A stretch of DNA of 64,000 bases from Wenzhouxiangella sp. (GTDB taxonomy: Bacteria; Pseudomonadota; Gammaproteobacteria; Xanthomonadales; Wenzhouxiangellaceae). Position 1 is the first letter of the stretch; every line of letters begins with the position of its first letter. Below are positions 1-64,000 of the stretch, piece after piece. The position numbers and the translations under genes are program-made. The stretch lies in NCBI GenBank assembly GCA_007134485.1, contig SLKT01000042.1, positions 47,065-111,064 on the forward strand, given 5' to 3'. Below the pieces are notes generated by a model. It was not told the origin of the DNA. It was given only the letters and a program-made list of their open reading frames with translations, and did no database searches.

Positions 1-4
1 CATC

Positions 5-1312
5 ATGGAAAATTTCGCCAGCGTGCTCGAAGCCGTGATCGACGACACCGAAGTCGAGCATGTCGTGGTGACCTCGATTGGGGAAATGGTCGGCTTTCCC
101 AAGGGAGCGATCATGAATTTCGTGCTGCGCCATATCAAGAAAATGGTGCCCAGCTACAACCTGCCCGGAGCCGTGGGATTCAAGCAGGTATTGTCCCAGG
201 GCGCAAACGAGGAATTGAAACGACCGGAACTGACCCACGACGATCTTGCCTTTTTGCAGTATACCGGCGGGACAACCGGTGTCTCCAAGGGCGCCATGCT
301 GACCCACGGCAACATGGTGGCCAACATGCAGCAATCCTCGGCCTGGCTGGGCTCGCGTGTCCAGCCCGGCGAGGAAACCATCATCACCGCCCTGCCCCTC
401 TATCACATCTTTGCCCTGACCGCCAATTGCCTGGTATTTCTCAAGTTCGGCGGGCGCAACGTCTTCATCACCAACCCGCGTGACATGCCCGGCTTTGTCA
501 AGGAACTGGGCAAGTACAAGTTCACCGCCATCACCGGCGTCAACACCCTGTTCAACGGCCTGCTCAACACCCCGGGATTTTCCGATCTGGATTTTTCCAA
601 CCTGCGCATGACCTTGGGCGGTGGCATGGCGGTGCAGCGGGCGGTTGCCGAGAAATGGAAACAAGTCACCGGTGTGCCACTGATCGAGGCCTATGGCCTG
701 ACCGAAACCTCGCCGGCGGCCTGCATCAACCCCATGGATCTGGAAGACTACAACGGCGCTATCGGGCTGCCGATTTCCTCGACCGAGTGCCAGGTGATCG
801 ATGCCGACGGCAACCCGCAACCGGTGGATGAAACCGGCGAGTTGTGCGTCAAGGGGCCGCAGGTCATGAGAGGCTATTGGGAGCGTCCCGAGGAAACCGC
901 CAAGGTGCTCGATGACGATGGCTGGTTGCGTACCGGCGACATGGCCAAGATGGATAACAAAGGCTTTTTCTACATTGTCGATCGCAAGAAGGACATGATC
1001 CTGGTGTCGGGTTTCAATGTCTATCCCAACGAGATCGAGGATGTGGTGGCCGATCATCCCAAAGTGCTAGAGGTTGGCGCCATCGGCGCCCCGGACGAAA
1101 AATCCGGCGAGGTGGTCAAGGTGGTCGTGGTCCGCAAGGATGACAGTCTGACCGTCAAAGAAGTGCGCGATCACTGCCGCAAGGAGTTGACCGGCTACAA
1201 GGTACCCAAGTACGTCGAGTTCGTCGAGGAGCTTCCCAAGACCAACGTCGGCAAGATCCTGCGCCGCGAGCTGCGCGATCAGTATGGAGAACCGCGCAGT
1301 TCCGAGGATTGA
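5..1312 (+). CDS. fadD: Long-chain fatty-acid--CoA ligase (AMP-binding), 5' end probably outside the window
   Basis: AMP-binding signature YTGGTTGVSKGAMLTH, GYWERPEETAKVLDDDGWLRTGD and C-terminal PKTNVGKILRRELR; lacks the usual N-terminal region. Confidence 0.88.
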   Translation: MENFASVLEAVIDDTEVEHVVVTSIGEMVGFPKGAIMNFVLRHIKKMVPSYNLPGAVGFKQVLSQGANEELKRPELTHDDLAFLQYTGGTTGVSKGAMLTHGNMVANMQQSSAWLGSRVQPGEETIITALPLYHIFALTANCLVFLKFGGRNVFITNPRDMPGFVKELGKYKFTAITGVNTLFNGLLNTPGFSDLDFSNLRMTLGGGMAVQRAVAEKWKQVTGVPLIEAYGLTETSPAACINPMDLEDYNGAIGLPISSTECQVIDADGNPQPVDETGELCVKGPQVMRGYWERPEETAKVLDDDGWLRTGDMAKMDNKGFFYIVDRKKDMILVSGFNVYPNEIEDVVADHPKVLEVGAIGAPDEKSGEVVKVVVVRKDDSLTVKEVRDHCRKELTGYKVPKYVEFVEELPKTNVGKILRRELRDQYGEPRSSED

Positions 1313-1400
1313 GAGAGCTTCTGAAGGAATAAGCGCCAGAATTCACCGCGGAGTCTTCAGGCTCGGTTTCGGACCCGCTGTCGCGGTGCAAACAGAAAAA

Positions 1401-1480
1401 CCTGTAAACGCAAAGACGCTAAGAAGCAAAGTTTTTTGTGAAATCTTTTGACTTGGCGTCTTTGCGTCTTTGCGTTTCAA
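1401..1480. repeat. Intergenic inverted repeat (AAACGCAAAGACGC / GCGTCTTTGCGTTT), possible bidirectional terminator or dispersed repeat
   Basis: Perfect 14-nt arms at 1406-1419 and 1464-1477, between convergent fadD and dinB; right arm preceded by a second GCGTCTTT unit. Confidence 0.6.
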
Positions 1481-1499
1481 AGATTTTGTCTTGGTCCTT

Positions 1500-2534
1500 T
1501 TACTGTTGATCAAGCCCGGACACGCCGACGCCGATCAGGCGCACGGTGAAGCCGCTGCGCCATTCGGCCCAGTTGACCAGCAATTCGCGGGCGGTGGTGT
1601 AAATCACCTCTTCGTCTCGGGTGTGGCTCTCCAGCGAGATCGAGCGGGTCAGGGTCGAAAAGCCGCCGGATCGAATCTTCAGGGTGACCGTGCGGGCCAT
1701 CAGGCCCTTGTCAACGAGTCGCTTGGCGACCTTGAACGCCTGTTCACGAATGACCGGCAACAGCGTCTCGATTTGCTTGTGGTCACGGTCGAAGGTGGTT
1801 TCCTGGCTGATTGAACGACGCGCCCGGGTGGCCTTGACCGGGCGGTCATCGACGCCGGCGGCTCGCTTGAGCAGATCAGCGGCCTGGTTGCCGAACAATT
1901 CACTGAGCAATTGAACCGGCGTTGTGCGCAACTGGCCAATGGTGTGAATGCCGGCGTCATGCAGCCGCTCGGCGCTGCGTGGCCCGATCCCCCACAAGCG
2001 CCGAACCGGCAGCGGATCGAGAAAACGGCGCACCTGATCGACCGGGACATGCACCAGGCCATCGGGCTTGTCATAGTCCGAGGCCAGTTTGGCCAGTAAT
2101 TTATTGTGCGCCATGCCGACCGAGGCGGTCAGACCCATGGTCTGGCCGATTGCTCGCTTCAGCCAGCGCCCGATCTCGTCCAGCTCACGTCCGGCCCGCA
2201 CTTGCTCGCTGACATCGAGAAAGGCTTCATCGAGACTCAGCCCTTCAACCTGGTCGGTCAACTGACGGAAAATGGCAAAAATCTCGGACGAAACCTCCCG
2301 GTAGCGTTCAAAGCGCGCTGGCACGAACACCCCGTGCGGGCAGCGGCGCCGGGCCATCGCGCCCGACATCGCCGAGCGTATCCCGAACTGGCGCGCCTCG
2401 TAGCTGGCCGCGGCCACCACGCCGCGCGGCCCGCCGCCTCCGACCATCACCGGGCGACCGCGCAGGGCAGGATGGTCACGCTGCTCGATGCTGGCGTAAA
2501 AGGCATCCATGTCGATATGAATGATCGACCTCAT
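1500..2534 (-). CDS. dinB: DNA polymerase IV (Y-family)
   Basis: MRSIIHIDMDAFYASIEQRDHPALRGRPVMVGG, SLDEAFLDV, WGIGPRSAERLHDAGIHTIGQL. Confidence 0.95.
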   Translation of the reverse strand: MRSIIHIDMDAFYASIEQRDHPALRGRPVMVGGGGPRGVVAAASYEARQFGIRSAMSGAMARRRCPHGVFVPARFERYREVSSEIFAIFRQLTDQVEGLSLDEAFLDVSEQVRAGRELDEIGRWLKRAIGQTMGLTASVGMAHNKLLAKLASDYDKPDGLVHVPVDQVRRFLDPLPVRRLWGIGPRSAERLHDAGIHTIGQLRTTPVQLLSELFGNQAADLLKRAAGVDDRPVKATRARRSISQETTFDRDHKQIETLLPVIREQAFKVAKRLVDKGLMARTVTLKIRSGGFSTLTRSISLESHTRDEEVIYTTARELLVNWAEWRSGFTVRLIGVGVSGLDQQ

Positions 2535-2581
2535 GCGCAGTCGAGTCGGTCGGGAGAATCGATTGTGGTTACCATGCGCTT

Positions 2582-3718
2582 ATGAAACTCGCTGAACAAT
2601 TCCCCGTTATCGATCGTCACGTGTGGCTCAATCATGCCGCGATTTCACCCTGGCCGGCCGCCGTCAGTGACGCCCTGACTGACTTCGTTGCTGATCATAC
2701 CCGCCGTGGCCCGCTGGGATACGGAAGATGGCTGGAGATCGAGGCGCGCCTGAGACATCGCGCTTGCCAACTGCTAGCAGCGGACTCGAGCGACGATATC
2801 GCCCTGGTGGCCAATACCTCGACCGGACTCAATCGCATCGCACGCGGACTGGACTGGATCAGCGGCGACAGCGTGGTGTTTCCGGCCAATGACTTTCCAT
2901 CCAATCGCCTGCCCTGGATGGCACTGGAAGATATCGGGGTCAAGGCCCATGCCGTTGAGCTGAACCAGCATGACCCGGAACGCGCCCTGATCGCCGCCAT
3001 CGGGCCGAGCACCCGAGTCCTGAGTGTTTCCTCGGTTCAATATGATACCGGGATGAGACTGGATCTCGAGCGCCTTGGTGCGGCCTGCAGACGCCACGGG
3101 GTGCTGTTTTGCATCGACGCCATTCAGCACCTCGGCGCCCTGCCCCTGGATGTCGAGCAAGCCGGCGCGGATTTCGTGATCTCCGGGTCGCACAAGTGGT
3201 TGATGGCGCCCGAAGGGCTGGCCATATTCTGGTCACGCCCGGAGGCTCGCGAGCAATTGCGGGTGGTCGATTCGGGCTGGCGCATGGTGCCGGAACCATT
3301 CGATTTCGGGCATGAGGACTATCTGGGGTCCGAAAGCGCCGTACGCTTCGAGCCCGGTACCCTCAACACCGCCGGGATCATCGGACTGGATGCCGCCATT
3401 GGCCTGCTGCTTGACCATGACCCGCAAGACAGCGCCGAACAGCTTTTGAACCTGACCGACCGGCTGACCGAGGGTCTGATGAAAATTCCCGGTGTTGGAC
3501 TGACCAGCCCGATCGAACGCGAACGTCGTGCCGGCATCGTCAGCTTCCGGATCGCCGGGATCAGCGCAGAAGAGGTGACCACCGCACTGACCATGCGCGA
3601 TATCCACGCCGCCACCCGCGGCCAACGGGTCAGACTGTCGCCGCATTTTTACACCCCGATTGCGCAGATCGAACAGACGCTGGAATGCATAGCGGAACTG
3701 GCCGCCAGTCGGACTTGA
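2582..3718 (+). CDS. Aminotransferase class V family protein (cysteine desulfurase-like)
   Basis: PLP Lys motif DFVISGSHKWLMAPEGLAIFW; fold type I class V pattern (SSVQYDTGMRLDLERLG). Confidence 0.85.
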   Translation: MKLAEQFPVIDRHVWLNHAAISPWPAAVSDALTDFVADHTRRGPLGYGRWLEIEARLRHRACQLLAADSSDDIALVANTSTGLNRIARGLDWISGDSVVFPANDFPSNRLPWMALEDIGVKAHAVELNQHDPERALIAAIGPSTRVLSVSSVQYDTGMRLDLERLGAACRRHGVLFCIDAIQHLGALPLDVEQAGADFVISGSHKWLMAPEGLAIFWSRPEAREQLRVVDSGWRMVPEPFDFGHEDYLGSESAVRFEPGTLNTAGIIGLDAAIGLLLDHDPQDSAEQLLNLTDRLTEGLMKIPGVGLTSPIERERRAGIVSFRIAGISAEEVTTALTMRDIHAATRGQRVRLSPHFYTPIAQIEQTLECIAELAASRT

Positions 3719-3754
3719 ACGTGTCCAGGGTTTCAGCGTGGAGTTGGGGCGTGA

Positions 3755-4093
3755 TCAGATGGTGCGGGTCGGGCGCTCGCTGTCGATCATGCCGGCCAGC
3801 AGGGAACTGATGGTGTTCTTGGCCTGGCTGCCCTCGGCCGTATCATTGAAGTGCACGCCGACACCGGCATTGATGCTGTGCTGCGAACCAGCCGGAGTGA
3901 TCCAGGCGACCTGGCCGGGAATGGCGATTCGTTCCTCGCCCATCAGGCTGAGCAGAATCAGGACCTCGTCACCCAGTTTGAATTTCTTCTTGGTGGGTAC
4001 AAACAGGCCGCCGTTGGACAGAAACGGCATATAGGCCGCATACAGCTCCTGCTTGGTCTCGATATTGTAGGAGAGAATGCCTTTCTGAGCCAT
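3755..4093 (-). CDS. pilZ: PilZ domain protein (type IV pilus PilZ-like)
   Basis: LSNGGLFVPTKKKFKLGDEVLILLSLMGEERIAIPGQVAWITP and GVGVHF; no RxxxR c-di-GMP motif; next to holB. Confidence 0.8.
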   Translation of the reverse strand: MAQKGILSYNIETKQELYAAYMPFLSNGGLFVPTKKKFKLGDEVLILLSLMGEERIAIPGQVAWITPAGSQHSINAGVGVHFNDTAEGSQAKNTISSLLAGMIDSERPTRTI

Positions 4094-5065
4094 CTAGTTC
4101 GAGGTCCCACCGTGATTGACTGCTTCCCATTCTAGCAGCCATTTGATCATGAGTAGATCGTGACGCACGCTGCTTGCGGAAAGGGCGCGGCCGGACAATG
4201 CCTGCTCCCACAGACCGGCCATGCCACGCGGATCCAGTCCGGACGGCAATTTACGATCCAGTGGCAGCTGTTCGCTTTGGAGCCGGTGGGCATGGCGCAC
4301 CAGGACGCTGCTCCACAGCGCCAGCCAGCGCCATGTCCGAGCCGGTGACTTCCACCAATACTCATCGATCCGGCTGGTCACCGGCTGCCCCTGGGCGATG
4401 GCCAGCAAGGCATCAAGCACCTGGATGCCGAATTCCAGACCGTCTTCCTCGAGCAGCTCGCGCGCGGCCAGGGGTGCCTCGCCTGAAAGGGACAAGGCCT
4501 GGGCAAGCTGTTCACGTTGATGGTTCGGACAGTGCTCGGCCAGCCAGTCAAGCGCGATTGGCCGCTCGGGCGGATGAAGCGTGATCGGCTGGCATCGACT
4601 TCGAATCGTGGCCGGCAGGCGGGCGGGCTGATGGCTGACCAGTATCAGCCAGGCGTTGTCAGCCGGCTCTTCCAGGGTCTTGAGCAAGGCATTGGCTGCA
4701 TTGATGTTCATGGCCTCGGCCTCGTTGATCAGGCCGATCCGGTTGCTCCCGATTCCGGGGGTCAGGACCAGTTTTTCGGACAAGGCGCGTATGGCATCAA
4801 CCGGGATCTCCTTCTTGTCCTCGGGAATCCCGACCGGAAAGAAATCCGGATGACTGGCCCCGCCCATCAGACGACAACTGCGACATTCACCACAAGCCTG
4901 TCCGGCATCCGGCCCAAGACACAAAAGCCGCCGCGCCAGCCAATTGGCCAGTTGCTGTTTGCCGACGCCCTCGGTGCCGACGATCAGCAGCGCATGCCCG
5001 AGACGTTGTTGTTCAATGGTGCGATTGATGTGCTCTTTGGCGCCAGTCAACCAGGGAAGGGTCAT
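4094..5065 (-). CDS. holB: DNA polymerase III subunit delta'
   Basis: HALLIVGTEGVGKQQLANWLA, zinc-binding cysteines (CLGPDAGQACGECRSC), NALLKTLEEP; overlaps tmk. Confidence 0.92.
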   Translation of the reverse strand: MTLPWLTGAKEHINRTIEQQRLGHALLIVGTEGVGKQQLANWLARRLLCLGPDAGQACGECRSCRLMGGASHPDFFPVGIPEDKKEIPVDAIRALSEKLVLTPGIGSNRIGLINEAEAMNINAANALLKTLEEPADNAWLILVSHQPARLPATIRSRCQPITLHPPERPIALDWLAEHCPNHQREQLAQALSLSGEAPLAARELLEEDGLEFGIQVLDALLAIAQGQPVTSRIDEYWWKSPARTWRWLALWSSVLVRHAHRLQSEQLPLDRKLPSGLDPRGMAGLWEQALSGRALSASSVRHDLLMIKWLLEWEAVNHGGTSN

Positions 5066-5685
5066 GTCAATCGCTCCGCAAGCGCGCGCTCGATATCGGC
5101 CTGAACCTCGGCCAGGCCACGTTCGGCGTCTATGACCACGAATCGCTCGGGCGCACGGCTGGCCTGGTCGAGGTAGGCTGACCGCACCCGTTCGAGAAAA
5201 TCCCGCTGGGCCTGCTCGAAACGGTCGGCCTGACCTGCGCGTTTCCCCACTCTGGCCAAGCCGGCGGCAACGTCGATATCCAGCAGCAGGGTCAGGTCGG
5301 GCTGCAGATCCGGATGGACCAGCGAGGCCAGCGCCTCGACCGGTTTACGTCCCAATCCGCGTCCGCCGCCCTGGTAAGCGAGACTGGCGTCGGTGAATCG
5401 GTCGCAGATGACATCCTTGCCGGCGGCCAGTGCCGGGCGAATCACATGCCCGAGATTCTCGACCCGGGCGGCAAACATCAACAGCAATTCCGCCATAGGT
5501 TCCAATTCTCCGGTGGCCGGATCAAGCAGCACCTCGCGAATCCGCTCGGCCGCGACCGTGCCACCCGGCTCGCGCGTCACGACGACCTCGCGTCCACGCG
5601 CCTGCAGCCAGGAACGCATCGTTTCAACCGCGGTCGACTTGCCGGCCCCCTCGCCGCCTTCCAGGGTAATCAGGCGACCGCTCAT
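5062..5685 (-). CDS. tmk: Thymidylate kinase
   Basis: LITLEGGEGAGKSTAVETM, TREPGGTVAAERIREVLL, DRFTDASLAYQGGGRGL. Confidence 0.96.
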   Translation of the reverse strand: MSGRLITLEGGEGAGKSTAVETMRSWLQARGREVVVTREPGGTVAAERIREVLLDPATGELEPMAELLLMFAARVENLGHVIRPALAAGKDVICDRFTDASLAYQGGGRGLGRKPVEALASLVHPDLQPDLTLLLDIDVAAGLARVGKRAGQADRFEQAQRDFLERVRSAYLDQASRAPERFVVIDAERGLAEVQADIERALAERLT

Positions 5686-6683
5686 CTTCTGCCCCGGATA
5701 TATCGATTGACCGCGGCGTTGTGCTCCTCGAGGGTGTCGGAGAAATGATGGGTGCCGTCACCGCGCGAGACGAAATACAGCGCCGTTCCCGGTTGCGGGT
5801 GGGCCGCTGCCTCGATCGCCCTGCGACCGGGCAAGGCGATCGGAGTGGGCGGCAAGCCATGCCGGGTGTAGGTATTCCACGGATGATCGGTGCGCAGATG
5901 AACCCGGCGCAGGCGACCATCGAAATCATCATCAAGCCCGTAAATGACGGTTGGATCGGTTTGCAGGCGCATGCCGATTTCCAGCCTTCGCGTGAATACC
6001 CCGGCCACTCGGGCCCGCTCACCGGCCTGGCCGGTCTCTCGTTCGATGATGGAGGCCAGGACCAGCAGCTCCTCCGGGCTGTCCAGGGGCAGGTCGGCAT
6101 CGCGCCCGGCCCAGATTTCGGTCACGGTGCGCTCCATCGCCTCGAAAGCACGCCTGAGAATCGCCAGGTCTTCGCTTGAGCGGGTAAAGAAGTAGGTTTC
6201 GGGCAGAAAACGGCCCTCGGCAAAGCAGCCCGGACAGCCGAGCAACGCCATCAGTTCATCATCATCGAGGTGAGCAGTTCGCTGGCGAAGACGCGGATCA
6301 TTGACCAGCGCCTTGCGCAGGCGCTGCACGGTCCAGCCATCCACGATCGTCAGTCGGTGCTCGCGTACCTGCCCCGACTCCAGGAGTCGTACCAAATCCT
6401 CGATACTCGAGCCGGTCGGCACCCGGTACTCACCTGCCTTGAGCACCGGTGCGCGCAATCGCCCGAACACTCGCCACTGCCAAGCCGACTGCGCCAGACC
6501 CAGAACCTCGAACTGCCGGGTCAGGGCATTGAAACTGCTCCCCGGGGCCAGCCACAGGTTCAGGTCACCATCCGGGTTGACCGGGTGGTTGAGAAACCGT
6601 TGCCAGTCGTTCCAGGCATGCACGCCCGCAACGCCCATCACGATCAGGACAGCCAGCAACACGAATGAAAACAGCTTGCGCAT
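5682..6683 (-). CDS. mltG: Endolytic transglycosylase MltG
   Basis: YceG-like: LASIIERETGQAGERARVAGVFTRRLEIGMRLQTDPTVIYGL, NTYTRHGLPPTPIALPG; start chosen at MRKLFSFVLLAVLIV (TM helix). Confidence 0.93.
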   Translation of the reverse strand: MRKLFSFVLLAVLIVMGVAGVHAWNDWQRFLNHPVNPDGDLNLWLAPGSSFNALTRQFEVLGLAQSAWQWRVFGRLRAPVLKAGEYRVPTGSSIEDLVRLLESGQVREHRLTIVDGWTVQRLRKALVNDPRLRQRTAHLDDDELMALLGCPGCFAEGRFLPETYFFTRSSEDLAILRRAFEAMERTVTEIWAGRDADLPLDSPEELLVLASIIERETGQAGERARVAGVFTRRLEIGMRLQTDPTVIYGLDDDFDGRLRRVHLRTDHPWNTYTRHGLPPTPIALPGRRAIEAAAHPQPGTALYFVSRGDGTHHFSDTLEEHNAAVNRYIRGRR

Positions 6684-6685
6684 GT

Positions 6686-7492
6686 TCAGCCCAGTCGACG
6701 ATTCCACAACGATTGCCAGGCACGGCATTGATGACTGACATCCAGTTGTCGGCCGTCAAGCGCCCGGACCGGCCGAATGCCGGATACGGAGTTTATCACC
6801 ATCATGCCCGTGGCCGACTCCAGGTCCCGGGATGACAGGCGAAAACGCTCCAGTGCGACTTCGGGCTGATCCTGCAGCCAGGCCAGGCCCACCCCATCGA
6901 CGCCGGAATCAGACGCGGGCACAACGGCGCGATCGCCGAACTCCACGATCAGATTGGAGGCAATCGCCTCGCTCAGGCAACCGCTGCTGTCATAAAGCAA
7001 GGCCTCATCAGCGCCGGCGTTCGCGCACGCTCGCGCGGCCATGACCTGCTCGAGCCGATTGGCGTGCTTGATTCCATTGAGCACACTGCCCGTGGCCAAG
7101 GTGATCGAGCTGGTGACGACCACCACACCCGTTTGACGCTGGCGTTCGAGATCGGCGGGCCATTCGCGCGCCTGCACGATTCGCCGACTCGGCCGGGACG
7201 GGTCCGGCCAATAAGCCCGTCCACCGCTGCCCCGGGTCAAGCTGATGCGGATGATCACCGATTGCCCTGAAACCGCGAGTCGGCGACAATCGCCGATCAG
7301 ATCGGCCTGGTCAGGCAGGTCGATCCCCAGCAGGTCTGCACCGCGCTGCAAGCGCTGCCAGTGCAGCGTCCACAAGGGGGCCGCGCCGTCATGAAAGGCA
7401 ATGGTTTCGAACAGCCCATCGCCATACAGCAGTCCGCGATCGTCCACCGGCACGGAGCGCGTCGGCCGTCCATCGACCAGGCTATCGGTCAT
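6686..7492 (-). CDS. pabC: Aminodeoxychorismate lyase (PLP fold type IV)
   Basis: VDDRGLLYGDGLFETI, NGIKHANRLEQVMA, LSEAIASNLIVE; between mltG and pabB. Confidence 0.9.
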   Translation of the reverse strand: MTDSLVDGRPTRSVPVDDRGLLYGDGLFETIAFHDGAAPLWTLHWQRLQRGADLLGIDLPDQADLIGDCRRLAVSGQSVIIRISLTRGSGGRAYWPDPSRPSRRIVQAREWPADLERQRQTGVVVVTSSITLATGSVLNGIKHANRLEQVMAARACANAGADEALLYDSSGCLSEAIASNLIVEFGDRAVVPASDSGVDGVGLAWLQDQPEVALERFRLSSRDLESATGMMVINSVSGIRPVRALDGRQLDVSHQCRAWQSLWNRRLG

Positions 7493-8853
7493 GGCTGCAG
7501 GGCGCGCAGCATGCCGCGCGCCTTCGCCTCGGTCTCGGCCAGTTCGGCATCCGGATCGGAATCGGCGACAATACCGGCGCCGGTTCTAAACTTCAGATCA
7601 TGATCGCGCACCAGCATGCTGCGAATCAGGATGTTGAGATCCATGCCGCCATCATGGCCCAAGTACCCCATCGCCCCGGTGTAGAAGCTGCGACCACATT
7701 GCTCGAGTTCTGCAATGATTTCCATGCAGCGGACCTTGGGGCAGCCGGTGATGGTTCCACCGGGAAAGGTCGCCGCAATGACATCGGCCGCGTGCATATC
7801 CTCGCGCAGGATTCCACGAACGTTCGATGCGATGTGATGAACATGGGCGTAGCTTTCGACCACCATCAGTTCATCGACTTCCACCGTGCCACTCGCGCAC
7901 ACCCGCCCGAGGTCGTTGCGCTCGAGATCGATCAACATGATGTGCTCGGCGCGCTCCTTGGGATGGGCCATCAATTCAGCCGACAGCGAAGCATCCTGAT
8001 CCGCCGACAGGCCGCGTGGACGCGTACCGGCAATCGGACGGGTCTGGACCATGCGGCCACGCACTTCCACCAGTCTTTCCGGCGAAGAACTCAGGATGGC
8101 GCCGCCGGGCAAACGGGCCAGGCCGGCAAACGGCGCCGGGTTGCTTCGAGTCAGGGACTCGTACAGCGTTGATGGGTCAAGCGTCTCACTTGAATGCCCC
8201 TGCCAGCCGCGCGAGAGATTGACCTGGAACACATCTCCATCAAGTATCCATTCGCGAATCCTGCGCACCCCCGCGGTAAAGCGCTCACCGGCATCGACAC
8301 TCAACTCCAGCTGCTTGCGATCGAACGGCTCGGGACTGAAATCAATGGAGGGCAGCAAGGCCAAGTCGGCTTCGGCCTGTTCCAGCGCCTTTGGGTTTTC
8401 AGCCACCAGCCAGGTGGTGGCCTCGTGATGATCATATAACAGGGCTGCCGGACAACGCGTGGCGTAGGCCACCGGCAAGCCATCACCAGCGGCTGGAAGC
8501 TGCAGTTTCGGTTCGATCTGGCCAATCAGCTCGTAGCCCAGGTAAATGAACCAGCCGCCAAAAAATGGCAGGTCGACCGCTTTCGGATGTGGCTGCGGTG
8601 ATCCGGTCCATTCTCGCAGTCTTTCAAGGAACAGCTCGCTCGTTCCCGGGCCGCTGAGCCCGCTCTGCTCGTCCAACAGCAGTTGCTCGCCACTTTTGTG
8701 ATGCAGCAACATCGACCAGCGGCCGTGGGCGCCCGCCCGGGCCGAGCTGGCCAGAAGAAACGGCCACAGATCGGGCTGTCGACGATGAATATCGAGCAGT
8801 GACCACGAATGCGCCAGCTTTCGCCGGCAGGGACTGAACTGGAAACCCGGCAT
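7489..8853 (-). CDS. pabB: Aminodeoxychorismate synthase component I
   Basis: Chorismate-binding motifs RPIAGTRPRG, EHIMLIDLERNDLGRVC, FPGGTITGCPKVRCMEII. Confidence 0.92.
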   Translation of the reverse strand: MPGFQFSPCRRKLAHSWSLLDIHRRQPDLWPFLLASSARAGAHGRWSMLLHHKSGEQLLLDEQSGLSGPGTSELFLERLREWTGSPQPHPKAVDLPFFGGWFIYLGYELIGQIEPKLQLPAAGDGLPVAYATRCPAALLYDHHEATTWLVAENPKALEQAEADLALLPSIDFSPEPFDRKQLELSVDAGERFTAGVRRIREWILDGDVFQVNLSRGWQGHSSETLDPSTLYESLTRSNPAPFAGLARLPGGAILSSSPERLVEVRGRMVQTRPIAGTRPRGLSADQDASLSAELMAHPKERAEHIMLIDLERNDLGRVCASGTVEVDELMVVESYAHVHHIASNVRGILREDMHAADVIAATFPGGTITGCPKVRCMEIIAELEQCGRSFYTGAMGYLGHDGGMDLNILIRSMLVRDHDLKFRTGAGIVADSDPDAELAETEAKARGMLRALQP

Positions 8854-8870
8854 GCCGGCAGGAGGGTGAT

Positions 8871-10118
8871 TCAGTTGAAGCGCCGCATCAGAAGCGACCC
8901 GTTGGTACCACCGAATCCGAATGAGTTGGACAGGGCATATTCAAGATCCGTTTCACGTGACTGGTGAGGCACCAGATCCAGATCACGACATTCCGGGTCG
9001 GGATTGTCCAGGTTGATGGTCGGAGGCACCACCCCGTCACGCAGCGCAAGAATGGTAAAGATCGCTTCGATCCCACCGGCGGCTCCAAGCAGATGGCCGG
9101 TCATGGACTTGGTTGAACTGATCATCAACTTTTCGGCATGGGAACCGAAAAGTGCACGCGCCGCGTCGCATTCGGCCCGGTCGCCAAGCATCGTGGAGGT
9201 GCCATGGGCATTGATGTAATCAATCTGGTCGGGGCTGACACCGGCATCGGCCAGGGCATTGGCCATGCAACGCCTGGCGCCGTCGCCGCCTTCGGGTGGC
9301 GAGGTGATGTGGTGGGCATCACCACTCATTCCGTAACCGACCACCTCGGCATAGATGCTTGCGCCGCGCTTGCGGGCAAACTCGAGTTCCTCGAGCACGA
9401 TCACGCCGGCGCCGTTGCTGAGCACGAATCCATCGCGATCGGTATCCCAGGGGCGACTCGCCCGCTCGGGTTCGTCATTACGAGTCGACAAGGCCCGCGC
9501 GGCGGTGAAGCCTCCATAGGCGGTCGGGGTCGTGCCGTATTCGGCGCCGCCGGCGACCATGACATCAGCATCACCATAGGCAATCATGCGCGCGGCATCG
9601 CCGATGTTGTGGGTCGCCGTGGTGCAGGCGGTGACAATCGAGATATTCGGACCCTTGAAACCATAACGGATCGAAATGTTTCCGGAAATCATGTTGATGA
9701 TGCAGCCGGGAACGAAAAAAGGCGAGATTCGCCGGGGGCCGCTGTCGAGATAGGTCTTGTAGGTCTGCTCGATGGTTTCGATACCGCCGATTCCCGCACC
9801 GATGGCCAGACCGAATCGCTCGGCCTGGTCTGGATGGGCCGCCAGGCCGGCATCATCGATGGCCTGAATGGCAGCCGCCATACCGTAATGAATGAACGGA
9901 TCGGACTTGCGGGCTTCCTTCGGCGACAGGTAGCTGTCGAGATCGAGGTCCCTGATCTCGCCGGCGATCCTTGCGCTGAACCGCTCCGGGTCAAAGGCCG
10001 TCAGTGGCCCGATCCCGCTGCGGCCATTGCAGACAGCATTCCAGGCCGTGTCCACATCATTGCCGACCGGCGAAACACAGCCCAGACCCGTGACGACGAT
10101 ACGGCGCTCACCGCGCAT
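8871..10118 (-). CDS. fabF: Beta-ketoacyl-ACP synthase II
   Basis: RRIVVTGLGCVSPVGNDV, active-site TACTTATHNIGDA, NAHGTSTMLGD, SFGFGGTNGSL. Confidence 0.96.
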   Translation of the reverse strand: MRGERRIVVTGLGCVSPVGNDVDTAWNAVCNGRSGIGPLTAFDPERFSARIAGEIRDLDLDSYLSPKEARKSDPFIHYGMAAAIQAIDDAGLAAHPDQAERFGLAIGAGIGGIETIEQTYKTYLDSGPRRISPFFVPGCIINMISGNISIRYGFKGPNISIVTACTTATHNIGDAARMIAYGDADVMVAGGAEYGTTPTAYGGFTAARALSTRNDEPERASRPWDTDRDGFVLSNGAGVIVLEELEFARKRGASIYAEVVGYGMSGDAHHITSPPEGGDGARRCMANALADAGVSPDQIDYINAHGTSTMLGDRAECDAARALFGSHAEKLMISSTKSMTGHLLGAAGGIEAIFTILALRDGVVPPTINLDNPDPECRDLDLVPHQSRETDLEYALSNSFGFGGTNGSLLMRRFN

Positions 10119-10179
10119 CGATCACTCCGATTGGCCCTGAAAACCAGCAGCCACCTGACAGACCCGATAACTGCATGAA

Positions 10180-10422
10180 TCAGCCGTTGTCAACGTTGCT
10201 CTTGATGTAGTCGATCGCCTGCTGAACGCTGGTGATCTTCTCGGCTTCCTCGTCGGGAATCTCGCACTCGAATTCTTCCTCGAGCGCCATCACCAGTTCA
10301 ACCGTATCCAGAGAATCGGCTCCCAGGTCATCGACAAAGGATGCACTCGGTGTGACTTCTTCTTCCTTGACACCCAGTTGTTCGATAACGATCTTCTTGA
10401 CGCGATCTTCAATACTGCTCAT
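10180..10422 (-). CDS. acpP: Acyl carrier protein
   Basis: [23 protein letters not shown]...[21 protein letters not shown] (phosphopantetheine DSL). Confidence 0.97.
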
Positions 10423-10585
10423 TGTTGGTTTTCCTCTGCTATAAGGGTTACCCGAAGCTTACGCATTGTAGAGAACTCATGCTCGCTTCGCCACTTGGAT
10501 TCGCTGTCCGGGCAGTCAGCGCCATGACAGCTTAATGTAATAAATAAATAATAATTTCAAGTATTTGTGATTATAACTTAATGCG
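10423..10585 (-). promoter_or_regulatory. AT-rich promoter region upstream of acpP
   Basis: Strongly AT-rich tract (aatgtaataaataaataataatttcaagtatttgtgattataa) between fabG and acpP; possible minus-strand -35 TTGAAA. Confidence 0.5.
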
Positions 10586-11335
10586 CTATGTCATGTACAT
10601 GCCGCCATTGACATGCACGGTCTGACCGGTAATGTACCCTCCGGCCGGTCCGGCAAGAAAGCCGACACAGGCGGCAATGTCCTCGACCTCACCGAGCCGG
10701 CCCAGGGGAATTGTACCCTGCAGGCGCTCGCGTTGCTCCGCATCGAGCGCTCGTGTCATGTCGGTGTCGATGAATCCCGGCGCGATCACATTGGCGGTGA
10801 TGCCACGTGAGCCGACCTCATGAGCCACGGCACGGGAAAACCCGGCCAGCCCGGCCTTTGCCGCACAGTAGTTGGCCTGGCCGGGATTGCCGGCATAGCC
10901 GACCACCGACGAGATCGATATGATGCGCCCGGAACGGGCCTTGAGCATGCCACGCAGGCAGGCGCGCGTCACGCGCATGGCGCCACGCAGATTGGTATCC
11001 AGGACCTGATCCCACTCCTCGTCCTTGAGACGCATCAGCAACTGATCCCGGGTGATGGCGGCATTGTTGACCAGCACGGTCACAGCGCCGGCCTGCGAAC
11101 TGATGTGCTTGATAACCGCGCCAATTGCTTCGGCATCGGTTACGTCCAGCACCAGTCCATGCCCGGCACCCAACCGTTCGCTGATCCGGTCGGCCCCGGA
11201 CTGGCTGGTCGCGGTTCCGAAAACCGTGCCACCAAGGGCTTTCAACCAATCGGCGGTGGCTGCTCCAATGCCGCGGCTGGCGCCGGTCACCAGAGCCACC
11301 TGTCCATCGATACGCTGACTGTTTTCAGGGTTCAC
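10586..11335 (-). CDS. fabG: 3-oxoacyl-ACP reductase
   Basis: SDR: VALVTGASRGIGAATA, LVNNAAITRD, YCAAKAGLAGFSRAVAHEVGSRGITANVIAPGFIDTDMT. Confidence 0.96.
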   Translation of the reverse strand: MNPENSQRIDGQVALVTGASRGIGAATADWLKALGGTVFGTATSQSGADRISERLGAGHGLVLDVTDAEAIGAVIKHISSQAGAVTVLVNNAAITRDQLLMRLKDEEWDQVLDTNLRGAMRVTRACLRGMLKARSGRIISISSVVGYAGNPGQANYCAAKAGLAGFSRAVAHEVGSRGITANVIAPGFIDTDMTRALDAEQRERLQGTIPLGRLGEVEDIAACVGFLAGPAGGYITGQTVHVNGGMYMT

Positions 11336-12274
11336 TCAATTCTCCAGTTCATCAATCAGGGATTCCATCTGGCTGACCTGGTGCAGGGATACGCAGGACA
11401 GCTTGCGGTCGATTCGTCGCGCCAGACCACTGAGTACCCGGCCAGGCCCACATTCGGCCAGGTGCTTGATACCGGCCGCGCCCATGGCCTGCACGGTTTC
11501 GGTCCAACGCACCGGCGCCGACATCTGCCCGACCAATGCGGCGCGAATGTCTTCGGGTTTGCTACGCGCCTGAAAATCGATATTGTGGAGCACCGGCACT
11601 TGTGGCTCGGAAATACGAATTTCGGCCAGCACCTCGGCCAGTCCATCGGCGGCCGGTTTCATCAGCTTGCTGTGCGAGGGCACGCTGACCGGCAGGATCA
11701 TCGCGCGCTTGGCCCCGGCATCCCGACACTTGTGCATGGCCCGCTCCACCGCGGCACTGTGACCGGCAATTACCAGCTGTCCCGGAGAGTTGTAATTGGC
11801 CGGTGCGACCACCTGGTCTTCGCAGGCTTCGCGACAAATGGCCTCGACCACTTCATCCTCCAGCCCCAGAACCGCGGCCATTGCGCCCACACCTGCCGGC
11901 ACCGCCGACTGCATCAGCCGGCCGCGCTCGGCAACCACCCGTACCGCGTCAGCAAAATCGATGGCCTCGGCGGCAACCAGTGCGGCATATTCACCCAGGC
12001 TGTGTCCGGCAAACATGGCCGGCGCGGGGCCGCCAAGGCCCTGCCAGACTCGCCAGACGGCAATCCCGCCAGCCAGCATGGCCGGCTGGGTCAGTTCGGT
12101 TCGGTCCAGGTCTTCGGCCGGGCCGTCACTGACCAGCTTCCACAGATCCATTTCCAGCGCTTGGCCGGCCTGGTCAAAGGTATCCCGAACTTCGCGTCGC
12201 TCTCCAGCCAGTTCGGCCAGCATGCCGACCGACTGCGAACCCTGTCCGGGGAACAGCATGGCAAGTGTTGTCAT
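11336..12274 (-). CDS. fabD: Malonyl-CoA--ACP transacylase
   Basis: LAMLFPGQGSQSVGMLAEL, active-site GHSLGEYAALV. Confidence 0.96.
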   Translation of the reverse strand: MTTLAMLFPGQGSQSVGMLAELAGERREVRDTFDQAGQALEMDLWKLVSDGPAEDLDRTELTQPAMLAGGIAVWRVWQGLGGPAPAMFAGHSLGEYAALVAAEAIDFADAVRVVAERGRLMQSAVPAGVGAMAAVLGLEDEVVEAICREACEDQVVAPANYNSPGQLVIAGHSAAVERAMHKCRDAGAKRAMILPVSVPSHSKLMKPAADGLAEVLAEIRISEPQVPVLHNIDFQARSKPEDIRAALVGQMSAPVRWTETVQAMGAAGIKHLAECGPGRVLSGLARRIDRKLSCVSLHQVSQMESLIDELEN

Positions 12275-12296
12275 GGTTCAAGTCAATTTCAGGTAA

Positions 12297-13262
12297 TCAG
12301 TAAACAACCAGTGCGGCGCCCCAGGTGAAACCGCCGCCAAACGCCTCCAGCAACAGCTTCTCACCGCGCTTGACTTCTCCGGATCGGATGGCGACATCAA
12401 GCGCCATGGGCACGGAAGCAGCCGAGGTGTTGCCGTGACGGTCCACGGTGACAATGACCTGGTCCATGGACATGGCCAGTTTGCGTGCGGTCGCCTTGAT
12501 GATTCTCAGATTGGCCTGGTGCGGAATCAGCCAGTCCAGGTCGGATTTATCGAGCTGATTGGCCGCCAGCGTCTCGTCGACGATTCGACCCAGCGTGTTG
12601 ACCGCCACCTTGAAGACTTCGTTGCCCTTCATGCTGACCCGAACGCCACCGCGTTCCTCGGCCTCGAAGCCGCGCGACACACCGACATCGGTCTTGAGCA
12701 GATCCCCGTACCCGCCATTGGCGTGAATGTGCGTCGACAGGATACCGGGCGCTTCATCAGCCACCAGCACGGCGGCTCCAGCGCCATCACCGAACAGCAC
12801 GCAGGTTCCGCGATCGGACCAGTCGATCATGCGCGTCAGGGTCTCGGCGCCGACCACCAGCACACGATTGGCATTACCGGCACGGATGTACTGATCGGCG
12901 ACCGACAGGGCGTAGATGAATCCCGAGCAAGCGGCATTGACATCGAAGGCACCGCACTCTTCCATGCCAAGTCGATGTTGCAGCAGGCAGGCGGTCGAGG
13001 GAAACACCACATCCGGGGTGGTCGTGCCGACGATCAACAGATCGATCTGATCGGGCTTCAGCCCCGCCGCATCGAGGGCATTGAGCGCCGCCTGTTCGGC
13101 CAGGTCACAGGTCGTCTGGCCTTCAGCCGCGACCCGGCGTTCACAAATGCCGGTGCGCTCGCGAATCCACTGGTCGGTAGTATCAACCAGCTTTTCGAGA
13201 TCGGCATTGGTCAGCACTTTTTCCGGGAGATACCTGCCGGTGCCGGCGATGCGCGCATACAT
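12297..13262 (-). CDS. fabH: Beta-ketoacyl-ACP synthase III
   Basis: [56 protein letters not shown]. Confidence 0.96.
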
Positions 13263-13289
13263 TCGCTCAGGCTCCCTTTGAAACTTTCA

Positions 13290-14291
13290 TCAGTAACTCT
13301 CCCAAAGTTTGCTCTCGAGTTGCCCAACCAGATCGTTTCTGGCCTGAAGCGCAGCCAGCTCGATGGCGCGCGCATATCCTCGCGCGCAACTGCCACCGTG
13401 GCTCTTGATGACGGTACCACGAATACCCAGCATCGGGGCGCCATTATGCCGGGCCGGATCAAGCATGTCATGCAGCGCCCGAACGCGCGAACGTGCAAGC
13501 AGACCCGCCAGGCTACCCTTGAGGGTCTGGCGAAAGGATTCCGACATCAGTCGGACCGCGCCCTCTGCCCCCTTGAGGAGGACATTGCCGACGAATCCGT
13601 CACATACAACCAGGTCCACGCGGGCCTCGAAGACCTGATCCGGCTCGATGAATCCGGCATACTCCAGAGACGGCTCGGCATCGATCAATCGCGCGGCCTC
13701 CCGGATGACATCCGGACCCTTGCCCGGCTCGGTACCGATATTGAGTAATCCAATGCGCGGCTGACGCTGCTCGAGCACCGAAAACCCGACGTTTCCCAAA
13801 TGGGCAAACTCCAGCAGTCGCCGGGCATCCACATTGACATTGGCGCCCAGGTCAAGCATCCAGACCACGCGAGTCGTCGTGGGAATCGCCCCCATGAGGG
13901 CGGGCCTTTCAATACCCGGCAACATGCCAAGGCGCTGGCGCGAAATGGCCATCAATGCGGCCGTGCTGCCACCACTGACGACGGCGTCGGCGCCCTGATC
14001 GGCCAGCCGGCCAATCGCCGCCCACATGCTGCTGCGCTGCCCATGACGAATGGCCTGGACTGCAGACGCGTCGGCAGGCAATTCCTCCTCGGCGATGATC
14101 AGTTCAATCTTCGATTGCAGCGCTTTCGGCAGCGAGGATATACGAGCGCCAAGCGATGCGGGTCCGGCCAGAGCGATCTGCACAAGAGGATCATTCTGCA
14201 GCGAAAGCTGCAGCGCCGGGACGACCACATCGGGGCCTTCGTCGCCGCCCATCGCGTCGACGGCAATCCACACCGTTTGCTGATCGGTCAC
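13290..14291 (-). CDS. plsX: Phosphate acyltransferase
   Basis: IAVDAMGGDEGPDVVVPA, VSGGSTAALMA, LLNIGTEPGKG, VDLVVCDGFVGNVLLKGAEG. Confidence 0.95.
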   Translation of the reverse strand: MTDQQTVWIAVDAMGGDEGPDVVVPALQLSLQNDPLVQIALAGPASLGARISSLPKALQSKIELIIAEEELPADASAVQAIRHGQRSSMWAAIGRLADQGADAVVSGGSTAALMAISRQRLGMLPGIERPALMGAIPTTTRVVWMLDLGANVNVDARRLLEFAHLGNVGFSVLEQRQPRIGLLNIGTEPGKGPDVIREAARLIDAEPSLEYAGFIEPDQVFEARVDLVVCDGFVGNVLLKGAEGAVRLMSESFRQTLKGSLAGLLARSRVRALHDMLDPARHNGAPMLGIRGTVIKSHGGSCARGYARAIELAALQARNDLVGQLESKLWESY

Positions 14292-14306
14292 GATCGCCAG
14301 GCAGGA

Positions 14307-14516
14307 TTATTCCTGCAGCTCTTCCTCGTCTTCTTCGAATTCCGGCGCGAACTCGACAACCTGGCGACCGCGATAGAAGCCCTCGGCAGAGACGTGATGA
14401 CGACGATGGGTTTCCCCGGTCGCCAGTTCCTCCGACAGGGTCGGCGCCTTCAGCCGGTCATGCGAACGGCGCATGCCGCGCTTCGACGGGGTCTTGCGAC
14501 TCTTTTGAACAGCCAT
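14307..14516 (-). CDS. rpmF: 50S ribosomal protein L32
   Basis: [22 protein letters not shown]; next to plsX and yceD. Confidence 0.96.
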
Positions 14517-14537
14517 GATTGCTACTCCATGAAAATG

Positions 14538-15053
14538 TCAATTTCGGTCGCGCTTTGCAGATTTCAGCGCGGCCAGTACTTCAAAGGGCCGATGAGTCTC
14601 CTGACCCACCGATTGTTGCGTATCACTCACCCGCTCCGATTCCGGATCAATCGGCACCAGGGGCAGACTCAGTAGCACTTCTTCCTCGATCAATTCCAGC
14701 AATTTCAGTCGGTTATCGGCACACAGCTTGGGCTCGTAGTCATCCGGCAAACCATCGGCCGCCTGTTCACTGCTGACCACCCCGACCACCGAACTGCCTT
14801 CAATCTCCTGGTCGAAGGTCTTCAGAGAGCGCTGACACTGCATCGGCACCGTACCGGCAACCTGCACTTCAACGCGCACCTGGCGCTGCTCGTCATGGGC
14901 GAATGTCAACCGGAAGCTCACTTCAGTGGACTCACGTTCGACAATCAAGCCTTCAAGGCGCTGCATTCGAGCCAGCGGCACAGTCCCGGAAAACTCTCGC
15001 CGGGCCGCAGCGGCCTTGTCTGGATGTACCCAATCAGGGAAATCTCGCGACAT
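14538..15053 (-). CDS. yceD: YceD/DUF177 family protein
   Basis: Synteny with rpmF; CQRSLKTFDQEIEG pattern; start re-assigned to MSRDFPDW (listed ORF is longer). Confidence 0.82.
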   Translation of the reverse strand: MSRDFPDWVHPDKAAAARREFSGTVPLARMQRLEGLIVERESTEVSFRLTFAHDEQRQVRVEVQVAGTVPMQCQRSLKTFDQEIEGSSVVGVVSSEQAADGLPDDYEPKLCADNRLKLLELIEEEVLLSLPLVPIDPESERVSDTQQSVGQETHRPFEVLAALKSAKRDRN

Positions 15054-15128
15054 AAGCCGGCCATTATACCATTGCGCCCTTTCATGCCACAATGACCCAC
15101 GCTGCAAAAGGATGAAACGGAAATCGAC

Positions 15129-15710
15129 GTGAAAGACCTGATTCTGGCCTCCGGCTCGACCTATCGTCGTGACATGCTGGCCCGCCTGGAGCTGCCCTTT
15201 GGCGTGCAGGCCGCCAACATCGACGAAACCCCGCGCCCCGGCGAGCACGCTGACGCGCTGGCTGTGCGCCTGGGCCTTGAAAAGGCCGTCCATGTGGCCC
15301 GCGACCGGCCCGAGGCGATCGTCATCGGCTCCGACCAGGTCGCCGAGTGCAACGGGCGACTGCTGGGCAAGCCCGGCAGTATCGACAAGGCCATCGAGCA
15401 ACTGACCTTCTGCAATGGACGGGAGGTGGTCTTTCACTCATCAGTGGCCGTGGTCCGGGGCGCACGAGTGATCGGTCAGGAACGGGTGCCGACCCGGGTT
15501 CGCCTGCGCAAGCTCAGCCGGGATCGCATTCGCAGCTACGTGATGCGCGAAAAGCCGATTGATTGTGCCGGCGCCATGAAAAGCGAGGCCCTGGGCATCG
15601 TCCTGGCCGCATCCATTTCCAGCGATGACCCCACCGCCCTGATCGGGTTGCCGCTGATCGCCACGGTCAGCCTGCTCGAGTCCGCCGGAGTGGAGATCAT
15701 CCAGCCCTGA
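15129..15710 (+). CDS. Maf-family nucleotide pyrophosphatase (YceF-like)
   Basis: LILASGSTYRRDMLARLELPF, IGSDQVAE, NGREVVFHSSVAV; divergent from yceD. Confidence 0.9.
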   Translation: MKDLILASGSTYRRDMLARLELPFGVQAANIDETPRPGEHADALAVRLGLEKAVHVARDRPEAIVIGSDQVAECNGRLLGKPGSIDKAIEQLTFCNGREVVFHSSVAVVRGARVIGQERVPTRVRLRKLSRDRIRSYVMREKPIDCAGAMKSEALGIVLAASISSDDPTALIGLPLIATVSLLESAGVEIIQP

Positions 15711-15781
15711 TTCGACCGCCTGGTCAGCCACCTCGGTGGTAAACTCTGCCTACCATACGCAACTGAATGGAGTCGCCCTTC

Positions 15782-17782
15782 ATGCCATCTCAGGCTTCTG
15801 AATCGAAGAGCTCGAAACACTGGCGCCTGGAGTCCGATCTCGACGGAATCTCCTGGCTTTACATCGACCGTGATGATGAGAAGGTCAACAGCCTGGGCAC
15901 CGAGGTGCTCTCGGAGCTCGAACAGATCATCACCCAGCTCGAAAACGATCAGCCCACCGGCCTGGTGCTGATGTCGGGCAAGTCGCGCAACTTCATTGTC
16001 GGGGCCGATGTGCGTGAATTCGATGCCACCGACAAGGTCTCGGAACTCGAGGACAACGTGCGCAAGGTGCATGGCCTGTTCCAGCGCATCGAAGACCTGG
16101 CCTTTCCGACGGTGGTGGCATTCGAGGGTTATTGCCTCGGTGGCGGCCTGGAATTGTCATTGTGTTTCGACTGGCGGATCGCGCTGGATGCCGATCACAC
16201 CCGCGTCGGCTTTCCGGAGGTCAACCTGGGCATTTATCCGGGCTTCGGTGGCTCGGGACGCTCAATCCGTGCCATGGGTGGTCTGCAGGCCATGCAGATC
16301 ATGCTGACCGGCAAGATGCTGCGTGCGCGCGCCGCGCGCGGACTTGGGCTGATTGACCAGACCGTGGACCGACACGGCTCGTTGCGCTGGGCGGCGCGCA
16401 ACGCGGTACTGAAGAAGAAGCGCTCGTCGAAACCACCGCTGAAATCACGCCTGACCACGCTGGGACCGGTCCGCAAGTTCCTGGCCGGCCAGATGCGCAA
16501 GCAGGTTCGTGGCAAGGCCCGACCGGAGCACTACCCCGCCCCGTACGAGCTGATCGACGCTTTCGAGGCCAGCGGCAACTCCCAGGCGACCATGATCCGG
16601 CTGGAGGCCGAAAAGGTCCCGCGCCTGCTGGCCGGAGACACCTCGCGCAACCTGCGCCGGGTGTTCAGGTTGATGGAATCCCTGAAGGAACAGGGCAAGC
16701 GCAGTGATTTCAAGGCGCGCCGGGTGCATGTCATCGGCGCCGGCGTGATGGGTGGCGACATTGCCGCCTGGTGCGCCTCGCGCGGCCTGGAAGTCACTCT
16801 GCAGGACCGCGAGATGAAATACATCGAGCCGGCGCTCAAGCGTGCCGGATCACTGTTCAAGCGGCGTCTGAAAAAGCCCGAGGCGATTGCGGCCGCCAAG
16901 CTACGTCTCAGGGCCGATGTCGAAGGCGCCGGCGTCAAGCGCGCCGACGTGGTCATCGAGGCGATCTTCGAAAACCGTGACGCCAAGCGCGAACTTTTTT
17001 CCAACCTGGCCAAGGACCTGCAGCCCAGCGCCCTGGTCGCCACCAACACCTCGGCGATTCCGCTGGATGAATTGTCGGATGTCTTCGAAGATCCGTCACG
17101 CCTGATCGGCCTGCATTTTTTCAATCCGGTGGCCAAGATGCCCCTGGTCGAGATCGTTTACGGCAAGGACACCAACACCGACCGGGTCAACGATGGCTCG
17201 AGCTTCGCCACCCAGATCGGCAAGTACGCACTGCCGGTCACATCGACCCCGGGATTCCTGGTCAACCGGGTGCTGGCCCCGTACATGCGCAATGCCATGC
17301 AGATGCACCGCGAAGGCGTGCCCAAGGAAGCCCTGGACAAGGCAGCCGAGCAATTCGGCATGCCGATGGGTCCTGTTGAGCTGGCCGATACCGTCGGACT
17401 GGATGTCGGGCTCGGAGTCATCGACACCCTGATGGGCGAGGATGCCGGCGAAGACCGAAAGATTCTCGAGAGCATGGTTGAGTCCGGGAAATTGGGCAAG
17501 AAATCCGGCGAAGGCTTCTATCGCTGGAAAAAGGGCAAACCGCAACGTGATGCCAAGGCGCATGAAGGTCATGATCTCGAGGCATTGGCCGAAAAGCTGA
17601 TGCAACCGTATTTCGACGAGTGCCGGGCTTGCCTGGATGACCAGGTGGTCAAGGATGCCGACCTGCTCGATGCCGGCATGATTTTCGGCACCGGTTTTGC
17701 GCCTTTTCGCGGAGGCCCGATGCATTATCTCGAATCCCGTGCCGCCCAGGGCGGCACTGCTGATCAAGAGGAGCAATCCTGA
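15782..17782 (+). CDS. fadJ: 3-hydroxyacyl-CoA dehydrogenase/enoyl-CoA hydratase, fatty-acid oxidation alpha subunit
   Basis: Crotonase domain (GGGLELSLCFDWRIA) plus HAD_N (VHVIGAGVMGGDIAAWCASRGLEVTLQD) and HAD_C (GFLVNRVLAPYMRNA). Confidence 0.9.
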   Translation: MPSQASESKSSKHWRLESDLDGISWLYIDRDDEKVNSLGTEVLSELEQIITQLENDQPTGLVLMSGKSRNFIVGADVREFDATDKVSELEDNVRKVHGLFQRIEDLAFPTVVAFEGYCLGGGLELSLCFDWRIALDADHTRVGFPEVNLGIYPGFGGSGRSIRAMGGLQAMQIMLTGKMLRARAARGLGLIDQTVDRHGSLRWAARNAVLKKKRSSKPPLKSRLTTLGPVRKFLAGQMRKQVRGKARPEHYPAPYELIDAFEASGNSQATMIRLEAEKVPRLLAGDTSRNLRRVFRLMESLKEQGKRSDFKARRVHVIGAGVMGGDIAAWCASRGLEVTLQDREMKYIEPALKRAGSLFKRRLKKPEAIAAAKLRLRADVEGAGVKRADVVIEAIFENRDAKRELFSNLAKDLQPSALVATNTSAIPLDELSDVFEDPSRLIGLHFFNPVAKMPLVEIVYGKDTNTDRVNDGSSFATQIGKYALPVTSTPGFLVNRVLAPYMRNAMQMHREGVPKEALDKAAEQFGMPMGPVELADTVGLDVGLGVIDTLMGEDAGEDRKILESMVESGKLGKKSGEGFYRWKKGKPQRDAKAHEGHDLEALAEKLMQPYFDECRACLDDQVVKDADLLDAGMIFGTGFAPFRGGPMHYLESRAAQGGTADQEEQS

Positions 17783-19062
17783 TGACTGAGAACCGTCTGC
17801 GCAAGATCGCCATCATCGGCGGCAGTCGCATTCCCTTCTGTCGTTCCAACACCCTGTATGCGAGCCAGACCAATCTGGACATGCTCAGCGCTGCGATTCA
17901 GGGCGTGGTCGACCGCTTTGAGCTGGATGGCAAACAAATCGACCAGGTGCTGGCCGGCGCCGTGACCACCCATTCCAAGGACTGGAACCTGGCGCGTGAA
18001 GCCGTGCTGTCGACCACGCTGTCGCCCTTGACCAGCGGGATCACCCTTCAACAGGCCTGCGGGACCAGTCTCCAGGCGGCCCTGCTGGCCGGCGGCCAGA
18101 TCGCCTCCGGCCAGATCGAATCGGCCATCGTGGCCGGCACCGACACCACCAGCGATGCCCCCATCGTGTTCAAGCGCCGCTTTGCCCAGCGCTTGATCAA
18201 GCTGGGCCGGGCCCGTTCACTGGGCCAGAAACTGGGCGCGTTCAAGGGATTTTCTTTCGGTGAACTGGCGCCCCAGCCTCCGCGCAACAGCGAACCGCGC
18301 ACCGGATTGTCCATGGGCCAGCATTGCGAACGCATGGCCCGCGAGTGGGACATCAGTCGCGCCGATCAGGATGAGCTGACCCTGGATTCGCACCAGAAGG
18401 CCGCTGCGGCCTGGGATTCCGGATTCTTCGATGATCTTGTAACTGCCCACGAAGGCGTCATTCGTGACAACATCGTCCGCCCGGACACCAGCCTGGACAA
18501 GCTGTCCAGCCTGAAACCGGTCTTCGATCGCAAGGAAGGCACCCTGACCGCCGGCAATTCCACCACCCTGACCGATGGGGCGGCCGGGGTGCTGCTGGCC
18601 TCGGAAGAATGGGCCAAAAAGCACGATTTGCCGGTCACCGCCTGGCTGACCTTCGGTCGTACCGCCTCGGTCGATTTCGTCAACCAGGATGAAGGCTTGC
18701 TGATGGCCCCCACGGTGGCGGTGGCAGAAATGCTGCAACAGGCCGAGTTGAAACTGCAGGATTTCGATTTCTACGAGATCCACGAGGCTTTCGCCGCGCA
18801 GGTGTTGTGCACACTCAAAGCCTGGGAATCGAAAACCTATTGCACCGAGCGCCTGGGCCTGGATGATGCCCTGGGCAGCATCGACCGCTCGCGGATGAAT
18901 GTTCAGGGCGGCTCGGTCGCCATCGGCCACCCGTTTGCAGCCACCGGCGCACGCATCCTGTCCACCCTGGCCGCCACCCTGGAAAAGGCCGGCTCCGGGC
19001 GCGGCCTGATCTCGGTGTGCACCGCCGGCGGCATGGGCGTCTCGGCTATTGTTGAAAGATAG
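17782..19062 (+). CDS. fadI: Acetyl-CoA C-acyltransferase (thiolase)
   Basis: Active-site QQACGTSLQAAL, NVQGGSVAIGHPFAATGARI, SVCTAGGMG; overlaps the preceding fadJ-like gene. Confidence 0.9.
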   Translation: MTENRLRKIAIIGGSRIPFCRSNTLYASQTNLDMLSAAIQGVVDRFELDGKQIDQVLAGAVTTHSKDWNLAREAVLSTTLSPLTSGITLQQACGTSLQAALLAGGQIASGQIESAIVAGTDTTSDAPIVFKRRFAQRLIKLGRARSLGQKLGAFKGFSFGELAPQPPRNSEPRTGLSMGQHCERMAREWDISRADQDELTLDSHQKAAAAWDSGFFDDLVTAHEGVIRDNIVRPDTSLDKLSSLKPVFDRKEGTLTAGNSTTLTDGAAGVLLASEEWAKKHDLPVTAWLTFGRTASVDFVNQDEGLLMAPTVAVAEMLQQAELKLQDFDFYEIHEAFAAQVLCTLKAWESKTYCTERLGLDDALGSIDRSRMNVQGGSVAIGHPFAATGARILSTLAATLEKAGSGRGLISVCTAGGMGVSAIVER

Positions 19063-19092
19063 GTTTCAGGGGTCAGGATTCAGGGGTCAGGT
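19061..19092. repeat. Short degenerate CAGG(G)-TTCAGG-type repeat tract
   Basis: aggtttcaggggtcaggattcaggggtcaggt; resembles the tract at 26116-26146. Confidence 0.55.
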
Positions 19093-19357
19093 CCTGGTAG
19101 TCCGGGTGGCGGTCGATCCATGATTTGACGTATGGGCATCGTGGCCGGACCTTCAGGCCTTCTGAACGCGCCCAGTCCAGGGCATGACGGGTGAGTCGGC
19201 CGGCCAGGCCGCGACCACCGACGGCCTCTGGCACGCGCACGCTGTTCATGCTGACGACATCGCCGCTGCGGGTGAATTCCAATACGCAGGTTTCGCCGTC
19301 GACCACCATAGAGAACCGTCCGGCTTCCAATTCCAGATTGATTGTCGGCTCATCCAT
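19073..19357 (-). CDS. GNAT family N-acetyltransferase (YjdJ/GTNAT type)
   Basis: NSVRVPEAVGGRGLAGRLTRHALDWARSEGLKVRPRCPYVKSWIDRHPDY; ~95 aa. Confidence 0.88.
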   Translation of the reverse strand: MDEPTINLELEAGRFSMVVDGETCVLEFTRSGDVVSMNSVRVPEAVGGRGLAGRLTRHALDWARSEGLKVRPRCPYVKSWIDRHPDYQDLTPES

Positions 19358-20717
19358 GGCCGACTTCCTTGGCGGCACGATCCAGTCCCCGTCCGAGCTT
19401 GTCGACCAGTTCCTCGATCTGCGCCTCGTCGATAATCAGTGGCGGGCAGATGGCGACCACATCGCCGGGCAGTGCACGCACGATCAGGCCTTCGGCCAGA
19501 CAGCCGGCGGCGACCTTGAAGGCCAACTTTTCGGACGGCGGAAACTGAGCACGTGTGGCCTTGTCGGCGACCAGTTCCAGGCCGGCAATCAGGCCGATGC
19601 CGCGCAAGTTTCCGACCAATGGATGGTCGGCGATCGGCGCGAGTTTCTCCTGCAGGATCGGGCCCATTCGGGCGGCATGCGCCATCAACCCGCGCTCTTC
19701 CATCAATTCCAGGTTACGCAAGGCCACGGCCGCCGCGACCGGGTGGCCGGCATAGGTCAAGCCATGGGCAAACAGCCCGACGCCGCCGGCGGCATCGACG
19801 ATGGCATCGAACATGAACGGTGGTACCGCAACCGCCGAGATCGGCTGGTAGGCCGACGACAAGGCCTTGGCCATGGTCATGGTGGTGGGTTTCATGTTGT
19901 AGGTCTGGCAACCGAAGGGCATGCCGGTACGGCCAAAACCACACACCACCTCGTCATCGATCAACAGGATGTCGTGCTTTTCTAGAATGGGCTGAATCCG
20001 GTCGAAATAGCCTTCCGGTGGGAGGATTACGCCACCGGCGCCCATCAGGGGTTCAGCGATCATGGCGGCAATGGTATCGGCGCCCTCATGCTCGATCACC
20101 GCCTCCAGTTCACGCGCCAGTCGGTCGGCGAATTCGGCCTCGCTTTCACCATCCCTGCCCTGACGATAGAAATTGGGCGAGGTCAGGTGAATGACGTCGT
20201 CCATGGACAGATCGAAATGCTTGTGGAAGGCCGGCAACCCGGTCAGGGCGGCGGTGGCCATGGTCACACCGTGATAGGCGTTGCCACGCGAAATGATCTT
20301 CTTCTTTTCCGGCTTGCCGATGGCATGAAAGTAATAGCGCATTAGCTTGACTTGGGTGTCATTGGCATCGGAGCCTGAACAACCAAACAGAAAACGCGCA
20401 CCCTCGATCGGCACCCATTCGGCCAGCTTGGCGGCCAGACGAATGCTGGGCTCGTTGCTCTTGCCGGCAAACAGGGGCCCGTAGCAGAACTTCTCCATCT
20501 GCTGTGCCGCCACCCGGGCCAGTTCCTTCTCGCCATAACCCAGCGCGGTGCACCACAACCCGGCCATGCCTTCAAGATATCGGTTGCCGTCGTTATCGTA
20601 GATGTACACGCCTTCACCGCGATCCCAGATCTGGGGGCCAAGGTCACGATGACCGCGCAGGTCGGTGGCGGGATGGAACAGATGATCAAGGTCAAGCTGG
20701 GCCAGGGAACGGGTCAA
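19350..20717 (-). CDS. Class III aminotransferase (omega-aminotransferase-like)
   Basis: GVYIYDNDGNRYLEGMAGLWC, DILLIDDEVVCGFGRTG, MTMAKALSSAYQPISAV (PLP Lys). Confidence 0.9.
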   Translation of the reverse strand: MTRSLAQLDLDHLFHPATDLRGHRDLGPQIWDRGEGVYIYDNDGNRYLEGMAGLWCTALGYGEKELARVAAQQMEKFCYGPLFAGKSNEPSIRLAAKLAEWVPIEGARFLFGCSGSDANDTQVKLMRYYFHAIGKPEKKKIISRGNAYHGVTMATAALTGLPAFHKHFDLSMDDVIHLTSPNFYRQGRDGESEAEFADRLARELEAVIEHEGADTIAAMIAEPLMGAGGVILPPEGYFDRIQPILEKHDILLIDDEVVCGFGRTGMPFGCQTYNMKPTTMTMAKALSSAYQPISAVAVPPFMFDAIVDAAGGVGLFAHGLTYAGHPVAAAVALRNLELMEERGLMAHAARMGPILQEKLAPIADHPLVGNLRGIGLIAGLELVADKATRAQFPPSEKLAFKVAAGCLAEGLIVRALPGDVVAICPPLIIDEAQIEELVDKLGRGLDRAAKEVGHG

Positions 20718-20749
20718 GGGGAATTCCTCCTGAAAAATCGGAAAGGCTA

Positions 20750-21838
20750 TCAGATCAGATGACGTTGCGCGTAGGTCTCGCGCCAGTGATCGCCATCCTT
20801 GATGGCCACCTCGGTATCAAAGTAATGCAGCAGGCGGCGACGGTCTTCGGGCTTGTCCTTGATCGCCGATCCGATGATGAAATGGACCAGCTGGTCGATC
20901 GAGAGTTTGCCGTCGCTGTAATAGAAAGCATGAACGCTGAGCGCATGCGCAACACCAACTGCTTCGGCAGTGGACATGCTGGCTCCGGCCAGGCGGTCGG
21001 TACTGCGCCCATCCAGGGTCTGGCCGTTGCGCAGCTCGTGAAAGATCGTGACCAGGACCTCGAGAATGTCTCGACCGAGTTCGACCTTCAATCCCGAATG
21101 CTCATTGAGCTTGGCGACTTCGCGTTCGACCACCGCGATCTCGGCATCGAGTTCACGGATGGCCGGGATGATCTCGAAATTCATCCGGCGCTTGAGCGCC
21201 GCACTCATTCTGTTGACCCCTTCATCGACACTGTTGGAGGTGGCAATGACGTTGAAACCGGCCCGCGCATACAGCACGCCCTCTTTGCCGCTAAGTTCGG
21301 GAATGATGGCGACCCGGTCGGACAGGATGGACAACAGCGCATCCTGCAGTGGTTGCGGACATCGCGCAATTTCCTCGAAGCGCACCAGCTTGCCATCACG
21401 CATGCCGCGATAGATCGGACTGGGCACCAGGGCGTCGACCACCGGTCCCTTGTCCTTGAGAATCGCTTCGTTCCAGCTATACAGCAACTGACTGACCTGG
21501 CTGACCGCCCCACCCTGAACGGCCAGCGAGGAATCACCGGAAATGGCCGCGGCAATCAATTCCGACAGCCACGACTTGGCGGTGCCGGGCTCGCCCACAA
21601 GCAGGCAGCCCCGATCCGTCAGAAGGCCAATCACGATGCGGGTGATCACGCCCGGATCGGCCACGATCTTGGTTTGTATGCCCAGTTCCTCGTCGCCAAG
21701 TACGAATTTCTCCACCGCCAGTGGAGACAGGTTCCAGCCCGGGGGAACCGGATGGCTATCCCGTTTGGCAAGAATCTGAAGTTCCTTCTGGTAAAACAGC
21801 TCGGCGGGCTGGCGCTGCAGTGGCGTCGACTTAGCCAT
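20750..21838 (-). CDS. MoxR-type AAA+ ATPase
   Basis: Walker A VGEPGTAKSWLSELIAAAISG, VRFEEIARCPQPLQDALLSILSDR, VIATSNSVDEGVNRMSAALKRRM; start re-assigned to MAKSTPLQ. Confidence 0.85.
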   Translation of the reverse strand: MAKSTPLQRQPAELFYQKELQILAKRDSHPVPPGWNLSPLAVEKFVLGDEELGIQTKIVADPGVITRIVIGLLTDRGCLLVGEPGTAKSWLSELIAAAISGDSSLAVQGGAVSQVSQLLYSWNEAILKDKGPVVDALVPSPIYRGMRDGKLVRFEEIARCPQPLQDALLSILSDRVAIIPELSGKEGVLYARAGFNVIATSNSVDEGVNRMSAALKRRMNFEIIPAIRELDAEIAVVEREVAKLNEHSGLKVELGRDILEVLVTIFHELRNGQTLDGRSTDRLAGASMSTAEAVGVAHALSVHAFYYSDGKLSIDQLVHFIIGSAIKDKPEDRRRLLHYFDTEVAIKDGDHWRETYAQRHLI

Positions 21839-24155
21839 GGGCTTCTCTCCTTCCGCCGCGTACTTCGGGCGCCATGCGATCCTGAGGCAGGATGCGTGGC
21901 AATTCACTCATCGGGATGATGCCCTTGATGACGTGATCCAGCGCGCTGTCGCGCATGGTGATCAGGCCAGAATCCAGGGCTTGCCAGCGCAACTCACCGA
22001 TCGGCGGCTGCAGGGAAATGAGATTGCGGATATCGTCGTTGACATGCAGGTACTCGACGGTGGCAATCCGGCCGCGGGTTCCACGTCCATTGCAATGCAC
22101 GCAGCCCTTGCCCTCGAAGCACTTGAATCCCGATGGAACACGCTCCGGAAACAACTCCCGGAGAATGACCGGGTCCGGGTCGGCCGGTTGCCGACAATTC
22201 GAGCAGATGCGCTTGGCCAGTCGCTGGGCGATCACCGCCAGCAGCTCGCTGGCGATCGAATTGGGCAGAATGCCCAGGTCGAACAGGCGCTGCAGTGAGT
22301 CGACTGCATCGTTGCAATGCAGGGTCGACAGCACCAAGTGACCGGTCTGCGAGGCCCGCATTGCCTCCAGGGCCGTCTCGCGGTCGCGAATTTCACCGAC
22401 CAGGATCACGTCGGGGTCCTGGCGAACGAATGATCGCATCGCATCGGCGAAATTGAATCCGATATCCGGACGCGTGCGGGTCTGCTGGATATTGTCAATC
22501 GAATACTCGATCGGGTCTTCAACGGTAATGACCTTGCGTCGCCCGTCGTCGGCCAGCGCCTGAAGCGCGGCATACAAGGTGGTCGATTTGCCCGAACCGG
22601 TCGGGCCCACGACCAGTACCAGCCCGGCCGGGTTGTCAAGCAGGCGCTGATAGAGCTGGGCCACTCTCGGTGCCATGCCCAACTCATCCAGGCCCAGCAC
22701 CCGACCGGTCTGGGACAGCAGGCGGATGACCGCATGTTCACCATGCAACGAGGGCTGGATCTGGACCCGCAAGTCATAATTGGTCTCGCCCACTCGCATG
22801 TGTGAACGCCCGCCCTGGGGAAGACGTCGCTCGGCGATGTTGATCTCGGCACGTACCTTGATGACATTGATCAGGCCGGCGTGATCGCGCGGGGTGAGCT
22901 TGTAGTGATCCAGATCCCGCAACTCACCATCGGCGCGAATGCGAATGCGAATGCGCGAGCCATAACGCTCGACATGAATGTCGCTGGCCTTGGCGCTGAC
23001 TGCATCAAGAAGAATGGCTTCATAAATGGAAACCAGGAAATGACTGATTTCCCGGTTGGTCGCCCCGAGCAGATCATCTTCTTCCTGCTTGTCCTGTGGA
23101 AGGTCGCGCCACTTGAGCATCTCGCGACTGCGATCGGTCAATTCCAGCGCCGACCAGATGCGCTTGAAATCCGTTGAAGTCACCAGGACCCGGGTCACGG
23201 TGATGTGCGGCTGCATGCGCACGATGTCTTCGATCGCGGCATCCGGATTATCGGTCACCAACAGCAACTCATCGCCACGCTTACGGACCGGCAGGATGCG
23301 CTGATTCTCCAGAAACGTCTTGGAGAACTTCTGGTAAAGCCGAACGTCGAGAATCTTCAGAATCTCGTCGGCACTGGTGAATTCCAGGGCATGCTGGCGG
23401 GCCAGGTCGCGGTAAAAGTCGGCATCATCGACTTCAACGCTCCGACGCAGGACATTAATGACCGGTTCCTTGTTTTTCTCGGCCTGCTTGCGGGCCGCCT
23501 GCAAGGCCTTTTCATCGATATAGCCCAGATCAATCATGACCTCCCCGGTATCCTTGGAGAAGTTGATCGTGCCGTGCTCGGCACGCCGGAAACTGCCGTC
23601 GTCAAAGCGCAGATAACTGACCAGGATCGGGTGCAGCCGCTCGACCCCTTCCAGACAGAACAGTCGTCCCCCCGGCGCCAGTTGCGACTGCAGCTCGCCG
23701 ATGTCGGACAGAAAGCACGAGCACACGATCAAATCGAAAGGCGCCAGATCCGGCGCACCGGCCTCGCCGTCATCCAGCAGCAGTTCGATATTCCTGATTC
23801 GTGCCCGCTCGAAGTTGCGCTGGGCGATGCGAGCGATCGGTTCTTCGCGCTCAACCACGATCACCTGCCGCACCAATTGAGCCAGAACTGCGGGCAGGTA
23901 CCCGGCCCCGCAGCCAATCAGCAACACCTTGCAATCGGACTCGATGACTCCAACGGGAGCAAGCATCTGGCGAACCGCCGAGGTGGTTGGAATGCTTCGC
24001 CCGGACACCAGTTGGCGCAAGTCATTGGAGGCGATGAAGGCCGAACGGGGAAAATTGGCCAACACCTTTTCAACACGGGAATCGGAATGCTTCTTGATCA
24101 CGCCTTGTCGGACCCCTTTCGATTCAGTCGTTACAATATCAGAACATCCAAACAT
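21831..24155 (-). CDS. GspE/PilB-type secretion/pilus ATPase with N-terminal PCMT-like SAM methyltransferase domain
   Basis: N-term: VLANFPRSAFIASNDLRQLVSGRSIPTTSAVRQML...VLLIGCGAGYLPAVLAQLVRQVIVVERE. C-term: VVGPTGSGKSTTLYAALQAL, VGEIRDRETALEAMRASQTGHLVLSTLHCND, CSNC...C..C zinc motif. Start taken at MFGCSDIV. Confidence 0.88.
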   Translation of the reverse strand: MFGCSDIVTTESKGVRQGVIKKHSDSRVEKVLANFPRSAFIASNDLRQLVSGRSIPTTSAVRQMLAPVGVIESDCKVLLIGCGAGYLPAVLAQLVRQVIVVEREEPIARIAQRNFERARIRNIELLLDDGEAGAPDLAPFDLIVCSCFLSDIGELQSQLAPGGRLFCLEGVERLHPILVSYLRFDDGSFRRAEHGTINFSKDTGEVMIDLGYIDEKALQAARKQAEKNKEPVINVLRRSVEVDDADFYRDLARQHALEFTSADEILKILDVRLYQKFSKTFLENQRILPVRKRGDELLLVTDNPDAAIEDIVRMQPHITVTRVLVTSTDFKRIWSALELTDRSREMLKWRDLPQDKQEEDDLLGATNREISHFLVSIYEAILLDAVSAKASDIHVERYGSRIRIRIRADGELRDLDHYKLTPRDHAGLINVIKVRAEINIAERRLPQGGRSHMRVGETNYDLRVQIQPSLHGEHAVIRLLSQTGRVLGLDELGMAPRVAQLYQRLLDNPAGLVLVVGPTGSGKSTTLYAALQALADDGRRKVITVEDPIEYSIDNIQQTRTRPDIGFNFADAMRSFVRQDPDVILVGEIRDRETALEAMRASQTGHLVLSTLHCNDAVDSLQRLFDLGILPNSIASELLAVIAQRLAKRICSNCRQPADPDPVILRELFPERVPSGFKCFEGKGCVHCNGRGTRGRIATVEYLHVNDDIRNLISLQPPIGELRWQALDSGLITMRDSALDHVIKGIIPMSELPRILPQDRMAPEVRGGRREAHG

Positions 24156-24172
24156 GCAGGGGCACGAGCAAC

Positions 24173-24706
24173 ATGAAATACTGGATTTTTGCTTTTTTCG
24201 GAATCTTTCTGTCGGGTCTGCTTGTGGCCGACGAACATCCACGCGCGAATGCCGAGCTGGTCGATACGGATGGCGAGATGATCGGAACAGCAGAGCTGGT
24301 GCAGGGGCCGTCGGGCACGCTGATTCGAATCACACTCGAAGGCTTGCCCCCCGGCCCCAAGGCCATACACATTCATGGCACCGGCGACTGCGATGACCAT
24401 TGCGACGGCTTCCAGGCTTCGGGCGGTCACCTGAACCCGGATGATCGCCCCCACGGGCTGCTCAATCCGGATGGCCCCGATGCCGGTGACCTGCCCAATT
24501 TTCATGTCCATGAGAACGGTTACGCCTGGGCCGAGTTCTACACCACTCTGGCGAGTCTTGACGGCAGCTTCGGCGCCAGGATTCTCGACGATGACGGCGC
24601 CGCCCTGGTCATCCACGAAAATCCCGATGACCACAGCAGCCAACCGATCGGCGGCGCCGGCGCCCGGCTGGCCTGCGGGGTTATCCGTCTGAGCGAGGCG
24701 GAATGA
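24173..24706 (+). CDS. sodC: Cu/Zn superoxide dismutase, exported
   Basis: Signal peptide; IHIHGTGDC, GGHLNPDDRPHGLLNPDGPDAGDLPN, IHENPDDHSSQPIGGAGARLACGVI. Confidence 0.93.
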   Translation: MKYWIFAFFGIFLSGLLVADEHPRANAELVDTDGEMIGTAELVQGPSGTLIRITLEGLPPGPKAIHIHGTGDCDDHCDGFQASGGHLNPDDRPHGLLNPDGPDAGDLPNFHVHENGYAWAEFYTTLASLDGSFGARILDDDGAALVIHENPDDHSSQPIGGAGARLACGVIRLSEAE

Positions 24707-25051
24707 TCAACCCGGCGGCCAGGTCATCCGTCGACCACCCAGCAAATGCAGGTGGATGTGGTAGACCGACTGGCCACCGTCGCGGTTGCAATTGAATACC
24801 AGCCGATAGCCGTTTTCGCTCAACCCCTCGCTGGCGGCGATTTCACGCGCCGCCAGCACCATCCGACCGACAAGCTCGGCATCGCCGGGCTCCAGGTCAT
24901 TGATGGTGGCGATGCGTCGCTTGGGGATCACCAGGACATGGACCGGCGCCTGCGGATCGATGTCGCGAAACGCCAGCACATCGTCATTTTCGAACACGAT
25001 ATCGGCGGGGATTTCGCGGCGAATGATTTTTTCAAACAGATCGTCCGACAT
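24707..25051 (-). CDS. HIT family nucleotide hydrolase/transferase
   Basis: DLFEKIIRREIPADIVFENDDVLAFRDIDPQAPVHVLVIPK and HIHLHLLGGR. Confidence 0.93.
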   Translation of the reverse strand: MSDDLFEKIIRREIPADIVFENDDVLAFRDIDPQAPVHVLVIPKRRIATINDLEPGDAELVGRMVLAAREIAASEGLSENGYRLVFNCNRDGGQSVYHIHLHLLGGRRMTWPPG

Positions 25052-25738
25052 TCATTGCACTCCTTTGTCGATTTGTTCGAGCACACCCGTGGCAGCCGCA
25101 CCTGATGACGGCAACTCGTCCGGGGTGGTCACCGGCCATGCTGCTGCTCTCAGGCGCGAGTAGAACGGGCCGGGATCGATATCCAGTACGCGCGGCCCGC
25201 GCGGTCCAAGTTCGGCAGCAAGCGCTCCGACCAACCATGACCTGCCGGCTTGCGACAGGCCGTAGGCACCCCAGTTGGCGGGCTTCTCAAGACAGTATCG
25301 GTCATTGATGAAGACCAGCCTTGCACCCTCGACCTTGCGCATCAACGGCAGCATGGCGCGGGTCAATAGCCAGGGCCCGGTCAGTGCGGTCTGCATGATC
25401 TTCATCCATTCTTCAGGTACCTGGTGCTCGATCGGCCGCAAGGCGGTAAACATTGCAGCATTGTGAACAAGCACATCAACACGACCGAACTCGGCCTCGA
25501 TGGTGGCAGCCAGCTCGTCGTAATCATCGGGTGTGGCGCCGACCAGGTCCAGGGGCAGCAAGGTCGGAGCGCGACCGGTGTCTTCGAGCAGGCGATCATG
25601 CATTGCATTGAGCCCACGTGCATCTCGATCCAGGGCGATGCATTCAGTCGAACGGTTCAGAATCTGCTCGACCAGGGCCTGGCCCAGTGCGCCGGCAGCG
25701 CCGGTGATCAACCAGACCGGCTGCAAGGATTTGTTCAT
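25052..25738 (-). CDS. SDR family oxidoreductase
   Basis: WLITGAAGALGQALVEQ, VLVHNAAMF, YGLSQAGRSWLVGALAAELGPRG. Confidence 0.86.
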   Translation of the reverse strand: MNKSLQPVWLITGAAGALGQALVEQILNRSTECIALDRDARGLNAMHDRLLEDTGRAPTLLPLDLVGATPDDYDELAATIEAEFGRVDVLVHNAAMFTALRPIEHQVPEEWMKIMQTALTGPWLLTRAMLPLMRKVEGARLVFINDRYCLEKPANWGAYGLSQAGRSWLVGALAAELGPRGPRVLDIDPGPFYSRLRAAAWPVTTPDELPSSGAAATGVLEQIDKGVQ

Positions 25739-25830
25739 CGGGAATTCAAGCCCGCATCAGTGGGTCCAACGCGCATTGTCGCAGATTGCGCTAACATGAA
25801 CCAAGCCATTGCAACCGGAGTCTGAAAGGC

Positions 25831-26115
25831 GTGCCGTTTTACGAATACACAACCACAGACCAGAGCGACTGCCCGCAGTGTGGCGATCGTTTCACGGTTC
25901 TGCAGAAATTGTCCGATGCTCGCCTCGAGCACTGTCCGCAGTGCGGCGGCCCGGTCCGGCAACTGATTTCCTCGCCCAATGTAGTCAGTGGACAGGCCCA
26001 CAAGCTTAGCGAATCCCATATCGAGAAAGCCGGATTTACCCAGTACAAGAAGATCGGCAAGGGGGTCTATGAGAAAACCGCCGGCAAGGGGCCGGGTGTG
26101 ATCAGTGCAGACTAA
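25831..26115 (+). CDS. FmdB-family zinc ribbon protein
   Basis: MPFYEYTTTDQSDCPQCGDRFTVLQKLSDARLEHCPQCGGPVRQLIS. Confidence 0.9.
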   Translation: MPFYEYTTTDQSDCPQCGDRFTVLQKLSDARLEHCPQCGGPVRQLISSPNVVSGQAHKLSESHIEKAGFTQYKKIGKGVYEKTAGKGPGVISAD

Positions 26116-26653
26116 GGTTTCAGGGTTCAGGGTTCAGAGTTCAGGGACGTGCCGGGTCCGAGATCGGGGCTGGATTCTGGGCTTTAGCTTGCTGATCGTT
26201 TTGGCTATGGTCGGGTGTGCTCAGTCGCCGGTGGTCGATGAGGGGATCGAGGTGGCCGCAGTGGGGCCGGCGCATGTGCTGGCCAAGGAAGGTCATGAGG
26301 GTCAGCGCGTGGTCTGGGGTGGTCGGATCGTGGCCATCGAGAACCTGCCCGATGCGACTGAACTGACGATTGTCAGTTACCCGCTCGATCGTGGTGATCG
26401 GCCCAAACTCCGCTCCGAACCGGGCGTGCGCTTCATTCTGGTCGAACCGGGATTTCTCGAGCCGGTCCAGTTCGCACCCGGGCGCTACCTGACCGTTCGG
26501 GGAACCATCGAGGGGCTCGATCAACGCGCGGTCGGCGAGTATGTTCGTGACCATCCGGTACTGCAGTCCGAGCACATTCACCTGTGGCCGGCCGATCCGG
26601 CCGAATGGCAATCGCGCGCCCGCATCAGCGTCGGCGTCGGGGTCAGGTTTTGA
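26105..26653 (+). CDS. Slp-family outer-membrane lipoprotein (start codon uncertain)
   Basis: Lipobox-like LLIVLAMVGCAQSP, GQRVVWGGRIVAIENL; region before the signal peptide is encoded by a repeat tract. Confidence 0.78.
   Translation: MQTKVSGFRVQSSGTCRVRDRGWILGFSLLIVLAMVGCAQSPVVDEGIEVAAVGPAHVLAKEGHEGQRVVWGGRIVAIENLPDATELTIVSYPLDRGDRPKLRSEPGVRFILVEPGFLEPVQFAPGRYLTVRGTIEGLDQRAVGEYVRDHPVLQSEHIHLWPADPAEWQSRARISVGVGVRF
26116..26146. repeat. Short tandem-like repeat GGTTTCAGGGTTCAGGGTTCAGAGTTCAGG
   Basis: TTCAGGG-type units in tandem, at the fmdB-like/slp junction; related to 19061-19092. Confidence 0.6.
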
Positions 26654-27479
26654 GTCGACGTCGAAGCTGTCTTGCCTGACGCCAGACACACCAGACGTTA
26701 CCCGCATGACCCGGCAATACGCGCTCTAAAAGAATGCGTTGTGGTTTGCGGGCCAGTAATCGGGCCAGGCGGTATTCCAGCGACCATTGCAGGATCTGGT
26801 GACGATGGCGCCAGGCCGGACCGGCATCAAGCTGATCGATTGCCGATTCCGCCTTCTTGATCCCCTCGGCAAGCATGGCGCGCACCATGCCATCAAAGGC
26901 CGGTCCGGACGCCTGGCCAATGGCATCCTGGCGTGACACCTGGAAATCGGCCTGCAAATCCAGAGGCACCAGCCAGCGGTTGGCGCGAGCATCGATGGCC
27001 AGATCGCGAACCGCCCGAATCAGGTAACCACACGCACCGATCTGGCGAAATGCCTCGCTGTGATCACCCTGATCTTCCAGCAACCGGGCCTCCAGTACGC
27101 CGGCCTGACCGCCCACTCTTTCGAAAAATTGCCATGCACTGGTCATGCTCTCGAAGCGTGGGTTGGTCAATGATTCGCTGACACCATCAATCAGCAGATC
27201 GAATGCTGCCGGCTCGAAACGATCTCGTGCTCCGGTTTCGGACAATGCCCGCACCGCCGGATGCGGATTGTCTTCGCGCAAGGCTTGTCGCCACCATTCC
27301 AGTCTGGCCAGTCCAGGTTCGGGCTCGGAGACCCCGCCCGTCCCGGCGGCAATTTCCGAGATCACGCTACGCAGCGACAGGATAGCGTCGCGATGTTCTG
27401 TCGCGGCGAACGGCAGGGTCGCGGTCAGCGGGTTACCCGCCACCAGCAAGCGTTGTCGACACCACTGCAGGGGTTCCAT
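26643..27479 (-). CDS. Squalene/phytoene synthase family protein (NDUFAF6-like subgroup)
   Basis: RLEWWRQALR, AWQFFERVGGQAG, IGACGYLIRAVRDLAIDARANRWLVPLDL. Confidence 0.72.
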   Translation of the reverse strand: MEPLQWCRQRLLVAGNPLTATLPFAATEHRDAILSLRSVISEIAAGTGGVSEPEPGLARLEWWRQALREDNPHPAVRALSETGARDRFEPAAFDLLIDGVSESLTNPRFESMTSAWQFFERVGGQAGVLEARLLEDQGDHSEAFRQIGACGYLIRAVRDLAIDARANRWLVPLDLQADFQVSRQDAIGQASGPAFDGMVRAMLAEGIKKAESAIDQLDAGPAWRHRHQILQWSLEYRLARLLARKPQRILLERVLPGHAGNVWCVWRQARQLRRRLKT

Positions 27480-27481
27480 CG

Positions 27482-28360
27482 TCAGTGCACGGTCGGCCCA
27501 CTCTCATCGCCGGACTGAATGATGGCGTTGAGGTCGAATTCATCGAAGTGATAGGCGCGGTTGCAGAACTGGCAGCGAACCTCGACGGTCTCCTGCTGGC
27601 TGGCCATGTCCTGCAATTCATCGGTGCCCAGCCCCTGCAGCACACCCAGCACACGTTCCCGAGTGCACGGGCAATGAAACTGCAGGCTACGAGCGGGAAA
27701 GACTCGGCGGGTTTCCTGGTGAAACAGCTTGTCGAGCAGTCGCTTGACATCCGGCTCGAGCAATTCGTCGGCACGCACGGTGGCAATCAGATGCTCGAGC
27801 CGATTCCAGCCATCCGGGTCATCGTGCTGACCCGGCATCTGCTGAATCATCAGCGCACTGGCCTGTCCGACCCCAACGGCCAGCTTGACCCGGGTGAGGA
27901 GTTGCTCGGAGCGCTGGAAATAGGCTTCAATCGCTTCATGCAGCCCTTCTCCTTCCAGCGGGACAATGCCCTGCCAGCGCTGCCCGCCATCGGCCGGCTC
28001 CAGGGTCAGTACCAGGTTGGCCGCTCCGACCAGGGTGGCGAACAGCACCTCCGGTGAATCCGGTAGTTCGGCCTGTTCATCGACCTGGGCGATACCGCGC
28101 AGCCCCCCCTCCTCGCTGCAATCGGCCAGCAACAGCGAAATCGGACCGGTCGATTGCAGTTGCAAGCTGATGCGCCCATCGAACTTGATGCCCGAGGACA
28201 GCATGGCAACCACCAGCAAGGACTCGGCCAGCAGCACCTGTACCGCCGGCGGATAAGTGGTTTCGGCAAAGATCTCGTCGAGCACCCGGTCGAGCCGCAC
28301 CAGCACGGCGCGCGCATTGACATCCTCGAACAGGACGCGTTGCAGGAAATCACGTTGCAT
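27482..28360 (-). CDS. hslO: Redox-regulated chaperone Hsp33
   Basis: C-terminal CPC...CQFC zinc motif; HspO family pattern; start re-assigned to MQRDFLQRVLFEDVNARAVLVRLD. Confidence 0.93.
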   Translation of the reverse strand: MQRDFLQRVLFEDVNARAVLVRLDRVLDEIFAETTYPPAVQVLLAESLLVVAMLSSGIKFDGRISLQLQSTGPISLLLADCSEEGGLRGIAQVDEQAELPDSPEVLFATLVGAANLVLTLEPADGGQRWQGIVPLEGEGLHEAIEAYFQRSEQLLTRVKLAVGVGQASALMIQQMPGQHDDPDGWNRLEHLIATVRADELLEPDVKRLLDKLFHQETRRVFPARSLQFHCPCTRERVLGVLQGLGTDELQDMASQQETVEVRCQFCNRAYHFDEFDLNAIIQSGDESGPTVH

Positions 28361-29040
28361 CAATCGATGCGCCTCTTCATCGGTAGGTATTGCTGCAGTT
28401 GAGAAGGTGTGCTGATCACGCCATCGGCACCCCACTTTCCAGGGTCCTCGTCGACAGGCAGATAACCCCATCCGGCCACCAGGGTTGCTGTACCGGCACT
28501 TCGACCGGCCAGCACGTCACGCCTGTCATCACCGACCATCAGTGCACTGGCAGGGTCGACACCCAGGCGTCGACAGGCTTCAATGACCGGATCCGCGGAC
28601 GGCTTGGGGTTGGCGGTGGTATCTCCGGCGACCACAACTCGAAAGTGGGTCTGCCAACCGGCACTTTCAATCACCGGCAACGCCAGACTTGCAATCTTGT
28701 TGGTCACGACCGCCAACGCCACGCCTTCTGCCTTGAGACTGCAAAGCAATGCCTCGATCCCCTCGAAAGGACGACTGCGCACCCACAGGTTGGCGGCATA
28801 GTGATCGAGAAACTGCTGACGAAGGCTGCCGGGATCGAAACCGGCCTGATCGGCGAAGCCGACTTCCAGCAAACCCAACGCGCCCCGACTGGCGTGAGAC
28901 CTGAATGCTTGCTCGTCCAGGGGTTCCAGGCCATGCAGCGTGCGCAGGTGCATCAATGTCGCCACCAGGTCGGGCGCGGTGTCAACCAGTGTGCCATCCA
29001 GGTCGAACAATACCGCCTGCGGGTTGGTCGCCTCGATCAT
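28360..29040 (-). CDS. gph: Phosphoglycolate phosphatase (HAD)
   Basis: AVLFDLDGTLVDTAPDL, VVTNKIASLALPVIE, LMVGDDRRDVLAGRSAGTATLVAGWGYL; start re-assigned to MIEATN. Confidence 0.92.
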   Translation of the reverse strand: MIEATNPQAVLFDLDGTLVDTAPDLVATLMHLRTLHGLEPLDEQAFRSHASRGALGLLEVGFADQAGFDPGSLRQQFLDHYAANLWVRSRPFEGIEALLCSLKAEGVALAVVTNKIASLALPVIESAGWQTHFRVVVAGDTTANPKPSADPVIEACRRLGVDPASALMVGDDRRDVLAGRSAGTATLVAGWGYLPVDEDPGKWGADGVISTPSQLQQYLPMKRRID

Positions 29041-29765
29041 TCTGGACGTGTGGCGTGGAGCAGATAGTTGACAGCGGGTTTGCCGCCCACCCGAACGGTG
29101 CGCGAAAAGGGGTTGTAGCTGATGCCACTGATGTCCCTGACCTCCAGGCCTGCATCGCGACACGCCGCAGCCAGTTCGGCCGGGCGAATCAGGCGATCGT
29201 AGCGATGCGTGCCTCGCGGCAGAAGGCCCAGCACATACTCGGCCCCGGCGATCGCCATGGCCCACGATCGGGCGCTGCGATTGATGGTGGAAAAGAACAC
29301 ATCACCGCCGGGGCGGCACAATGCGGCACAGGCAGCCACGGTACTGGCCGGATCGGGAACATGTTCAAGCAATTCCAGACAACAGACGATATCGAAGGCT
29401 TCGGCTTGCTCGGCCGCCAGTTCCTCGGCCGTGATCTGACGATAATCCACTTCCAGCCCGGTGCCGGCCAGATGCATCCGGGCGACGGCCAGGGCCTTGC
29501 CAGCAGCATCGATGCCAGTGACCCGGGCGCCCTGGGCGGCCAGGGATTCGCTGAGAATGCCGCCTCCGCAGCCTACATCCACCACCTGGCTGTCGGGCAG
29601 GCTCACCCGCTCGACAATGTATTCGACCCGCGGGCCGTTGATGTCGTGGAGCGGCTTGAAATCCCCTTCGGGATCCCACCAGCGCGCCGCCTGGGCGTTG
29701 AATTTCTCGGCCTCGGCCTGATCCAGGTTGAGAGGCCTTGAGTTCCGGTCTGCTGTTGCATTCAT
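29037..29765 (-). CDS. ubiG: Ubiquinone biosynthesis O-methyltransferase
   Basis: FNAQAARWWDPEGDFKPLHDINGPRVEYI, VVDVGCGGGILSESLA; start MNATADRN. Confidence 0.95.
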   Translation of the reverse strand: MNATADRNSRPLNLDQAEAEKFNAQAARWWDPEGDFKPLHDINGPRVEYIVERVSLPDSQVVDVGCGGGILSESLAAQGARVTGIDAAGKALAVARMHLAGTGLEVDYRQITAEELAAEQAEAFDIVCCLELLEHVPDPASTVAACAALCRPGGDVFFSTINRSARSWAMAIAGAEYVLGLLPRGTHRYDRLIRPAELAAACRDAGLEVRDISGISYNPFSRTVRVGGKPAVNYLLHATRPE

Positions 29766-31096
29766 GAATTGGCCTCCGCGTCGGTCCTGGCCAGTCGACG
29801 TTGCCACTGACGCACCTGGTCGCTGATGGCTGCGGGGTCCAATCGTGTGAGCTGACCGTTGGACAAGACCGGTTCACCAGCCACCCACACGCTACTGACC
29901 TGGCGTCGATGACAGGCATACACCAGTTGCGAGATGACATGGTGTACGGGCTGCGACTCCAGGTCCGAAAGATCCACCGCGACCAGGTCGGCCTGCTTGC
30001 CGACCTCGATCGAGCCGATGCGTTCGTCGAGGCCCAGGGCGCGGGCGGCATGAATGGTCGCCATGGACAGGGCCCGCTGCGCGGGGATGGCTTCCGGATC
30101 ACCACTGGCTCCCTTGGCCAGTAGCGCGGCCAGGCGCATCTCGGCGAACATGTCCAGGGTGTTGTTGCTGGCCGCGCCGTCGGTTCCGATGGCGACATTG
30201 ACATCGCGCCTGTCCAGCTCGGCCACCGGGCAGATGCCACTGGCCAGCTTGAGGTTCGAAGCCGGGCAATGCGCCACACTGACGCCAGCGCGAGCGATAC
30301 GGTCCATGTCACCCTGATCAAGCTGGGTCATGTGCACCGCCAGCAGGCGCGGCCCCAGAAGGCCCAGTCCATCGAGTCGGTCCAGCGGATGCTTGCCGAA
30401 CTGCTTGCGGCTGTCCTCGATTTCACCGCGGGTCTCGAGCAGATGCAGATGAATGGGTACATCCATCTCCTCGGCCAGTTCACCCATGCGCTCGAATGCC
30501 TGATCAGAGACCGTATACGGGGCATGTGGCGCAAAGGCGGTGCTCACCAACGGTTCGGACAGCAGTTCCTGGTGGACCTGCAGGCCCCGGCTGAAATACT
30601 CATCTTCGTTTTCAGCCCAGGCAGTCGGCAGGTTGATGATAGGCATTCCAACCACCGCGCGCATTCCGGCGCGCATCGCCGTGGCCGCGGTGACATCGGG
30701 AAAAAAATACAAGTCATTGAAACAGGTGGTGCCGCCGGCCAGCATTTCGGCAATGGCCAGTTCGGAACCGGCGCGCACGAACTCCGGGCTCACCCAGCGC
30801 TGCTCGGCGGGCCAGATGTGCTTTTGCAACCACTCCATCAGCGGCAGATCATCGGCCAGCCCGCGCATCAGGCTCATGGCGGCATGGGTATGCACGTTGA
30901 TCAGGCCCGGGATCAGCGCACAATGGCTCAGGCGCCGGACCTCGACATTCGCGAAGTCCGTCTCGAGCCGGTCGGCCGGCACAATCGCTTCGATCCGGTC
31001 GCGCCTGATGATGACAGCATGCGCTTCGAGCACGCGGCCTTCCGGACAGACCGGAACCAGCCAATCCGGCAATAGCGCAACCGCCTGGTCACTCAT
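29762..31096 (-). CDS. TRZ/ATZ-family amidohydrolase (methylthioadenosine/S-adenosylhomocysteine deaminase-like)
   Basis: LIPGLINVHTHAAMSLMRGLADDLPLMEWLQKHIWPAE, VAHCPASNLKLASG, GTDGAASNNTLDMFAEM. Confidence 0.9.
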   Translation of the reverse strand: MSDQAVALLPDWLVPVCPEGRVLEAHAVIIRRDRIEAIVPADRLETDFANVEVRRLSHCALIPGLINVHTHAAMSLMRGLADDLPLMEWLQKHIWPAEQRWVSPEFVRAGSELAIAEMLAGGTTCFNDLYFFPDVTAATAMRAGMRAVVGMPIINLPTAWAENEDEYFSRGLQVHQELLSEPLVSTAFAPHAPYTVSDQAFERMGELAEEMDVPIHLHLLETRGEIEDSRKQFGKHPLDRLDGLGLLGPRLLAVHMTQLDQGDMDRIARAGVSVAHCPASNLKLASGICPVAELDRRDVNVAIGTDGAASNNTLDMFAEMRLAALLAKGASGDPEAIPAQRALSMATIHAARALGLDERIGSIEVGKQADLVAVDLSDLESQPVHHVISQLVYACHRRQVSSVWVAGEPVLSNGQLTRLDPAAISDQVRQWQRRLARTDAEANS

Positions 31097-31098
31097 GA

Positions 31099-31668
31099 TC
31101 AGTCCTTGACCCGGGAAACGTACTCGGCCTTGCGGGTGTCGACACGGATCACTTCGCCTTCCTGCACGAACAGGGGCACCCGAACCGTCGCACCGGTTTC
31201 CAGCTTGGCCGGCTTGCCGCCGCTTCCGGATGTATCTCCTCTCAGGCCCGGATCGGTCTCGACGATCTCAAGCTCGACGAAGCTCGGCGGCAGGACCGTG
31301 ATGGGCTCCCCGTTCCAGAGCGTGACATGACAGATATCCTCTTCCTTGAGCCATTGAGCGCCATCACCGATGGCGGATTCACCGGCCGCCAGTTGCTCGT
31401 AGGTCTCCTGGTCCATGAAATGCCAGAACTCGCCGTCGGTATAGAGATACTGCAAATCCTTTTCGAACACATCGGCCGCTTCGACCGTTTCATTGGATTT
31501 GAAGGTTTTCTCGATGGTCCGGCCGGTCAACAGGTTTCGCACCTTGACCCGATTGAATGCCTGGCCCTTGCCCGGCTTGACAAACTCGTTCTCGACGATG
31601 TTGTGCGGCGCACCGTCGAGAATGATCTTGAGTCCGGACTTGAATTCGTTGGTGCTGTAGGTTGCCAT
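31099..31668 (-). CDS. efp: Elongation factor P
   Basis: [46 protein letters not shown] with KPGKGQAF modification-site motif. Confidence 0.97.
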
Positions 31669-31721
31669 GGTTTCTCCGATTTACAATGTCGCCCTGATCA
31701 GCCAATGGAACCGTTCGGGCA

Positions 31722-32756
31722 ATGAGACAGTTCGATACTCGAACACAATCCCCTATTGTATCGCGAAGGGCGGCAACGCCCAAGAAAAGTCCATGGCGAG
31801 AGGACTTGCGCCGGGCATTTCGCCGCCCCTGTGATCTGCTCGAGTTTCTCGAGCTGCCGTGCCACCTGGCGAACGGCTCGCCCGAACCCGATTTTCCGAT
31901 GCTGGTGCCGCGCGAGTTTGCCGCTCGCATGGAACCGGGAAACCGCCAGGATCCGCTGTTGCTGCAGGTCCTCCCCGAGCGCGTGGAAACGCAGAGTGTT
32001 CCCGGTTTCGTTGCCGACCCGGTGGGTGACAAGGACAGTCGGCAGGCACGTGGGCTGCTGCACAAGTACGCCGGCCGTGTTCTGCTGATTACCACCGGCG
32101 CGTGCGCTGTTCACTGCCGCTACTGCTTTCGCCAGGAATTCCCCTATTCAACAGACCATGCCGGTTCCGATCAATGGCGCGCCGCTGTGGACTACATTCG
32201 TTCGCGTGCCGATGTTTACGAGGTCATCCTTTCCGGTGGAGATCCGCTGATGCTCTCGACCGGCCAGCTGAGCTCACTGACCGACCAACTGGCCGAAATC
32301 GATCATGTCCGCCGTCTGCGTCTGCATACACGCTTGCCCATCGTGCTGCCCGCCCGGGTCGATGACAGGCTGTGTCACTGGATTGCTTCGCTACCCTGGC
32401 CGGTTGCCATTGTCGTGCATGCCAACCATGCCAGGGAATTCGACCCGCAAGTCGATCGGGCCATGGCTCGGTTGCGCAAGGCCGGCGCCAGCCTGTTCAA
32501 TCAATCGGTGTTGCTCGCCGGAATCAACGATACTGCAAATGCATTGACGGAATTGATGGAGCGCAGTTTTTCGGCGCACGTGGTACCTTATTATCTGCAT
32601 ATGCTTGATCGCGTCCGGGGGACGGCTCGTTTCGACTGCGATCGACAGCAGGCTCTGGCGCTGCACGAAGCAATGCGTGCAAGACTGTCAGGCTATCTGG
32701 TGCCGCGCCTAGTGCGCGAGGAAGCGGGGGCACCCTACAAGCTACCGGTCCTGTGA
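31722..32756 (+). CDS. epmB: EF-P beta-lysylation protein (lysine 2,3-aminomutase-like radical SAM)
   Basis: Radical SAM CRYCFRQEFPY, VILSGGDPLMLST; divergent from efp. Confidence 0.93.
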   Translation: MRQFDTRTQSPIVSRRAATPKKSPWREDLRRAFRRPCDLLEFLELPCHLANGSPEPDFPMLVPREFAARMEPGNRQDPLLLQVLPERVETQSVPGFVADPVGDKDSRQARGLLHKYAGRVLLITTGACAVHCRYCFRQEFPYSTDHAGSDQWRAAVDYIRSRADVYEVILSGGDPLMLSTGQLSSLTDQLAEIDHVRRLRLHTRLPIVLPARVDDRLCHWIASLPWPVAIVVHANHAREFDPQVDRAMARLRKAGASLFNQSVLLAGINDTANALTELMERSFSAHVVPYYLHMLDRVRGTARFDCDRQQALALHEAMRARLSGYLVPRLVREEAGAPYKLPVL

Positions 32757-32808
32757 GCCGGATGAACTGTCTTAATCAAAACTCCACCAGGATGGCAGAG
32801 AACTAGCA

Positions 32809-34869
32809 ATGCCCACTTCGACCACCGACATCAAGATTCTGGTTGTCACCGACGATCCCGGCGCGCCGCGAGAATTGCAGCAACTGCTCGGCAAGGATGC
32901 CGGAATACGAACATTGTTTGCCGATACCGGTAATGCAGTCAGCCGGACATTCGAAACCGATGCCATCGACATGGTCGTCATCCAGATCGATGTCAATGAC
33001 CTTGGTTTGCTGGAAACGGTGACCCGGCAGGCGCGTGAGCAGCAAGACGAGGTGCCTGTGCTGGGCATCATCAAGACCGATGATTCTCGATCCGCGCTTG
33101 CCGCGGCATCGTGTGGTCTGGAAGGTCTTGTCTACGGAACCAACACCCGCCAGCTCAAACGAATCACGCTGTTTATGGTTGAATCGATGCGTGCCCGCAA
33201 GGATGCACGCATCGCGGTTCGCCGCATGGAGGAAATCGAGGATCGCTATACCCTTTTGCTGGAAAGCTCCAGTGAGGCGATTGCCTACCTGCATGAGGGC
33301 CTGCACATCTATGCCAATCGGGCCTACCTGGAAATGTTCGGCTATGACGATTTCGAGGATCTGGAAGGTCTTTCGATGCTCGATCTGCTGTCGTCCTCCG
33401 ACAACGGGGTTGATCTGAAAAAAGTCCTTAAGGATCTGTCCCGCGACCGAATCCCCGAAGAGGCCATGGCACTCAAGGCGCATACCCAGGATGGTGGTGA
33501 GTTCAATGCCGTGGTGGACTTTTCCCCGGCCCGCTACGGAGGTGAGTATTGCGCCCAGATGCTGGTGCGCGAGCAGGTCCAGCATGCCGACCCGGCCCTG
33601 GCCGAGGAGCTGGAGAAACTCAAGACCCGCGACATGGTCACCGGATTGTTCAACCGCGGGGCATTCATCGAGCGCATCGCCAGGGAAATTGATCAACGCT
33701 CGGATACCACGGGACTTTCGATACTGCTGTTTACCCTGGACAAGTATGATGCCCTGCAATCCAAACTCGGCCTCAGTGCAACCGATGCCCTGATTCGCGA
33801 AGCTGCCGAGATGTTCAAGTCGGCCATCGATGATGATTCGAGCATGGCTCGCCTGAGCGATCATACCTTCGGCATCCTGGTCGAAGTGGAAGGTCGCCAG
33901 CAGGCAGAGGCGATGGCGGCCCGCATTGTCGATCAATGCTCGGACAAATTGATCGATGTCCGGGACACCAGCCTGACCATTTCGGCCAGTGTCGGCCTGG
34001 CCATCGCCGGCAGCGAGCCACCCGACCCGGAAACCCTGCTGGCCCAGGCCGATTCGGCCTTGTCAGAGGCGCTCAATGCCGGTGGCAATGCCTACGTTCG
34101 CTACCGCCCACGGGTCTCGGCTGATGCCGACGAGGATGATGCGGCATGGTCGGAGCGCCTGCACCATGCGCTGGATCATGATGAATTTCGCCTGGTCACC
34201 TCGCAGATCACCAGCATGGATGACGACTCGTTCCTGATCAACGAAGTCGAGACCCGGCTGCGCATCGAAGACAGTGACGAAGTGCTCATGCCCAATGTCT
34301 ATCTGCCGGCTGCGGCCCGGGTCGACATGGCCACTCGCCTGGACCAGGACATGATCCGGCGGCTGATGGCCGCGCTGGCTGAAAAGGAGGGCGCAAACGA
34401 TCAGCTCTGGCTGGTTCCGCTCTGCCTGGACACGGTTCGTGACCAGGCAGCCGTACACAAATTGATGAACATGCTCAAACAAAGCGCACTGGATTCGGAA
34501 CACTTGATCTGGGGCGTGCGTGAACCCGAGGTGCGCGAAAAACTGCGACCGGTCCAGGCATTCATCGACACCTTCAAACCCATGGGCACGCAGTTCGCCC
34601 TGTGCGATGTCGGCCCGGAATCGAATGTCGCTCCGCTGTTGCAGCACCTGGAGCTGGATTTCCTGCGCATGGCCCCTGAAATGGCCCAGAACCTCAGTGG
34701 CGATGACGGATTGCGCCAGCAACTGGCCGAGCTGGTCAATGTGGCCAGCGAGAATCAGGTGCGCGTGATCGCGCCAAAAATCGAAAACACCGGTGACCTG
34801 GCCACCCTGTGGCAGATGGGCATTACCCTGGTCCAGGGCGATTTCGTGCGCGAAGAGGCCTCGCTGTAA
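32809..34869 (+). CDS. REC-PAS-GGDEF-EAL protein with degenerate catalytic motifs (FimX-like)
   Basis: REC-like N-term, PAS (YTLLLESSSEAIAYLHEG), GGDEF replaced by LSDHTFGI, EAL-region NEVETRLRIED, terminal QGDFVREE. Confidence 0.85.
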   Translation: MPTSTTDIKILVVTDDPGAPRELQQLLGKDAGIRTLFADTGNAVSRTFETDAIDMVVIQIDVNDLGLLETVTRQAREQQDEVPVLGIIKTDDSRSALAAASCGLEGLVYGTNTRQLKRITLFMVESMRARKDARIAVRRMEEIEDRYTLLLESSSEAIAYLHEGLHIYANRAYLEMFGYDDFEDLEGLSMLDLLSSSDNGVDLKKVLKDLSRDRIPEEAMALKAHTQDGGEFNAVVDFSPARYGGEYCAQMLVREQVQHADPALAEELEKLKTRDMVTGLFNRGAFIERIAREIDQRSDTTGLSILLFTLDKYDALQSKLGLSATDALIREAAEMFKSAIDDDSSMARLSDHTFGILVEVEGRQQAEAMAARIVDQCSDKLIDVRDTSLTISASVGLAIAGSEPPDPETLLAQADSALSEALNAGGNAYVRYRPRVSADADEDDAAWSERLHHALDHDEFRLVTSQITSMDDDSFLINEVETRLRIEDSDEVLMPNVYLPAAARVDMATRLDQDMIRRLMAALAEKEGANDQLWLVPLCLDTVRDQAAVHKLMNMLKQSALDSEHLIWGVREPEVREKLRPVQAFIDTFKPMGTQFALCDVGPESNVAPLLQHLELDFLRMAPEMAQNLSGDDGLRQQLAELVNVASENQVRVIAPKIENTGDLATLWQMGITLVQGDFVREEASL

Positions 34870-34889
34870 TTCAGGCGCCGAGGGCGCCT

Positions 34890-35768
34890 TCAGCGCCCCT
34901 CGGCCAGGGCCTTGATGCGCTCATCCAGCGGCGGATGGCTCATCATCAAACGCTTGATGCCGTCACCGACCCGGCCCCGGATCCCGAACGCTTCGACCGA
35001 CTCGGGCAACTGGCTGGGCATTTGCGATTGTTTCAGCCGCTTCAAGGCAGCGATCATGTTGTCGCGTCCGGCCAGTTGGGCGCCACCGGCATCGGCGCGA
35101 AATTCCCGCCAGCGAGAAAATGCCATGACGATCATGCTGGCCAGAATCCCAAGCACGATCTGCAACACGATGACCGACAGGAAGTAGCCCGGACCGTAGC
35201 CACGGTCACTGCGAAAGACGACCCGATCGATGATCTGCCCGAGCACACGCGAAAGAATGAGGACAAACGTGTTGAGCACGCCCTGGATCAACGTCAGGGT
35301 GATCATGTCGCCGTTGGCGACATGGCTGACCTCATGGCCGAGCACCGCCTCGACCTCGTTGGCCCGCATGCTGCGCAAAAGGCCGCTACTGACCGCAACC
35401 AGCGAGTTGTTGCGCGAGGCCCCGGTGGCAAAAGCGTTGGGTTCGGGCGCATCATAAATTGCCACATCGGGCATCCCGATGCCGGCTTCCCTGGCCTGAC
35501 GCGCCACCGTGTCGACCAACCAGCGTTCGGTCTGATTGCCGGGCCGGGAAATGACCCGCGCACGGGTGCTCATCAGGGCCATGCGCTTGGATAACAGCAA
35601 CGACACAATGGCGCCACCCATGCCGAACACCAGGGCAATAGCCAGGATCCAGACCGTGTTGACGTTGTAACCCTGAGCAATCAGCCATGGCTCGAGCAGG
35701 GTCATGACGATGCCCAGCACGACCAGAACGGCCAGATTGGTTCCCAGAAAAAGCGCTATCCTTCGCAT
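34890..35768 (-). CDS. htpX: Membrane zinc metalloprotease HtpX
   Basis: [66 protein letters not shown]. Confidence 0.95.
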
Positions 35769-35807
35769 CGATTCATTCTCTTTCAATCGGGTAAGACGGT
35801 TTTCTAA

Positions 35808-36725
35808 ATGGCTGCTCAAAAGCCCAATTACAAGACTGTGTCCGCGACAAACTACCGGGGGCGATTCGCACCCTCACCGACCGGTCCACTGCATTTCGGA
35901 TCGCTGGTTGCAGCCGTCGGCAGCTACTTGCGTGCCCGCTCTCTTGGAGGCCGGTGGCTGGTGCGAATCGAAGATATCGATCCGCCCCGCGAGCAGGCCG
36001 GTGCGGCCACCAGCCAGCTCGAGACCCTGAAGAGATTCGGCATGATTGCCGACGAACCCGCGATCTACCAAAGCCGATCCGCAACCCTGCATCAGACTGC
36101 CTTGACATACTTGCTCGAATCACTCCAGGCCTTCGAATGTGGCTGTTCGCGTCGCGATCTTCCTACATCCGGAATATATCCCGGCACCTGTCGACAAGGC
36201 ATCCCGGACGGCCGGAAAGCGCGCAGCATTCGCCTCCGAGTCGAGGACCGGGTGATCCGTTTCGATGACGCCATCCAGGGGCCATGCCGCCAGAACCCGG
36301 CCCATCAGTCCGGCGATTTCGTCATTCGCCGCGCTGATGGATTGGTGGCCTATCAGCTGGCGGTCGTGGTCGATGATGCGGCCAGTGGTATCACCGAAGT
36401 CGTCCGGGGCGCCGACCTGATCGACTCGACGGCCCGGCAGATCCTGGTCTACCATGCACTGGGAATTCCCAACCCTGGCTATGCTCACCTGCCGATTATC
36501 GTCGATGAAAACGGACGCAAGCTGAGCAAGTCACAGTCCGATGACCCGGTCGAGGTGCGCAAACCAGCGACGACACTGCGCCTTGCCCTGCGCGCGCTTG
36601 GACACGAACCACCAGCCGGTTGTCGCAGCCTGGAAACCATGTGGAAGTGGGCGATTGCGCACTTCGATATCCAGCACGTGCCGTGTGGACAGACCGCCAT
36701 CGGGGTTCATCCCGAGCCAAGGTAA
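35808..36725 (+). CDS. gluQ: Glutamyl-Q tRNA(Asp) synthetase
   Basis: [32 protein letters not shown]...YPGTC zinc site, KLSKS motif. Confidence 0.93.
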
Positions 36726-36771
36726 AGCTATACTGCCCGGCATACCAGCATTGAACTCATCCCCGACTGTC

Positions 36772-37731
36772 ATGAATCCGAACTTCCTGGATTTCGAACA
36801 ACCGATTGCCGAACTCGAGGCCAAGATCCGCGAGCTGCGCAACGTGGGTTCGGATAACGCCATCAATCTGGAAGAGGAAATACGCCGCCTTGAACAAAAG
36901 TGTGCAGAGCGCACCCGGGCCATTTTTTCCGGCTTGAGCGAATGGCAAATCTCCCAGCTAGCCCGTCACCCACAACGGCCCTACACGCTTGACTACATCC
37001 CGATGATCTTTGATCGTTTCGAGGAGCTGCATGGTGATCGCCTGTACGGTGACGATCATGCGATTGTCGCCGGGCTGGCCTCGCTGGAAGGCCGTGGCGT
37101 CATGGTCATCGGGCACCAAAAAGGCCGCGATACCAAGGAAAAGGTCCACCGAAACTTCGGAATGCCGCGGCCGGAAGGCTATCGCAAGGCGTTGCGTCTG
37201 ATGCAGATGGCCTCGCGATTCGGAATGCCGATCATCACTTTCATTGACACCCCAGGGGCCTATCCGGGGGTCGGCGCGGAAGAGCGTGGCCAGTCCGAAG
37301 CCATTGCCCGCAATCTGGCCGTGATGTCGCGGCTGCCGGTTCCGGTCATCTGCAATGTCATTGGTGAAGGCGGCTCCGGAGGCGCCCTGGCGATCGGCGT
37401 CGGAGACCGAACCAACATGCTCCAGTACAGCATTTATTCGGTCATCTCACCGGAAGGATGCGCTTCGATCCTGTGGAAAAGCGCCGACAAGGCCGAAACA
37501 GCGGCCGAGGCGCTTGGACTGACGGCCCGACGGTTGCACAGCCTGGGGCTGGTCGACAAGGTCATCAGCGAACCACTCGGCGGCGCGCACCGCTCTCCCG
37601 CGCAGGTTGCCGTCAAGCTCAAGGAAACCCTGATCGCCCAACTCGCGCATCTGGACAAGCGCAGCAACGATGAACTCCTTGAAGAGCGTTACCAGCGCCT
37701 GATGAGATACGGCGCCTTCGAACGGGCGTGA
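36772..37731 (+). CDS. accA: Acetyl-CoA carboxylase carboxyltransferase subunit alpha
   Basis: [60 protein letters not shown]; start re-assigned within the longer ORF. Confidence 0.97.
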
Positions 37732-39050
37732 CCCAGGACGCCGGTCAATTGCCGGCCTGCCGTCCGGCACTGAAGGATCTTCCCGGAAATGGACGTATCG
37801 TGGTCGCATTCAGTGGTGGACCGGATTCGGTCTGCCTGGCCGCCCTGTTGACCGATGCCGGTCTGGATCGGTCCATCGAATGCATCCATGTCGACCACGG
37901 GCTTGATCCCGACAGTTCGGGACGCGCCCGAATGGCCGCTGAACTTGCCGACAGGCTGAACCTGGACTGCCGGGTGATCACCGCACGAGTCCAGCGCAAG
38001 CATGGCATCGAAGCCGGTGCGCGCAAGGCCCGCTACGCGATTCTGGCCGACCAACTCCAACCGGGAGATGTGCTGGTCACTGCCCATCATGCCGACGATC
38101 AGGCCGAGACCGTGCTGATGCGACTGATCCGTGGCTCCGGGCCGGCCGGACTGGCGGGTATTCCGCGTGTGCGCCGCTTTTCAACAGGCTGGTTGGCCAG
38201 ACCCCTGCTGGACTGGACGCGTCGGGACATTCTCACCTGGCTGGAAGCCCGGGAAATGAAGTGGGTCGAGGATCCGGCCAACCAGGATCCCGACATGGAT
38301 CGCAATTACATCAGACAGAACATCATGCCGGCGATACTGGCACGCTGGCCCGGGGCGGTGGACAGCATTCGTCGCAGCGCCCGACTGTCACACGGGGCCA
38401 GCCGGGTACTGAGCGAGACGAGCGTGGGCGATTTGACCCGCTTCGGCGCCTCGAAGCAGCGACTGCAGCGAGCCGCCATCGAATGGCTCGATGAATTCCG
38501 CTGTGCCGAACTGCTGCGTCACTGGTGTCATCACCGGGGGCATACCTCGCCTCCGGCCTCGCGTCTCGAGGAATTCATCGACCAGGCGCGCACCGCCGCC
38601 GACGATCGTCAGCCCGAAATTCGCTGGGACGAATCGGTGCTGCGCGCCCATGATCAGTATCTGTGGCTTGAAAAGGTCGATCAAGTTGCCAGCGACTGGG
38701 CCGAACACTGGTCAGGGCAGTCACCGTTGACCTTGCCGGGTCGCCTGGGCACACTGCAAATTGATCCAGTGACTGATCAGCTTGACCTTGAGGTCTGCCT
38801 GGGACGACCCGGGGAAAGAATTCGGGTCGCTGGCCACTCGGATGCGGTTTCTGTTCGAAAACTGATGCAACGCGCCGGGGTGCCTCCCTGGCACCGCGAC
38901 CTGTGGCCACGATTGTGGCGCGACGAATGCCTGGTGGCGGTCGGCAACCGCTGGCTGGATGTGGACTTTGCCACGCAACTCGAGCGCGCCGGCGCAACGC
39001 TTTCATGGGACACGGAATTGTTCCTGCCTGCGGTAGAATCAGGGTCATGA
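37728..39050 (+). CDS. tilS: tRNA(Ile)-lysidine synthetase
   Basis: [44 protein letters not shown], ENPxN-like [18 protein letters not shown] start overlapping accA stop. Confidence 0.93.
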
Positions 39051-39301
39051 GTAAACGAGAATCCACCGAACAGCCGGACTTCGAGACTTCCCTGCAGGAG
39101 CTGGAAACCATTGTCGAGCAACTCGAGTCCGGAGAACTGAGCCTGGCCGACTCACTCAAGCATTTCGAGAAAGGCGTGACCTTGAGCAGACACTGTCATG
39201 AAATGCTCGACCAGGCCCGCCAATCGGTCGAACTGCTGACCCATCCCGAAAACGAGAGCTCGGCCGTTGACTTCAGCGGCGATGATCCAGAATCTGCCTG
39301 A
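39047..39301 (+). CDS. xseB: Exodeoxyribonuclease VII small subunit
   Basis: [44 protein letters not shown]. Confidence 0.94.
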
Positions 39302-39893
39302 ATGTCAGGTTGATGCGCGCGCCCACGGCTTTTCGGGTGCGCGGAACCTGGTGTAGCCAATGCTGTTGAACCTGCCCACGCATGACCAGCAGGCTACCGT
39401 GGCCCGGCACGATTTCGCGCTTGGCCCCATCCCGGCGGCGCTTGAGCACAAAGCGTCGCTCGGCGCCCAGGCTGACTGACGCGATCAGGGGTTGCGACCC
39501 GAGTTCGGACTCATTGTCGGCATGCCAGCCCATCGAGTCGGCGCCGTTTCGATACAGATTGCACAGCACGCTGTTGAAACACTCACCGATCAACGTCGAT
39601 AGCTGTTGATGGACTTCCTCCAGAGACTCGGTCCAACCGGTCGCTACAAGGGATTTTCCGGAATAGCGATAGGTCAACCCCGGATCCCCATGGAATGCCA
39701 CCAAACGGGGTTGTCTGACCTGGCGACCAAACAGCAGGATACTGCGCTCGGCCCAGTCGAGCTCTTTGTTCAATACTTCGAACAGACGATCGGCGCAAGA
39801 GGTCGAGAAAGCCTGATCAAGATAATCAAGCCGGCCATCGGGCGGCAAGGGCATCTGCTTGAATTCGAGTCGCTTGGCCATCGGATTTTTCAC
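39273..39893 (-). CDS. alkB: AlkB-family alpha-ketoglutarate-dependent dioxygenase
   Basis: [19 protein letters not shown] (HxD), [38 protein letters not shown]. Confidence 0.9.
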
Positions 39894-39961
39894 TTTTGCT
39901 GTATTGCGAATTGTTAATATGGTCAGGCTGTCTCTCGATTGATCAACGCAAGGATAGGCCC

Positions 39962-40297
39962 ATGAAAAAGTGTTCTCGTCGTAATCTTTTCAAACTCGCC
40001 GGCGCCGGCTCATTGGCGCTGTTGCTGCCCAGCCTGGTGCGGATCTCCGATGGCATGGCCGTCGCCGACGAGCGTCTGGACCCGGAAAGCGCGCAAGCCA
40101 AGGCGCTGGGATACGTTCACCACTATGATGACGTCGATCCTGATCGCTGGCCACGTTACGAGCCGGGCCAGATCTGCGCCAACTGTCAATTGGCCGAGGG
40201 CGACCTGGAAGCCGACTGGATGGGTTGCAGCATCTTTCCGGGCAAGAAGGTGGCCCATGACGGCTGGTGCAACGCCTGGGTCCAGCGCCAGGGCTGA
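39962..40297 (+). CDS. High-potential iron-sulfur protein (HiPIP), Tat-exported
   Basis: Twin-arginine SRRNLFKLAGAGSLALLL; CANCQ...GCSIFPGKKVAHDGWCNAW cysteine pattern. Confidence 0.92.
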   Translation: MKKCSRRNLFKLAGAGSLALLLPSLVRISDGMAVADERLDPESAQAKALGYVHHYDDVDPDRWPRYEPGQICANCQLAEGDLEADWMGCSIFPGKKVAHDGWCNAWVQRQG

Positions 40298-40320
40298 AAC
40301 CCGACCGCGGCCAGGGCGTG

Positions 40321-41391
40321 TCATCGCGCCCTGGCCAGTAACCACCAGGCAAAAAGCGCCAGTATCAAGGGGGGTCCCAATGCCACTGGAATGACTGGCC
40401 AACCCATCACCAGCCCGGTATAGCTGACCAGTTCAGTGACCATCTGAAAACCCAGTCCGAGCACCAGTGCGGCCACCAGCCGCACGCTCACTGCCCGACT
40501 CTTGAGTGGCACTGCGGCCGTGGCCATGGCAGCCAGAACCATTCCAAGGCAGATCAGCGGCAAAGCCAGGCGGCGCCATAACACCATCTCGAACTCGGCA
40601 ACATCCTGATCGCGCTGCTTGAGTCCTTCGACATACTGCCACAAGTCGGTCAACGGCAGACTGGCTGGAGGACTGAGCAACAACTCCAGCTGTCGGGCGG
40701 TGAGGAAGGCGTCCCAGACCATTTCATCCTTGCGGGTGAGAAAGTCCGCTCCACGCTGGTCGAACTGGCGTTGCTCGACAGCGACCAGCTGCCACGTGCC
40801 ATCCGGCTGAATCAGGGCCTGCTCGGCGCCAACATGACGAACCAGATCACCATCGGCGGTGAATTCATACAGATCGATCCCGGTCGGAATGCGTCCAAGG
40901 TGCAGGCTCTGCACATTGAGAAACTCGTTGTCCTGGCGAACCCAGAGTCCATGCCATGGATGCCACAGACCACTGTCTCCCAGGCTCGCGCCGATCAGCC
41001 GCTCCGGCCCTTGCTGCACCAGTGGCGTTGCCCATTGCAGGGCCGACAAGCCCAGCAAGGCAATCCCGAACCCGGGGATCAGCGCCAGAGAGGTGAGTTT
41101 CCAGACCGAAACGCCCGACGCGCGCATCACGGTAAGCTCACTACGAGCCTGAAAACCACTCATCACCGCTGCCGTGGCAAGGATCGTGATCACCGGCAAC
41201 AGGTCAATCAATCCTTCGGGAACGGCCTGAAAAGCCCGGATGACTATGACCAGGAGATCCATCGAGCCGCCGAATCCCTCCTCGAGCAGTTGCAGCAATT
41301 CCATAAGCCACAGCAAGGCGCCGATGGCGACCGTGGCGATCAGGTAGCCGTAAATCAGGCGAGCCACGATATGGGTGCCGAGAATTCTCAC
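40321..41391 (-). CDS. lptG: LPS export ABC transporter permease LptG
   Basis: YjgP/YjgQ family; GTG start VRILGTHIVARLIYGYL overlapping lptF stop. Confidence 0.9.
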   Translation of the reverse strand: MRILGTHIVARLIYGYLIATVAIGALLWLMELLQLLEEGFGGSMDLLVIVIRAFQAVPEGLIDLLPVITILATAAVMSGFQARSELTVMRASGVSVWKLTSLALIPGFGIALLGLSALQWATPLVQQGPERLIGASLGDSGLWHPWHGLWVRQDNEFLNVQSLHLGRIPTGIDLYEFTADGDLVRHVGAEQALIQPDGTWQLVAVEQRQFDQRGADFLTRKDEMVWDAFLTARQLELLLSPPASLPLTDLWQYVEGLKQRDQDVAEFEMVLWRRLALPLICLGMVLAAMATAAVPLKSRAVSVRLVAALVLGLGFQMVTELVSYTGLVMGWPVIPVALGPPLILALFAWWLLARAR

Positions 41392-42455
41392 AACGGTGCT
41401 CCGGGACCACGCTGGACCAGCAGATAACGGATCATGACCAACAGCAGGACAGCCATCGGAGCCAGGTAAGCCCCGGGCCAGAACGCCAGCGCGCCTTGCT
41501 CGAGCCAGTTGATCAGTACGCCGAGAAAGCTGTAATACAGCGAAGCCACCAGAGTGGCCGAAAGCACCCGTGACGACTGACCAAGACGGGGATTGATTCG
41601 GCTCAACGCCACCGCAGTCAGCCCGAGCACCAGCATGGACAGCGGACTGACCAGCCGCCACTGCAATTCGGCCACTTCGATCGGCTCGTTGCTGGCCAAC
41701 AGCTCCCTTGTGCTCATGGCGCGTCGCAATTGTTCGCGCTGTGGCGGCGGGCGACTCTGAAAGACCACCTCGAAACGGTCGAAAAGACCGATCAGATCGT
41801 CACCACCATCCGGTTCATTGCGATAGGTACGGACATCTCCGCTGAAAATCAGCCGTACCACGCCATCACCATCATCGGCCTGCTCCAGCCGGCGAGCTCG
41901 AAGCATGCCGCTGCCCTCTTCCAGACGCTGGTGCACCATGACCCGATCCAGGCCACCGGCGCTGCGCCCTTCCGCGTAGATCAACCATTGCTGATCGCCG
42001 ACCTGGAAGCGGCCCGGCTCGATGCGCTCCAGATCGAGCGCGGCGGCCATGCCGCGTTCCAGCTCATAAATGGTGCCATAAGCCCAGGGGCGAAAGACCA
42101 TGGACAAAGCCGCCACGATCAGCGCCAGAATGATCACCCATAGGCCAATCGCCCTGACGATGCGTCGCCGCCCTGCCCCGGCCGCGGCCAGGGCGATGAT
42201 TTCGTGACCGGCCTGCAAGCGACCCAGCCCGATAACGATCCCCAGCAGCACGGAGATCGGAACCAGTACATCCATGAACAGCCCCAGGCGCAAGCCGGCC
42301 ATGGCGCTCACCACCTCCATGGGCCAGCCTTCGACTGCGGCCCGGGCGAGCAGCTGGCTGGCGTAGAACACCAGCACCACGACCACCAGAAACACGAAAA
42401 CCCCGAAGACCGGGCGCAGGATCTCTCGTCCAAGGTAGCGTTCAATCAGGAGCAT
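41388..42455 (-). CDS. lptF: LPS export ABC transporter permease LptF
   Basis: MLLIERYLGREILRPVFGVFVFL, LLGIVIGLGRLQAGHEIIALAAAGAGRRRI. Confidence 0.92.
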   Translation of the reverse strand: MLLIERYLGREILRPVFGVFVFLVVVVLVFYASQLLARAAVEGWPMEVVSAMAGLRLGLFMDVLVPISVLLGIVIGLGRLQAGHEIIALAAAGAGRRRIVRAIGLWVIILALIVAALSMVFRPWAYGTIYELERGMAAALDLERIEPGRFQVGDQQWLIYAEGRSAGGLDRVMVHQRLEEGSGMLRARRLEQADDGDGVVRLIFSGDVRTYRNEPDGGDDLIGLFDRFEVVFQSRPPPQREQLRRAMSTRELLASNEPIEVAELQWRLVSPLSMLVLGLTAVALSRINPRLGQSSRVLSATLVASLYYSFLGVLINWLEQGALAFWPGAYLAPMAVLLLVMIRYLLVQRGPGAPL

Positions 42456-43249
42456 GACGAGGGCCTTTGTGAGATGACCGACTCGACAAGCTCGAGATCC
42501 TCCGTGGAATCGATGTCGACTGCACTGAGCGGATCCTCAAGCAGGCAGGCGCTGACCCGGGCGCCCGCCCGGCTGGACAGGGCGGCCAGGGCCTCGGACA
42601 GAGCGAGGCGTCCGGTCAGGTAGCGCCCCAGTAGCGACCATCCAAGCAGCGAAACGATTCGCCAGGGGCGCTTGCGCTGGCGCTCGATCTGTCGCCACAG
42701 TTCAACAACCGCATCACCTGCCGGATTTCGAAAGACAAACAGGTTGGTGCCACACACGTTGACATCACTGAATCGATAGCGGGTGCGCCGACTCCCGGGA
42801 AAGCGCTGCATGACGGTCTCATATTTCGCCAGGGCAACCGTCACGTCAGCGTCCGCTTCGGTGCCCAGCAACTGTTCCAGCCAGTCTGTTTTCAGCAACG
42901 GGTGATCGGCGGTCACCAGCAGGACGGGACGGCGGCCATCCAGCGCCTTCAGGCCAGCGGCAACACTCAGGCTGGGTGAGGTTTCCGGCCGGATGCGGAT
43001 CAATCGGTCATTGTCGATTGTAATGCGATCCAGAATTGCCCCATGTTCGGCGGTATCCGGCGCCAGCACCACCAGTCGATCAAGCAAGGGCCAGGCAGTC
43101 AGAGTTTCAAGGACCGTTTGCAGCATTGGTCGGCCGGCCACCTGAACGAGCGTCTTGCCGACCACGCCGGCGGTGCGCGCCAAAGGATCATCCGGGCCGC
43201 GATCGCCGGCCAGAACAATGACGTCAATCGGCGACGGCGCCTGCGTCAC
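42446..43249 (-). CDS. MobA-like NTP transferase family protein
   Basis: VIVLAGDRGPDDPLARTAGVVGKTLVQVAGRPMLQTVLE, LVTADHPLL; GTG start overlapping the upstream GNAT stop by 4 nt. Confidence 0.82.
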   Translation of the reverse strand: MTQAPSPIDVIVLAGDRGPDDPLARTAGVVGKTLVQVAGRPMLQTVLETLTAWPLLDRLVVLAPDTAEHGAILDRITIDNDRLIRIRPETSPSLSVAAGLKALDGRRPVLLVTADHPLLKTDWLEQLLGTEADADVTVALAKYETVMQRFPGSRRTRYRFSDVNVCGTNLFVFRNPAGDAVVELWRQIERQRKRPWRIVSLLGWSLLGRYLTGRLALSEALAALSSRAGARVSACLLEDPLSAVDIDSTEDLELVESVISQRPSSCS

Positions 43250-44400
43250 GACAACTCCTTCTCGAAAATACGGTATCGCTTGTACAGATTTCCGCCCATG
43301 GCCTCGATCAGCGAGTTCATGCCCTGGTTGGTCTCCAGTATCCACGAAAGTTCCACATTGGTGATGCCGTCGGCAAACAGCGCATGACGCACCTGATCGA
43401 TCATTCCGAAACTGATCGCCGCTCCGGTGGGGCCGCGCTGGAACCGGCGCCTGACTCCCATGAGCGGCACCCGCGCGGTGGTCGCCTTGCGCGTCTTGAT
43501 GCGCCACAGCAGTTTCGCCCATCCCACGGGCAACAGTGCGCCGTCGAGATCGGCAATCAATTCGTTGATATTGGGCAGGGCGACAATGAAGCCGGCCGCT
43601 TCGCCATCGATTTCCGCGATGCAGGTGTATCCCGGGCGAATGATCTGTCGCAACTCCTTTCCCATGTCGGAGAACTCGCTGCGGGTCAACGGCACGAAAC
43701 CCCAGTTCCGCGACCAGGCATCGTTGAATATGTCGCGCAACAATTCCAGTTCATTCGGATAATCGGAAAAATTCATCGGACGCAAGCGGATTCGCGCGCC
43801 CAGGCGCTGCAGCAATCGCTGCATGGCCAGGGGCGGCTCGAAATCCGGCGCCAATTCATAAGCGAGAAGATCCATGGCCTTCTCGAAACCCAGCCGCTCG
43901 ACCTGTTCAGCGTACCAGGGCGGTGCGTGGCCCATCATCACCATGGGGGGGCGATCACGACCTTCGATCAGCAGCCCGCAGGACTGATTGACGCCGAGAT
44001 CATAAGGCCCACGAATCAGCCCACAGCCTTGCTCGCGCAGCCATTCTTCAGCCGCGCTGAACAAACCCGCGAAAACCTGCGGACAGTTCAGCGCCTCCAG
44101 TTGACCAAAATAGCCGATTTTCCGTCCCGCTCGGGGCGCCTGCAGCGTATCCAGCTGGGCGCTGATGGTGCCCACAACCCGGCCGTTCCTGTTGGCAATG
44201 AACGGCATTGCCGATGCATGCTCGAACCACGGGTGTTTTGCTGACCACTGACGTTTACGCTCGAATCGCAACGGCTCGACCCAGCACGGATCATTCCCAT
44301 GAACCTGGCGCGGGAATCGCAGGAACTTGCTGAAATCCTTGCGGTCTTTTACAGCTTCGATGCTGAGCGCGCCGCTGCCACTGTCCTTCTGATGAGCCAT
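43246..44400 (-). CDS. Large GNAT-fold acyltransferase, candidate bacterial ceramide synthase (bCerS-like)
   Basis: VKDRKDFSKFLRFPRQVHGNDPCWVEPL, GYFGQLEALNCPQVFAGLFSAAEEWLREQGC, NVELSWILETNQGMNSLIEAMGG; ~384 aa, divergent from the spt cluster. Confidence 0.72.
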   Translation of the reverse strand: MAHQKDSGSGALSIEAVKDRKDFSKFLRFPRQVHGNDPCWVEPLRFERKRQWSAKHPWFEHASAMPFIANRNGRVVGTISAQLDTLQAPRAGRKIGYFGQLEALNCPQVFAGLFSAAEEWLREQGCGLIRGPYDLGVNQSCGLLIEGRDRPPMVMMGHAPPWYAEQVERLGFEKAMDLLAYELAPDFEPPLAMQRLLQRLGARIRLRPMNFSDYPNELELLRDIFNDAWSRNWGFVPLTRSEFSDMGKELRQIIRPGYTCIAEIDGEAAGFIVALPNINELIADLDGALLPVGWAKLLWRIKTRKATTARVPLMGVRRRFQRGPTGAAISFGMIDQVRHALFADGITNVELSWILETNQGMNSLIEAMGGNLYKRYRIFEKELS

Positions 44401-44461
44401 CCTTACGCGTTCTCCGAGCTCGCTCCAGACCTGTTCGTGCACCCCTCGGGCAGTATAATTC

Positions 44462-44477
44462 TGTGACCTGCATCACA
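44462..44477. promoter_or_regulatory. CRP/Clp-type palindrome TGTGA-CCTGCA-TCACA
   Basis: Perfect TGTGA-N6-TCACA in the divergent promoter region between the GNAT and acyl-AMP ligase genes. Confidence 0.65.
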
Positions 44478-44541
44478 CTTTTTGGTGCATGGGTCTGCAT
44501 CGAATTGGTATTTGAGTGTTTTCATCAGTTCAGTGGACGCT

Positions 44542-44547
44542 TATAAT
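44542..44547 (+). promoter_or_regulatory. Candidate -10 box TATAAT for the acyl-AMP ligase operon
   Basis: Consensus TATAAT ~75 nt upstream of the ATG at 44621; no good -35 at 17-nt spacing. Confidence 0.4.
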
Positions 44548-44620
44548 GACAGGTTATTGTGCGACAATAATAAGAACGCCCTCTTGGGACGCTCCAAAAA
44601 GAAGGGAACAAACGATTTTG

Positions 44621-46414
44621 ATGCAGAATCCGACTCCGACCAACAATTCGTTGCCCTTGAAGACGACCGGGTATCGCAGCCTGGCCGAAGCGCTTGATTA
44701 TGCCGCCAATGGGACAACGGGTTGCAACTTCTATAACGGCCGTGGAGAGCTGACCAGCGTCCTGTCCTATGCCGATCTTCGCAACCAGGCTCGCAACCTG
44801 GCTCGACGACTGCATGGTCTCGGGCTCCAGCGTGGCAGCACGGTGGCCATGGTGGCCGACACCCACCCGCACTTCCAGGTATTTTTCTTTGCCTGTCAAT
44901 ATGCCGGCCTGGTGCCCGTGCCACTGCCTGCTGCGGTTCACCTAGGCGGACGTGAAGCGTTCGTCTCGCACCTGCGCGCCATGCTGGTCGATTGCCGCGC
45001 CCAGGCCGCCTTTGCACCGGCCACCTTTTCCGGGTTCCTGGTCGATGCCGCCGAAGGCCTCGATCTGCATGCCGTCGGTACGCTGGACACCTTCATGGAG
45101 CTTGAACCGGCCGACGAATTGCCGGAGCCGCCCGAGCTTGATGATCTGGCCTATTTGCAATATACCTCCGGCAGCACGCGGTTCCCGCGTGGCACCATGA
45201 TTACCCAGCGGGCAGTGCTGAACAATCTGTCGGGCATTCTCCAGTACGGGGTCCAGATTCGCCGCGGCGATCGATTCATGTCATGGCTGCCCTACTACCA
45301 TGACATGGGGCTGGTCGGCTTGATCCTGGGACCGGTGGTCTCACAATTGTCGGTCGATTACCTCGGCACCCGCGAATTCGCAATGCGGCCCCGCCTGTGG
45401 CTGAAACTGATGTCGGAGAACCGTTCAACCATCTCGTTCAGCCCGCCCTTCGGCTATGCGCTGTGTGCCCGACGCCTGCGCGAGAGTGACCTGGATCGTT
45501 TCGACCTTTCGGCCTGGCGAGTCGCCGGCGTCGGCGCCGAGATGATTCGTCCGGCCTGGCTGCGGCAATTTGCCGACAACCTGAGTCCAGCCGGGTTTTC
45601 GCGATCAGCCTTTCTGCCGTGCTATGGCATGGCCGAATGTTCACTGGCGGTCAGTTTCGCCCCGCTTGGGCAGGGCCTTGAAGTCGACCGTCTCGACGCC
45701 AATCTGCTCGCGGCCGATCGCAAGGCACGCCTGGTGGGCCACGCCGACGCGGATACGCGGGTTACCGAGTTCGTCAATTGCGGTCGTCCCCTGCCGGAAT
45801 ACGAAGTCGAAATCCGGGATGAGTCCGGCGATCTGGTCGAGGAACGTCAGTGCGGGCGCATCTATCTGCGCGGCCCGAGCGTCATGAAGGGCTACGCCAA
45901 CAACCGCGAGGCGAGCAAGGCCGCACTGAGTGACGACGGCTGGCTCAACACCGGCGATATCGGTTACCGGGCCGGCGACTCTCTTTTCATTACCGGTCGG
46001 GCCAAGGATCTGTTGATCATCAATGGCCGCAACATCTGGCCCCAGGACCTGGAATTCGTCGCCGAGCAGCAACCGGAGGTGCGCCCCGAGGATGCTTCCG
46101 CGTTTTCGATTCCCGGAGAGGATGGCACGGAAGTCGCGGTCCTGGTCGTGCAATGCCGCGAGCGTGACGCCTTTCGTCAGGCCAGCCTGGTCGAATGCCT
46201 CAAGCAGCGCATCCAGTCCGAATTCGGTATTGCCTGCCTGATCGAGCTTGTGCCGCCGCATACACTGCCACGCACGTCCTCCGGCAAGCTCTCGCGCAGC
46301 GGCGCCCGGCTCGACTTTCTCAAGCGCAATGGTCTCGAGGAACGTGGGATCCTGCCGCGTGAGCTGGTCGATCGCACCCCCCATACCGAAGCGACTGACA
46401 ATCCCGCTGCCTGA
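44621..46414 (+). CDS. Fatty acyl-AMP ligase / acyl-ACP synthetase-like
   Basis: LAYLQYTSGSTRFPRGTMITQRAVLNNL, SWLPYYHDMGLVGLILGP, ITGRAKDLLIINGRNIWPQDLE; FAAL-type. Start MQNPTPTNN. Confidence 0.88.
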   Translation: MQNPTPTNNSLPLKTTGYRSLAEALDYAANGTTGCNFYNGRGELTSVLSYADLRNQARNLARRLHGLGLQRGSTVAMVADTHPHFQVFFFACQYAGLVPVPLPAAVHLGGREAFVSHLRAMLVDCRAQAAFAPATFSGFLVDAAEGLDLHAVGTLDTFMELEPADELPEPPELDDLAYLQYTSGSTRFPRGTMITQRAVLNNLSGILQYGVQIRRGDRFMSWLPYYHDMGLVGLILGPVVSQLSVDYLGTREFAMRPRLWLKLMSENRSTISFSPPFGYALCARRLRESDLDRFDLSAWRVAGVGAEMIRPAWLRQFADNLSPAGFSRSAFLPCYGMAECSLAVSFAPLGQGLEVDRLDANLLAADRKARLVGHADADTRVTEFVNCGRPLPEYEVEIRDESGDLVEERQCGRIYLRGPSVMKGYANNREASKAALSDDGWLNTGDIGYRAGDSLFITGRAKDLLIINGRNIWPQDLEFVAEQQPEVRPEDASAFSIPGEDGTEVAVLVVQCRERDAFRQASLVECLKQRIQSEFGIACLIELVPPHTLPRTSSGKLSRSGARLDFLKRNGLEERGILPRELVDRTPHTEATDNPAA

Positions 46415-46429
46415 TCGCCTGGCCGGGGC

Positions 46430-47356
46430 ATGACCGACACCGCCCTGACCGGCGCCACCGGCTTTGTCGGACGTCGGCTGTTGGCCATGCTGCTGGCAGA
46501 AAACCACTCGGTCCGGGCACTGGCCCGTGAAGGCCGCACCCTGCCCGAGCACGAACACCTCAGCCGAATCACCGGATCGCTGAGCGATGTCAACGCTCTG
46601 AAATCCCTGGTCAGCGGCGCCGACGTGGTGATTCATCTGGCTGGGGCAACCAGTGGCTTCGACTACCGGGACCTGGCCCGGACCAACGTGGCCGGCTGTC
46701 AGCGGCTGCTCCAGGCCATGGCGACGAGCGCACCCGCTGCGCGACTGATCCATGTATCCAGCCTGGCCGCCCGTGAACCGCAACTGTCCGACTATGCCGC
46801 CAGCAAACACGCCGGAGAGGAGGTCGTCCATGCCGCGGCCAACAACTGGCTGATCATTCGTCCGCCGGCCGTGTACGGTCCCGAGGATCCGGCGCTGGCG
46901 CCGTTGTGGCGCCTGCTGGCGCGCGGCTGGTTGCCACGAATCGGGTCGGACCAGGCACGCTTCTCTCTGTTGCATGTCGATGATCTGTGTTCAGCGCTGA
47001 TTCGTTCCGCAGAAGGTGACTGGCCAGAGAATACGCTCATCGAGTTGCATGATGGACGTCCGGATGGCTACAGCTGGAATGAAATCGCCGCGATTGCCGC
47101 CGACATTCGCGGCCGGCGAGTCAGAGCCATCAAGGTCCCTGAAGGCGTGCTGAAAGCCATCGGAGCCACCCACCTGGCCCTTGCCCGCATGCGCCGAACC
47201 CGGCCGCCTGTTCTGGTGCCGAACAAGGTTTCCGAACTGGTTCATCCGGACTGGGTCTGTGATAATACCCGTCTTCCCGGTTGCCCGGACTGGCGACCCA
47301 TTCGAACACTCGAAAACAGCCTGACGACCTTGCCTGGATGGAAAAAATTCCAATGA
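46430..47356 (+). CDS. NAD-dependent epimerase/dehydratase (candidate ceramide reductase CerR-like)
   Basis: ALTGATGFVGRRLLAMLL, VIHLAGATSGFDYRDLARTNVAGCQRLLQA, YAASKHAGEEVV; sits between acyl ligase and ACP/spt. Confidence 0.82.
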   Translation: MTDTALTGATGFVGRRLLAMLLAENHSVRALAREGRTLPEHEHLSRITGSLSDVNALKSLVSGADVVIHLAGATSGFDYRDLARTNVAGCQRLLQAMATSAPAARLIHVSSLAAREPQLSDYAASKHAGEEVVHAAANNWLIIRPPAVYGPEDPALAPLWRLLARGWLPRIGSDQARFSLLHVDDLCSALIRSAEGDWPENTLIELHDGRPDGYSWNEIAAIAADIRGRRVRAIKVPEGVLKAIGATHLALARMRRTRPPVLVPNKVSELVHPDWVCDNTRLPGCPDWRPIRTLENSLTTLPGWKKFQ

Positions 47357-47613
47357 CCAACGAATTGCGCCAAGAAATCGACCAAGCCATCAGCCGGGCG
47401 CTGGCCACTGCACTACCGGAAATGAAGGACATTGACCGAGATGCCGCCCTGACCGGTGATATCGGCCTGGATTCGGTACAGATCATGAACCTGGTCATGG
47501 AGATCGAAGATGATCTCGATGTGTCCGTGCCGGTCGATATCCTGTCCGAAGTTCAGACCCTCAATCAACTGGCCGAGCGCCTTGAATCCCTGGTCGGCGA
47601 ATCACGCTCATGA
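47353..47613 (+). CDS. Dedicated acyl carrier protein
   Basis: LTGDIGLDSVQIMNLVMEIEDDLDVSVPVDILSEVQTLNQLAERL. Confidence 0.9.
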   Translation: MTNELRQEIDQAISRALATALPEMKDIDRDAALTGDIGLDSVQIMNLVMEIEDDLDVSVPVDILSEVQTLNQLAERLESLVGESRS

Positions 47614-48794
47614 GTCTGTTCGACAAGTTTCACAAGCTGGCCGAGGCACGCTCCGGGCTCGGCCAGGATGGACCGGCCCCGATCGCCACGCCCATCGAGC
47701 GGGTCGATTCGGCTACACGCGGCTGGATTGGCGGACGTGAAGTCATTCTGGCCGGGACCAACAATTATCTCGGCCTGACCTTTCATCCTGATGTCATCGC
47801 CGCCGGCACCCGGGCGCTGACTGAGCTGGGCTCGGGCACCACCGGTTCACGCATGGCCAATGGCAGCTATGGCGCTCACCAGGCGCTGGAGGCCGAACTG
47901 GCGGCCGCATTCGGCTGGCCCTCGGCGATTGTATTTTCAACCGGTTACCAGGCCAATCTCGGCGCCCTGTCGACCCTGGTGGGCCAGGGTGAATACCTGC
48001 TGCTCGATTCCGACAGCCACGCCAGCATCTATGACGGCGCTCGACTGAGCAATGCCCAGACCATACGCTTTCGCCACAACGACCCGGAAAACCTGGATCG
48101 GCGCCTGTCCCGGCTGGGCGATGATGCCGGCCGCGCCCTGGTGGTGGTCGAGGGGTTGTATTCCATGCTCGGCGACCAGCCGCCGCTGGCCGAGTTTGTC
48201 GAGGTAAAGAACAACCACAAGGCCTGGCTGATGGTCGATGAGGCCCATTCGTTCGGTGTGTTCGGTGAGCGCGGACTCGGCCTGGCCGAACAGGCCGGAC
48301 TGTTGGATCAAGTCGATTTCATCGTCGGCACCTTCTCCAAGAGCCTGGCCGGAATCGGCGGCTTTTGCGTCAGTCCGCATACCGACCTGGAATTGCTGCG
48401 CCTGGCCAGTCGCCCGTACATTTTCACCGCCTCACCCTCTCCCACAGTCATCGCCTCGACCCGCAAGGCCCTGGAGCTGCTGGTCAACGGCCAGGAACTC
48501 AGGCTATCACTACAAAGGAATATCAATCGTTTATACGAAGAAGTGAAAGCGATGGGTTATGAGCTGGGTAGCCCCGATCCCGGACCGGTCATGGCCATAA
48601 TCCTGCCTGACCGCGCCACGGCCCTGGCCCACTGGAAAGGCCTGCTGAATGCCGGCATCTATGCCAACCTGATGATCCCGCCGGCCACCCCTGCCGGATT
48701 GAACCTGCTGAGAATTTCCCTGAGTGCAGCGCATACCGACGCCGATATTGACCAGATCGTCAATGCCTTGCGCAAACTTCGTGACGGCTTGTAG
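47610..48794 (+). CDS. spt: Serine palmitoyltransferase-like alpha-oxoamine synthase
   Basis: AOS family: TNNYLGLTFHPDVIAAGTRALTELGSGTTGSRMANGSYGAHQALEAELAAAFG, VDEAHSFGVFGERGLG, GTFSKSLAGIGGF; sphingolipid assignment from gene context. Confidence 0.82.
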   Translation: MSLFDKFHKLAEARSGLGQDGPAPIATPIERVDSATRGWIGGREVILAGTNNYLGLTFHPDVIAAGTRALTELGSGTTGSRMANGSYGAHQALEAELAAAFGWPSAIVFSTGYQANLGALSTLVGQGEYLLLDSDSHASIYDGARLSNAQTIRFRHNDPENLDRRLSRLGDDAGRALVVVEGLYSMLGDQPPLAEFVEVKNNHKAWLMVDEAHSFGVFGERGLGLAEQAGLLDQVDFIVGTFSKSLAGIGGFCVSPHTDLELLRLASRPYIFTASPSPTVIASTRKALELLVNGQELRLSLQRNINRLYEEVKAMGYELGSPDPGPVMAIILPDRATALAHWKGLLNAGIYANLMIPPATPAGLNLLRISLSAAHTDADIDQIVNALRKLRDGL

Positions 48795-48844
48795 AGCTTT
48801 CCGGCGCCTCGGCTAGAGCCCGGACTCTAGAATGCGCGACTACC

Positions 48845-49198
48845 GTGTTCGGCATGGCCAACACCCTCCAGTGTCCGAACATGATCCTTGCGCACCTTTC
48901 AAGAAGCTTGCTGATTGCCCTTTTCGCACTCGCCCTGGCCGCGCCCGCCAGTCAGGCTGGCGAATGTCAATGTGGTTGCAGTGCTTACTACGACATGCTC
49001 GAAAGCATCGAGCGCGATGCCGGCCAATGGCCGGCCAAGCTGGACCGGTGCGCGGGCGCTTGCGCCACTGCCTGGTCCCAGTGCGAGATCAGCCAGAACA
49101 AGTCGGAGCGGTTGGCCGCAGCCGAGTCCGATGACAGCGAGTCAGATGCCGATACTCGCGAACAGGACAATGACGAGAATGACGCCCTGTCTCACTGA
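48845..49198 (+). CDS. Small exported cysteine-rich protein of unknown function
   Basis: Signal peptide (LLIALFALALAAPASQA) then GECQCGCSAYYDMLESIERDAGQWPAKLDRCAGACATAWSQC and acidic tail. Confidence 0.6.
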   Translation: MFGMANTLQCPNMILAHLSRSLLIALFALALAAPASQAGECQCGCSAYYDMLESIERDAGQWPAKLDRCAGACATAWSQCEISQNKSERLAAAESDDSESDADTREQDNDENDALSH

Positions 49199-49207
49199 CT
49201 CGGCGCC

Positions 49208-50704
49208 TTACCAGGACTCGACAATGGTCTTGCGCTCCAGCGGGTCCATCGCAGAAATCCTTTCGTCCTGGTAGTAGGAATCGCTGCGAATCGACTTGGT
49301 CGAGATTTCGGCAAAGATACAGCCCTTGCGAGTGCGGAAGGCATGCAACTGGTCACGCTCGACCAGCAGTTTGTCACCCGGCTCGAGATGGATGATATCG
49401 CCATCCAGATCGACCTCCAGATCACCCCACAGTACGTGGAAGGTTTCTTCCTTGGCCTTGTGTTTGTGATGGGGATGTTTCTGACCGGGCAGCATGATCA
49501 GGAACTTGTTGCAATACTCACGGTTGATTGAATTGATCAGCACACAACCGGTCTCGCGAAAACGGTCGATCCCGTAGTGATGCGAGATCTCGATACTGAT
49601 GTCATCGCCCAGGGCGATACCGGCCTCGTAGAGCTGACCCTTGGCATCATGCAGGATACCGCGAATCTGGGTGTACTTGTCCTGCTGGGCATGCTCGAAA
49701 ATGGCCTCATCGGCCGGATAGTCGCGCGAGGCGACAAAGCTGGCGCGATACTGGCCGAACTGCCCTGAGGTCAACTGGCCGTCCTGGCAGGGCATCGCGA
49801 AGTAGACATCTTCGCGCTTGATGTCCTCGCCCTTCTTGATCGGCCGCTTAGCGAATACGCCGCGCTGCAATTGCAGCAATGATTCGTATTCCTTCTGGCT
49901 GACGTGTTTGTCATCGTCGCTGCCCATGATGGCCCGCGCACGGTTGGCGGCATCCAGCCACTGACCGGCCTGCTCCGGGTTCATGGAATACTTGTTCAGG
50001 GCAATCTCATCGGTCTCGACGCCGAAGTGGCGCTCCAGCAACTTCGCGCCCTGGGCCACTGCAACCATGACCACATCGGTATCGTCCGGCGCCTCGTGCC
50101 CGGAGTAGCCGATGGTGACATACGGGTAGCGCCGGATCATCTTGGCCATGAAATTCATGGCATGCTGTTCCTGCGGGGTCGGATACAACGACACGCAGTG
50201 CATGATGGCCAGCTCAGACACCCGCTTGCTCAGGAAGGTGACCAGGTTGTCGATCTCGTAGATCGACAGCCCCCCGGTCGAGGCGATCACCGGCTTGTCG
50301 GCCGCGGCAATGGCCTCGATCAAGGGCCAGTCGGTAGCCGAGCAACTGGCAACCTTGATGATTTCCACGCCCAGCGACTGGCACAGTCCCACCGAGGGCT
50401 CGTCGAACGGCGTGGCCACCGAGACCAGCCCGGCCTTGCGGGTCGCATCAACCAGTTGACGGAACTGGCCATCATCCAGACGCGTGCTCTCGAAGCGCGG
50501 GATATGCATGATGTCATCGCGACCCTTGGCGGTCGGATGAATGAAGCTGTCAAGCTCGCGAAACTGCAGCTTGACGGCGGCCCGAACACGATGCTCGCGC
50601 GCCAGTCTGGCGGCGGCATCAATGATCTTCATCCCATGGGCGACATCGCCCTGGTGATTGTTGGCCATTTCGAAGATATGGAGATTCTCGAAAATCCTGC
50701 TCAT
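49208..50704 (-). CDS. neuB: NeuB-family N-acylneuraminate synthase with C-terminal cupin domain
   Basis: IFEMANNHQGDVAHGMKIIDAA, STGGLSIYEIDNLV, SAF-like region, then PGQKHPHHKHKAKEETFHVLWGDLEVDLDGDIIHLEPGD cupin. Confidence 0.87.
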   Translation of the reverse strand: MSRIFENLHIFEMANNHQGDVAHGMKIIDAAARLAREHRVRAAVKLQFRELDSFIHPTAKGRDDIMHIPRFESTRLDDGQFRQLVDATRKAGLVSVATPFDEPSVGLCQSLGVEIIKVASCSATDWPLIEAIAAADKPVIASTGGLSIYEIDNLVTFLSKRVSELAIMHCVSLYPTPQEQHAMNFMAKMIRRYPYVTIGYSGHEAPDDTDVVMVAVAQGAKLLERHFGVETDEIALNKYSMNPEQAGQWLDAANRARAIMGSDDDKHVSQKEYESLLQLQRGVFAKRPIKKGEDIKREDVYFAMPCQDGQLTSGQFGQYRASFVASRDYPADEAIFEHAQQDKYTQIRGILHDAKGQLYEAGIALGDDISIEISHHYGIDRFRETGCVLINSINREYCNKFLIMLPGQKHPHHKHKAKEETFHVLWGDLEVDLDGDIIHLEPGDKLLVERDQLHAFRTRKGCIFAEISTKSIRSDSYYQDERISAMDPLERKTIVESW

Positions 50705-51795
50705 GAAACACCTTTGTTCGAATTCGTTTCGGTTGGGTCGGCCAGGCCACAAAGGGCCAGCGCCTGGGGCAGCGAGACCAGTCGGTCATCGACGTAGTAG
50801 TCGGCCGGGGGCTTGCCGAAGCACAGCTCATGATAGCGCACTCCCCAGCGCTCCATCTGCTCGGCGGTCACCTCGGTCCAGTCCTTGCCGGTGCCGGATC
50901 CACGCGCGGTGAACAGCACGATATGGCAACCGGCATCAAACAGGGCATTGACCCTGGAAATATTGTCCGGGATAGGTCCGGCGCTGGCATAGTCCAGCTC
51001 GGGCACGGCCTCGGCCAGCACGCCGTCGATATCGACGACCAGGCGACGCGGCTTGATCGCAGCATCGTTGCGACCATCCGGTGAGGATGAACCATTGGCA
51101 ATCATGGCGGCTTCGACCTTTTCGACATCGGCCGGGGTATCGATACTGACCTGCGGTTCCTCGATGACCACGGCACCCGCCCGCTCGCCCATCAGCGACT
51201 GATGTTCAAGCAAGGTCTTACGGCGCAATGCATAAGCCACGCCATTACGATGATAGACCGGCTCGAGCTGCTGGCGAGCAATGATGCTACTGCCACGCGG
51301 ATCGAAATAATCCATGCGGCCATTCTCGCCCACCGTGAGTTGCTTGAGCGGGTGGGATTTCAGGTCGGTCGGACTGACGGTCCAGACCGCATCGAGATCC
51401 TCGTTGATCAGCTTGTTGACGGTCTGGCGGACATGATCGACCCGTCGCAACGGCGAGGTCGGCTGCAGCATGACCACAATGTCGTAATGCTGACCATCGT
51501 CATCTTCGGTGGCTTTCAGGGCGTGGGCCAGCACATCGACATCGCCAATGCGATCGCCGGACAACTCGGTCGGGCGCATGAACGGTGCTTCCAGCCCATG
51601 CTCCATGGCGGTCTGTCGAATCACCAAGTGATCGGTGGAAACCACGGCCCTGTCCACCCAATCCAGCGCGCGTACCAATTCGGCGGTATGAACCAGCAGC
51701 GGTTTGCCGGCCACCGGCAACAGGTTCTTCATCGGGATGCCCTTGCTGCCACCACGCGCCGGCACGACCACCAGAATGCGTTGTCCGGAAATCAT
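50701..51795 (-). CDS. neuA: Acylneuraminate cytidylyltransferase fused to C-terminal HAD-like phosphatase domain
   Basis: ILVVVPARGGSKGIPMKNLLPVAGKPLL; C-term LVVDIDGVLAEA, VLFTARGSGTGKDW, GKPPADYYVDDRL. Confidence 0.87.
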   Translation of the reverse strand: MISGQRILVVVPARGGSKGIPMKNLLPVAGKPLLVHTAELVRALDWVDRAVVSTDHLVIRQTAMEHGLEAPFMRPTELSGDRIGDVDVLAHALKATEDDDGQHYDIVVMLQPTSPLRRVDHVRQTVNKLINEDLDAVWTVSPTDLKSHPLKQLTVGENGRMDYFDPRGSSIIARQQLEPVYHRNGVAYALRRKTLLEHQSLMGERAGAVVIEEPQVSIDTPADVEKVEAAMIANGSSSPDGRNDAAIKPRRLVVDIDGVLAEAVPELDYASAGPIPDNISRVNALFDAGCHIVLFTARGSGTGKDWTEVTAEQMERWGVRYHELCFGKPPADYYVDDRLVSLPQALALCGLADPTETNSNKGVS

Positions 51796-51801
51796 GGCGT
51801 C

Positions 51802-52866
51802 TCAAGCCCGAACCTTCACCAGCCGGCCGTCGCGGGCCGACTTCAAAGCGGCAACAATCACCTGCATAGTCTCCAGTCCCGCGCTCATGTCCAGCGGCGA
51901 GGCCATCGAATGATCTTCAAGCATGTGCCCGACATGTTCGATCTCGCCACGAAAATCATCGGGACGGGTCTTGGCGACCCGCTCTTCCAGTTCAAGTCCG
52001 TCCTGGCGAATCAGCCGAACCAGGTCGTGACCGGGATCGATATTGACCTGCCATTCCAGGTAACCCTCGGTACCCTCCAGGCGCAACCACTTCTGTGCCG
52101 GCTGGGTGACGACATCCTGAACAATGGTGCCGACCAGGCCACGATCAGTCCTGACTGAAAGCTGGGCAATGCGATCGTAAGCCGCGCCATCGGCCTCGAC
52201 CTCGTCAAGCATGGCCATGACCTCGCTGATCCGGCCCATGCCGGCCAGTTCGGCAAAATACTGCCAGATATTGATCGCATGGCTGTGCTCGCCCAGTGCG
52301 CCACCACCGCGGCTGGTAAAGCCCAGGTAGGTATCTGCCGGCCCCGCCAGCCAGGGGTGGGCGGCGAAAATGCCGCCCCAGTGTTCGCGGGTCTTGGCCC
52401 TCAAGGTGGTGATTTCACCGATTGAATGCTCGGCCAGCCATTGGGCGGCGATGCGGGTATGGCCGGTCAGGCGATGGTTGTATCCAACCAGCACTCGAAC
52501 ATTGTGCTCGGCGGCCAGCTCCACCAGTTCGGTGCACGGTTCCAGGTCCGGCGGGCACAGCGGCTTTTCGATCAATATCACGCGTGGCTTGCTGTTGCGA
52601 ATCTCGGCCAACGCCAGGGGAATGTGACTGTCCGGCGGCGTGCCGATAATGACCAGGTCAAACTGCTCGCTCGCGGTGTCTTCGGGGCGGCGCAGTCGAA
52701 TGCCCTCATCCCACTGCCCATAGCGGGTCGGGTAGATGTCATCGCGGGTGCGCTGCAACGCGGCCTCGTCGATATCGCACAGGGTCACATCCCAGCCCTG
52801 CTCACGCGCGGCATGGGCCAGATGATTGCCGATCGAACCGGCGCCCAGAATCTTGACTTTGGTCAT
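51802..52866 (-). CDS. Gfo/Idh/MocA family oxidoreductase
   Basis: VKILGAGSIGNHLAHAAREQGWDVTLCDID, VILIEKPLCPPDLEPCTELVELAAEHNVRVLVGYNHRL. Confidence 0.9.
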   Translation of the reverse strand: MTKVKILGAGSIGNHLAHAAREQGWDVTLCDIDEAALQRTRDDIYPTRYGQWDEGIRLRRPEDTASEQFDLVIIGTPPDSHIPLALAEIRNSKPRVILIEKPLCPPDLEPCTELVELAAEHNVRVLVGYNHRLTGHTRIAAQWLAEHSIGEITTLRAKTREHWGGIFAAHPWLAGPADTYLGFTSRGGGALGEHSHAINIWQYFAELAGMGRISEVMAMLDEVEADGAAYDRIAQLSVRTDRGLVGTIVQDVVTQPAQKWLRLEGTEGYLEWQVNIDPGHDLVRLIRQDGLELEERVAKTRPDDFRGEIEHVGHMLEDHSMASPLDMSAGLETMQVIVAALKSARDGRLVKVRA

Positions 52867-52958
52867 GAGTTCACTTGGTATTTGAAGACAGTGGCCAAGG
52901 GCATGGCAGCGTTAACCGCGCAATTCTACCAATTGCCCTAGCCCGGCAGGCGTTCAAT

Positions 52959-54314
52959 TCAGTCACCCGGCGAGATTTCGAAAACATTGCGCTCGAGCTC
53001 GCGCACTTCAAATGCCTGCTGCATGCCGATACACCCGGCCAGGGTTTCAAGCCGCTGGCGGACCTCAGGCAGGCTGGTATCGGGAAACATGTGAGCCAGG
53101 TAGGGTCGATAGTTGGCCGTGCCCGGCAGGCGATGCTCGATGCGGCGCAGCTGTCGCCTGAATGCAAGTGCCGCCCCGGCAAATCGCGGTCGGTTGCCCG
53201 TCGGCGGCTCGGGATTTTCCAGCAGTGGCCGGATTGCATCGAGAATGTATTCGCTGTCGAGGCGCTCACGCCCGGTTCCGGCCATGGCGCGAGTCATGAT
53301 CTGCTGCGCCCCCTCGCGGGCCTGACGGGCAAACACTGCGTCTGGGTCGTCCCGGCAGTCCCTGGCGCCCTGTTCCAATTCATCCAGGTTTTCGCAGGAA
53401 AGGCTGATGTCATTGGGCAAGGGATGATCGAAGCGCTGTGAGCGAACCGGACGGTACGCCAGCGCCGGCCGCGCCACCTGAAAGGCTTCGACGGCCGTGG
53501 TACAGCCATTGTGAATCAGCCCGTCACTGGCCAGCAGCCAGGCCACCACATTGCCGCGCGAATCGATGCGGACATTATCAAGACCATTGAGCAGGTCCTC
53601 CCAGGTTTCACGACGCTCACTGGGGTGCGGACGCACCACGAATTGCACCTCCGGCAAGGTGCGCGCCAGGGCCGGGATGGCTTCGGTAAAGGCTTTGAAC
53701 AATTCGTACTTGTGCGCGGCAAAGCCGCCGCGCGGATCGTCCGGGCGCTGCTCGCGCAGCCATTTCAGGTGACGATTCTGACGCGGCTGGACATGGTTGA
53801 CCCGCGAAAAATTGGTGTTGATCAGCACGAAACGACCGTACTGTGATCGAATTCGGGCGACTTCATCCTCGAACAATGCCTGTAGCGGCTTTTTCAGCAA
53901 GTCGGCACGCGGGTTGCCACACACGGCAATCGGACCGCCGGCATGCTCCGGGTGCTCACGCCAGGCATCGGCGTTGTCTTCGCCCCAGGCAATCAGCAAT
54001 TCCGGCTCGTTGAGCGTCGGCCCATCGACCTTGGTGCGCCAGTAGACCTCGCGCGAAGCCCAGACCAGCCCTTCCTCGTCCCACAAGGCGACCCGATGAC
54101 CACACGACCGCGCCAGGGCCAGGTTATGGCGACTGCGCGCGGTCACGCTCTTGCCGATATAGACACCGGCCGGATAACGTGACAACGACAAGTCGATGGT
54201 CTTCTTGGCGCCGACGATGGCGCAAATGCCGCGTCCGGCCGCGACCAGACCCAGCAGCAACTTGGCGTCGAACTCGCGAACGCGCGTTTCACACGGCAGA
54301 ATCAGGGTGCGCAT
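52959..54314 (-). CDS. Surface carbohydrate biosynthesis protein (glycosyl/glycerophosphotransferase-like)
   Basis: MRTLILPCETRVREFDAKLLLGLVAAGRG, GNPRADLL, RPHPSERRETWEDLL, GLIHNGCTTAVEAF. Confidence 0.75.
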   Translation of the reverse strand: MRTLILPCETRVREFDAKLLLGLVAAGRGICAIVGAKKTIDLSLSRYPAGVYIGKSVTARSRHNLALARSCGHRVALWDEEGLVWASREVYWRTKVDGPTLNEPELLIAWGEDNADAWREHPEHAGGPIAVCGNPRADLLKKPLQALFEDEVARIRSQYGRFVLINTNFSRVNHVQPRQNRHLKWLREQRPDDPRGGFAAHKYELFKAFTEAIPALARTLPEVQFVVRPHPSERRETWEDLLNGLDNVRIDSRGNVVAWLLASDGLIHNGCTTAVEAFQVARPALAYRPVRSQRFDHPLPNDISLSCENLDELEQGARDCRDDPDAVFARQAREGAQQIMTRAMAGTGRERLDSEYILDAIRPLLENPEPPTGNRPRFAGAALAFRRQLRRIEHRLPGTANYRPYLAHMFPDTSLPEVRQRLETLAGCIGMQQAFEVRELERNVFEISPGD

Positions 54315-55211
54315 TCAGTCCGCCTGGAAGCGCTCGGCCAGCTCCGGGTTCAGGCGCTCGGCGACAAAGCGATCAATGCGTTCGATCTCGCCATCATCGA
54401 AGTAATCTCGATAGCCGCCAACCTTGCCCCGTCGCACCTTGTAGGAATCCGGGTCCTCGACATTCGCGGCCTTGAGACGACTGTTCCTGAAATAGTTGTC
54501 GCGTTCCTTGCGCTTGAGAGATTCGAACGAGGCAAACTCCACGGCCTCGGCAATTTCGTCGGTACTGAAATCCTGCTCGAGGAATTCGAGCAATCGTGCC
54601 ATTTCGGCTTCCGGCTCGGCCCTGAGGGTTTCGTAGAAGAGTCGATAGACGCGATCCCAGCCGTTCAATTCCTCGTGCCAATGATTGAGATAGTCACAAA
54701 TCGCCGGCAGCCCCAGCGGGGATTGCATGACGAACTCGAACATCGAGCCCGCCTGGTCAACCGCGTACATCTCGCGCTTGTAGGCGCTCGCCCTGCGGGT
54801 CGACTGGAAATACTCGGAGACCGCCACATCACGCGGGTCGCGCAGCAGCAACACCACCGGCATAGCGCACAGTTTCGAGCCGTGGCGCGGATGGCGGGCC
54901 AGGCGATCAAGGTAATGACCATGGGTCATGGCGTACACCGGAATCGCCGAGTTCTGACTCTTGAAGTTGTCATACTCCAGCAACTGGTTCTCGGCCAGCC
55001 CATGGCGCCTCTGGTAGAGCCGGGAGAGCATGGCGCGCAACCAGGTCCGACCACTCTTGGCCCGCGACAACACCAGAATGTCGGCCGCCAGTACGCGGCG
55101 ATTGTCAAGCCCGGCGCGCAGGCGATGACGCGCCCGAACGCGGCGCTCACGCGGCAATGGCGCGGTCAGCGCCCAGATTCCGGCGCGGTAGAGGCGGAGA
55201 CGGTCGATCAT
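54315..55211 (-). CDS. Sulfotransferase domain protein
   Basis: PAPS 5'-loop-like LSRAKSGRTWLRAMLSRL and 3'-loop LLLRDPRDVAVSEYFQSTR. Confidence 0.84.
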   Translation of the reverse strand: MIDRLRLYRAGIWALTAPLPRERRVRARHRLRAGLDNRRVLAADILVLSRAKSGRTWLRAMLSRLYQRRHGLAENQLLEYDNFKSQNSAIPVYAMTHGHYLDRLARHPRHGSKLCAMPVVLLLRDPRDVAVSEYFQSTRRASAYKREMYAVDQAGSMFEFVMQSPLGLPAICDYLNHWHEELNGWDRVYRLFYETLRAEPEAEMARLLEFLEQDFSTDEIAEAVEFASFESLKRKERDNYFRNSRLKAANVEDPDSYKVRRGKVGGYRDYFDDGEIERIDRFVAERLNPELAERFQAD

Positions 55212-55239
55212 GGTGATTCGGATTGCTCGGGAAAACAGT

Positions 55240-56040
55240 TTATTGTAATCGCATTTGCTCGATCACACGCCGGACGCGGTCGGCCAGTTGCTGGCCATCG
55301 GATGGCTGCAAGGCTCGGGTTTCGATCGGTTCACCCAGGCGCACCCGGATACGGCCCGGTCGAATATGAAACCCACCGGGCGGCATGACCTGTCGGGTGC
55401 CCTCGATGACCACTGGAACCACCGGGACACCGGCGCTGATCGCGACCCGGAATGCTCCGGGCTTGAAGCGTCGCAATTGGCCGGTCGTGCTGCGGGTTCC
55501 CTCCGGAAAGGCCGCCATGCTGTGTCCCTGCCCGAGCAAATCCGCCGCGCGCTGGAGTTGTCGCGCGGTATCACGCGCACCACCGCGCTTGATCAGCACC
55601 ATGCCCATGGCACGCGTGTACCAGCCCAGAAACGGCACCTTGCCCAGCTCGGCCTTGAGTATGAAACGCAAGGGCACCGGAATGGCCATGAATAGTGCGC
55701 AGATATCGATCATGGAGGAGTGATTGGCCACGAACACGTGCGGACGGGCGAAATCAACCTGCTCGCGACCCTGCACCTCGAAACGCGATAACGAGCCGTA
55801 CACCAGAAACGGCGACCAAATCCATGCAGCCATGCGTAATGGCACATGCGCATCGCCGGTCACCACCCGTATGATCAGCGCGATGCTGATCCAGAACATC
55901 GACCAGGACAAGGTGAGGACAAGCTGGATGGTGTTGAAAGCCAGCCAGCCGAGTTTTTTCAATGTTAACATCGATCCGTGTTGGCGGTTGCCCGCCAGGC
56001 CCTTTTCAAGCCGCAGCATCATAACGAGTTTGTCAGGCAT
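55240..56040 (-). CDS. plsC: 1-acyl-sn-glycerol-3-phosphate acyltransferase
   Basis: VFVANHSSMIDICALFMAIPVPLRFILKAELGKVPFLGWY, AAFPEGTRSTTGQLRRFKPGAFRVA. Confidence 0.93.
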   Translation of the reverse strand: MPDKLVMMLRLEKGLAGNRQHGSMLTLKKLGWLAFNTIQLVLTLSWSMFWISIALIIRVVTGDAHVPLRMAAWIWSPFLVYGSLSRFEVQGREQVDFARPHVFVANHSSMIDICALFMAIPVPLRFILKAELGKVPFLGWYTRAMGMVLIKRGGARDTARQLQRAADLLGQGHSMAAFPEGTRSTTGQLRRFKPGAFRVAISAGVPVVPVVIEGTRQVMPPGGFHIRPGRIRVRLGEPIETRALQPSDGQQLADRVRRVIEQMRLQ

Positions 56041-56122
56041 CTGTCATGTCCGCCCAACATGCGCGCTAACCCGGCCCATTCCGGTATAGACTGACCGGGC
56101 CGATTACCACCCAGGGAAATCA

Positions 56123-58816
56123 ATGCAGGGACAGATTGCCATTGTCGTGGTCATGAGCATTGCCGGCATGCTGCTGGCGCTGGCTCTGGGCGAGGCCTGG
56201 CTGATGCAGATGCTTCTGGGAGAAACCCGCTGGCTGGCCGTCCTGGCCGGGGGTTTCATCGGCGCGCTATGGGCGGTGGTCATCGTGCAGGGTCGACGAA
56301 TCGAGGCGCTGGAAAAACGCCTGGAGGGCATCGACGAACCCGGCGGCGCCAAATCGACTGCATCCCCCGAAGCCGTTCCCGCACCCTCATCGGAACCCGC
56401 CGAGTCGCCGCAATCAGAAACCGCACCGGCTGCTGTCGCCAAACCGGACGCCACCGGCATCGACACGCGCCCTGCCCGGCCGCCATCACGAGCATCATCT
56501 CCGAAGCCCACTCAAACCGGGGGTGACGGGCTGGCCACTCGAATGCGGCGCTGGTTCACTCATGGCAACGTTCCGGTCCGAATCGGCGTGCTGGTGACCT
56601 TTATCGCGGTCGCCGCCCTGTTGCGCTATGCCGGTGAGCAAGGCTGGCTGAGTGCACCCATCGAGGTGCGCCTGAGCCTGGTCGCCCTGGCCGCGATTGC
56701 CGCGCTGGCATTTGCCTGGATGCGCCGCGAGCGCCAGCGGCTGTTCGCCCTGTCGCTGCAAGGTGGCGCCATCGGCGTACTGCTGCTGACCACCTATGCC
56801 GCCTTCGATTTCTACGCATTGATTCCCACTGTCGCGGCCCTCGGCCTGACCGTGGTCTTTGTCGGCGCCTGCGGTGTCCTGGCCATGTTCCAGAAAGCCC
56901 CGGCCCTGGCGGTGCTCGGCATGCTGGCCGGCTTTGCCGCCCCGCTGCTGATTGCCGCCGGTGGCGACCGTCCCCTGGCGCTGTTTGTCTGGTACGCAAT
57001 TCTCAATCTTGCGGTACTAATGCTGGCCTGGAAACAGACCTGGCCGCTGCTCAACCGCCTCGGCTTCGCATTTACCTTCGTGGTGGCGTGGGTCTGGGGC
57101 GTGCTGGCCTGGAGTCCCGAGTACTACCTGCTGGCCCAGGTCTTTCTGATCTTGTTTTTCCTGTTTTACCTGGCCATTCCGCTGATCGAAGGTCTGCGAC
57201 GGCCCGAGGGCCAGCCGGAGCGGCTCGATGTGATGCTGGTATTCGGCTTGCCCTTGTTCGCCCTGCCCCTGCAGATCGCCATTCTTGATGGCGCACGATT
57301 GCCGGTGGCCTTTTCGGCCGTGATCGGTGCGCTGACCTACCTGTTCAGCGCCTGGCTGATTCGTGCTCGGCCGGGCATGTCCACACTGATGCGTTCGCAC
57401 GCTGTTCTGGCCCTGGGCCTGGCCACGGTGGCCGTTCCATTCGCATTTTCGGGTCCGACCATCACCATGATCTGGGCACTGCAAGGCGCCGCACTGGTCT
57501 GGTATGGCTGTCAGCAGCAGCAACGGCCGACGCGCCTGGCAGGCTTGGGCCTGCAACTGACGGCAACCGCGGTCTGGATGGTCAATCACCTGCTCGACGG
57601 CCGTGGCGAATGGTTCCTGCTCAATCCGCTCGGTTTTGCCGGTCTGGCGCTGGCCTTTGCCGCCTTGTTCAGCGCCTGGTGCTTTGCCCGCGCCTCGGCA
57701 AGTTCGGATCGGGTCAATGCCTTGGTCGGGTGGGGCCTGGCCTTGTGGATACTGACCGGACTGTTCGAGGCCTTCGCTCACTTCCAGGTCCTGGTGCTGA
57801 CTCAGACACTGATCGCCTGGGCCGCGCTCACCGTGCTGCTTGCCGCCGGGCTGCATCACCGGCAGCGCTGGTGGGTCACCGCGCCGGTCACCATGCTGGC
57901 ATTGGCCGCCTGTGTTCCCCTGGCGCTTGCCCAGTCGGTCAACACCCTCCCTCTGTCCGGGTGGGGAGGTCCGATGTGGTTGCTGGTTATGATTGCAGTC
58001 TTGTACGGAGACTGGAGCTTTCGTCAGCATTCGACTCAATGGCGAGTCTGGATCGCGCTGGTTGCCCATGCATCAATCTTCACGATGCTCGTCCTGACAG
58101 GCATTCATCTGGCCGATCAGGGCTGGGCTTTGGGCGATGGCTGGCAGTGGCTTATTGGGTCACTGCCCGTGCTGGCGCTGGTGGCCTGGCTGGCCGCGGG
58201 TCGGCACCCGCCCTTGTGCGCGGGTGGCGCCCTTGACCCGGATCATCGTGCTGTCTTTCTGGGCTTTACGGCCACGATCGTCTCGCTGGGACTGGCCGCC
58301 AGCCTGGCCGCACCGGGTCAAGCCGACCCGATGAGCTGGCTACCATTGCTCAACCCGCTGGAACTGGGGCAACTAATCACCTTGTTGTTGTTATTGATGC
58401 TGGCCCGAGGCACACGAGATCAGCCCATCCGCTTCCCGTTGCCGGTGGTCGGACTGTTGCTGGCAGCCACGGTCACCGTCATGGGCCTGCGCGCGGTTCA
58501 CCAACTGACCGGCGTGGCCTGGGATCTGGAACAATTGCTGGCCAGCAACACCGCCCAGGCCACCCTGAGCGTGACCTGGACACTGATCGGGGTCAGCGCC
58601 TGGGTCGCCGGTTCGCGTCTCAAGTCGCACGCACTGTGGTGGGCCGGCGCCATCCTGCTGGGCATCGTACTGTTGAAATTGCTCATCATTGATCGGCAAT
58701 TCCTGTCCACGGCAGCAGGTATCCTGTCATTCATGGCCTTTGGCCTGTTGTCGATCGCGGTGGGCTACCTGGCCCCGGCGCCGCCTTCGACCGCACAGCG
58801 GGAGCACACGTCATGA
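56123..58816 (+). CDS. DUF2339-type polytopic membrane protein
   Basis: ~20 hydrophobic segments; NVPVRIGVLVTFIAVAALLRYAGEQGWL; paired with DUF3999-like gene. Confidence 0.85.
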   Translation: MQGQIAIVVVMSIAGMLLALALGEAWLMQMLLGETRWLAVLAGGFIGALWAVVIVQGRRIEALEKRLEGIDEPGGAKSTASPEAVPAPSSEPAESPQSETAPAAVAKPDATGIDTRPARPPSRASSPKPTQTGGDGLATRMRRWFTHGNVPVRIGVLVTFIAVAALLRYAGEQGWLSAPIEVRLSLVALAAIAALAFAWMRRERQRLFALSLQGGAIGVLLLTTYAAFDFYALIPTVAALGLTVVFVGACGVLAMFQKAPALAVLGMLAGFAAPLLIAAGGDRPLALFVWYAILNLAVLMLAWKQTWPLLNRLGFAFTFVVAWVWGVLAWSPEYYLLAQVFLILFFLFYLAIPLIEGLRRPEGQPERLDVMLVFGLPLFALPLQIAILDGARLPVAFSAVIGALTYLFSAWLIRARPGMSTLMRSHAVLALGLATVAVPFAFSGPTITMIWALQGAALVWYGCQQQQRPTRLAGLGLQLTATAVWMVNHLLDGRGEWFLLNPLGFAGLALAFAALFSAWCFARASASSDRVNALVGWGLALWILTGLFEAFAHFQVLVLTQTLIAWAALTVLLAAGLHHRQRWWVTAPVTMLALAACVPLALAQSVNTLPLSGWGGPMWLLVMIAVLYGDWSFRQHSTQWRVWIALVAHASIFTMLVLTGIHLADQGWALGDGWQWLIGSLPVLALVAWLAAGRHPPLCAGGALDPDHRAVFLGFTATIVSLGLAASLAAPGQADPMSWLPLLNPLELGQLITLLLLLMLARGTRDQPIRFPLPVVGLLLAATVTVMGLRAVHQLTGVAWDLEQLLASNTAQATLSVTWTLIGVSAWVAGSRLKSHALWWAGAILLGIVLLKLLIIDRQFLSTAAGILSFMAFGLLSIAVGYLAPAPPSTAQREHTS

Positions 58817-60177
58817 AGCAGTCACCATTCGATCCGATCATCAAGTTGACCAGCGCGCTCTTGCTGTCCCTGATGACGATGTCGGTCTGGGCGGACTCAC
58901 TCGAACAGAACTATGCCTGGGTCTGGACGCTGGATCCTGATCGGGAGGAATCGGTCTGGCGCATTCCACTGACCGAGAAGCTGATGAGTGATCTTCACAG
59001 TGAACGGGCCAATGACCTTGTGCTCGTCGATGCGCGCGGCCAGGAGATTCCCTTTACTCGCCTGCCGGATAGCGCGCTGATCGAGGCGCTTGAGCAGACC
59101 CATGAACTGGACATCGAATCGGCCCTGGTCGAAAAAGACCACGAGCACCCTGAGGCGCTTGAGCTGATCATTGATCATGACGGCACTCGCATGCGTGTTC
59201 GTTCACCGCGAACCGAACCGCGAGACAGCACCCAGGGCGCACTGGTCTTCCAGGCCCTGATCGGTGCTCCGGCCGAGCGTCCGGATTGGCCGGAACATCT
59301 CCTGGAGCTTGAACTGACCAGCGCCGATCCCCTGTCGATCGATTGTCGCCTGCGCGATGCCGGCGACGTCGACCCGGCCCGATTGAGAGTTGATTTTCGT
59401 GCCGTTGGCGACAGTCGCCCGCGCCGCTACGAGGCCAGCCAGTCGATCCAGGAACTGCCTGCGGGCTGGCACCTGAGCTGTTTTGGAACCCGAACGCCAA
59501 CCGAGCTGGAAATGTCCGCCGCTCGCTTGGTCAGTTCCGGACAACGTGATTATCGCCAGAATCACGTACTTGCCGTCAAGGCTGAACGGCTTGAGGACCA
59601 GCCGGGTCGATTCGAATTCGAGCTGGATGGTCCTTATCGGACACACGCACTGACAATAAGCTCCGACGAACCCAACCTGGTCAGTCGCATCGAAGTGTTT
59701 TCGCGGGTCAACGAAGAGCGGTCATGGCGTGCACGCGGGATCACGACCTTGTCGACCCTTGAATCAGAGCAGGCACGGCTGGAATTTGCCGATGAGCCCG
59801 CTCACCGCGACCGCTACTGGCAGGTACGTACCGAGCCTGCACTGGAACAACTGCCGGAATTCGAAATGGAAACCTGGCAGGATGAACTGGCTTTTCTGGC
59901 TCGCGGCCAAGCCCCCTGGCGACTGTATGCGGGCAGTCGTCAATCGCACGAACTGGCCGAGCCCGCGGGCTGGCTCGACGAAACCATTCAAAGACTGGGG
60001 CCGGCCTGGAACTGGCCGTCGCTGGAGCCGACTCAGCGGGAACAAGCCGGCGGACCTCCAGTGCTGGAAACTCCGCTGCCACCCATTCCCTGGCAGCGTT
60101 ACCTGTTGTGGGCCGTTCTGGTGCTGGCCGCCGGCCTGGTCATCTACCTGGCCATGCATCTGCTGAGTCATCGCTGA
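58813..60177 (+). CDS. DUF3999-type exported protein
   Basis: Signal peptide, C-terminal TM; overlaps the DUF2339-like gene by 4 nt, a common pairing. Confidence 0.82.
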   Translation: MKQSPFDPIIKLTSALLLSLMTMSVWADSLEQNYAWVWTLDPDREESVWRIPLTEKLMSDLHSERANDLVLVDARGQEIPFTRLPDSALIEALEQTHELDIESALVEKDHEHPEALELIIDHDGTRMRVRSPRTEPRDSTQGALVFQALIGAPAERPDWPEHLLELELTSADPLSIDCRLRDAGDVDPARLRVDFRAVGDSRPRRYEASQSIQELPAGWHLSCFGTRTPTELEMSAARLVSSGQRDYRQNHVLAVKAERLEDQPGRFEFELDGPYRTHALTISSDEPNLVSRIEVFSRVNEERSWRARGITTLSTLESEQARLEFADEPAHRDRYWQVRTEPALEQLPEFEMETWQDELAFLARGQAPWRLYAGSRQSHELAEPAGWLDETIQRLGPAWNWPSLEPTQREQAGGPPVLETPLPPIPWQRYLLWAVLVLAAGLVIYLAMHLLSHR

Positions 60178-60187
60178 GCGGTGATTA

Positions 60188-60958
60188 TCAGTCAGGCACC
60201 CGGCCGGTGTACTCGGAAAAGATACCCATGACCGCCTTGCGCTCAACCTGTTCGAATCCGGCACTTTTCAGCGCCGCCAGAATGGTTTCCGGCGGTACAC
60301 AGTTCTCGATGGTATCCCAGTAATAGCGCATCAACACCTGGGCATCACGCGAACGCCGGAAAACACGAGTCAAGGCCGGCACCACGCCGCGCATGTAAAA
60401 GCGCAGAAAGTGAAATCCGAGACGATTCTGCGGCCGGGTAATCTCCAGCAGCAACACCTTGCCACCGGGTTTGAGCACACGGCGGTATTCGCGAAAGGTC
60501 TTTTCCAGATCGGCAACATGGCGCAATGCATAACCCATGGTCAGCATGTCGAACAGACCATCCTCGAACGGCATGTCCTCGCCGAGCCCTGTCACTGTCT
60601 CGCGAACGCCATTGGCGCGCGCCTCGGCCAGCATGCCCTCGCTTGGGTCCAGGGCGACCACCCGACCACTATCACCCACTCGTTCCTGGGCAATCAGGGC
60701 CAGTACGCCGGTACCACTGCCAACGTCGAGCAGATGCATGCCCTCGCTCACTCCATGGCGCTCCGTGGCCTCGCGACGATAGCGGCGACCCGAACCGAAC
60801 GACATCATGGCGTTGATCCAGTCATAGTGTTCGGCGCTGGCATCAAACATCGCATCGACCCGCTCGCGCCGCCCGGTTTCATCAGGATAGTATTCATCCA
60901 GCACCGGGTGCGGCGAGAGCTTCTCGGGATTGACGGGGCGTCCGGCAGGTTCGTTCAT
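60188..60958 (-). CDS. ubiE: Ubiquinone/menaquinone C-methyltransferase
   Basis: VDAMFDASAEHYDWINAMMSFGSGRRYRREATE, LLDVGSGTGVLAL, YRRVLKPGGKVLLLEI. Confidence 0.95.
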   Translation of the reverse strand: MNEPAGRPVNPEKLSPHPVLDEYYPDETGRRERVDAMFDASAEHYDWINAMMSFGSGRRYRREATERHGVSEGMHLLDVGSGTGVLALIAQERVGDSGRVVALDPSEGMLAEARANGVRETVTGLGEDMPFEDGLFDMLTMGYALRHVADLEKTFREYRRVLKPGGKVLLLEITRPQNRLGFHFLRFYMRGVVPALTRVFRRSRDAQVLMRYYWDTIENCVPPETILAALKSAGFEQVERKAVMGIFSEYTGRVPD

Positions 60959-61078
60959 CTAGTTCTGGTTTCGAATGCGTGGTCCGGACGCCATCCTAAC
61001 CCAGATGCGAGGTATTTTCCCGGCCACAGACCCGGCAGGGCGCTATAATGCCCACTGGCTTGAAGGCGATGATCAGAC

Positions 61079-61690
61079 ATGCCGTTTCCGAAACCGTTTT
61101 ACCGCTGGCGCCCCCATCCCTGGCACGGCCTGGAAACCGGCAAGGAGCCGCCCGAGCGGGTCCACGCCTATATCGAAATCACGCCATTTGACACGGTCAA
61201 GTATGAAATCGACAAGCAGACCGGTTACCTGCGTGTCGATCGCCCTCAGCGCACTTCCTCGCAGCCTCCGACCCTTTACGGGTTCATCCCGCGCACCTAT
61301 TGCGGCGACCGGGTCGGCAAGCTCATGCCCAACGCCAAGAAGGGCGACAGTGACCCGCTTGACATCTGCGTGTTCAGTGAACGCCCGATCTCACGCAGCG
61401 AAGTGCTGCTGGATGTTCGCGTGATCGGCGGCCTGCAGATGCTCGACCACGGCGAGGCCGACGACAAGATTGTCGCAGTCCTGGAAAACGACAACCTGTG
61501 GGGCAAGGCCAACGACATCGACGACCTGCCCAAACCCCTGGCCGAGCGCCTGCGCCACTATTTCCTGACCTACAAACTGCTGCCGGGCGAGTCCGGCGAC
61601 ATCGCCATCGACAACATCTACGACCGCAAACACGCCTGCAAGGTCGTCGAGGCCTCGATCCGCGACTACGAGGAGCAATACGGCGACTGA
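61079..61690 (+). CDS. ppa: Inorganic pyrophosphatase (family I)
   Basis: [35 protein letters not shown]; conserved DxDPLD metal site. Confidence 0.93.
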
Positions 61691-61738
61691 AGGGGTTGAC
61701 GAAAATTTGCCGGAACGGGATAATACTCGGCTTGCAAT

Positions 61739-61815
61739 TCCCCGGTAGCTCAGCTGGTTAGAGCGGGTGACTGTTAATCACTAGGTCGTTGGTTCGAATC
61801 CGACCCGGGGAGCCA
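61739..61815 (+). tRNA. tRNA-Asn (GTT), CCA encoded
   Basis: TCCCCGG/CCGGGGA acceptor, TAGCTCAGCTGGTTAGAGC D-arm, anticodon GTT at 61773-61775, GGTTCGAATCC T-loop. Confidence 0.96.
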
Positions 61816-61881
61816 GAAAAATCAAGGCCTTGCGACTGTTTCGGCGGCGCAAGGCCTTTTCATTTTCGGCGCTAGGTAACT
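61785..61881 (+). repeat. Left 97-bp direct repeat (attL-like): tRNA-Asn 3' end plus terminator
   Basis: About 91/97 identical to 63576-63672 by eye. Confidence 0.88.
61824..61862 (+). terminator. Rho-independent terminator downstream of tRNA-Asn
   Basis: AAGGCCTTGCG (61824-61834) pairs perfectly with CGCAAGGCCTT (61848-61858), followed by T-rich sequence. Confidence 0.85.
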
Positions 61882-61882
61882 G

Positions 61883-62323
61883 TTAGGTAACCCTGGGTGC
61901 TCGATCTACCTTCAAGCCGATACCACGCAGCACTTCCCCATCGGCCTCGACCCTGACCTTCAGGTTACAAGCTGAATCGAAGCGAATGGGTGAAAATACC
62001 AGCATGAACTGAGTCACCTGCTTTCGTCCTCGGAGTGGCATATCGCCATCGTCCTCAGCCGCGTCGGATGCGGCAGTCAATTGCTGCTTGTCGAAGTCGA
62101 TTTCCTGCAAGGTGTCGTCATTCTGGAGAACTCGCAGCTTCATCGAGTTGATCGGTTCGTCTGCAGGGGCAATGACCTTGACCGCGAGGCATAGCTTGGG
62201 CAGCACAATCGGAAAGTCATGAACCAACAGGCTGGACGAATAGGCGCCAATAAACGAGATTTTGTTCGCGACTTCCTGGCGAATGTCGTCGCAGAACAAG
62301 GTTTCGACATGGCGCCTACTCAC
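61883..62323 (-). CDS. DUF6941-like hypothetical protein
   Basis: VETLFCDDIRQEVANKISFIGAYSSSLLV N-terminal pattern; overlaps XRE gene by 4 nt. Confidence 0.65.
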   Translation of the reverse strand: MSRRHVETLFCDDIRQEVANKISFIGAYSSSLLVHDFPIVLPKLCLAVKVIAPADEPINSMKLRVLQNDDTLQEIDFDKQQLTAASDAAEDDGDMPLRGRKQVTQFMLVFSPIRFDSACNLKVRVEADGEVLRGIGLKVDRAPRVT

Positions 62324-62814
62324 GGCCGGCGAGCCCGGGCATGAACCAGCGCTTCCTGGCGGCGCAGTGCCTCATCGAGACGATTCAAGTCAATCTCCAG
62401 CGCCCTGGCGAGTTTGCGGCAGGTTTCAATGGTGAGATTCTCGGTGCCCCGCTCGATACGGGCGATATGCGACTGGCTGGTGGCCATGCTCTCAGCCAAG
62501 TGGGTTTGCGACCACCCCTTACCCAGACGCAGGCTGCGCACGGTCTCGCCTTGTTCCCCGTAGAACTGCTCTGCCACCCAGCGCCGGCCTTCTTCCATGT
62601 CGGCACACCCTGCGGGATCCTGCTCCCAGTCCCCCACCAGGTCCTGAATGGTGGAGAAATGTTTCGGTGGCGGTTCAATCGATGTCTGGAAATTCTCGAA
62701 CGCAAGTATCTGGCAGCGGGTCCGGCTGCTCGCCTCCCCTGCATCACCGAAACTGGCCTTGTAGCTCTTCGTAGGCCCGGAGGACACGCTGTCCGATCGG
62801 ATGGTTTGAGTCAT
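62320..62814 (-). CDS. XRE-family HTH protein, antitoxin candidate
   Basis: RSLRLGKGWSQTHLAESMATSQSHIARIERGTENLTIETCRKLARAL. Confidence 0.82.
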   Translation of the reverse strand: MTQTIRSDSVSSGPTKSYKASFGDAGEASSRTRCQILAFENFQTSIEPPPKHFSTIQDLVGDWEQDPAGCADMEEGRRWVAEQFYGEQGETVRSLRLGKGWSQTHLAESMATSQSHIARIERGTENLTIETCRKLARALEIDLNRLDEALRRQEALVHARARRP

Positions 62815-63151
62815 AGTCGAACTCCCGTGGTGCTATCGCAAGCACAAAATACTTCTGTTTTCCTGGCAAATAGGCATAAACAACACGATGTCGAATACCG
62901 GCCCGGTCCAGGTCCCAGGCCTTCAGCCGCCACAGGTCTCGCCCCTGTCTCCATTGCTCCTGCCATCGGCTGACATGAAAATCTTCGCGACCATGGGCGC
63001 CAAAATCGTGCACGGTCAAATTGTCTAGAAGGTCTTGATCCGAGGAAATCTGTTCCAGCAGCGCCAGAATGCGAGCGGCGGCCGGACGGTCAGATTGCCG
63101 CAACGCTTTCAGATCCTCAACCGCATCATCGTGGATATCTAAAGTGAACAA
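62744..63151 (-). CDS. RelE/ParE-like type II toxin candidate
   Basis: MFTLDIHDDAVEDLKALRQSDRPAAARILALLEQI, DLWRLKAWDLDRAGIRHRVVYAYLPGKQKYFVLAI; apparent TTG start, followed by XRE gene. Confidence 0.76.
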   Translation of the reverse strand: MFTLDIHDDAVEDLKALRQSDRPAAARILALLEQISSDQDLLDNLTVHDFGAHGREDFHVSRWQEQWRQGRDLWRLKAWDLDRAGIRHRVVYAYLPGKQKYFVLAIAPREFDYDSNHPIGQRVLRAYEELQGQFR

Positions 63152-63366
63152 TATATCGACCTAGATATAACCGTCAAGTGAAATTCAGCGTACCGCCGCA
63201 TACGACCCTCGAACCGCCTGCTGCCAGATGTACCCATTCACTTCCTGAGCCACCTGAGCCTTTTCTTGAAATTCTCCCACTATCTGCTGGGTGAAGGCCT
63301 CCCTGTCAAGCCTGCTAGGTATCCGCCAGCCAATCAGCTGAGCATGATCACGCAACTTGATGGTTA

Positions 63367-63422
63367 TATTCACCACCCTGCCTACTGCGGCACCGCCAGG
63401 CGCTACGGGAGGGTGGTGAATA
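63367..63422. repeat. 13-bp perfect inverted repeat TATTCACCACCCT / AGGGTGGTGAATA
   Basis: Arms at 63367-63379 and 63410-63422, inside the tRNA-flanked insertion. Confidence 0.7.
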
Positions 63423-63575
63423 AGGCGGTTTCAATGTCCCACAAATTCTTCTGCAATGCCAGGCTTCATGCAGTACTTCTTGCTCTGGAGCAGGAGCTGA
63501 CGCGTTCGTTCCTGCCGGCAGTCGAGTTGCTGGCTCTGTGGTCACAGTTGAATCTTGATAACTATTAACCCCAAC

Positions 63576-63672
63576 GTCGTTGGTTCGAATTCGGACCGGG
63601 GAGCCATAAAAATCAAGGCCTCGCGACTGTTTCGGCGGCGCAAGGCCTTTTCATTTTCGGCGCTGGGTAACT
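63576..63672 (+). repeat. Right 97-bp direct repeat (attR-like): decayed tRNA-Asn 3' end and terminator copy
   Basis: gtcgttggttcgaattcggaccggggagccataaaaatcaaggcctcgcgactg...; about six substitutions versus 61785-61881. Confidence 0.88.
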
Positions 63673-64000
63673 AAGGAGCATCCAAATAACTCTGGACGCG
63701 AGCGACGGGTCTTCGTGGGATGGCCCGATTTCTGTACTTTCCCTTGACGTGACATTGCAAGCTGGTACTCCAGATTGACTGACATAGGAAAAACCCCCAT
63801 TATTAACCCGGCAGGTATGTAGATCACATTCAGGGCTTCAAGCAGGTCCCGAATCAAGGCGTCGCTCGCAGGCAATGGTGATTCCATTGGCAAGAGCGAG
63901 AACGCAGAGTTGGGGCCTGCTTGAAGTCCCTAACTAATTGAATTTAAAAGAGAGGCCGCAGTGTGGCTTTCGTCAGTCTGCGTTATCGAAACTTGCTGTA

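Follow-up and report, generated by a model that had tools for sequence, protein, structure and literature searches.

The window analysed here, a stretch of 64,000 nucleotides from a Wenzhouxiangella genome (contig SLKT01000042.1), contains eight genes arranged around a common intergenic region, all of which are open reading frames at the following coordinates:

44621-46414, plus strand: aasR, acyl-ACP synthetase of the fatty acyl-AMP ligase (FAAL) family (597 aa)
46430-47356, plus strand: cerR, ketoreductase of the extended SDR/NAD epimerase family
47353-47613, plus strand: acpR, dedicated acyl carrier protein (86 aa, Ser41 in GLDSVQ)
47610-48794, plus strand: spt, serine palmitoyltransferase of the AOS family (394 aa)
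44401-44620: cerS-aasR divergent intergenic region (220 bp), with sigma-70-like -35/-10 elements for aasR
43246-44400, minus strand: cerS, tandem-GNAT N-acyltransferase of the bCerS/YghO family (384 aa)
42446-43249, minus strand: CC_1153-type nucleotidyltransferase (NTase; NTP_transf_3, 267 aa)
41388-42455, minus strand: lptF2, LptF-type permease, second copy (TIGR04407)
40321-41391, minus strand: lptG2, LptG-type permease, second copy (TIGR04408)

Overlaps of 4 bp (cerS/NTase, lptF2/lptG2, cerR/acpR and acpR/spt) and 10 bp (NTase/lptF2), together with a gap of only 15 bp between aasR and cerR, indicate two divergent operons, cerS-NTase-lptF2-lptG2 on the minus strand (44400 to 40321) and aasR-cerR-acpR-spt on the plus strand (44621-48794). 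The best start of the NTase is the GTG at 43249, which shares the sequence GTGA with the stop codon of cerS. A promoter scan returned one weak match on the plus strand, TTTTCA-17-TATAAT at 44519-44547, where 0.3 would be expected. The first-pass annotation had named the five ceramide genes and the NTase, and these are present where it placed them with families that hold on closer analysis (PF00155, PF00550, PF01370, NF006624, PF00583 and PF12804). The lptF2/lptG2 pair (40321-42455), which it left out, is part of the gene set as well. A recent foreign origin was considered and rejected, as the GC content of the locus (59-63%) is the same as that of the remainder of the window and gives no sign of it. 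Viral contigs searched with CerS yielded zero matches, which argues against a phage link.

The assignment of Spt is supported by several lines of evidence. The protein matches PF00155 and scores 586 bits against NF047599, the NCBI equivalog model for serine palmitoyltransferase (cut-off 500), while it stays under the cut-offs of the bioF (329 bits, cut-off 426), KBL (263 bits, cut-off 493), ALAS and autoinducer synthase models. Its best solved structures are bacterial serine palmitoyltransferases (PDB 2x8u, 3e-124), and residues H137, D210, H213 and K244 occupy the positions expected from the PLP-site motifs. Maximum-likelihood analysis places the window protein inside the Spt clade (100/100), away from BioF and KBL, which the first-pass annotation had named as the placement that would speak against its proposal, and its neighbours come from a MAG of Wenzhouxiangella (82-83% identity) and from a further gammaproteobacterial MAG. 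The idea that this is a KBL or BioF enzyme of an unrelated operon can appeal to the AOS fold common to all these enzymes and to the bioF score, but is refuted by the sequence to the point of being negligible, since both cut-offs are missed and the genome's own BioF/KBL-type second match groups outside the Spt clade.

The remaining ceramide proteins are equally well placed. AasR scores 770 bits against NF006624 (FAAL, cut-off 600) and is 80-85% identical in the nearest relatives. AcpR, encoded directly upstream of spt with a 4-bp overlap and carrying Ser41 as attachment site, matches PF00550 (46.6 bits) and falls under every housekeeping ACP cut-off. CerR matches PF01370 (88 bits) and has a YxxxK motif at 122; its N-terminus is the Rossmann glycine motif and leaves no space for a classical signal peptide, and the C. 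crescentus CerR has been described as periplasmic (PMC11087976). CerS, a PF00583 (GNAT) protein, had been expected to align with the bacterial ceramide synthase; its full-length alignment is with E. coli YghO, at 45% identity over 373 residues, and yghO is listed as the counterpart of CC_1154, the C. crescentus N-acyltransferase required for dihydroceramide (PMC9386255). The AlphaFold (AF2) model of CerS has a pLDDT of 91.8 and finds its best PDB matches among tandem GNAT enzymes (e.g., 2wpw and 7q3a). Identities to the E. coli set, which has been aligned with that of C. crescentus (PMC9386255), are 54% for Spt, 48% for AasR, 45% for CerS/YghO, 39% for CerR and 44% over 52 aa for AcpR, the link to C. 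crescentus thus running through E. coli YghO, the Phenylobacterium and Henriciella loci and the published gene order. The set published for Rhodobacteria has this order, aasR-cerR-acpR-spt and a cerS transcribed divergently (PMC11324152; PMC9386255), and the first-pass reading of these genes as the ceramide pathway is supported.

Comparison of 95 spt loci, many of them with truncated flanks, shows cerS and aasR in divergent orientation and no more than 2.5 kb apart in at least 42, the NTase directly after cerS in at least 37, and LptF/G homologues near spt in at least 43, a recurrence that argues against a chance assembly of the gene set. The arrangement occurs in Pseudomonadota, Nitrospirota and records labelled as delta-proteobacteria. 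Trios of FAAL, ACP and AOS genes occur in natural product clusters too, and the product of the cluster could be some other lipid or natural product of the alpha-oxoamine type (e.g., an N-acyl amino ketone or a signaling molecule), with the FAAL and ACP feeding the AOS enzyme. Ceramide alone would indeed leave the NTase and the neighbouring nonulosonic acid (NulO) genes unexplained. However, this is very improbable given that the SPT equivalog cut-off is passed and those for BioF, KBL, ALAS and autoinducer synthase are not, and that the CerS/YghO family, CerR and LptFG2 accompany Spt across many genomes.

The two permeases at the end of the minus-strand operon are second copies, as deduced from another, better-scoring lptFG pair of canonical type on contig C113, which is ~25% identical to the window pair. 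LptF2 nevertheless passes the canonical LptF equivalog cut-off (TIGR04407, 241.9 bits, cut-off 230), and its cargo is therefore deduced from its position, while LptG2 falls below its own (TIGR04408, 226.9 bits, cut-off 240). It is on the LptF2 score that one could regard these proteins as ordinary LPS exporters located beside the ceramide genes by chance. This is unlikely in view of the better-scoring pair on C113, the lptFG homologues near spt in at least 43 of the 95 loci, and the LptF2/LptG2 proteins described in the C. crescentus sphingolipid cluster (PMC11324152), for which the sphingolipid cargo is still putative (PMC11324152).

The NTase belongs to PF12804 (NTP_transf_3) and matches PDB 2dpw in profile comparison (1e-38). 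Its homologues lie directly after cerS in the Phenylobacterium and Henriciella loci, and it is 37% identical to the Phenylobacterium gene in this position, orthology with CC_1153 being assigned by gene order. In Phenylobacterium and other alphaproteobacterial loci the genes stand in the published order, spt followed by genes for a PolB-type protein, a DAGK and a CDP-alcohol transferase, then cerS and the NTase. This shared order maps the PolB-type protein, the DAGK, the CDP-alcohol transferase and the NTase to CC_1161, CC_1160, CC_1159 and CC_1153, respectively, and makes the window protein an NTase of CC_1153 type. CC_1153 is required for CPG2 in C. crescentus (PMC11324152), and the window protein probably prepares or activates a headgroup precursor. 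A weak profile match, one among many to NTP transferases, to 3-phospho-D-glycerate guanylyltransferase (7p97, 4.9e-5) is no more than a hint. The earlier suggestion that the NTase activates a headgroup is thus supported insofar as the protein is of the type required for CPG2, but does not extend to its being the characterised activator, CpgD, which is absent from the genome. Identity of the NTase with CpgD was rejected because the NTase matches 2dpw and CpgD-type proteins match 1jyk/4jd0, and because both types stand side by side in other genomes.

In C. crescentus, the formation of CPG2 requires the kinase CpgB, CpgC, CpgA, CpgD and CC_1153, CpgA and CpgD being needed for the second phosphoglycerate. 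These last two were sought by profile search. CpgA (CC_1159, a CDP-alcohol transferase) reaches 30 bits in the genome itself and at most 32 bits, i.e., background, when the five nearest relatives are included, versus 433-587 bits in six control genomes. An earlier query with a single alphaproteobacterial CpgA protein, run without a positive control, had come back empty and was redone in this form. CpgD (CC_1152, CDP-glycerate synthase) gives a best match of 53 bits over 80 residues in the genome and at most 54 bits with the five relatives, versus 303-427 bits in the six controls. With 206 contigs and a completeness of 94.6%, the assembly is fragmented and single absences could be gaps, an explanation made less likely by the five relatives; the background scores throughout indicate that the end steps of CPG2 are missing in the group, and the final headgroup should thus not be the CPG2 of C. 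crescentus. As has been published for CpgD, proteins of this type match cytidylyltransferases for phosphocholine and inositol phosphate, and in many relatives a CpgD-type gene lies between the NTase and lptF2.

Counterparts of the other headgroup enzymes are found on contig C84, in an operon encoding a fatty acid desaturase/hydroxylase, a DAGK-type kinase, a Tam41-like protein, an ABC transporter, an LpxL-like acyltransferase, ELM1 and a 2OG oxygenase. The kinase is a CpgB-like candidate ceramide kinase (PF00781, DAGK_cat, 51 bits) whose gene adjoins, as in the alphaproteobacterial loci, that of a CpgC-like PolB-type protein of the CC_1161 type, homologues of which are encoded between spt and cpgB in the loci of Phenylobacterium and other Alphaproteobacteria. 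In one close relative (locus L104), the ceramide cluster forms a contiguous region with the desaturase, cpgB, cpgC and ABC genes. The mechanism of action of CpgC was still unidentified in 2026 (PMC13228409). In the CpgC-like family, PF09139 (Tam41_Mmp37) is the sole Pfam family matched (six of 14 members, best 1.3e-8), the family profile finds the mitochondrial phosphatidate cytidylyltransferase 6ig2 in the PDB (2.4e-5), and the top fold matches of the model are Tam41 structures (7ecd and 6ig2/6ig4) with a TM of about 0.5, a similarity at the level of fold and weak profile. There is roughly an even chance that CpgC is a CTP:ceramide-1-phosphate cytidylyltransferase resembling the Tam41 CDP-DAG synthase and producing CDP-ceramide. 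No link between CpgC and Tam41 was found in the literature searched. The relationship opens a direct test of CpgC, namely the conversion of CTP and ceramide-1-phosphate into CDP-ceramide.

Taken by protein families and gene order, the locus very probably serves ceramide synthesis, in the cytoplasm or at the inner membrane, followed by export to the outer membrane. In this pathway, AasR would activate a fatty acid at the expense of ATP and load it onto AcpR, and Spt would condense the acyl-AcpR with serine to 3-ketosphinganine. CerS would N-acylate the base and CerR reduce the ketone, two steps the order of which is disputed in the literature. The CpgB-like lipid kinase encoded on the other contig would then phosphorylate the ceramide, which the CpgC-like, Tam41-like nucleotidyltransferase encoded beside it may convert into CDP-ceramide, with the CC_1153-type NTase of the window probably preparing the headgroup precursor. 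Finally, flipping of the lipid would fall to an MsbA-like ABC protein, and its transfer to the outer membrane to LptF2/LptG2, which presumably rely on the shared LptB ATPase.

The five-gene ceramide set with its exporter is an already known type of locus, to which the Wenzhouxiangella group is a new addition, joining the bacteria with a complete ceramide set and a dedicated LptFG-type exporter. With the C. crescentus cluster (CC_1168-CC_1152; PMC11324152) it shares aasR, cerR, acpR, spt, cerS, the CC_1153-type NTase, lptF2 and lptG2, as well as the CpgB- and CpgC-like genes, here located elsewhere in the genome. It differs in that CpgA and CpgD were not found in the searches, that cerS is the first gene of a divergent operon also containing the NTase and lptFG2, and that NulO and sulfotransferase genes adjoin. 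The E. coli yghO/spt cluster (S10 region; E. coli B in PMC9386255) also has cerS (yghO) divergent from aasR-cerR-acpR-spt, with lptG/lptF-like genes next, but there lptFG lie 3' of spt, no such NTase is seen in the stretch, and YtfJ, flippase-like and yghS/T genes are present instead. Pseudomonas luteola and Azotobacter vinelandii (PMC11324152; represented here by P. asuensis, L173) share the arrangement cerS-NTase...lptF2-lptG2 divergent from aasR-cerR-acpR-spt, with an ABC protein, whereas P. asuensis also carries CpgD, placed between the NTase and lptF2, and CpgA, which follows lptG2. Zymomonas mobilis likewise does without CC_1159 (CpgA) and is predicted to produce CPG, not CPG2 (PMC11324152), although its sphingolipid genes are scattered over many regions and a moderate CC_1152 counterpart is reported. 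The steps of the headgroup pathway appear separable in the Wenzhouxiangella group, where CpgB, CpgC and the CC_1153-type enzyme are kept without CpgA or CpgD. The implication is that CC_1153 has a function independent of CpgD, and that there is another headgroup.

Possible headgroup genes lie 3' of spt, where a NulO cassette (49208-54314, minus strand) is followed by a sulfotransferase gene:

49208-50752, minus strand: NeuB with a C-terminal cupin
50701-51795, minus strand: PseF-like CMP transferase with an extra C-terminal domain
51802-52866, minus strand: Gfo/Idh
52959-54314, minus strand: TIGR04396 glycosyltransferase-like
54315-55211, minus strand: sulfotransferase (PF00685), possibly of the same cassette

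L104 encodes a 79% homologue of the sulfotransferase, flanked on one side by the NulO genes and on the other by the desaturase-cpgB-cpgC-ABC genes. The window-type cassette is also found 3' of spt in L100 and L104 and, rearranged, in L112 and L120, which have the order aasR-cerR-acpR-spt-ELM1-TIGR04396-Gfo-NeuB-NeuA all on one strand and separated by short gaps. NulO or TIGR04396 genes are found no more than 10 kb from spt in 14 of the 95 loci, on the 3' side every time; these belong to Wenzhouxiangella-type genomes, Nitrospirota (with three cassette types), delta-type genomes and two other gammaproteobacterial lineages. Among 23 spt genomes, four of 15 NeuB copies, representing three lineages, are at most 10 kb away from spt, versus about 0.1 expected from genome size by simple arithmetic.

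NulO sugars are common on O-antigen and flagellin, and it is fairly likely that the cassette serves LPS, capsule or flagellin, its adjacency to spt reflecting envelope genes that share islands. In agreement with this, the NeuB-cupin type also occurs without a nearby spt, in glycan clusters (G512 and G227) and a flagellar region (G160), and the NulO genes were consequently rejected as an exclusive sphingolipid marker. However, one and the same spot, 3' of spt, is reused in several lineages by at least two cassette types, some cassettes share the strand of spt and leave gaps of 51-84 bp between matches, and that of L104 sits between the ceramide and the CpgB/CpgC genes. These observations leave some room, on genomic grounds, for a tentative and rather doubtful proposal in which the group would make ganglioside-like sphingolipids with a nonulosonic (sialic-acid-type) sugar, the region 3' of spt being a variable headgroup cassette and CpgA and CpgD having been lost in the Wenzhouxiangella group. 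No NulO-bearing sphingolipid was found in the literature searched. With sialic-type genes adjoining and no known enzymes for a second headgroup unit, the finished lipid may differ from all those described to date. Were it to carry such a sugar, the NeuB-cupin/Gfo/PseF-like pathway would operate here and in Nitrospirota, and NeuA-NeuB-NeuC in other Nitrospirota and gammaproteobacteria, with the TIGR04396 and ELM1-type proteins as glycosyltransferase candidates.

Clusters around spt, the serine palmitoyltransferase gene, that are of the proteobacterial type also occur in records titled Nitrospirota/Nitrospirales and in those of delta-proteobacteria (loci L108, L112, L116, L124, L130, L139, L145, L147 and L153), which suggests that their horizontal spread is wide. 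The window spt (47610-48794, +) is matched by blastn in 4064 of the 5426 complete E. coli genomes, the best five matches being annotated as spt; the E. coli match (L099) adjoins yghO, the counterpart of cerS, and lptFG-like genes.

In the compared loci, spt is repeatedly adjoined by genes for ELM1-domain proteins (Mito_fiss_Elm1, GT-B-like; L111, L112, L118, L120, L124, L145, L051, L052 and others), often directly 3' of spt on the same strand, and these proteins are candidate sphingolipid glycosyltransferases. A second sphingolipid-related operon of the window's own genome (G000) lies on another contig, C84:

L096:1769-11536 (-), second sphingolipid-related operon

It encodes a desaturase, a DAGK-type kinase, a Tam41-like protein, an MsbA-like ABC protein, an LpxL-like acyltransferase, a 757-aa GT-like/ELM1 fusion, a 2OG oxygenase and a hypothetical 332-aa protein.

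Three further features lie in the window:

55240-56040 (-), PlsC-type acyltransferase (PF01553), next after the sulfotransferase
39896-40297 (+), high-potential iron-sulfur protein (HiPIP) gene, adjoining the LptG-type permease gene lptG2
21831-24242 (-), single 803-aa ORF in which a PCMT methyltransferase domain precedes the MshEN and T2SSE ATPase domains

The acyltransferase and the sulfotransferase may be parts of one lipid cassette, and the 803-aa ORF represents either a fusion or a missed boundary.
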